In this document: positions 1-37,841 of the stretch, in pieces
Layout of the letters: each line of letters begins with the position of its first letter
Position numbering within the stretch: the first letter of the stretch is position 1
Assembly (NCBI GenBank): GCA_018398765.1
Contig: JAHBMJ010001036.1
Span: 1-37,841, forward strand
DNA length: 37,841 nucleotides
Origin: Chromera velia
Lineage: Eukaryota > Sar > Chromeraceae
Direction of reading: 5' to 3'
Notes under the pieces: generated by a model
Told to the model about the DNA's origin: nothing
The model's input: the letters and a program-made list of their open reading frames with translations, nothing else
Database searches by the model: none
Translations under genes and position numbers: made by a program

Positions 1-557
1 ATGGGTTAGAGAAGGAGTTCGTAGAAAAGTTAGTGAGCTTCAAGGTGAGAAACAAATTAAGTAGGCGTGGACAAGCTGGACAAAGGAGGTGGTGCTGGGC
101 AGGTGACTGGTTGGATCTGGTCGGTCGTGGCATACCGACATCTATGCATGTTTCTCAACTGATTAATGCAGGCCTGAGTACTCAGCCAAAGAACTGAGCG
201 TGGACGTCAGTTTGGCGGACGGGCATGTGTGAGGGGCGTGCCGGGGGCTGAGACGTCGGGCTGTACATGTGGCGGCGCGAGAGGTGCTGCCGGGGCGTGA
301 GCGCGCATAGTATAGGTACCGGGACTGGCTTGGAGACGGCTTGCCGCCGGGCCACGACAATGGAAAGAGCGCGCGCGATCATATCGATTTTAGTGAAGGC
401 TGCTATGGGACGAGGCCAAATAAATGCAGTTAATGGTTCGAGCAGCCTGGTGCATGAAGTAATCAACAGACTGTTTGACTGGCTAGATTGAACACTGACG
501 CTTCTAGGTTAGACGTACCTTCGGACCACCATATAGCATTGTACTATTCATCTTATA
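1..557. other. Non-coding flank, nothing recognised
   Basis: No frame here looks like a conserved protein, and I see no RNA gene or repeat. Short open frames exist on both strands but have no supporting splice signals or domain motifs. The stretch ends where the 35-bp minisatellite begins. Confidence 0.5.
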
Positions 558-2712
558 TACCCGATTGCCTTCCCTATTTCGGCCTTCCTGCCTGCCCGAT
601 TGCCTTCCCAATTTCGGACTTAAGTTTTTGCCTGCCCGGCGATTGCCTTCCCTATTTCGGCCTTGCATTAGTGTTGCAGTGTCGCACTAGGTGTTGCGTT
701 GTTGTTGCAGTGTTGCAATTGTGTTGTTACAGTTGTAGTATCAAAACGAATCTGCCGGATTGCTTTCCCAATTTCAGCCTTCCTGCCTGCCCGATTGTCT
801 TCCCGATTTCGGCCTTCTTGCCTGCCCGATTTCCGTCCCGATTTCGGCCTTCCTGTATACCTGCCCGATAATCATTGCCTTCCCCATTTCGGACTTCCTG
901 CCTGCCCGATTGCCTTCCCCATTTCGGACTTCCTGCCTGCCCGATTGCCTTCCCCATTTCGGACTTCCTGCCTGCCCGATTGCCTTCCCTATTTCGGCCT
1001 TCCTAGCTGTATGCCTGCCCGATTGCCTTCCCCATTTCAGCCTTCCTGCCTGCCCGATTGCCTTCCCGATTTCGGCCTTGCGTTAGTGTTGCAGTGTTGC
1101 ACTAGGTATTGCGTTGTGGTTGCAGTGTTGCAATTATTATGTTGCAGTTGTAGTATCAAAACCAATCTGCGGGATTGCTTTTCCAATTTCGGCCTTCCTG
1201 TATGCCTGCCCGATTGCCTTCCCCATTTCGGCCTTCCTGCCTGCCCGATTGCCTTCCCCATTTCGACCTTCCTGCCTGCCCGATTGTCTTCCCTATTTCG
1301 GCCTTGCGTTAGTGTTGCAGTGTTGCACTGAGTGTTGCGTTGTGGTTGCAGTGTTGCAATCATGTTGTTGCAGTTGGAGTATCAAAACCAATCTGCGGGG
1401 TTGCTTTTCCAATTTCGGCCTTCCTGCCTGCCCGATTGCCTTCCCTATTTCGGCCTTCCTGCCTGCCCGATTCCCTTCCCAATTTCGGCCTTCCTGCCTA
1501 CCCGATTGCTTTCACAATAATTTCGGCCTTCCTGCCTACCCGATTGCCTTCCCTATTTCGGCCTTCTTGCCTGCCCGATTGCCTTCCCAATTTCGGACTT
1601 AAGTTTTTGCCTGCCCGGCGATTGCCTTCCCTATTTCGGCCTTGCATTAGTGTTGCAGTGTTGCACTAGGTATTGCGTTGTTGTTGGAGTATTGCAATTG
1701 TGTTGTTATAGTTGTAGTATCAAAACCAATCTGCCGGATTGCTTTCCAATTTTGGCCTTCCTGCCTGCCCGATTCCCTTCCCCATTTCGGCCTTCCTGCC
1801 TGCCCGATTTCCGTCCTGATTTCGGCCTTCCTGTATGCCTGCCCGATTGCCTTCCCCATTTCGGCCTTCCTGCCTGCCCGATTGCCTTCCCTATTTCGGC
1901 CTTGCATTAGTGTTGCAGTGTTGCACTAGGTGTTGCGTTGTTGTTGGAGTGTTGCAATTGTGTTGTTACAGTTGTAGTATCAAAACCAATCTGCCGGATT
2001 GCTTTCCAATTTTGGCCTTCCTGCCTGCCCGATTCCCTTCCCCATTTCGGCCTTCCTGCCTGCCCGATTTCCGTCCCGATTTCGGCCTTCCTGTATGCCG
2101 TCCCGATAATCATTGCCTTCCCCATTTCGGACTTCCTGCCTGCTCGATTGCCTTCCCCATTTTGGACTTCCTGCCTGCCCGATTGCCTTCCCCATTTCCT
2201 AGCCCATTTCGGACTTCCTGCCTACCCGATTGCCTTCACCATTTCGGCCTTCCTGCCTACCCGATTGCCTTCCCAATTTCGGCCTTCCTGCCTGCCCGAT
2301 TGCCTTCCCCATTTCGGACTTCCTGCCTGCCCGATTTCCGTCCTGATTTCGGCCTTCTTGTATGCCTGCCCAATTGCCTTCCCCATTTCGGACTTCCTGC
2401 CTGCCCGATTGCCTTCCCAATTTTGGCCTTCCTGCCTGCCCGATTGCCTTCCCCATTTCGGCCTTCCTGCCTGCCCGATTGCCTTCCCAATTTTAGCCTT
2501 CCTGCCTGCCCGATTGCCTTCACAATTTCGGCCTTCCTGCCTACCCGATTGCCTTCTCTATATTTCCGCCTTCTTGCCTCCCTGATTGCCTTCCAAATTT
2601 TGGCCTTGCATTAGTGTTGCAGTGTTGCACTAGGTGTTGCGTTGTTGTTGCAGTGTTGCAATTGTGTTGTTACAGTTGCAGTATCAAAACCAATCTGCCG
2701 GATTGCCTTTCC
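558..2712 (+). repeat. 35-bp minisatellite array with ~105-bp spacer modules
   Basis: The basic unit is 35 bp with the core 'cctgcctgcccgattgcc', followed by 'ttcc(c/t)(c/a/t)atttcggcctt'. Roughly forty copies are arranged head to tail, with point variants such as cttc for cctt and gacttcc for gccttcc. Six copies of a second module of about 105 bp interrupt the array, starting near 664, 1079, 1305, 1643, 1903 and 2605. This module is T/G-rich (gttgcagtgttgcacta...) and always ends in a 'caatctgccggattgcttt'-like junction back into 35-mers. Different numbers of 35-mers separate the modules, so this is a higher-order repeat. All six frames are partly open only because 35 is not a multiple of 3 and the unit lacks stops. 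The proline/cysteine-rich translations are not evidence of genes. The same 35-mer family recurs inside introns between 30.6 and 37.2 kb. Confidence 0.93.
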
Positions 2713-3136
2713 CTAGCTCTGACAAATTTAAGATAGACGTAGCGGGTAGTAGCGTGAGGCCTAGACGGAACCAATCAATCAATCAATCAACAGGACACCA
2801 TTAAATAACTTAACACTTGTCACTACGTGCCAGGCCACTTAATTAATCTTTTTTTTATGTGTGCGGCGCACTAAAGATTTTTCTAAAGATTTTTGGTAAC
2901 GGTGCCATAATAATTCATAAGTGATTTAGTGGTGCCGTAGAGCACTGTCGCCGTTTTATCTTATAGACTAGCTTATATAAATATTGATTGATTGACTATA
3001 GAGGTCGTCTCCACAAACGGCAAAGGGGTGTACCTTCTCTACAAAAAAATATGGAAATCGCATATGGAAATCTATGGGAAAAGTTATAATTCTTTCATAA
3101 AAAAATGTTTTTCAAAATGTGACAAAATATGAGGGA
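2713..3136. other. AT-rich intergenic DNA with AATC-type simple repeats
   Basis: No gene is visible. The stretch has a short (aatc)n run near 2772-2790 and a matching gattgattga run near 2985-2996, with A/T homopolymers between. It ends at the outer boundary of the retrotransposon LTR. Confidence 0.5.
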
Positions 3137-3411
3137 TGAAACGAAACCATAGCTAGCACGAGGCTTAGATAACAGATTAGAAGGTCTGTTCCTAGAAGCG
3201 TTCCCTAGAAGTCCTACTTCAAAGTCCGGTTCTCCTGATAGTCAATCTGGATGCCATGAACACAAGCCGTCCTGAAGCTATATCGATTGGAGTAGCTACG
3301 GGCGCGCACGCTTTCACTCGGTCCCGCAAGTCAGGCTCATGCGTTTTCTCAATGCCACCGACCGGCCCACGCCAACGCTTAGAGGCGGCGCGGCTACGAG
3401 CATTCACGTCA
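3137..3411 (-). repeat. 3' LTR of the chromovirus
   Basis: A direct repeat of 9919-10193 with eight substitutions and no gaps. It starts tgaaacg and ends acgtca on the plus strand, giving the TG...CA termini expected of an LTR. Because the polyprotein is on the minus strand, this left copy is the downstream (3') LTR. The internal DNA next to it is G-rich on the minus strand (gggaggacggg), a possible but weak polypurine tract. Confidence 0.93.
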
Positions 3412-4553
3412 TACATGCCCGTCCTCCCAAGGCGTGTGTCCACACACGATCTCAGATCTCGTACTCAATTTCAATCGCTTCATTTCTCCTTGATGCTCTT
3501 TCCTTTCTCCCTCGCATCAGATTCGAATCACACAAGAAGTCGGTATGCAAAGACACTACCACAAGCGTGTGCGTGGAGTGCCAACCATTCATCTTGAACA
3601 TCGCTGCCTCAAGCAAACAAGAACGGGATGACGGCGCGTGCAAGCGATTGGTCACCACAAGAAGCTTCATGAATCTGTCACTGCACATGAGCTCATGTAG
3701 AGATCGCCCCACAGCCAGTCATACACTTTCACTCATCATCCATCCACTCACTCTGCAAACAATGAATGACGACACCACAGGCACTCAAGAGGCGGTGTCT
3801 GCGCAGTGGAGCTCTCCTCCCGCAAAGTGGTTCTGGTTCGGCATGCATCAGGGAGAAAACACCAGAAACACTTTCGCAGTCGGAAAAGACAAAGAGATCC
3901 TGCGAATGCACATGCCAACTCGCTTCAGAGAGGAGGTACGCAAGAATACACAGAGAGAGATCAAATGTGCATGAGAAGATAAGAATCAAGACACAGAGAA
4001 AAGAATCTGCATCGAGATGCATTAAAAGAAGAATAAAGAGAGATAGAAAAACATGAGAGGAAGTGTCCTCGAGTCATTCTATTCAGCGTCAGTGTGTTAG
4101 TGCGTCAATCAGTGTGTCAGTGCATCAATCAGTGTACACCTCTCCCTCCTCACGGAAGAAGTGCGTTAGCAACTTCTCAAGCTGTTGTCTGTATTTCGTT
4201 TTCCTTCTTTTTCTTTCCACTTTTCCTTTGTTTTCATTCCTTCTTGTTCCACCTTTCGTTCGCTAAGCCTTTCATTTCTTCTTCTTCTTCCCTTCATTCT
4301 CTTTCTTTCATTCATTCATTCATTCATTCAATCATTCTTTCATTCACTCTTTCCTTCTTTTCTTTCTTTCCTTCTTTCTTTCTTTCTTTCTTTCTTTCTT
4401 TTTCTAAGCAGCAAGGCGCAAGAAAGTCAAGGAAAAGGGTGAGGAAGGATGGATTGACGAGAGCAAAGCAGATGACAAGAGCAACACAAAGAGAAAGAGA
4501 CAAACATGAATGTTCCCATGACACCCTTGTTTCTTTCCCCATCTCCTTCTTCG
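3412..4553. other. Non-coding 3' region of the retrotransposon
   Basis: About 1.1 kb separates the pol stop codon from the 3' LTR. I see no env-like gene on the element's own strand. An open antisense frame (plus strand, 3339-3974) starts inside the LTR and has no recognisable domain. The part nearest pol is a strongly polypyrimidine plus strand, so purine-rich in the element's sense, and ends in microsatellites. Confidence 0.6.
4306..4408. repeat. (CATT)n / (TTTC)n microsatellite
   Basis: Consecutive cattcattcatt units grade into ttct/tttc repeats. On the element's sense strand this is a long GAAA-type purine tract just downstream of pol. Confidence 0.9.
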
Positions 4554-7076
4554 TCATCGAAGTCTGCGGAGCTCCTTGAAGGCCTTGATCGCGTCCTTCG
4601 CGTTCTTGAGGTTCTCAGGCGGCTCCCAAGTTGCTTCAGTCTCCGAGTATCCCTTCCAAACCACATGATAATCCAGCGTCCTCCCTTTCCCTCGCATGTC
4701 AACGACCCTATCGACCTCCCACTCCGCCTCCTCGAATCTTGGCAAAAGAACACGGGGTGGAGGGTCTTCGGGGGAGACAGGGTACGCCTTCATGTAAGAG
4801 ACGTGGACAACTGGATACTTCCTGACTCCAGCGGGGAACATGAGCTCATTACTCACCTCCCCCACCTTCTTGTCAATCTCGAACGGCCCATACCAAATGT
4901 GACTCAGCTTGGCTTTCCGTTCGGAAGGAAGACGCTCACTCTCGAAAAATTTCCGGTGCACTAGCACCCAGTCTCCTGGAACGAAAGTCGCTTCCCTTCT
5001 CTTCTGGTCGGCCTTCCTCTTTGCCTCTTCATTCGCTCTCTCAAGTCGCTCCTTCACCTCTTCAAGGAGGGCCTGACGGCGCAGATGAAAGTCTTCCGCT
5101 GCCGTCGCTGTGCGTCCTGCAACCAGTAGAGACGGGAAAGTCCTTGCCTCAAAGCCGTAAAGAACTGCATGCGGTGTTGCCTTCAAACCCGAGTGTGTAC
5201 TTGAGATGCACGCAAACTCAAGCGATGGCAGAAGCTTGGGCCATTCGGATTGATGATCTCCACAAAAACATCGCAACATTGTCTCCAGCGTTCGGTTGTA
5301 AATCTCGCTCTGCCCATCCGTCTGAGGATGCCCGGATGATGACATCATCAGGCGGGTCCCTGCCAGTTTGTGCAGTCCTCTCCAGAACTCCGCCATCCAC
5401 CTTGGGTCTCGATCTGACACAATCTCCAATGGGAGACCGTGGGAGCAGACAATATGATCATAAAAGAGGTGCGCTGCTCCTTCTGCAGTGATCGTCGTCG
5501 CACACGGAATCCAGTGCGGTCTCTTGGACAAACGATCAACCACAGTCAGAACTGAGTCCACCCACTCACCTTGAAAGTGTACACGTGGGAGGGCACAGAC
5601 AAAATCCATCGAGACCGAATCGTAAGGCCGAGCAGGAACAGGCAAGGGTTGCAAAAGTCCGAAGGGCTTCTGATTCGCCTGCTTGTTCCGGAGGCACGCG
5701 TCGCAGCGAGGAACATAGGCGGCGACTGAAGAGAACATGTTCGGCCAGTAGAAGTCTTCAATCAGTCGCAGGTAGGTTTTCTCAATCGCCAAATGTCCTG
5801 CGCCTGGGACGTCGTGGCACTCAAAGATCAGATTTCTCTGCAATTTCTTCGTAGGGATGGCCAACCTGTTCTTGTAGTAGAGAAGTCCGTCTCTCATCTC
5901 CATATGTGACAGTCGAAAGCGCAAGAAAGGCGGCGGCTCCTCTCGCTTCTGTCCCTGAGCACGCGGAGACAGAAAGAACAGGGCATCTCGAAAGAATTTG
6001 TCTTCTCGGTAGCCATCTCTGACTTTCTGGAGAAACTCTTCATCTGGAAGGAGTCTGCTGCTGGTCTGCAAACAAATTTCACAACCCATCGCTGCGTGTG
6101 CTTTCTCTGAAGGGGGACGCCGAGACAAGGCGTCGGCGAGTGTGTTCTTCGCACCTGGGAGGTACTTCAGTTTCACCCCCAGCTCCTGAAAGAAAGACAT
6201 CCATCTCCTCACACGTCCTCGAGCCTCTGCGTAAGATGCTGTCAAGTCGAGTGTCTTGAGGCTCTCATGGTCCGTCCACACTGTCGTCGTCTCACTGACG
6301 TACGGGCGCCAGTATTTGAGGAGAAAGATGGCAGCAAGCAACTCCTTCTCTCTGATGGGATAGTTCCTCTCCTCCTTCGTCAGCGTTCTCGATGCGAAGG
6401 CCACCGGACGGAGCCAACCAACACACGGGTCCTGCTGCATCAATGCACCTCCGAGTGCATTCCTCTGCTCAGACATGTCCCCGAAGATCTTAAATGGGCG
6501 TTCAGGATCGGGGATGTACAGGGAGGTGATGTTGATAATCGCCTCCTTCAGTGAGCAGAAGGCTGTCTTCATCTCCTCCGTCCACTTGAACTTCATTCCC
6601 TTCTTCAACGCCTTCGTCAGGGGCTGCGCGATCGACGCAAAACCTCTCACAAACTTCCGAACCCAATTGGCTGCCCCGAGAAAGATTCGCAGCTCGTGTA
6701 GGTCCTTTGGATCCGGCCAGTCTCGGATCAGCTCGAGTTTCAGGCGTTCGGGCATGATGCCCTTCGCGTCGATGACAAACCCCAGGAAGTGGGTGCTGTT
6801 GATGAAGAACTCGCACTTTTTGATCTTGACGTAGAGATTGTTCGCTCTCAAGAGATCCAGTACCCACTTGACGTCCTTCACATGCTGTGCCAGTGTCCGG
6901 CTATACACAAGGATGTCGTCGATGAAGACGATGACGCACCGGCCCAGTGCAGGTCGCATCGCAAGCGTAATCAGTCGCATGCTTGCGGGCGGTGCATTTG
7001 AGACCCCGAATGGCATCACCAGCCACTCAAACGTTCCCCACCTGGTGACGAAAGCCGTCTTGTAACTGTCTCCCAT
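4554..7076 (-). CDS. pol: Chromovirus Pol, C-terminal part: reverse transcriptase, RNase H, integrase, chromodomain
   Basis: 840 codons in the same frame as the upstream gag-pro part, separated only by a TAG and four codons. Numbering from the first Met, RT continues from the conserved GD.YKTAF block, with catalytic FIDD at 51-54. RNase H has acidic residues D200, E245, D269 and D315. The integrase zinc finger is H421, H428, C458, C461. The integrase core is D491, D555, E591, giving the D-D35-E spacing of retroviral integrases. A GPY/F-like module lies near 728-757, and a chromodomain (about 787-838, VVWKGY and TWEP motifs) ends the protein. Chromodomains in this family target integration to modified chromatin. 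All catalytic residues seen are intact. The stop is TGA. The Met used as the start is only the first after the nonsense codon and is unlikely to be a natural start. Confidence 0.93.
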   Translation of the reverse strand: MGDSYKTAFVTRWGTFEWLVMPFGVSNAPPASMRLITLAMRPALGRCVIVFIDDILVYSRTLAQHVKDVKWVLDLLRANNLYVKIKKCEFFINSTHFLGFVIDAKGIMPERLKLELIRDWPDPKDLHELRIFLGAANWVRKFVRGFASIAQPLTKALKKGMKFKWTEEMKTAFCSLKEAIINITSLYIPDPERPFKIFGDMSEQRNALGGALMQQDPCVGWLRPVAFASRTLTKEERNYPIREKELLAAIFLLKYWRPYVSETTTVWTDHESLKTLDLTASYAEARGRVRRWMSFFQELGVKLKYLPGAKNTLADALSRRPPSEKAHAAMGCEICLQTSSRLLPDEEFLQKVRDGYREDKFFRDALFFLSPRAQGQKREEPPPFLRFRLSHMEMRDGLLYYKNRLAIPTKKLQRNLIFECHDVPGAGHLAIEKTYLRLIEDFYWPNMFSSVAAYVPRCDACLRNKQANQKPFGLLQPLPVPARPYDSVSMDFVCALPRVHFQGEWVDSVLTVVDRLSKRPHWIPCATTITAEGAAHLFYDHIVCSHGLPLEIVSDRDPRWMAEFWRGLHKLAGTRLMMSSSGHPQTDGQSEIYNRTLETMLRCFCGDHQSEWPKLLPSLEFACISSTHSGLKATPHAVLYGFEARTFPSLLVAGRTATAAEDFHLRRQALLEEVKERLERANEEAKRKADQKRREATFVPGDWVLVHRKFFESERLPSERKAKLSHIWYGPFEIDKKVGEVSNELMFPAGVRKYPVVHVSYMKAYPVSPEDPPPRVLLPRFEEAEWEVDRVVDMRGKGRTLDYHVVWKGYSETEATWEPPENLKNAKDAIKAFKELRRLR

Positions 7077-7088
7077 TGCAATGCGGAG

Positions 7089-9806
7089 CTAGTGGAAAAA
7101 CTGACACAAATCCAGCTTCGTGAACCATCTCTTTCCAAAGAGGGTCTCCATCAGCTCCTCTGCACGCGGGAGTGGGAATGTGTCCTTCACCGTCACCTTG
7201 TTGAGAGGCCTGTAGTCGATCACCATTCGGAAGGTGCCATCCTTCTTCTTCACAAAGAATGCCGGCGGACCAAAGGGGGACGTCGAAGGACGAATGAACC
7301 CCCTGTCCACATAGTCCTTCAACTGCTTTTTCATCTCTTCCAACTCTGCATAGGAGAGGCGATACGGAGGCTTCGCAGGAGGCCGAGCCCCTGGCTCCAG
7401 TTCGATCTTGAAGTCCAGGTCTCCCCTCCTGGGTGGGAGCTTCGGAATCTCATCCGGAAACAACTCCTCGTTCTCCTCCAAGATCTCCCTTGCTGCAGGG
7501 TGCAGGGAGGGAGATACCATCACTTTCTCATATTCACAAAAGGGGGACTTCCTTTCCTGTATCCCCTCCTTAGTTCTCGGGTCGACTTCGACCTCTCCCA
7601 CCTCCTCTCTCCTTTCTCTCTCAACCTCCGTTTCTTCCTTCTCTCTCTCAATTCTTTCCAATCTGCAGAGAAAGAAAGGCGCTCCTTTTTTCACTTCTCT
7701 CGTGGCCTCTCTGACAGTCATGGGTCCATCTATCCGAGAACTCTTCTTCTCAGGAGTGGTATTCCCTCGAAGGAGGATCCTCTTTCCTTCGAAGTCGAAC
7801 CACAATTTCTTCATTTTCGGACGAAAAACAGGATCACGGTCTTCACACCACCGCATCCCAAGAAACAAATCATATTTCTTGAGATCGGTGAGAGTGAAGC
7901 TGACCTGATCCTCGTATTCGTCAATCTTCAGTCGACACCCATCCGCGGGAACATACTCGGACACCTGGTGAGACGGGTCCCCTGCAAGTGCTCCCTCGCA
8001 ATCAGTCGGCCTCCCAAACCTGCGGACAGGAAGGCCATGCGAATGAGCAAAGGAAGCAGACATGTAATTCTCATCTGCTCCCGGGTCAAACAGGATCGTG
8101 ACAGGGGTGTCGTTCACCGTCCCGCGAAGGCGCATCAAAACGGGTCGACGTCTGCCATCACCTGGGCGTCGGGATGGACGCTGTCCGCGCCTGCCTGCCG
8201 GTCCTTTCTGTGTTGCCGTGCTGTTCACGGTTCTTGTCTGCTGCAGAGGAACAGAGGGAAAAGAGGTTGGTGCAGCGTATTCATTCTCGAAAGGAACGGA
8301 GGCAACTGGGTCGACTGACCGGGGAAGCTGAGTACCTGGCGGCCTTTGAGGGCCGTCACTTTCCCTCAGAGTCTCTTTCTGAAGGGGTGCTGCGGTTGAC
8401 CTCAAGTGGTCGGTCTCATGCGCTTCCCCGTTTCTGGACTCCGGCAAGCGTTGGGGGAACGAGTGCACACGGTTGCAGTGGAGAACGTTGGGTCCTCTCC
8501 CATGGGTGACCCATGCATCGTCCTCTCTCTCCCCCGTTGCCCTCACTGGGCTCTCGCCGTGTCTTCGAGCATCATCTCTCAAATCCGCATCCCTCTCTCT
8601 CTCCTCATCCTCGTCTCCCCAATACTCATCCTCATACTCGTCCTCTTCAGCTTCGAGACGGGCGGGACGCACACCTGGCCATCTCCACGGAGGCCGCTGC
8701 CCCGAATTTCGGCCCTGACCGTAGGGAGGCTGGCGTCGCCCCTGCCCGTTCTGTCGTTGATCATACCCCCCCCACTGCCTGCGAGGAGGATACTGCTGCT
8801 GCTGCTGACTCCTTTGGTTACCCCGGGGCGGAGGGACCCCATACTGTTGGTTCTGAATCATTTGCCTCTCTCCACCCCTTTTCCAATCATTCCTCCTGCC
8901 GCCACTGGGTTGGCTGCTGCGGGGGCCCGGGCAGTCGGACTGAATGTGCCCCCTCTCTCTGCACAAGTAACAACGGCCTTCTCTTCTCAGCTGCTGCTTC
9001 TCAGCTCGAGAGAGAGCACTCAGGTCCATGGGGACTGGTTCTCCGTTCTTCTTTTGCCCCCCATTTGACTGCCCATGGTTCCAATGGTTTCCTCTGTTCC
9101 CCCCCGCAACTCTCTTCTCTGCTTTCAGTGCTTCTGTGATCAGCTTCGGCAATGTGTCTGGTTTGGGGTGAACCCGTCCGATCTCATCGGACACCGCTTT
9201 GGGGAGACCTGCCTTGTAGTCGTACATCAAGTCTGTCTGAGTCACGTCCGTCAACCGGCGCGCGATCCCCCTGAACTCGTCCGTGTAATCCCATACCCCC
9301 TTCTTCGCACAGATCTGTCTAATCTCGGATCGGAGGGTTTCCTGGACGTTGGGGTCAGGGAAGCTGCGGTACAACGCCTCTTTCAGTCCCTCCAACGACG
9401 TGATGGGGATTCCTTCTGCCCTGGCCTCCTCTGCCAGCTTCATCTGGAGGGTCGGCGAGAGATAGGTCACTGCGATGGGGGCCTGCTCCTCTGGAGGAGT
9501 CTTCGTGATGTGGTACAGGTTCTGCCACAAGGCAATCCAAGTGTCCACATCCTCGGCCTTCTCCGAAAAGATTTCGGGCTTCTTAGGCTTCACGCTGGGA
9601 GGCGGAGAGGGACGCGAAACATCGCCAGAATGGCTCTGGAAGGAGGACTGAGCGAGAGAACTCTGTTGTCCTAACTGAGCTTTCAACTCAGCAATTTTCT
9701 GCTGTTGGTGTTCCGCAATCACCGACAGCTGCTGCACTCGGTTCAAAAGTTGCTCAAACCGTTCCTGGAGTGCAGCCTGGGCCTGGGGATTTCCTACCAG
9801 GTCCAT
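7089..9806 (-). CDS. gag-pol: Chromovirus Gag-protease-reverse transcriptase N-terminal part, ended by an in-frame TAG
   Basis: 905 codons. Residues 10-50 are a Q-rich coiled coil, and about 65-235 are the retrotransposon Gag domain. A single zinc knuckle follows at 279-292 (CYLCRERGHIQSDC, CX2CX4HX4C), then a Q/R/P-rich linker and an acidic stretch at 385-410. The aspartic protease motif FDPGADENY sits at 573-581. DPG replaces the commoner DSG/DTG; related Ty3/gypsy elements also use DPG, so this need not be a lesion. RT begins near 800 (RPPAKPPYRLSYAE, then FFVKKKDGTFRMVIDYR) and reaches TKLDLCQFFH, where TAG interrupts it. The next codons (LRIA.GD) continue the RT domain in the same frame, so one C-to-T change in a Gln codon explains the stop. 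The ATG at 9806 lies 112 nt inside the 5' LTR, a normal leader length. Gag and Pol share one frame without a frameshift. Confidence 0.93.
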   Translation of the reverse strand: MDLVGNPQAQAALQERFEQLLNRVQQLSVIAEHQQQKIAELKAQLGQQSSLAQSSFQSHSGDVSRPSPPPSVKPKKPEIFSEKAEDVDTWIALWQNLYHITKTPPEEQAPIAVTYLSPTLQMKLAEEARAEGIPITSLEGLKEALYRSFPDPNVQETLRSEIRQICAKKGVWDYTDEFRGIARRLTDVTQTDLMYDYKAGLPKAVSDEIGRVHPKPDTLPKLITEALKAEKRVAGGNRGNHWNHGQSNGGQKKNGEPVPMDLSALSRAEKQQLRREGRCYLCRERGHIQSDCPGPRSSQPSGGRRNDWKRGGERQMIQNQQYGVPPPRGNQRSQQQQQYPPRRQWGGYDQRQNGQGRRQPPYGQGRNSGQRPPWRWPGVRPARLEAEEDEYEDEYWGDEDEERERDADLRDDARRHGESPVRATGEREDDAWVTHGRGPNVLHCNRVHSFPQRLPESRNGEAHETDHLRSTAAPLQKETLRESDGPQRPPGTQLPRSVDPVASVPFENEYAAPTSFPSVPLQQTRTVNSTATQKGPAGRRGQRPSRRPGDGRRRPVLMRLRGTVNDTPVTILFDPGADENYMSASFAHSHGLPVRRFGRPTDCEGALAGDPSHQVSEYVPADGCRLKIDEYEDQVSFTLTDLKKYDLFLGMRWCEDRDPVFRPKMKKLWFDFEGKRILLRGNTTPEKKSSRIDGPMTVREATREVKKGAPFFLCRLERIEREKEETEVERERREEVGEVEVDPRTKEGIQERKSPFCEYEKVMVSPSLHPAAREILEENEELFPDEIPKLPPRRGDLDFKIELEPGARPPAKPPYRLSYAELEEMKKQLKDYVDRGFIRPSTSPFGPPAFFVKKKDGTFRMVIDYRPLNKVTVKDTFPLPRAEELMETLFGKRWFTKLDLCQFFH

Positions 9807-9918
9807 CTCTTACGATCTCTCAACCTCAGTCTGTCAACATGTTGAAACACTTCAATCTGCGCTTCTGACTCCACTCAGAAGCTTCTCAGCCCTTGCCGAA
9901 CGAGGCCCTGCTAGCACA

Positions 9919-10193
9919 TGAAACGAAACCATAGCTAGCACGAGGCTCAGATAACAGATTAGAAGGTCTGTTCCTAGAAGCGTTCCCTAGAAGTCCTACT
10001 TCAAAGTCCGGTTCACCTGATAGTCAATCTGGATGCCATGAACACAAGCCGTCCTGAAGCTATATCGATTGGAGTGGCTACGGGCGCGCGCGCTTTCGCT
10101 CGGTCCCGCAAGGCAGGCTCATGCGTTTTCTCAACGCCACCGACCGGCCCTCGCCAACGCTTAGAGGCGGCGCGGCTACGAGCATTCACGTCA
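9919..10193 (-). repeat. 5' LTR of the chromovirus
   Basis: Direct repeat partner of 3137-3411, upstream of gag in the minus-strand orientation. It would contain the element's promoter and the R region, but I cannot place either. The 112 bp between it and the gag ATG form the leader. Confidence 0.93.
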
Positions 10194-10663
10194 CAAGGGA
10201 AATTAGTGATAAAATTCACTTAAAAAAAAAAAATGACTAAAATATGACTATTCACTAGTTTTTTTTCACCATTTTTTTTCTCGTAAAATATATTGAGTGA
10301 ATGAATAGGAGTCAGTTCATTCAATTTGTGGGTATTTGTAGACTTGTGTCACATTTTTTGTTTGTCCGTATACAATATATATAAAAAAATATAAACCCAC
10401 AAAAAAAAAGTAAAATATGACTAAAATGTGATTTTTTTGTAATACTTTATTATATTTAGTCATATTTACTAAAAGTTTTATAGGGTTGATGCGAATTTCT
10501 AGGGAAATCTTATAGAAATCCATACTTATTTACTTACTTAGTTACTAGCTTACTTACTTAATTATGGTTGAGCCTAGAGTCTCCAAAACCGGAGACAAGT
10601 GGCAACCTATGTATCTAGCCATGTATGCAGTTATAAACAAAAGGAACAAGCCGCCGCAGCTTC
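10194..10663. other. AT-rich non-coding DNA
   Basis: Strong A/T homopolymers and an 'acttacttacttactt'-type run near 10530-10560. No coding frame has support. It separates the chromovirus from the foldback repeat. Confidence 0.5.
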
Positions 10664-11127
10664 GCATGCCGGGGGCGAGTGGGGTGCTTTTTGCTCCCCT
10701 AAAGCGGCGCATTTTCGCAAAAAACTTGTTCACATAATTGAAAAGGAGTTAGAAGCTGAAACTTTGTGTAAGAAGACGTTGTAACGATAGAAAAAGAACT
10801 ATGGAACAGAATTTTTATATCATTTCTAGAAACATAGGCTGCCATACAAATTTTTTGATTTTGCGGTCATTTTTTAACGGTTTTCAACAGTAAAAAAAAC
10901 GGTATGAAACTCACAAAATTTATATGGCAGCCTATGTTTTTAGAAATAATATAAAAAATCTGTTTCATAGTTCTTTTTCTATCGTTACAACGTCTTCTTA
11001 CACAAAGTTTCAGCTTCTAACTCCTTACCAATTATGAGAACGAGTTTTTTGCGGAAAAGCGCCAGTCTCCTATGTAGAGGGGGAGGCAAAAAGCACCCCA
11101 CTCGCTACCACTCGCCCCTGGCATGCG
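10664..11127. repeat. Long foldback inverted repeat (hairpin element)
   Basis: The left arm 10664-10858 is the imperfect reverse complement of the right arm 10914-11127, leaving a ~55-nt loop. Shared blocks include 'gagttagaagctgaaactt', 'gtaagaagacgttgtaacg' and 'aacataggctgccata'. Similarity is high in the inner ~150 bp and weaker with small indels in the outer GC-rich part (gcatgcc...ggcatgc ends). A transcript through it would form a long imperfect hairpin. It contains no protein-coding frame, so it could be a foldback or MITE-type element, or simply an inverted duplication. Confidence 0.88.
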
Positions 11128-12533
11128 TTAGCCTGTTTCCGCATAAACATGCATAACCACGACCATAGTACGACCCTCCACAGCCTAGGCTGAAGCTAGC
11201 TAGGGATAAAGCTAAAGGCCTAGCTAAAGGCTGAACAACCATACAAGACGCGCGTGCTGCGTGGTAGCGTGCACTCATTTTGAACAAGCTTCGATCAATG
11301 TACTTGCCTTCTTCGGCTCCTGGTCTAAAATGAATGAAACAAGCTCTCTTACATATATGTCTCTTCTTTCCCGATACCCCTTCCCCCAGCCGCAGTAGTC
11401 TATTTTGGTCTACAGACCGTTATTCCGATTCCTGTTCTCTCTTTCACTCTCTCCGAAATTAAAAGAAATCCTAACTAGGGAAGTCAGAGGGAAATTTTAT
11501 AGAAATTCATAGGAAATTGATAGGAAATCATATAGACATACAATCAATCTGATTCTGAATCAATCAGTCAATCCACGTCAATCATTGACAATCAATCAAC
11601 AAATCAATCAGTCATTCGGTCAATCAACCAGTCAATGAGTTAATCAATTAATCAGATCGGCCCGGTCACTCCCCATTTGTAAGTAGTGATAGAGCTAAAA
11701 CATTATTAGGATCCACTTACTACTAGACTTACTAGTAACTTACAAGCTATTCTATTAAATAAAGATAATCAAATAAGAAACTAGAATAAGAAATTATGAT
11801 GGTCCAGGATCAGCTCTAAAGCAAAGCTATGCCTACTAACTTGCAAGTAATGCCATCATCAAACTCTCAAAATTAGACTCATGTTATCTAAACTTAATTG
11901 CACCTTAAAAAATTCAAACTTGAATGTCTTTTACATTGTTAAATCCTAGCTTGTTAAATGACAGTTCTAACGGTGGTGGATAGAAAGCTCTTCCGAATCG
12001 CCCTCTGCAAGAGGGAAAGAAGACACCTCAAAGTGGCCCAGTTTCATGAAAGTCTGATCATTCATTCCCTCCCCATTAGTCCGACGGATCCCCCCCTCCT
12101 CTGTTCGGCGCTCAATTCTCTCCATATGCAGAAGAAATTCTTTGAAGCGTTCAGAGGGAAAGGTTTGTTGTAGAGTGTAAGCTAGTTACGAGGTTAGACG
12201 CGGCTACAGACTGAGTTCAGTGAACGCTTTCAATTGCATTCATTGTAAACTGTTTAGAATCTTTGACCTAGAAGAGTTCTCCTATCAGTTCATCAGTCAG
12301 ATGCTGTCACATCAAATTATCATCAATCAAACAAGCATGCAGGCAGACTGTGTTATGTGGAACTTGAACCGTTGGACAGGAGAGTCTAATAAGAGGCGTT
12401 CTAACAAGCCCTAATAGTAATAGTTTTATTATACTGCAATATTAGAGGAAAAATCAGAATTAAAGTATTGAAGTAGAAGTATAGTACCACTGTACTACCA
12501 CATAGTACCACTGTGACCTTTTGTAGTGAAAGA
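11128..12533. other. AT-rich intergenic DNA with AATC-rich patch
   Basis: No gene is supported. The patch at about 11540-11655 is a degenerate run of caatcaatc/agtcaatc units, similar to those at 2772, 35037 and 37713. The rest is low-complexity A/T-rich sequence. Confidence 0.5.
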
Positions 12534-12534
12534 T

Positions 12535-12600
12535 ACCTTCATGGCAGAGTGGTTAGTATGTAGGACTCGCATACAGAAGGTCTCCGGTTCAATTCCAAGA
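12535..12600 (+). other. tRNA-like sequence (decayed tRNA or SINE head)
   Basis: A pol III A-box-like tggcagagtggtta is followed about 40 nt later by a B-box-like ggttcaattcc, the spacing of a tRNA. The acceptor stem does not pair and the anticodon loop lacks the U33 pattern. I therefore read it as a tRNA-derived relic, not a functional tRNA. Confidence 0.4.
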
Positions 12601-12709
12601 TAAATGCTTTTTGGCCTGTATAGAAGGGAAATATGGGGAAACAATCCGTCATACATATAGCTCGGAATGACTCTTTTGACCGACCATCGGTACAGATCTA
12701 TATAAGACG

Positions 12710-12752
12710 ACCGATCGTCGGTTGCAAAGACGCATCCTGACCGACGATCGGT
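12710..12752. repeat. Perfect 13-bp inverted repeat (hairpin)
   Basis: accgatcgtcggt at 12710-12722 pairs exactly with accgacgatcggt at 12740-12752, with a 17-nt loop. A third related copy, accgaccatcggt, lies at 12679-12691. Confidence 0.8.
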
Positions 12753-13094
12753 TTTAAACGTGCAATTTCGGAATTGAAACATCAAAAGTTCAGAATTTTG
12801 AGACTCGGAGAAAACATCATGAATGATCGGAACTCGACTCGAAGTCTCAGAAGTGAAGTGATTTGAACAGACCTTGACTCGAACTCTCGGAGACGACTCT
12901 GCATACCAATATGATCAACTGATAGCAACTCCTGATACCCTTTATCCCTCAACGTCTAGGTGCCTTCTAGCCCAGTCAGTCAATCAGTACTGACCGCCTA
13001 CTTCTACCGGAGCTAGCTGTCCACCTCTACGTCCACACCCCCACGTCTGTTCCTCTTTGACACAAAGTTGAACGAGGTCAACAGATCACGTGGT

Positions 13095-15530
13095 GACGCC
13101 AGCGAGAGGCGGCCCTTCTGGACTTCGAGCAGATCGAGTCGAACTCAAGCCCCTTCTACAAAAAGCAGGAGTCGAACAACAGACACATCAACAGCAACAA
13201 CAGCAACTCCCTCAACAAGATTCTCACTGACCAGGCAACCGAGTCCACTCTGTTCCTCTCTAGGAAGCTAAGAAACAGGAGAACTGACAAAATCGAGTAC
13301 TACGGCTGCTACCTGACTTTCGAGACCAAGCATCAGCGCATCGCCTTCATCCAACCTCATCTACACGCACTGGATCTTGCCCTTCCACTTCCACGTCGCT
13401 GGAGCCCCTTCAGAAGAACTCTCCGAGAGAGTTGGAGAAGAACTGCACATCTTGACCTTGCTTTGACTGGCTTCCCTTATGTCCCTTCACCGTTGAAGCC
13501 CCACAAGTACGCCTTCATCCCTTCACCCCTGACTACGTCTCTTCTGGACTGAGGACCTTTACGAGAATTTCCTTTGCAGACTGACCTGATCGTGAAGCGC
13601 TGCCCAAATTTCGACCTGAACACCATCGCCCACTCCACTAGGACTTCGACGAAAAACCTGCTCCGACTCGAACCAGGCCGCGGAGCGCTGCCAAAAATTC
13701 CTGACGACACCTTTTTGGACTCTGCCAAATTCCTGTTTCCGTTCATGAACTACATCGCGAAGCGCTGCCGAAATTTCTAACAGACCTTCATTTCCTCCCT
13801 TTGGCAAAATCCCATTTCAAACAGGACCACACCGCAAACTTTAAGCGCTGCCAAAATCTCCCGCAAAACTTCGTTTTCCGGACTCTGCCAAATCCTTCTC
13901 TTTCTTCTCAACTTCACCACAGAACACTATCACGAAGTTCTTGGACAACTCCTTTTTCCCCCTTTTTTTCCGCTGAAATCCCTCTTCCCAACCAAGCGAA
14001 TCTGCAAGAAGCAAAGACATTACGACTCTTTCACAATTCTTCGCGAACGTCCCTCATTGAAAAGACCGCTCATTGATTTCGAAGAAGTTAGTCAGCCTGT
14101 CAAAAAGGAATTCAAGAATCTGATTTTGGGGGAAACTCCGGAACTGACAGCACAAGACAGAAGTGAGTAAGTGCATTTTCTGGCTGAGAAAGCAATTCAA
14201 AGAAACGCGGAATTTCTGAGCGATCCCAAGAACGTAAAGACCTTCCTTCTCGACCAATACACAACTCACACCTGGGCACACGACCGTCAAACTTCTCTTC
14301 TTTATAAAGGCCTAAATCTCGACACTTTGCCTCAACTCAAGTTCATTCAAGAGAACCATCTGCACCTTCCTCCTTACCTTTTTTCACTCACTCGCTGGAC
14401 TTCGATCTGGTTGAACCAGTGCGAACGACCTGATCATGCCCCCCCAACCGAAAGCGAAAGCAAGGCCGTGCCGAAGGCAAAAGCAGCAGCCAAGGCCAAG
14501 GCGAAGGGACTCGCGAAGGCAAAGTCAAAAGCATACCCGAAAGCTAAAGCCGCTCCCCTCCTTCCCCAGGACTTTGGAATTCAACTAAACCAAGAGCAGG
14601 CTCCAGGACAACAAGCAGATCAACAAGCACAACAGCAACATCTAAAGCCCCAACTTCCTCAACAGCAAGAAGGACCAGCCCAACCACAGGGAGAGTAGCA
14701 AGCCAACCATGGGGATCAAGGAGCCCCTCTGAACCCACCTTTCCAACAAGCTGACAACGACGTGGAGATGATGCCGGCAGCAGGCGGAGGAGCCGTCCCT
14801 ATCGCGCCTGCGTCTGCTGGATCTGGCCCAGCCTCCTCCATCCATGCCTCCCTCCAGAACCTCGACCCTCCAGTCATTCGCGAACTGCAGAGACAGGGAG
14901 TCACTTTTCATTTTGACGAAAATGGGCAACTCGTGCCTGCACCCCGAGAGGAACGACACGCTTCACGAGCACAGGGCAGTTACACGGACCACAGAGACAA
15001 GCCAAATGTGAAACTGGATCTGCCAGCATTCACAGGACAGGACAGGACCCAAACAAAAGCTTATTAGGGCAGACTTCTGCGTCTTTACGAGCGAATGGAC
15101 TGGAATTTCTATGACTTCCGCGACATTTATTTCCCTTCCACTTTGACAGGAAAAGCGAAAACCTGGTATGACCAGCTCCTCCCGGAACGTTTGGCCCTTA
15201 TCACTACCCCGTCACAGCTGGAAGCCCTTTTTCTAAAGGAGTACAAACTCATGGAGGCAGACCAGGATTCGGCCGAAGAAAAGTTTTTCGCGTTAAAGTA
15301 AAAACTGACCGAGTCAATCAACGACTACGCTGCCCGGTACCGAGGCCTCTACAACGAATGCGGGAGGAACGTAGATTCAGCTCAGACGTCGAAATATTTC
15401 ATCAAAGGACTCACAAATGAGACCTTCAGAGTAGCTTTGCGCACGAAGAGTTACCACTCCTTCCAGGAAGTTCTGACTGACGCAAAACGGTACCTCGCTG
15501 TCACCCCTCCCGTGACTTACCATGTCTGTG
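13095..15530 (+). pseudogene. Decayed Gag-like polyprotein frame of a second LTR retroelement
   Basis: One reading frame stays coherent for about 2.4 kb with only six stops: TGA 13550, TAA 13778, TAA 14168, TAG 14696, TAG 15065 and TAA 15299. The 3' part is clearly a Ty3/gypsy-type Gag core: FTGQDRTQTKAY, then GKAKTWYDQLLP, LEALFLKEYK, ESINDYAARYRGLYNECG and YFIKGLTNETFR. A Lys/Ala-rich stretch (PKAKAAAKAKAKG, near 14460-14550), a Gln-rich stretch (14590-14690) and a long unrecognised N-terminal section precede it. Every stop could come from one C-to-T change in a CAA, CAG or CGA codon. Similarity to Gag ends near 15530, where unrelated GC-rich DNA begins. No zinc knuckle, protease or RT follows, so the element is truncated. 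Its Gag differs clearly from that of the chromovirus at 3.1-10.2 kb. Confidence 0.75.
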
Positions 15531-16121
15531 AAACGCGGCCGAGGGCTCGCCTTCGTATAGCGCAGGGCACAGACGGGAGCAATCCACTATCTTTAGTTAG
15601 GGTCTGGGGAGGCGTGAGTCGGGCAGAGCGAGCTAGAACCCTTTATCTCTTAACACACAGCGCGTTTCGCATAAGATAGCGGGCGGCGGAGCCCACCGCG
15701 CGTAGCACCGTAAGGCCGGGGCGCGCCGCTACGTTAGCGGCCCCGCAAAGCATGCATGTGCGCGCAAAGCAATGAAATTGGCAGTCTCCGAAAAATAGAG
15801 TCGCTCCAAGGTTTCAAGAAAGGCAAATCAGTTCAAGTCGAGGAGAGACTTCGTGGGGTTTGTTTTCACCAGGCGGCCTACTCATTCGAATGTTTTTCGA
15901 GCCATACGAACTTGGGCCCTCTTCGTCTGGCTTCGCGGTCCATAGGTATTTCCTTTCTCGATTTTTGCCTGCGCTGGCTGTTTTGCTTCCGGCAGTTTCG
16001 CTTTTGCTGCCCTTGCCTTCTGCGCACCCTTTCGGCGCGCACACACTTTCGGCCTGGAGGCCCTGCGAGCTGGTACTGGATTCGTTGGGGAGCCCCCGCA
16101 AGCCCGCCAACACCTGCCACG
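15531..16121. other. GC-rich DNA upstream of the secreted-protein gene
   Basis: Sequence character changes at about 15530 from Gag-like coding to GC-rich DNA (gcgggcggcgg, ggggcgcgccgc). It probably includes the 5' untranslated region and promoter of the next gene. I see no TATA-like box I would defend. A minus-strand Lys/Ala-rich frame at about 15880-16130 is open but has no recognisable domain. Confidence 0.4.
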
Positions 16122-18545
16122 ATGAGGAGCCACCAGCTCCTCAGCTTCCTGGTGCTCTTTTTGTTTTCGCTGGTTGGAACTTCCTCTGGGGTCGAGCCTG
16201 ACCCATCCGGTTAGTTTTTTCCTCCCTCTCCCCTCTGTTTCCGTGCTTCCCCCCTTTCAGTCACGCTCCGTCCCCGGGTTCATGGGTTGGGGCCTGCTGT
16301 TGTGCTCTGCTTAGGGGGTGTGAGACCGGGTCATTCACACACTCGTCTCAGCGTCATTTTCCCCTGAGCTAGGTATTGCCTTCTCTTCGCGTCTCCAGTC
16401 TCTTGCAGCTAGGCTAGTCACTGAGTCGCGGTCGGCTATTGAGGCGCAGGTGTTCATCTCTGCTTGCGCGTGAGTTGATTCATAATTTTTCTTTGCATCT
16501 TCACGCTTCGAATGCCCTGCCTGTCAGCAGCACTGGCTTCCTGTTTGCCTTCTTGTCGCGTGTGCTCTTTTCTCGGGTGCGCTGTTTACTCTCCCTTCCT
16601 CTGAGTGCGCGCTGTGAGCGCAGGCTTGACTTTCCAGGGCGTGCCTGGCTGTGCTGTTTGTGCCCCCTCTCACATTCATCGGTCTGCGCTCCTGTACCTG
16701 GCTTTGGGTTGGGTTGTATGTGCCGGGCTTGTGTCTTACTGTCTGCCGTTTGGCTCCAACCCGAGGGCGTGCCTGGCTGTGCCGTTTGTGCCCCCTCTCA
16801 CACAACCGTCGGTCTGCGCTCTGGTCTGCGCTCTTGCACCTGGCTGTGGTGTGGGTTGTGCTTGCCTGGTTTCGAGCCTTGTACTGTCTGCCGTTTGGCT
16901 CCAACCTGAGGGCGTGCCTGGCTCTGCCGTTTGTGCCTCCTCTTACACAACCATCGGTTTCGCTCAGTTTGCTCTATTGATCCCGGCTTTGGTTTGCGTT
17001 GTGATTGCCTGGCTTCGTGTTTTACTCTCCGCCGTTTGGCTACAACCTGAGGGCGTGCCTGGCTGACAGTGTGCCGTTTGTGCCCCCTCTTGCACGACGC
17101 TCGGTGTTTTCGCGTCTATGTCTTGCGAACCCCTCATGGGGTCGGTTGTGAATGCCTCGCATCGTGTGTTAGACTCTCTGGCCGCTGGCTTCAACCTGAG
17201 AGAGTGCCTGGCTATGCCGTTTGTGCCTCCTCTTTCACACCTCTTGGTATGTGCTTTCAGCGGACTTTTGGCTCAGTGAGTTACCTTGCTTAACCTGACT
17301 GAGAGCGTGTAGGATGGCTCTGGTACCCCTGGCTCAAATCTGAGAGAGTGCCTGGCTCAGCCGTTTGTGCCCTCACAGTTTCTTTCATGACTTGTTTTCT
17401 TCCGAGCCTCTGTGGGTTGGTGGTTGAGATGCCCAGATAGAGCGTGTAGCCCTTTTGACCGCTGGCTCCAACCTAAGGGAGTGCCTGGCTATGCCGTTTG
17501 AGCCCCTATACATGACGCTGCTCTGTATCTCAGAACCTTCCAGCATAGCTCGGCCTGATGTTTGGCGTTTCGTAGTTACTGAAAGCTACATTTAAAGGCT
17601 TAAAATAGCCGCACAACTTGCACATCTCTAATTACGAGCACACTCTGCTATTCATTTAGCAAGTTGATCGCATCACTTGACTGAGTAATGCATTGGCCGC
17701 AGTTATTCGTTATAATTGCTACTGTAACAGCAGTTACTCACAAGTGCTTTTGATTGATCCTGCATACATTCAGTAGAGTTTACCTCACTTAAATGAGCGG
17801 CGCTTTTGTGCATACCATGTTAATGTTGTCACACTTTGCTGCACTGCAACAGTCTATATGATTGCCGCGTCTTTTTCTCGTAGGAAACAATGGCGTGAAT
17901 CCTAACCTTTCCTTAGTGCCCGGCTCCGGCACTGATCAAGGAGGAAAAGGAAAAGGGGCAGGAAAAGGAAAAGGTGGAAAAGGTAGTTCCGTGTCCCCCG
18001 CTCCTTCGGGGTTGGCTGCGCTTGACACGGGGAATGGAGGAGTTAGTCAGGGCGGCCTTGCCGGTCTTGCTGATTCGGCTGTTGTAGAACACGAGGCCAA
18101 CGATGATGAAAGAGATGACGGCAGAGACTGTCGTGATCAGAGCAACGGCGAAATAGCAGATGTTGAAGATGAAGGAGCAGATAGGGGGAGAGATACAAAT
18201 CCCCTTCCTCCCGCTCTACCTGTTAATCCCTTGGCTGCGTTTGCTACCAACGTGCTAGCACTGGTGGGGGACCAGTCTTTACTGAACCCGTCAGGCTCGT
18301 CGTCATCATCGTCAGCCAACGGTTCTCTAAACCCGCGTAACCCTGCCACTCTAGAACGCGCATTGGCTTATCTTCAGCAAATGCAACGCGCCCCTCCGCT
18401 CAACCCTCTTGCCCCGCCCGCACCTGTCCACACAGCGCTCCCCCCCCCCTCCATGCAAGCGTTCCTTCCTGGCAGACACACACACATACACACACACACA
18501 CACGCAGACACAGAGAGAGAGGAGACAGGAGGGAGAGAGTGTTAA
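16122..18545 (+). CDS. Two-exon gene for a secreted, low-complexity acidic protein
   Basis: Exon 1 (16122-16209) encodes MRSHQLLSFLVLFLFSLVG and a few more residues, a textbook signal peptide with likely cleavage around TSSG/VEP. It ends in phase 1 at G|GTTAGT. Exon 2 (17884-18545) follows a strong acceptor (tctttttctcgtag) and restores the frame as PSG-NNGVNPN. Together they give 249 codons plus TAA. The mature protein starts with a Gly/Lys repeat (KGKGAGKGKGGKG) and continues with an acidic, Asp/Glu/Arg-rich section. It ends in a Pro/Leu- and Ser-rich tail that runs into an (AC)n microsatellite, so the annotated 3' end may be wrong and a further splice is possible. The 1.67-kb intron carries a tandem repeat. 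The protein probably enters the secretory pathway; no enzyme domain is visible. Confidence 0.72.
16639..17510 (+). repeat. Seven degenerate ~142-bp tandem repeats inside an intron
   Basis: The phrase 'gtgcctggct(g/a/c)tgccgtttgtgcc' recurs at about 16639, 16767, 16911, 17053, 17202, 17346 and 17479, spaced 128-149 bp. Each is preceded by '(g/c)gctggctccaacctgag' or a close variant. Between the anchors the units diverge strongly, so this is an old tandem array. It fills much of the single intron of the secreted-protein gene. Confidence 0.88.
18477..18505. repeat. (AC)n microsatellite
   Basis: A cacacacatacacacacacac run near the 3' end of the secreted-protein reading frame, where it is read as His-Thr repeats. 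Confidence 0.9.
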
Positions 18546-18636
18546 AAAAGGGGGTCGCGTCATCTTTGCACTCTTCTGCTCAAAGGAGAAACCGACCGCA
18601 ACGGGGCTCTCTCCCAGAAGCGTAACGACATCGTCA

Positions 18637-20362
18637 TCATCGACCAAGCCATGCTTGACAGCAATTAATGACAGGGTCAATGTGGAGGTGATCAGTCATA
18701 GCATGTGAGGTTTTTTCACTTGCGTCTTCCCACTCGTGTTTTTTGACATAGTCGGGGGCAGAAAACATGCTAGCAATCACGTTCAGCAGAGAACTTGACG
18801 TGAGAACAACAAGCAGCGAAAAGCCAAACTTTTGCAGGTGGCGTCCTATGGTTGGGAGCTCTTTCAGGAACTAAAAAAGCTCGGTTACTGCTGCTGCTTT
18901 TGGAGGGAGCAAAGAGGGGTCAACTTGTGTCTTGAGCGACGCAACAACGTCAGCAATTCACCTCCCATTGTTTTTGGGCGTCTCCGGGAGAACGTCAGTG
19001 CAGCTATATACTCCTCCTCCTCCTTCTTCTTCTTCTTCGTGCTCAAACCTCCTGTTACGACCGCTGTCGGGGGGTCTCTGTAATCGGAACAAGTTTGTCT
19101 TCTTGCGTGTACGCAGGTTCCAAGTTGAAGGCGTCTGGAACGTTCTTCTGCTGGATTTCTTCATTTTTGAGAGGCTGAACTCTGGTCGGTGCATTGCGGG
19201 GCTCGTCGTGAGAAAAAGTGGACGCCCGGGTCACGATACAATAGTTAGACTCAGAAGAATCCCTCTCGCCAGCAGCCATGATATCTCCAATAGAGCGATC
19301 ATCAACCCAGAAGTGGGAGGTGATGAAACAGTAGAAGTAGAGCTTGGCGACGGCAGAAGAGAGACTAGAACTAACATACGCCATGGAATGATCCTCATTT
19401 TGAGCATGGAAACTGCGTCCCATCCTGCGTGGATTGCGCAGAGCAGTAAGCAGTAAGCCGTATAAGCTTACAGCAGTCCTCTCTTCGCTCAAAAAACATG
19501 GACTCCTGCTGCCGCCTGCACGTTTGCAAGCACGTCTGCAGGAGGGGGCGCCTCAAACTCTCTCTCCGCCCTCTCCACCCAGTCCCCGAATCCTTCTAGC
19601 TCCCTCCGCACACGAGCGACACATTCCCCGAACAGTCACATTCTTTACTTGTACTTCCAACCAGGAGTGGTTCTTATTATCTCTCCAATCATTGTACTGC
19701 AGGGTGGAATGAAAAACATCTGCTCGTCCTCACTTCATTTGAACTTACCGGCGTCATTTTTCCATGCAGGTTCATCGAAGTCTGTACTCGCCATATATCT
19801 CTCTTCCTCATCGTTTTCAACTACATACTCTAACTCTCCTCTCGTATTCATTTCATCATTTTGCTCTCTCAGAACTACGGTAACTCCTCGGACCTCCTCG
19901 TCTCTTCGTTCATGCTGAAATTGCAGCTGAATATACTCCCACCCTCAACTCCCTCTTCATTCTGCTCTTCTTCTCGGCCTGTCCATCTTCATATACCTTC
20001 GTCTGATGCCGCATATACATCTGTGAGCTCATCAATGTATACATGACACCGGAAAGAAATGCACTGGATCATACGTACCTTGCGTTTCATGTCTTGACCA
20101 GCACCAGTGTCCGACATCTTGGGCGCCTTCAGCTTGGAACCTGCGTACACGCAAGAAGACAAACTGAAACCAGACGATAGCCGTGGATCAAGGAGACAAC
20201 GTCAACCATAGTGAAAAGCCAAAGACTGAGTTCCAGTCCAACAGAGATGGTTAAGGCCTTCAGCTTTGGTTCAACGGAGACCGTAACGTTTAGGCGACTT
20301 GCGTAACCGAACGAATCACCGCAGTGATCAGCTGAACGAGCGTCTCCCACTCCTACATCCAC
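18637..20362 (-). CDS. Multi-exon gene fragment, membrane-protein-like (minus strand)
   Basis: Several exon-like blocks on the minus strand have good splice sites. 20362-20170 encodes a hydrophobic stretch (ALTISVGLELSLWLFTMVDV). 20140-20079 is a 62-nt exon after tgcgtgtacgcag, read as SKLKAPKMSDTGAGQDMKRK, ending at AAG|GTACGTATG. 19926-19749 is a 178-nt acidic exon after tatattcag (including DEEVRGVTVVLREQNDE) that ends at G|GTAAGTTC. 19490-19078 contains AKLYFYCFITSHFWVDDRS. 18870-18637 starts after an excellent acceptor (gcttttttag) and reads FLKELPTIGRHLQKFGFSLL, then a hydrophobic VVLTSSSLLNVIASMF, up to a TGA. I could not phase all blocks into one mRNA, so they may belong to more than one gene. 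Two or three hydrophobic segments suggest an integral membrane protein. No family recognised. Confidence 0.45.
19092..19133 (+). repeat. 42-bp inverted repeat, copy 1
   Basis: Plus-strand sequence agtttgtcttcttgcgtgta continuing to gttccaagttgaaggcg. It matches the reverse complement of 20124-20165 at 41 of 42 positions. Confidence 0.9.
20124..20165 (-). repeat. 42-bp inverted repeat, copy 2, covering a 3' splice site
   Basis: On the minus strand this copy contains the end of an intron (tgcgtgtacgcag) and the first codons of the 62-nt exon 20140-20079. The single mismatch to copy 1 changes one codon (aac versus agc when read on the opposite strand). Confidence 0.9.
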
Positions 20363-20859
20363 TCCTCTAGAGGAACAGATGCTACGGATCTGCGGTTGAA
20401 TCTGCGTTGTGACTCCGGACGTGTTCTATGAGTGCAATTCCATCAGGGACTCGACTTGGTCACAAAAACTGAAGGAAACCAGATTGTGGTTAGACAGAAG
20501 TTCTACATCTCGCCCAACCACAATCTGGCATGATGAGACGGACCTCAACTGTAGAGAAATGAATTGCGTTGGTGTGTGAGTCCTTGGTTTCCCAACCCCG
20601 CTATGCCCCGTTTCGCCTGACGACCTGGGGAGTTTTCATCGCACTCCTGAACCTGAAACGTACACAAAGTTGTACGCTTTTCTGATCTGGCACTGTCCCT
20701 TCTCGAGGAGGGCACGGACGTGGGACCTGATCCGGTCATGCGGGATTCGAAGAATCCTTCGAATTCTCGCCGGCACGTCCTCATGAGAAATGCGCATACG
20801 GTTTCTGCGCATCACGGGCCGGTGGTCCTGGTAAATGAGGTTCTGGAAGGGAAATCATA
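20363..20859. other. Region with no confident gene
   Basis: A minus-strand frame at 20545-20784 is open and weakly protein-like, but I found no convincing splice sites to connect it. Nothing else is recognised. Confidence 0.35.
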
Positions 20860-22064
20860 TGTGAAATTTGGCTCTGCAGGGGACTTTCGTTTATCATTAT
20901 AAAGTTTTCGACACATTCTTCAATAATGTGTGGAAGAAATTCAGCGACGATCCGTTTGACGAACAGATCATTCAGATATTGGTACTTATATTGCATAGTA
21001 CAACGAAAGAAGGCTTGTGCTAGCTTGTGCATATACGTAAACGATCGCTTACCTCGGCTTTTGCCTCTCTGTAGCCCAATCGCTCCTGTAAGTTCATGCC
21101 GTCTGTGCTACCCGCTTCACTTTTGGGCATCGTTGACTGGTGATGGACTGCTCGACTGGTCTGAGGGAAGGACTGCTCGACTGGTCTGAGGGAAGGACTG
21201 CTCGACTGCCAGGTCTGAGAGAAGGACTGCTCGACTGCCAGGTCTGAGGGAAGGACTACTGGACTGCTGGTAGACTGCTGGTGAGATCTGATGGTGTGAG
21301 GCAATGATTCAGGGAATCTGTACGTGCGAGAGACTTCCAGCTCTGAGGGGAAAGGGGCTTCTGTTTCCATTCTGTGAGAGACCATATGCGGAGCGAATGA
21401 TTTGGGGGAAAACTTAAAAAGCGAATTATTTGGGAAACTTGAGAGCTTCTATATACAACCACTTGCTTGCTTCATCTGGCCCGCACATGCATGTGTATCA
21501 TGATGTAGATGGATACATATTATGCATGTCCGCATGCAGGGTGGAGGGCAAGAGGATACAATGATGTATGCACACACCAGTGCGCATCAGGTGACCTGTC
21601 GTTACAGAACATGGCTTGAAAACTCATGTGGGAAAGATGCACAGAGCTTCTGTCCGGTCACGTCTCTTGAACACCGTGAATCAGGAGGGGTCTCACGAGG
21701 AAAAGCAGCCCTGCGGGAGGGCACAGATTTTGTCGTTCCTTCTGCCCAAACACGCCAGCTGCCGAAGAGACAAAGCCGCCGACACGCACAGTTCTACCGT
21801 CATGCAGAACCAACCTGATCGGCCCATTGCAACAGCTGTCCATGCATGGAGCTTCACCCTCTGGCAGTGCTCCCCCCCATCCTTTGCTGGGCCACTCACA
21901 CAGTGGTCCCATTCGTAAGCACCTCCACGTAGCTCCAGTCGAAATCCCACACTTTGACGCGCTTGGCACTCTCGAGCCCGAGCACCTCCGCCATCTTCAT
22001 GTACCACCGCTTGAGGAGCGGGTGCCTGATGACGACTCCGTACATCCGCAGCAATCTCTGTCTC
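20860..22064 (-). CDS. Exon-like blocks of a minus-strand gene of unknown function
   Basis: Block 1 (22064-21923) follows the acceptor gtcgggcag and reads RLLRMYGVVIRHPLLKRWYM and on to KVWDFDWSYVE, ending at GGAG|GTGCTTACG. Block 2 (about 21032-20860) encodes an amphipathic helical stretch with FFRCTMQYKYQYLNDLFVKR followed by IVAEFLPHIIEECVENF. Between them, 21890-21690 has two competing open frames and I cannot choose. The blocks lie just upstream, on the same strand, of the membrane-protein-like exons at 18.6-20.4 kb and could be the 5' part of that gene. No domain is recognised. Evidence is protein-like composition plus splice signals only. Confidence 0.38.
21145..21270. repeat. 25/29-bp minisatellite
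   Basis: Four to five units of 'ggactgctcgactg(cca)ggtctgag(g/a)gaa' in tandem. Early units are 25 bp; later ones gain four bases (gcca) and become 29 bp. The array trails off into 'ggactactggactgctgg'. Confidence 0.88.
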
Positions 22065-22562
22065 CTGCCCGACTCCTTCACTCCCCCCTCTCTCGAAGAT
22101 TCACGAGGATTTGACACAAGAGAAAATCTATTGGACCTTAAGCGTCCTCTGGCCTACCACCTGCCCCGTTTCCCTCCCTCCTCCTGCCAATTTTGCGGAT
22201 ACTAATGTGACTCAAGGAACCGATTCACTCACAGTTTGACTACATTGATTCTCAAAACATGAGAAGGCACGGGCACGATCAGACTGAGTGCCACTTGGCG
22301 TCTTTCTCCTCCAGTGAGCTCACAGGTATACACACACTTTACCACTGCAGTCTTCCTGGACAGTAAGCAGAGCTGAGCAGTTGACAATCCAGTTCACAGG
22401 TCAGAGCGGCAGCTGTACCTCGGGAAGGCGGAATGTCAATGAAAACGGTGTGGGCGCCCTCGTCGGGATGTTTCTCACCTCATGGACGGAGTTTTCTGGT
22501 TGGTGGGCAGCGCCCCCAAGTTCTAAGAGGGCAGTGGTATACACCAGAGAAGGAAGATCATA
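22065..22562. other. Non-coding or unresolved stretch
   Basis: No frame is convincing. It may contain the promoter and 5' untranslated regions of divergent genes (minus-strand block ending at 22064, plus-strand ATG at 22563). Confidence 0.35.
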
Positions 22563-23789
22563 ATGGCAAAATCGATTCTCTGTACGGCGATGACTTCTTT
22601 TTGGCAGCAGATTCAAGCTGCATGGGAGAAGAAGTACAAGATGAGGTATGGGTTCACACCTACCGATCCCAAACTGTTTGCAGAGGCTCCGCGGGAGCTC
22701 CAGAGAAGGGAACTTGCACCGGATGTCGCGACATGGGAGGCCCCAGTTCGCCCAAGATACCGTCAAACGGCATGTTCAACGCACACGGGAAATGCTTGAT
22801 TCCATCCCGCGCCGCGCCCCGACCAAGAAGCTTTCGTCCTTTGCCTCCTGTAGTTCAACCAGAAAGAAAATCTCTGTCGCCAGAAAACAGGACGAAAAGG
22901 TGCGACCCCCCATTTCCCTCGTGCTCTTAGATGACTCTAGAGTCCCCCTCACAGCAGGAAGTGGGGGCAGAAGCTATAGCCATGCAGAGCGGGTGTTGAA
23001 TTTCTGCAGAGCCGGTGCAGCGCTAGTCGGGGGGGCAGAGCCACCGCTGGATGGGGCAACGGATGATGCTGCGAGAAGAGGGATGCTCCAGCCCACCATC
23101 AGGTCTCATAGTTTCTTCGCAAGGGCTTCGAGGCTTTTTTTTTTTGTCTTTGCTGGGGTTGAAAATACTTTGAACACGGATTTCTTGCTTGCAGGCTCAG
23201 GTGAATGCCAGACCGGGCGGACAGCCGGTTGCTTCCCGCGAGCGCGCGATCAGGACTACGTGGAAGGTGTGAGGTTTCTACATCGTTGCTTCAAACATAA
23301 CGTCAGTCCCTCTCAGCAGTCAAAAATGTAGGCTCAAAGTAGGCTTAGCAAAATGCTGCTATGGAGTCATGATGCATGATTTCCTTTCAAAATCTCGGAA
23401 GAGGGCTCACCAGAGCAAGAGCAAGGGCTCACCAGAGCATGGGTGCAAAACTTAGGCCCAGGAAACCCGTCAACCTGTCGGATCCAACTGTATTCCTCCT
23501 GGTTCAGATAGTCAGTCAGTTTGGACTTCAGTCGGTTCCTTTGGCATTCGTGGCAATGGCCCCATGCTTTTGGAGAGCCAAACGAGCCTGCTCTCTGCCT
23601 CTTGTCACGAGGCTGTCCTCCTGAGGCCTCTTGCAACTTCCTTTGCGGAAGAGAGGGTCCCTGGGCGCGGCCACATCCGACGAGGACTTCGCGGGCCTTG
23701 AACCCTGCAAGTACGCCTTCAAGCTGGTGGAGGGAGACGCTGGGGGGGGGAAATTGAAGTCGCTGCTCTCGCGGATCGATGCATCGTAA
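22563..23789 (+). CDS. Plus-strand multi-exon gene of unknown function (incomplete model)
   Basis: Three coding blocks are visible. The first begins MAKSILCTAMTSFWQQIQAA at 22563 and continues through FTPTDPKLFAEAPRELQRRE to about 22760. The second (23195-23266, 72 nt) is a clean phase-0 exon between acceptor ttgcttgcag and donor GGAAG|GTGTGAGG, encoding AQVNARPGGQPVASRERAIR and four more residues. The third (from about 23650) reads GSLGAATSDEDFAGLEPCKY, AFKLVEGDAGGGKLKSLLSR and IDAS to TAA at 23787-23789. I could not fix the splice junctions between blocks, and a competing frame exists around 22.56-22.63 kb. The gene converges on the minus-strand gene ending at 24005. No family recognised. 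Confidence 0.42.
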
Positions 23790-24004
23790 AGTTGTCGGTG
23801 TAGGTCGAGGCGGATGGAAAAGTCCGTTCATACAGAAATATACTCTCCTTCGTCGGTTAGCACTTCGCTCCTCTCTGTTCGCCGTGTGAGAAGCCAGCCA
23901 ACTCGAATCTTTGATTTCCACCTCATCAATTCTTCCTCAAGACAGCAAAGGTTCACTGCGGAAAGACAGAAAGGAAAGAAAGCCTCCTCCATGCACTCAC
24001 TCGA

Positions 24005-26132
24005 TCATCCTGTTACTCTGTCCGCCTCCTTCTGAGAGAGCACCAGAGCATCCTCGTCCTTGACGGACTTTGAGACGGCCTCAGGTAGGACGGAGAGGAG
24101 AGGACCTCTGCAAGCACGCATCCGTCATCTTCAAGGGCGCATGGGGAAAGTCCTGATGAAGAAGTTGACGCAGTCGGCGTCCGCCTCTGAGGGGAAAAGA
24201 AGTACGAGTTGGCAAATCGAAACCGCAAGAGAAGCGATGACGAGGTCGTGCGAGAGATGCGTTGAGGAAGCGCTGGTAAAGGGAGGGGAAGATGAAGATC
24301 TGCACAGCTCCCTGGAGCCTCAGAGTCTCTGGAGAGACATCGAGTCTCTCTTCTCTCCGCATCCCCATGGAGAGAGCGTTGCAGAGACACGATCCAAGCA
24401 CTTTGTGGCAGAAGACCACCTCCGACGGACTGTCCAGGGTAGTCTGCAAACAGAATTAGGTGAAACATTGCAGAAACCAAAGAGACAAGGGAGTGACGGG
24501 GTCGTTCCATCGGCCAACAACATTGACAGGCCGGTCAATCGATGATCCGTAAGAAAGTCGAGAGGGATCAAAAGGGGCTCTGTACAGAGGCTTCCATGCA
24601 TGATGACCGACACCGCAAGAACGGGGGAGGCGGCCTCATCGCCAAGATGCATGAGGCTATTATCGGAAACCCCCGCATATGTTTTGGAGAAAGAAATCAG
24701 CCCTCAACTTCGACGACCAGATAGACCTCGCAGCGCCCGAAAGCGCTAGTGCCACAGGATGTCTATATAGCCGTAGCGCAGCTGGCTCGTCAGGGCATGA
24801 AAACCTTCATAGTGTGCAGTAAAATACAAAAGCACACCATATACTTGTTTTTGCCTGAGCATACAAAGAGCCATCGATGCTTTTTGCCTGAGCATTCTTT
24901 GGAGCTAGTTGCTAAATGCACTGAAGCTGCAGGCGTGAGTGCACGGGACGCTTTTTGACAAGTTTGTCCGGCTGTAGAGCCTCTGTCAACATGTCTTCCA
25001 ACACATATTCGGCAATACAGTTCTCGAACAGCCTCACTTCCTCCATCGAGTATTCTATGTTCTCTCCTTGATCATTGGGGAAACGGACCCCGTCTTCGTA
25101 TAGTTGAAGAATGTCAAAAATGAAGAAAGGGGAAGACTACGAAGACTGTTCCGACTTGTCCTTCTGTCCCCTCTCCCTGATCTCTCCTGCTTCTTCTATT
25201 GAGACTCCGAAGGCGTCTGTCTCTGCAGGGCCCTCTACTCCACATTTATGGCAGGGTCTCCCCATCTTTCTACAAAGCCTTCGTGCCCATCTCAATATAG
25301 GACCTCTCTCTATCGACATTTTCTTAACAGGCACGCAGTGAGTAAGCATGCGCAAGCATGCTCTCAGTCTGACGGCTACAGAAGTCCTCCTCCTCGAATT
25401 GCGTCTCCTCACCCAAGATTTAGCCAGGAAGCCATTTCGTCAGTTGCGCGAGTGTTGTACCCGGCGTCTGCATGCGGACCCGGGGCGTAGCTCAAAAAGT
25501 ACTGGACCTCATCGGTGAAGCCCTTTTGCATCACAGTATCGATATAGAGAGCAAAACAGGACTTCATGCTTCTTCACATTTTTGAACCCTCACGAAGCTT
25601 CGTCAAAAGTCGCTGAGTTGTGAGAAATTAATCCGATCTACCGAAGAATCGCCGCAGCGCAAAATCTCTCTGTTGCCCTCCCAAAGAGCGACAACCTCAG
25701 CCTTTGAAAGTAAGGCACCACACTGGAACAAACGGCCGCGAACGCCCCGCAGGAGTTTCTGCGTGGGGGAAAGAAAACAAAAAGGAAAGAAAGAGGAGCA
25801 TCATGATAGAGGGAAGAAATTTAAACAAAAGGAACGGCGGACACGATTTGTGCATTCATTCAATTTGCCAAGCAGTCTGTATATACCCACCTTCTTCGTC
25901 CTCTGCAATTTTTTCATGGCCTTCCTCGCGTTACCATCGCCAACAAACGCCTTCGTTGTCTCTGAGGCCTGTGAGAGAAGAAAGAGGCGATCTGTCTGGT
26001 ATATGGCCAAAAGCCATCGATGTCCACAGGGTGTGCACCACACCTCGCGCATTGACTTCTGACATACATCGCTGTTGCTGCTGATGCACTGGGGGGGCCT
26101 AATGCGGTTCCTGTTCGTTTTCTTCTTTCTCC
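24005..26132 (-). CDS. Minus-strand multi-exon gene of unknown function
   Basis: Exon-like blocks, 5' to 3': (1) 26132-25935, 198 nt, phase 0 on both sides (acceptor cctactgcag, donor ATG|GTAACG), with a CxxC motif in MYVRSQCARCGAHPVDIDGF. (2) 25567-25413, starting at an ATG (MKSCFALYIDTVMQKGF), then DEVQYFLSYAPGPHADAG, ending GG|GTGAGG in phase 2. (3) About 25320-25140, GPILRWARRLCRKMGRPCHK and an acidic tail; a TAG at 25137-25139 ends this frame. (4) About 25105-24930, RFPNDQGENIEYSMEEVRLF then ENCIAEYVLEDMLTEALQ. (5) Terminal exon 24107-24005 after gtgcttgcag, GPLLSVLPEAVSKSVKDEDA to TGA. Blocks 3 and 4 share one frame, so the TAG is either in an unrecognised intron or a lesion. Block 1 may belong to a different gene. 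No family recognised. Confidence 0.45.
24130..24545 (+). other. Open frame of uncertain status overlapping a minus-strand intron
   Basis: A plus-strand frame (starting MGKVLMKKLTQSASASEG) is open and protein-like to TGA at 24543-24545, but a minus-strand frame over the same bases is equally open. Minus-strand splice signals flank it at 24107. I cannot decide between a plus-strand exon, a minus-strand exon or an intron. Confidence 0.25.
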
Positions 26133-26437
26133 CTGCAGTAGGCCACAAATATACAGAGGGGAGGCTGGGGATCTGGCAGTGTCCATGCCCACAAATAGTG
26201 TTTTCCGAAGGTGATCGTGGGAATGGGAGGAAGGGGGGGGGGTTCAGGTACTTGTACCTGCTGCTCTTGGAGATCCTCATTCTGTTGTTTCTTTTCCTCC
26301 TCATCGCAGTAGGCGAGAAATTATTGTAGGCGGGAAGCCTTGATTTTCTCCTCCTTTTGCATGGTAAGGTAGGGCGGGGACACCTTTCTTGGTAACCATC
26401 TTCGCGACTCGTTCCCACCTCCCGCGCGTCCTACAGC

Positions 26438-26509
26438 AGGTGAGACCAGGGGAGCCGGCCTGCCCAAGACTAATAATCAAAAGGTCACGGGTTCGATCCC
26501 AGGTCACCT
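26438..26509 (+). other. tRNA-like sequence (Ile-like relic or SINE head)
   Basis: 72 nt long, as in a tRNA. Six of seven acceptor pairs form (aggtgag with gtcacct). The anticodon-loop sequence ctaataa would place an AAT (Ile) anticodon. The B-box ggttcgatccc is perfect. The anticodon and T stems contain mismatches and the A-box is poor, so this is more likely a tRNA-derived relic or the head of a SINE than a working gene. Confidence 0.42.
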
Positions 26510-26769
26510 CTCTTTTCCCAAATACATAAAAGGTACCAAAACTACAAAATCGCGTCCTGTAGCGGTGTCAAAACAATAATGGTGGCCTGTATCACAAAAT
26601 GATGGACTGTATCATAAACCGAAAGGCTATCGAAAGACTCGGAATTCAGAAGTCTTTCATAAGGACTCAAACTTCACGGAAAGGAGCCAACCGAAAAGTA
26701 GCACCCGGATCGACATTGAAGAAGCTTCTCGGAAGTGAACCTTTGAGATAAACCAAGCTTATACCTCTT

Positions 26770-27096
26770 AAGTAGTTTCCAACTGGCAAGTAGTTTCCAA
26801 TAAGGACCTACTGACCAGTCACCTCTTGGAAGTAGTTTCCACTTATACTTATAACAACCTTTAAGAAGACAATCTAAGAAGTTTAGACATCCGGTGTCTC
26901 TACTAAGGACTCCTAACCTCTTGTTTCGCTTCTGGAAGGCTCTTTTAGCCTCGTAGCAAGTCGTTTCCAAAAGGCTCTTCACAAGTAGTTTCCTTTGGAA
27001 ACTACTTCGGAGTAGGGACCTCTTTGCAAGTAGTTTCCTTTGGAAACGACTTTGGAACGCCAACCTTTTGCAAGTAGTTTCCTTTGGAAACTACTT
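26770..27096. repeat. Array of 25-bp palindromes and half-sites
   Basis: Three copies of the near-perfect palindrome aagtagtttcctttggaaactactt start at 26983, 27028 and 27072, about 45 bp apart; the middle copy has one change in its right arm. Four isolated half-sites (aagt(a/c)gtttcc) lie at 26770, 26788, 26830 and 26958. Each full copy would fold into an 11-bp stem with a 3-nt loop. The minus-strand frame across it (WKLL repeats) is a by-product of the repeat. Confidence 0.85.
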
Positions 27097-27175
27097 CGAA
27101 CCGTGAACCTCTATGACCGTCGACTCTCCTCTGGACACTAACTAAAGACCGAACAGTGGTATAAGGCTAAGTTGT

Positions 27176-28018
27176 CTAAGTCTGAATATATACATACATA
27201 CCTCTGACTTGCTGTCTAGCCAATCGAGCTAGGAGTAGGCCAGAACACGTGGTGACAGGACGGCCGTACATATCGACAGGGGTGGAGCTCATTCCAGAGT
27301 AAGAGAACTGACGCTGGCTCATGTGCGGAGGGCCGTGGCCGCCGTATATGGAGACGCTAGGAAAGGTATCAGGTGGAAGGAGAGGCCTCCAATACCCCCC
27401 TGCTGCTGCTGCTGCCGACATAGGGGGCTGATTCTGCCTCCGGGCTGCTTGCCAGAGCCTAACCTCCTCTTTCTCCCTCTCTTCCTCCTGCTTCCTCGCG
27501 GCCTCTCTTTCTTTTTCCTCTTTTTTTCTAGCCGCCTCCTCCTCTTCCCTTTTCCTCTTCCTCTCTTCCTCCTCTCTCCGTTTGTTCTCTCTGAACTGCC
27601 GAAGAACAGCTCTCTCTTCCTCATCCTCTGCTTCCACGTCAACAACACGGGGGCCACTGGGGGGCACAATTTCCAAGTTAATGACAGGCACGCGTCCAGG
27701 CATAATTTCCGATCTGTTGAGAGGAGACGGGTCGCGACTCCTTGCCTCCAAGCCCCCCTCCCCCTGAGATGAAGCGTCTCTGAAGCTCGAGGCCTGAGAG
27801 CCCCCGTAGCCAGGGGGCTACATGTGCCCCTCTCTGTTCATGTCTGCCTGTCGATGGTTCAGCGTCTCTTCTTGGACCTCCGGTGCCCTCCCTTTTCCTT
27901 TCCCTCGAACCTTTGAGGCGTCCTTCTCCAAAATTTCTGCCTCCTTCAGTTTTCTCAGTTCCCCCCCCCCCCTGTAGGGTGTAGAATTATTTTTTAGAAT
28001 AAAAACAAAGATTTGCAT
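27176..28018 (-). CDS. Minus-strand coiled-coil / disordered protein, interrupted by one in-frame TAG
   Basis: Two frame-compatible segments, 28018-27821 and 27817-27176, are separated only by TAG at 27818-27820. The upstream one includes KLKEAEILEKDASKVRGKGK. The downstream one starts PPGYGGSQASSFRDASSQGE and includes NLEIVPPSGPRVVDVEAEDE. A long Arg/Glu/Lys coiled coil follows (about 27600-27455, KRREEEERKRKREEEEAARK pattern), then a Met/Pro/Tyr-rich tail. It ends in TAG or TAA near 27176. The start at 28018 is not convincing because the first residues come from AT-rich DNA and a poly-C tract. The TAG may lie in a small intron (a possible acceptor gcacatgtag sits exactly there) or be a nonsense mutation. 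Composition is biased, so a real gene is likely but not certain. Confidence 0.42.
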
Positions 28019-28059
28019 CCATTACAAAGTGGGTCTTTCGGGGCGTGCGCTTAGGGTCT

Positions 28060-28165
28060 CTCCATCCCCGCCGCAGGCGGCGGGGGGGGGTCGCTGAGGG
28101 GGGGGGGCCACCCCCCCCAGGCTGAAGGGGGTCTGGGGGGGGCGCGGAGCCCCCCCCAGCAGAAA
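28060..28165. repeat. Extreme G/C-run palindromic segment
   Basis: Runs of 7-10 G alternate with runs of 7-8 C (ggcggggggggg, ccacccccccc, tggggggggcgcgg, agccccccccag) and pair with each other in several registers. The surrounding DNA is AT-rich, so the block stands out. Confidence 0.8.
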
Positions 28166-28422
28166 ATTTTGGCATTTTCTGCCTTGGAAGTGCCATTTTT
28201 TAAGGTAAAAAAATGTCCGTCAAACACGATTGCCTTGGATGAAAAAGTGATGCAAAAATGTGGATGCTCAGACCCAACACATGACTCTAAGTTTTGCGCC
28301 TGGCCTTCTCCATGCATGAATGGCACAAAAATCTGATGCGCGCGCGCAGAGCAGTCACGCGCCAAACGCGCGAAGCCAGGAAAATATATTGATTTTTTTT
28401 CGAAAAAAACCACTACGAATTA

Positions 28423-31400
28423 ATGTTCAGGGGTTCCGTCTACGCGTATAAAGGGGGCCAGGAGACCGCCATTGGGTTTCAGATGTCTTCACGACTGGCC
28501 AAGCTCTTCCACGAGATGACGAAACGGCCCGCATGGTACGTATACTCTTCCCTGCACGTACGCTTTCTCTCTGCCGATGATTACAGTGTTGGGCATTCAC
28601 TGTATGAGGCTTTGCCGATTCCTTTCTTCCCATTTTCGTACTGAAGATTGTTTCCTTGGCCTGCCATCCCTATCCATCACTCTGTTTCAATGTCTTTCCT
28701 CCATTTGCTGCTCACATCCGCCCGGCCTGCCGTCCTTCTGTTTGTTTCATTCCGGCCAGCTTTGATCACACAGAGCTTTCTCTCCTTTGTTCTGACTGCA
28801 GGATTACGGACAAGACTGTAAAGGGACTCAAAAACAATGTCTGCGTCCAGATCTTGCGGAAGATATTCTACACAGCCGATGACAAACAACTGCGGGCAGC
28901 ACTGGGTATCGTGGGGGGAATTTCACTCTGGCGGTCAGTCGTTCTTCCTTGCACGTACGCTTTCTCTCTGCCGATGATTACAGTGTTGGGCATTCACTGT
29001 ATGAGGCTTTGCCCATTCCTTTCTTCCCATTTTCGTACTGAAGATTGTTTCCTTGGCCTGCCATCCCTATCCATCACTCTGTTTCAATGTCTTTCCTCCA
29101 TTTGCTGCTCACATCCGCCCGGCCTGCCGTCCTTCTGTTTGTTTCATTCCGGCCAGCTTTGATCACACAGAGCTTTCTCTCCTTTGTTCTGACTGCAGGA
29201 TTACGGACAAGACTGTAAAGGGACTCAAAAACAATGTCTGCGTCCAGATCTTGCGGAAGATATTCTACACAGCCGATGACAAACAACTGCGGGCAGCACT
29301 GGGTATCGTGGGGGGAATTTCACTCTGGCGGTCAGTCGTTCTTCCTTGCACGTACGCTTTCTCTCTGCCGATGATTACAGTGTTGGGCATTCACTGTATG
29401 AGGCTTTGCCCATTCCTTTCTTCCCATTTTCGTACTGAAGATTGTTTCCTTGGCCTGCCATCCCTATCCATCACTCTGTTTCAATGTCTTTCCTCCATTT
29501 GCTGCTCACATCCGCCCGGCCTGCCGTCCTTCTGTTTGTTTCATTCCGGCCAGCTTTGATCACACAGAGCTTTCTCTCCTTTGTTCTGACTGCAGGATTA
29601 CGGACAAGACTGTAAAGGGACTCAAAAACAATGTCTGCGTCCAGATCTTGCGGAAGATATTCTACACAGCCGATGACAAACAACTGCGGGCAGCACTGGG
29701 TATCGTGGGGGGAATTTCACTCTGGCGGTCAGTCGTTCTTCCTTGCACGTACGCTTTCTCTCTGCCGATGATTACAGTGTTGGGCATTCACTGTATGAGG
29801 CTTTGCCCATTCCTTTCTTCCCATTTTCGTACTGAAGATTGTTTCCTTGGCCTGCCATCCCTATCCATCACTCTGTTTCAATGTCTTTCCTCCATTTGCT
29901 GCTCACATCCGCCCGGCCTGCCGTCCTTCTGTTTGTTTCATTCCGGCCAGCTTTGATCACACAGAGCTTTCTCTCCTTTGTTCTGACTGCAGGATTACGG
30001 ACAAGACTGTAAAGGGACTCAAAAACAATGTCTGCGTCCAGATCTTGCGGAAGATATTCTACACAGCCGATGACAAACAACTGCGGGCAGCACTGGGTAT
30101 CGTGGGGGGAATTTCACTCTGGCGGTCAGTCGTTCTTCCTTGCACGTACGCTTTCTCTCTGCCGATGATTACAGTGTTGGGCATTCACTGTATGAGGCTT
30201 TGCCCATTCCTTTCTTCCCATTTTCGTACTGAAGATTGTTTCCTTGGCCTGCCATCCCTATCCATCACTCTGTTTCAATGTCTTTCCTCCATTTGCTGCT
30301 CACATCCGCCCGGCCTGCCGTCCTTCTGTTTGTTTCATTCCGGCCAGCTTTGATCACACAGAGCTTTCTCTCCTTTGTTCTGACTGCAGGATTACGGACA
30401 AGACTGTAAAGGGACTCAAAAACAATGTCTGCGTCCAGATCTTGCGGAAGATATTCTACACAGCCGATGACAAACAACTGCGGGCAGCACTGGGTATCGT
30501 GGGGGGAATTTCACTCTGGCGGTCAGTCGTTCTTCCTTGCACGTACGCTTTCTCTCTGCCGATGATTACAGTGTTGGGCATTCACTGTATGAGGCTTTGC
30601 CCATTCCTTTCTTCCCATTCTCCTCCTAGAAATTCGGTCTTCCTCCCTGCCTGATTGCCTTCTGAATTTCGGTCTTCCTCCCTGCCTGATTGCCTTTTGA
30701 ATTTCAGTCTTCCTCCCTAATTGAATGCCTTCTCAATTTCGGTCTTCCTCCCTGCTTTTCTTGCTGTTTGAATACTGCTTGCAGTCATCCAAAATGGCTT
30801 GTGTCAGCGGATTTCTGGCACTGCTTTCTTGACGCGTTGGGGGAGGAGATCCGCTCCCTGAAGAGAGACCACGAGCGTCTTCTCTTGCTCTATGCGACTC
30901 TGAAGGCAAATGCCTTGAAGGCGAATGGGGAGGTTTATGCAGAGAGTTCGATTGAGCAGTTGGCAGGGTTTTTGAGGAAGAAAGAGATCTTTGGGGGGGT
31001 CGCGCATCCCAGCTATCTCCATCATACGTTGCAGCTGGTGGAGGAAATGGAACGAAAGGAGTCCCAGTCCCCCCCCCTCCCCCCTCTGACCATCGAGGTT
31101 GTTCCTGGTCTGATGCACTCCTGCAAAAGCACGGACGGCTTNAGATTGTTTCCTTGGCCTGCCATCCCTATCCATCACTCTGTTTCAATGTCTTTCCTCC
31201 ATTTGCTGCTCACATCCGCCCGGCCTGCCGTCCTTCTGTTTGTTTCATTCCGGCCAGCTTTGATCACACAGAGCTTTCTCTCCTTTGTTCTGACTGCAGG
31301 ATTACGGACAAGACTGTAAAGGGACTCAAAAACAATGTCTGCGTCCAGATCTTGCGGAAGATATTCTACACAGCCGATGACAAACAACTGCGGGCAGCAC

Positions 31401-34400
31401 TGGGTATCGTGGGGGGAATTTCACTCTGGCGGTCAGTCGTTCTTCCTTGCACGTACGCTTTCTCTCTGCCGATGATTACAGTGTTGGGCATTCACTGTAT
31501 GAGGCTTTGCCCATTCCTTTCTTCCCATTTTCGTACTGAAGATTGTTTCCTTGGCCTGCCATCCCTATCCATCACTCTGTTTCAATGTCTTTCCTCCATT
31601 TGCTGCTCACATCCGCCCGGCCTGCCGTCCTTCTGTTTGTTTCATTCCGGCCAGCTTTGATCACACAGAGCTTTCTCTCCTTTGTTCTGACTGCAGGATT
31701 ACGGACAAGACTGTAAAGGGACTCAAAAACAATGTCTGCGTCCAGATCTTGCGGAAGATATTCTACACAGCCGATGACAAACAACTGCGGGCAGCACTGG
31801 GTATCGTGGGGGGAATTTCACTCTGGCGGTCAGTCGTTCTTCCTTGCACGTACGCTTTCTCTCTGCCGATGATTACAGTGTTGGGCATTCACTGTATGAG
31901 GCTTTGCCCATTCCTTTCTTCCCATTTTCGTACTGAAGATTGTTTCCTTGGCCTGCCATCCCTATCCATCACTCTGTTTCAATGTCTTTCCTCCATTTGC
32001 TGCTCACATCCGCCCGGCCTGCCGTCCTTCTGTTTGTTTCATTCCGGCCAGCTTTGATCACACAGAGCTTTCTCTCCTTTGTTCTGACTGCAGGATTACG
32101 GACAAGACTGTAAAGGGACTCAAAAACAATCTCTGCGTCCAGATCTTGCGGAAGATATTCTACACAGCCGATGACAAACAACTGCGGGCAGCACTGGGTA
32201 TCGTGGGGGGAATTTCACTCTGGCGGTCAGTCGTTCTTCCTTGCACGTACGCTTTCTCTCTGCCGATGATTACAGTGTTGGGCATTCACTGTATGAGGCT
32301 TTGCCCATTCCTTTCTTCCCATTCTCCTCCTAGAAATTCGGTCTTCCTCCCTGCCTGATTGCCTTCTGAATTTCGGTCTTCCTCCCTGCCTGATTGCCTT
32401 CTGAAAGTCGGTCTTCCTCCCTGCCTGATTGCCTTCTGAATTTCGGTCTTCCTCCCTGCTTGAATGCCTTCTGAATTTCGGTCTTCCTCCCTGCTTTTCT
32501 TGCTGTTTGAATACTGCTTGCAGTCATCCAAAATGGCTTGTGTCAGCGGATTTCTGGCACTGCTTTCTTGACGCGTTGGGGGAGGAGATCCGCTCCCTGA
32601 AGAGAGACCACGAGCGTCTTCTCTTGCTCTATGCGACTCTGAAGGCAAATGCCTTGAAGGCGAATGGGGAGGTTTATGCAGAGAGTTCGATTGAGCAGTT
32701 GGCAGGGTTTTTGAGGAAGAAAGAGATCTTTGGGGGGGTCGCGCATCCCAGCTATCTCCATCATACGTTGCAGCTGGTGGAGGAAATGGAACGAAAGGAG
32801 TCCCAGTCCCCCCCCCTCCCCCCTCTGACCATCGAGGTTGTTCCTGGTCTGATGCACTCCTGCAAAAGCACGGACGGCTTCGCCGTGAATGCAGCGGCAA
32901 GGATGTCAGACGAGGGAGTAGATTTTGATGAGCTCGCACTGAATTTGTCGAATGTTGTGCACGAAGCGATCGACGTAGAAAAAGTGAAAGAAAAGCTTTC
33001 GACGGAGAAGGGGTTGAGGATAGTATCCAGGGCTGCAACCATGGCAGCGATGGTGGACAGGTGGGCACAGCTGTGCCATGACGCTGTAGACCCAGCGGCA
33101 CAGAATGTGCTGGCGTTGGCGTCGCGCTTTCGTCGACTGGCGTATTGTCGGGAAGGCTATTCAGTAGAGAGGAGCCTCGACCTCTCTATGTCTGCCTTAC
33201 TGCTCACCGGAATGCTGCACCTCCTTCTCCCCGTCTCAGTGAGTGGGATTTCACACGTGCTGAACATTCTTGTTTTAGCAAAATTCTACAGAGAAGAAAA
33301 GATCCCCCTTTTCATGTTGGAAGAAGGCAGAATGGAGCAGCTGTTTTCTATGTGTGTCAAACTGCGAACGAGAGGAAATAGAATGAACGACCTTTTTGAC
33401 AAAGAGGTTGCAAAAGAATTTTACAAAGAGTTGGAGGAGATGGTTCCTGACTATATTGAGCGGTCAGGGGCCAACGGAGATTGCGCAGGTATCCCTCCTG
33501 CTTTTCAGAGCCCAGGTGAACCTCTCTGTGTGTATGATATGCACAGCTGCCTCCTGCATCCTTCAACGGCACACTGGGTTGGAAAAGGGGAAAGAGGAAC
33601 AGAGAGAAAGCAAATCAAGCCAGAGGACAAGAGCAATTTGTGTGCTGCACTCCGGGGTCGGATTGCCCAGGCTGAATCACTGTTTTTGTCGGAAGGGAAG
33701 GGGGAAGATATCCAGTTCCTTGTAGGAGGAGAGGAGGGCTCCAACCCGATGACTTTTGTGAGCGAATTGTGTCCAGGGAACCCATACGAGAAGGTTTATG
33801 CAATTCGTTTTGCTTGCGCTCCGACCAGGCAGGCTGACGCTCCCGTTCTGCACATTCCCCTTTGTGCATGCGAAGCAAATCGGTCAAAAGGGCCAAAGCG
33901 TCTGCCGTATGAGAAAGTGCCCCGTTATCCGATCTCCTCTCTCTTTCTCAGGCAGAGTCTTTCCGTTCGTTCACAGCAGCAGAAGTACACAGCAGGTTCC
34001 CATCCCACCCCCCGTCTTGGCGACATGTGATTGAGCGGAAGGCTCTCAGCTTTGTTGGTGAAGGGGGCAAGAGTAAGAGTGCAACTGCCAGTGAAAAAGC
34101 AGCTTTGCAGGAGGTGGGGGGGACTGTGACAGCAGACACGAATTCCCTCTTGTGCACCACGGAAGACATGAAGAGAGAATTGGAGCGACGTAGAGACGAA
34201 CAGGCAGTTGAGGAAGAAGAAGAAGAGATGGAGGAAGAGGAGAGAGGAGGGAGAAAAAAGAACAGGTGGTGGCAGCATTTCAATGAAGAAAAGCATGCGC
34301 ATTTCGTGCACAAGCTCCCATCTATATGCCAAAAGAGAAGAATGGCAACAGAGAAGAATGCCTATGCCATCGTTCTGCTGAGAAACAAGTTGTTTACAAA

Positions 34401-34980
34401 GCTGTCAAGAAACGGGCTTGTGTCCCGCTCGACTCCCCTGGATTTGATTTTCAAGTGCGACGAAGAGGGGTGGAAACCAATGGCAGCAAAGAGAGGGGAC
34501 TGCCCTATTTACGGGTGGTTTGGGCAGAAAGAGAGACGCTCCAACTGGAGTCGGGAAAAATTGTACGTTGTAGGGTTTCGGTTGGAGACAGATGTCGTGG
34601 CAGTGTTTGAAGACACTGACGCCCTCTTCTTCAGCCCAAATCAGCAAGAGATTGGAAGCCGACCGTCTGATCGTCAATTTACTCTAGAAGGGGTAGTTGC
34701 CATGGCCCGTACATTTCGAGAGCACGCACAAAAACACCCCCAAAATGAAAGAGTCCAGTGGGCTTTTCAACAGCTCGGGTCGTGGCTGAAAGAGCCTCCT
34801 GCAAAAGAAGATCTTTCTTTGTGGTCCCTCGCACCTTTGCGGGGTGTGCGGGAAGTGTTTCCAGACTTCGACATCAAAAAGTGGCCAAGAGAAGCCGAAG
34901 ACAGTGGCGAGGTCTTCTTTTCCCAAATTTCTGCAGAAGAAAGGGCGCAAATGAAAAAAGAGTTCATTCCTCGTGATTGA
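28423..34980 (+). CDS. Gene A: multi-exon protein with a tandemly repeated 44-residue exon
   Basis: Exon 1 (28423-28535) starts MFRGSVYAYKGGQETAIGFQ and ends in phase 2 at GCATG|GTACGT. The next exon (132 nt, read ITDKTVKGLKNNVCVQILRK ... GISLWR) is present at 28802-28933, 29199-29330, 29596-29727, 29993-30124 and 30390-30521, and after the N at 31300-31431, 31697-31828 and 32094-32225. The last copy has one Val-to-Leu change. All boundaries are phase 2, so any number of copies keeps frame. The following exon starts at 32524 (acceptor tgcttgcag, joining R-HPKWLVSADFWHCFLDALG). It runs to an intron ending at 33951 (ctctctttctcag), with a possible donor GAAG|GTTTATG at 33794. The last exon (33952-34980) contains an acidic coiled coil (VEEEEEEMEEEERGG) and ends in TGA. 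A truncated second copy of the 32524 exon lies at 30785-31141. No known domain recognised; no signal peptide or membrane segment is evident. Confidence 0.68.
28536..30784 (+). repeat. 397-bp tandem repeat: exon plus introner-type intron, first block
   Basis: Five exon copies are separated by essentially identical 265-nt introns. The core phrase ctgccgatgattacagtgtt recurs at 28571, 28968, 29365, 29762, 30159 and 30556, exactly 397 bp apart. The final intron (30522-30784) switches after the core from the standard tail to 35-bp minisatellite units (about 30627-30760). Confidence 0.95.
30785..31141 (+). pseudogene. Truncated duplicate of gene A exon (HPKW exon)
   Basis: Nearly identical to 32524-32880. 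It stops abruptly at the N in 31142, mid-exon, after CKSTDG. The intron before it differs from the later copy in the number and sequence of its 35-mers, so the two are not simply the same sequence entered twice. Confidence 0.8.
31142..31142. other. Ambiguous base N at a sequence junction
   Basis: The only N in the window. To the left is exon sequence ending acggctt; to the right the sequence resumes in the middle of a gene A intron (agattgtttcc). It marks a contig join or an unresolved duplication breakpoint. Confidence 0.9.
31143..32523 (+). repeat. 397-bp exon-intron tandem repeat, second block
   Basis: Three further exon copies (31300, 31697, 32094), with core phrases at 31466, 31863 and 32260. 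The last intron (32226-32523) again carries 35-bp units (about 32335-32495), here about five instead of three or four. Confidence 0.95.
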
Positions 34981-35659
34981 AATCCTTGCTTGAGACACTT
35001 CTCGCAGTGGATCACTTTGTAAATATACTGTGACTTGATTGATTGATTGATTGCAATATTGATTTATTGATTGATAGGTTTTTGAATAATAAATAATAGC
35101 AATTAAAATAAATGTTGCTCAAAATAAATGAATTCCACAATTAGTTATCAAATAATTTTATTTTCTATATATATTTTAGGGTGAATGTTCATGCTGTACG
35201 TAAACAGTTATGTGTCTTATATGTCTTATTTCAAATATGTTAGCTTACAGTTGATATTATAGAATTTTTAAAAAAAAAGTATATTAAATTTTAATTAATT
35301 CCTACATATTAATTGCTTACCAAAAAAAAAATGAAAATGATTTTATCAAAAAATCAGGATCTCTACATATACATTGACGAGCCTAATTGTACTATTTATA
35401 AATAACATGCATCATTTACTAGGCTTTCTATGCTTTCCTAGGCCTCTTCTACAAAGTTTTAACATTATTTAGACATAGTTTAACATTGTTTTAACCCTTT
35501 TTGATGTGTTTGAATGTTGAGTTCCCTGACCATTGCGTAGAGTGCCTTCAATCCAAGACAAGCTGACAGAGAGCGGCAAGGAAGAAGCACACAGGTCGGA
35601 ACCTCATGCAATTCAAACACACACACACCCCTTCCCTTAATTCCCCTTCCCTCCCTCAA
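34981..35659. other. AT-rich intergenic spacer between convergent genes A and B
   Basis: Long A/T runs and a gattgattgattgattg repeat at about 35037-35075. No coding frame. It separates the 3' ends of gene A and gene B and presumably contains both polyadenylation regions. I cannot place the signals. Confidence 0.6.
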
Positions 35660-35747
35660 AGCAAAATCGCTCCCTCACCCTCCTCCTCTTCTGCCTGCGA
35701 CTCCTCCTGCGCTTGGACCCCGGACATCGTGTTCAGAGTGCTGCCCA

Positions 35748-37653
35748 TCAGAGAGGAGAAGGCTGACGCTGACCCCTGTGCGGCAGCCGCCCTCTGTGAG
35801 ACTGTGACTCCGGCAAGGGAGCCAGCTCAGGCGCGCCGGCCTGAGGGAGGAGCGGACTAAGGACGGTGCCAAGAAAAGATGCAACTGTTTTTGTGCCTTC
35901 GGGATTTTTAGCCATCCAATCCATGCTAGCGGGAGTCAGCAGAGGGGACAGAATCGAGGCCAAGGGGGAGGCCTGCGGGAGGAAGAGTGGGGAGGCCTCC
36001 TCCCCTGCTGGGACGCCCTTTGAAGATGACGAAGGCTGCTCGGAAGAAGAAGAAGAAGACGCGAATGAGGGAGGGGCTGGCTGTTGCTTCTGCTTCTTTA
36101 TTTTCGATACCTCCTCCTCCATGACTGCCTTCCGCTTCTCCCCCAACCTCTCGTTGTTCATGTTCTCGGAGAACTTGGAATATTCCGCGACGAAGCCAGA
36201 GAAAAAGAGGTACCTGTCGTACGCTTGGAACAAAAGGACTGTCTTCCACTCTTCCTCTGTTTCGAATCCTTCTCTCTGCAGATAAACAGAGGACCATTGG
36301 CAGCAGATGCACGAACATATGTGAAGAGATGTCTGCGTAGACAGAGAAAACGGATGTAGGCCCGTAGCGGAGTAAATCAACCAACCAGGAATTGGGGGTC
36401 CTCCCAGATTCGCTCGAGCCACTCAGCATGGTCTGTCTCCAACAGAGAAACTTTGGGCACAGTTCTCGAAATCTGCATTCAAACAGGGAGCAAGGAAGAC
36501 CGACTTTCAGAGGGCATTCAGGCAGGGAGGAAGACCGACTTTCAGAGGGCATTCAGGCAGGGAGGAAGACCGAAATTCAGAAGCCAATCAGGCAGGGAGG
36601 AAGACCGACTTTCAGAAGGCAATCAGGCAGGGAGGAAGACCGAATTTCTAAGAGGAGAATGGGAAGAAAGGAATGGGCAAAGCCTCATACAGTGAATGCC
36701 CAACACTGTAATCATCGGCAGAGAGAAAGCGATCCTTCATTCACCCACCTGCCCGTCTGCAGTCTGCGTCACCTTTTCAGTGTACAGGTTCCCATTCCAT
36801 GTGAGTCCGAACACTTTGGTCGATTTGTCGTTGAGCTTGCCCCTCACCGGGTCCACCTTTGAGGCGACGTGCTTGAGGTCTCCCGAAACATGGCCGAAGC
36901 CGTACAGGAAATTGAAGTTGCTGTCGAAAGTCTGCAAGGGAGACTCTGCCTCATCGGGATGGAGCCTGGAATCGCCAAAGATAAGATCCCCGAACACAGC
37001 GAAGATGGCTGATCTGCTGAGATCACCTTTCCTCTCCTCCCTCTGCTGTTTTGAAGTTGCCGTCTTCTGCCAGATGGCCTCTCTAAGTGCGTTTTGCCTC
37101 ATACGGAAAAACTTGGCCCCCGCCTCCTGCACCACAAACGTATCCATTCAAGCAGGGAGGAAGCGGGAGGAAGTCTGAAATTCGGAAGGCATTCAAGCAG
37201 GCAGGAAGGCCGAAGTTCTGGTGGGAAATGGAAAGAAAGGGATGGGCAAAGCCTCATACAGTGAATGCCCAACACTGTAATCATCGGCAGACTTAGCACC
37301 GAAGGACGCACCGTGAAGAAGTTGATGCGCGCTTGTCCTTCATCCTGCTCCCTCGAGGGGACGTCCAGGCCCTGAGTGACCACTGCAACAATCTGTTGGA
37401 ACCGCCAGAGCATCAGAATCATAAACGAGTAGAGGAAGTAGAATGAAAGGATGCGAACTGTCCTCTTAGCCTCGGGAGCGTTCGGGCCTGGCGCACACAA
37501 AAAAACGCTCATGACGCAATGGAGAAGCTTGCCTTTTCCCTGCGAGGCAGCGCCTTTCTTTATTTTTTCTGCTCCAGTCTTTTTCTCCGCTTTTTCTTCT
37601 CTCTCTCCAAACTGCGAGGCGATTCCCGTAAAAGCATTTGCAAAGGCAGCCAT
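35748..37653 (-). CDS. Gene B: four-exon gene, one predicted membrane segment, function unknown
   Basis: Exon 1 is 37653-37312 (114 codons, MAAFANAFTGIASQFGEREE...), exon 2 is 37126-36749 (126 codons), exon 3 is 36472-36386 (29 codons) and exon 4 is 36275-35748 (176 codons including TGA). All junctions are phase 0 with GT-AG sites (ACG|GTGCGT, CAG|GTGGGT, CTG|GTTGGT), giving 444 residues. Residues ~65-92 (VRILSFYFLYSFMILMLWRF...) are one strong hydrophobic segment after a Lys-rich N-terminus. Exon 3 reads ISRTVPKVSLLETDHAEWLE; exon 4 has ETEEEWKTVLLFQAYDRYLF, a basic KIKKQKQQ patch and a Ser-rich linker. Near 35840 another frame becomes protein-like (LAGVTVSQRAAAAQG...) and ends in TGA at about 35658. 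The C-terminus may therefore be misread because of a small intron or indel. Introns 1 and 2 are introner-like; intron 3 is not. No family recognised. Confidence 0.66.
36473..36748 (-). repeat. Introner-like intron 2 of gene B
   Basis: 276-nt intron. From about 27 nt after the donor it matches the gene A intron core (ctgccgatgattacagtgtt ... ttcctttcttcccatt), then 'ctcctcttagaaattcgg', then about four to five 35-bp units, then the acceptor gtttgaatgcag. It matches gene A introns 30522-30784 and 32226-32523 in layout, but on the opposite chromosome strand. Confidence 0.9.
37127..37311 (-). repeat. Introner-like intron 1 of gene B
   Basis: 185-nt intron. The shared core starts 21 nt after the donor (GTGCGTCC...). 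It is followed by two to three diverged 35-mer units, including ttcggccttcctgcctgc, the variant typical of the 0.56-2.7 kb array, and the acceptor gtttgtggtgcag. It thus links both variants of the minisatellite family. Confidence 0.9.
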
Positions 37654-37841
37654 GGCTGCCTAGCTGCCAGGGCTGCCCAGCTGTCAAGACACTCGAACAA
37701 GAAGGCAGAATTAAATCAATCGATCGATCAGTCAATCAATGCGCACTGACAAGGAGAGAAGTTATCGATATTGAACGATCAACCTATAAGACAAGTCTGT
37801 ACCAGGTGCATGGGTGCGCCCCTGGGTACTCGGGTACACAA
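37654..37841. other. Upstream flank of gene B
   Basis: Probable promoter and 5' untranslated region of gene B. It contains an aatcaatcgatcgatcagtc-type simple repeat near 37713-37740. No other gene is seen before the window ends. Confidence 0.4.

Follow-up and report, generated by a model that had tools for sequence, protein, structure and literature searches.

The question raised by this locus is how introns of two unrelated genes came to share the same sequence. In the window, i.e., the whole stretch of 37,841 nucleotides analyzed here from the genome of Chromera velia CCMP2878, a preliminary description had recognized a common core in the introns of a plus-strand gene (A) and a minus-strand gene (B) and had proposed these introns as candidate introner elements. 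The features of the locus are given in window coordinates:

28436..37841, no strand: window part of a two-gene transposon, a repeat reaching the contig end
28483..28535, plus: gene A exon 1 (reading frame, GT donor)
28536..28801, plus: intron A1, core followed by a unique tail of 167 nt that lacks 35-bp units
28546..30619, plus: 397-bp tandem array of intron and exon 2, 5.2 copies (TRF)
28802..28933, plus: gene A exon 2, 44 codons, repeated within the array
30522..30784, plus: intron A2, first assembled copy, core and 35-bp units
31142..31142, no strand: single N, where the array restarts; possible assembly duplicate
31143..32323, plus: second assembled stretch of the 397-bp array (TRF)
32226..32523, plus: intron A2, second assembled copy, containing one B2-type unit
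32524..33900, plus: gene A exon 3 (ORF, frame; 3' limit approximate, no donor located)
33952..34980, plus: gene A exon 4 (ORF, homology to gene A' of a sister element; 5' limit inferred from pyrimidine tract and AG)
37312..37653, minus: gene B exon 1 (frame; A0A0G4GAK7)
37127..37311, minus: intron B1, core and 35-bp units
36749..37126, minus: gene B exon 2 (frame; A0A0G4GAK7)
36473..36748, minus: intron B2, core and 35-bp units
36386..36472, minus: gene B exon 3 (junction as in A0A0G4GAK7)
36276..36385, minus: intron B3, core-less (sequence read against A0A0G4GAK7; none of the 11 core matches inside)
35748..36275, minus: gene B exon 4 (ORF; A0A0G4GAK7)

A public protein of C. velia, A0A0G4GAK7 (397 aa), and spliced gene B are 100% identical from residue 48, so that the public model has the same three junctions. 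Splicing of B1 and B2 is predicted by this model, that of the gene A introns by the reading frame; RNA-seq was taken as intron evidence by the makers of the C. velia gene models (PMC4501334). The core introns have GT-AG ends, and all four are oriented in the sense of their own gene. As had been described, the splice phases differ (exon lengths give phase 2 for gene A and phase 0 for gene B) and the two proteins are without meaningful similarity (best E value 0.027 over 36 residues).

The common core is real, its 20-nt start being found 11 times as an exact match in the window with 0 expected in 100 shuffles. It begins 21-35 nt past the donor, and 35-bp units are present in four assembled introns, located at three sites, both in agreement with the preliminary description. 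The eleven core copies counted there (nine in gene A, two in gene B) all exist, but the nine in gene A are not independent, being part of the 397-bp tandem array. When 397 nt were taken from each of the nine gene A cores and compared with a reference unit, each of the six further type-1 array units showed at most one difference, as against 251 and 247 in the two stretches starting from A2 cores. The second array follows the N at 31142, and behind both A2 copies exon 3 opens with the same 357 nt, so that this array may be an assembly duplicate. The number of independent core-bearing intron sites is four (A1, A2, B1, and B2), and these homologous introns sit, as claimed, at non-homologous positions of two unrelated genes.

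Window positions 28436-37841 represent a repeat, parts of which were also detected on four other contigs (C23, C583, C911, and C1907) in blocks mostly 90-96% identical to the window. An element with inverted ends is visible on C911 (17237-23712), its terminal repeats (17237-17286 versus 23663-23712) being 88% identical over 50 bp; by eye, no clear target-site duplication of the carrier was seen on C911 or C23. In the search for a transposase domain, proteins A and B gave no Pfam match above the cut-off and no NCBIfam match, and neither was assigned to a known family. Gene A exon 3 reached a best E value of 0.19 against solved structures. Among 8000 candidates scored in each case, the gene A protein had no homologue and the gene B search returned two C. 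velia proteins. The carrier is a rare, low-copy two-gene transposon of C. velia with inverted ends of approximately 50 bp.

A genome-wide core search, which could miss more diverged relatives, resulted in 25 matches, all within five copies of this one transposon, and in 0 control matches. A genome-wide introner family is therefore not supported and was rejected; no core copy was found in host genes. Core copies mostly outside introns would have spoken against the earlier proposal, but this was not what was seen: the gene models place the window cores within introns, to which the copies elsewhere correspond by homology. Intron A2 is present in all five element copies, A1 in four (C583 is without that end), and B1 and B2 in four, C911 having a B1/B2 hybrid instead. 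The A1 tail gave 11 matches, all at A1-type introns. The intron set was thus present before the element amplified to five copies.

Later recombination is visible at three places. On C911, the start of B1 is joined to the end of B2 in one fusion intron and exon 2 of gene B is gone. In the second A2 of the window, one unit equals a B2 unit at all 35 nt; by eye, this B2-type unit occurs in none of the five other A2 rows and in all five B2 rows, the hybrid included. The third case is the window array.

The scored likeness between the introns lies in their interior. In all six pairs the scored alignments stay within the introns, start at intron positions 10-35, and end at least 20 nt before the acceptor; in A2, B1, and B2 the common sequence begins at least 17 nt inside the donor, and the match of A1 to A2 is limited to positions 11-130. 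Over the 42 nt that precede the acceptor CAG, A2, B1, and B2 are more alike than in any of 1000 shuffles in 3/3 pairs, a weak likeness in which the A1 tail does not participate. At the 5% level, five of six pairs of intron heads behave like shuffles (A1/A2, 25 of 1000). No inverted repeat beyond shuffles was found at the ends of the four introns. A check for target-site duplications at the exon-intron borders, as had been recommended, revealed none common to the sites: in-register repeats comprise GCAG at B2 and two-base runs at A1, A2, and B1, and candidate out-of-register repeats seen by eye are GTCA at A2 and GGTGC at B1. An origin of the intron block from the transposon ends was rejected, with three of four scores within the maximum of 200 shuffles and the remaining orientation (26 versus 24) taken as chance. 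Out of approximately 66 core positions, on average 5.2 differ between different sites of the same copy, 5.1 between the same site of different copies, and 5.8 when both differ. This count covers 17 of 20 sequences (W.A1b, W.A2b, and the C911 hybrid were dropped, and five more window array copies were not entered). As differences between sites are as large as those between copies, the ancestral sites were near-identical, save one or two changes in B1.

A related sequence without introns at three of these sites was found on contig C2595, which hosts a diverged sister element with the homologous genes A' and B' in convergent orientation. The sites of A2, B1, and B2 are empty there. At the A2 site, a contiguous tblastn match covers residues 30-123 of A (E value 4.6e-16), and the nucleotides were also read; the sister proteins align gap-free at A2 and B1. 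Allowing up to five substitutions, neither the core nor the 35-bp unit occurs in C2595:7000-17332. B' is a single exon on C2595, which also lacks the core-less B3, and A' carries at least two inferred introns missing from A as well as, apparently, A1. A profile search with B and B' retrieved three proteins, all from C. velia, among 7871 candidates. The public protein A0A0G4GWQ5 is a fusion of B' with a gag-like part, which we take to be copia-like in appearance. The idea that B' is a processed copy caught in a retroelement was set aside, given the convergent A' with its inferred introns. Judging from these comparisons, the three core introns look specific to the transposon lineage of the window, with loss on the sister side possible.

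Based on these data, the locus is best labeled an introner-like family of introns, all of whose members found belong to one transposon. We consider it about an even chance (roughly 50%) that an intron body passed from intron to intron of one element by copying of DNA, and copying by DNA recombination fits slightly better than insertion of a mobile intron. One body, composed of the ~66-bp core, 35-bp units, and a related tail, would have come into A2, B1, and B2 before the amplification, its 5' part occupying the apparently older intron A1, and the donor end of each intron would have stayed in place. The route may have been ectopic gene conversion or unequal crossing-over, aided by the 35-bp repeats. 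We infer the direction and molecular route of this first copying, by which the three introns may have been created or existing ones overwritten; overwriting alone does not explain the empty sites of the sister. Against this reading, no intermediate was seen among the element copies found, and the searched part of C2595 offered no source of core or 35-bp unit. The odds are lowered by the similar tails of A2, B1, and B2, which suggest the copying of a body that brought its own 3' end, and the in-register GCAG at B2 was also counted against DNA-level copying.

Those tails, whose score none of 1000 shuffles reached, would rather suit a mobile intron of core and 35-bp body that created new introns by inserting into the exons at the A2, B1, and B2 sites, bringing its own 3' end, taking the donor from the site, and spreading so far only inside the transposon. 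We regard this as a serious possibility, but on balance a doubtful one. It gains from the three full-block sites being intron-free in the sister, where A' has introns of its own and consequently is no processed copy, and from introners co-opting the donor or both splice sites, as described in PMC9860276. Against it, scored similarity of A2, B1, and B2 begins only at intron positions 18-34 and their heads are not alike beyond shuffles; given the gap-free sister proteins at A2 and B1, these unshared heads are not missing exon sequence. In-register duplications are inconsistent among the sites, host genes yielded no copy, and the absence of B3 from B' shows intron turnover to be wider than the core introns.

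With only one sister family found, gain and loss cannot be polarized, and together with the single-exon B' this speaks for ancestral introns lost from the sister, the common block being older, homogenized intron sequence. We consider this improbable, since the introns of A' would make such a loss selective. Far less probable still is that selection keeps the core alike as a functional RNA or splicing element, despite the near-identity of the core at four sites, each in the sense of its gene: window positions 26000-37841 gave no Rfam match up to E 1 and folding was no better than shuffles in 4/4 sequences (z 0.04 to 0.94), and a structured RNA was rejected on both results. Moreover, the whole introns B1 and B2, core included, diverge from the window by 2.9-11%, a range close to that of gene B exons and flanks (2.2-10.5%), leaving no special constraint visible at this level. 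An assembly artefact, suggested by the N at 31142 and the near-identical repeated arrays, is practically negligible, as other contigs carry these introns too, with differences of their own.

Ectopic gene conversion and unequal crossing-over usually act on sequence already homologous. Such concerted evolution accounts for identical interiors with different ends, for fusion introns, and for the tandem exon array, but it leaves open what first brought a common sequence into genes A and B. Introner elements, too, are sets of introns that resemble each other at sites unrelated in position, and often they are specific to a lineage; families in PMC9860276 have 5 to over 2,000 copies, and some provide only the 3' splice site or neither; the present case differs in comprising four sites in one transposon, an unshared 5' intron part, no consistent target duplication, and no end inverted repeat beyond shuffles. 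Under the rule given for mirusviruses in PMC12768974, by which at least two similar introns in one genome are candidate introners, the C. velia introns would qualify, and there, too, likeness stops short of the exons. Unlike in those viruses, the introns here are carried by a small transposon of an algal nuclear genome, and three of their sites are intron-free in a sister element. Amoebophrya shares the alveolate affiliation of the host and the repeated introns, its introners being characterized in PMC7789003 by inverted repeats, direct repeats of 3-5 nt at the borders, and varied splice sites, in contrast to the GT-AG ends and lack of inverted repeats beyond shuffles in 4/4 introns here. In the literature searched, introners and Chromera come up together in one paper, on Amoebophrya.

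How introns multiply has long been asked, and as a rule introner families come to notice after their spread to many genes. With the genome-wide claim having failed, the case keeps moderate weight. It is conceivable, though unlikely, that a proto-introner is seen here, i.e., an intron multiplying inside a transposon, in whose two genes it gave rise to new introns at three sites; if true, it would have been hidden from selection on host genes and caught before a genome-wide burst. The history within one element, combined with intron-free sister sites, makes gain, overwriting, and later recombination separable. In addition, the case suggests that intron repeats can duplicate an exon, as in the window array, or delete one, as on C911, in a transposon gene.

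The introns sharing a core of about 66 bp are carried by a transposon. Parts of window 28436-37841 recur on four further contigs (C23, C583, C911 and C1907), most of the blocks having 90-96% identity, and the C911 copy is flanked by inverted ends of 50 bp with 88% identity. Its right end is also present on C23 and C1907; no clear target duplication was found at the carrier ends. The end sequence gave at least five matches, a lower bound because the list omits the C23 and C1907 right ends. Two of the listed matches lie on further contigs (C1642 and C2900), where the genome-wide core searches did not find the core. A central part of gene A is missing from all four copies outside the window. Most gene B differences from the window are C to T or G to A changes (C23, 77 of 102; C583, 73 of 103; C911, 63 of 84; C1907, 89 of 113). 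We infer that the window copy is nearest to the common ancestor. These two changes dominate the decay of the four copies, with a rate peak at CG except on C911, where it is at CA; cytosine methylation as the cause is a guess.

Exons of the two genes in the window

28483-28535, plus strand, gene A, exon 1
28802-28933 (repeated), plus strand, gene A, exon 2
32524 to about 33900, plus strand, gene A, exon 3
about 33952 to 34980, plus strand, gene A, exon 4
37653-37312, minus strand, gene B, exon 1
37126-36749, minus strand, gene B, exon 2
36472-36386, minus strand, gene B, exon 3
36275-35748, minus strand, gene B, exon 4

The public C. velia protein A0A0G4GAK7 equals gene B (100%) from residue 48 on, with three identical junctions; the C. 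velia genome paper names RNA-seq as intron evidence in the gene predictions (PMC4501334). A second public protein (83% match to gene B) skips exon 3. Gene A had 0 matches among the 8000 candidates scored in the protein search, and neither gene matched a known family above its cut-off.

The eleven core copies of the preliminary description were recovered as 11 exact (0-mismatch) occurrences of the core start in the window (expectation 0, 100 shuffles), but the nine in gene A lie in one tandem array, whose 397-bp unit consists of intron and exon 2, and are not independent sites. Counted by site, there are four core introns, A1 and A2 in gene A and B1 and B2 in gene B. Compared with the reference unit over its 397 positions, each of the six further type-1 array units shows at most one difference. 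The array resumes past a single N at 31142, both A2 copies are followed by the same initial 357 nt of exon 3, and the two assembled A2 introns differ in their 35-bp units; the restart may be an assembly duplicate or reflect two near-identical copies.

The genome-wide introner family proposed earlier found no support. A 77-nt core query gave at least 25 matches in the genome, a 24-nt core pattern (up to 3 mismatches) hit the identical 25 places (reversed control, 0), and all matches found fall within five transposon copies. As far as found, the core is confined to the transposon; these counts are lower bounds, which diverged relatives may escape. The A1 tail gave at least 11 matches, every one at an A1-type intron. 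The 35-bp unit is spread wider than the core, with at least 356 matches at up to 2 mismatches, a count that takes in those of the transposon itself. Some belong to another, dispersed repeat family with a diverged 35-bp array (L045-L048; C23:20175-23637; C583:18122-21620), in which no core matches were found; locus L045 matches parts of C23 and C583 and each of the three further loci of this kind that were compared. On C583 this family directly adjoins the transposon. Window 560-2607 holds long arrays of the intron-type unit family, distant from the transposon and lacking the core, and window 4554-9806 (minus strand) a retroelement with gag, protease, reverse transcriptase, RNase H, integrase zinc-binding and chromo domains.

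A gene B query gave at least 25 matches: 19 fall within the five copies, and six, at 33-36% identity, lie on other contigs and belong to a second family of repeats, sharply bounded on its left. Its gene B' on contig C2595 is one uninterrupted frame of 385 codons; the remaining listed copies mostly contain stops. B' aligns with B ungapped at the B1 junction and spans the B2 and B3 regions, where the alignment is poorer; the core-less intron B3 is likewise missing from B'. A B' query gave at least 16 matches, 14 within the B' family and two in the transposon, with no third family among them. Locus L073 (C1621; public protein A0A0G4GWQ5) is annotated as a gag-like part fused to B', which probably reflects a B' element lying within a retroelement.

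A diverged homologue of gene A, A', lies convergent to B' on C2595, and residues 30-123 of A align with it as a single piece across the A2 site (39%), A' reading CGG CAT and A reading CG, intron, T CAT. This stretch contains two stop codons, so this copy is decayed. A' has two inferred introns at places that are uninterrupted in gene A (around A residues 123 and 255); it also has an AG acceptor in the phase of A1, at most one codon from the end of that intron. From these comparisons at the intron sites, A1 looks old, and A2, B1 and B2, the introns with core plus 35-bp units, look lineage-specific on the basis of one A' copy and the B' family.

Introns were aligned locally together with 53-60 nt of adjoining exon, and in all six pairs the alignment was confined to the introns. 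The A1/A2 block covers positions 11-130 and 10-130, A2 and B2 share 210 nt, and likeness in B1 begins at position 21. Identity is 6-9/20 over the first and 9-10/20 over the last 20 nt. A2, B1 and B2 resemble one another over the 42 nt preceding the acceptor CAG (score reached by 0 of 1000 shuffles in 3/3 pairs), and the A1 tail is unlike theirs. Among intron heads, solely A1/A2 fell under 5% (25/1000; A2/B1, 60/1000). By these tests, A2, B1 and B2 have common sequence near their 3' ends, not at their 5' ends, which in part speaks against a cleanly interior block. Core distances, computed on 17 of 20 sequences, are similar within and between sites, so the element carried four nearly identical cores at the time of its amplification. 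In intron B1 of C1907 (15003-15079), the core has an internal 12-bp duplication.

Copying of the intron body within one transposon has about an even chance of being correct (roughly 0.5, lowered from 0.55 by the tail test). It would account for cores that are nearly identical, donor ends that are not alike, and confinement to this element, and is silent on whether the introns at A2, B1 and B2 arose in the same event. Strict insertion of a mobile intron into exons, the chief rival, gained from the tail likeness of these three and is a tentative second candidate. The same test slightly raised our estimate for an intron multiplying inside the transposon and making new introns at three sites, a kind of proto-introner, which we still consider unlikely. 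Close parallels are already published; of the papers searched, one names both introner and Chromera, and its subject is Amoebophrya.

Exchange products that postdate the amplification do not reveal the first movement of the block. A fusion intron on C911 joins a B1 start to a B2 end, with loss of exon 2, the second window A2 holds one unit identical to a B2 unit over 35 nt, and unequal exchange between the A1 and A2 cores would make an array such as that in the window; together, these suggest that the introns recombine.
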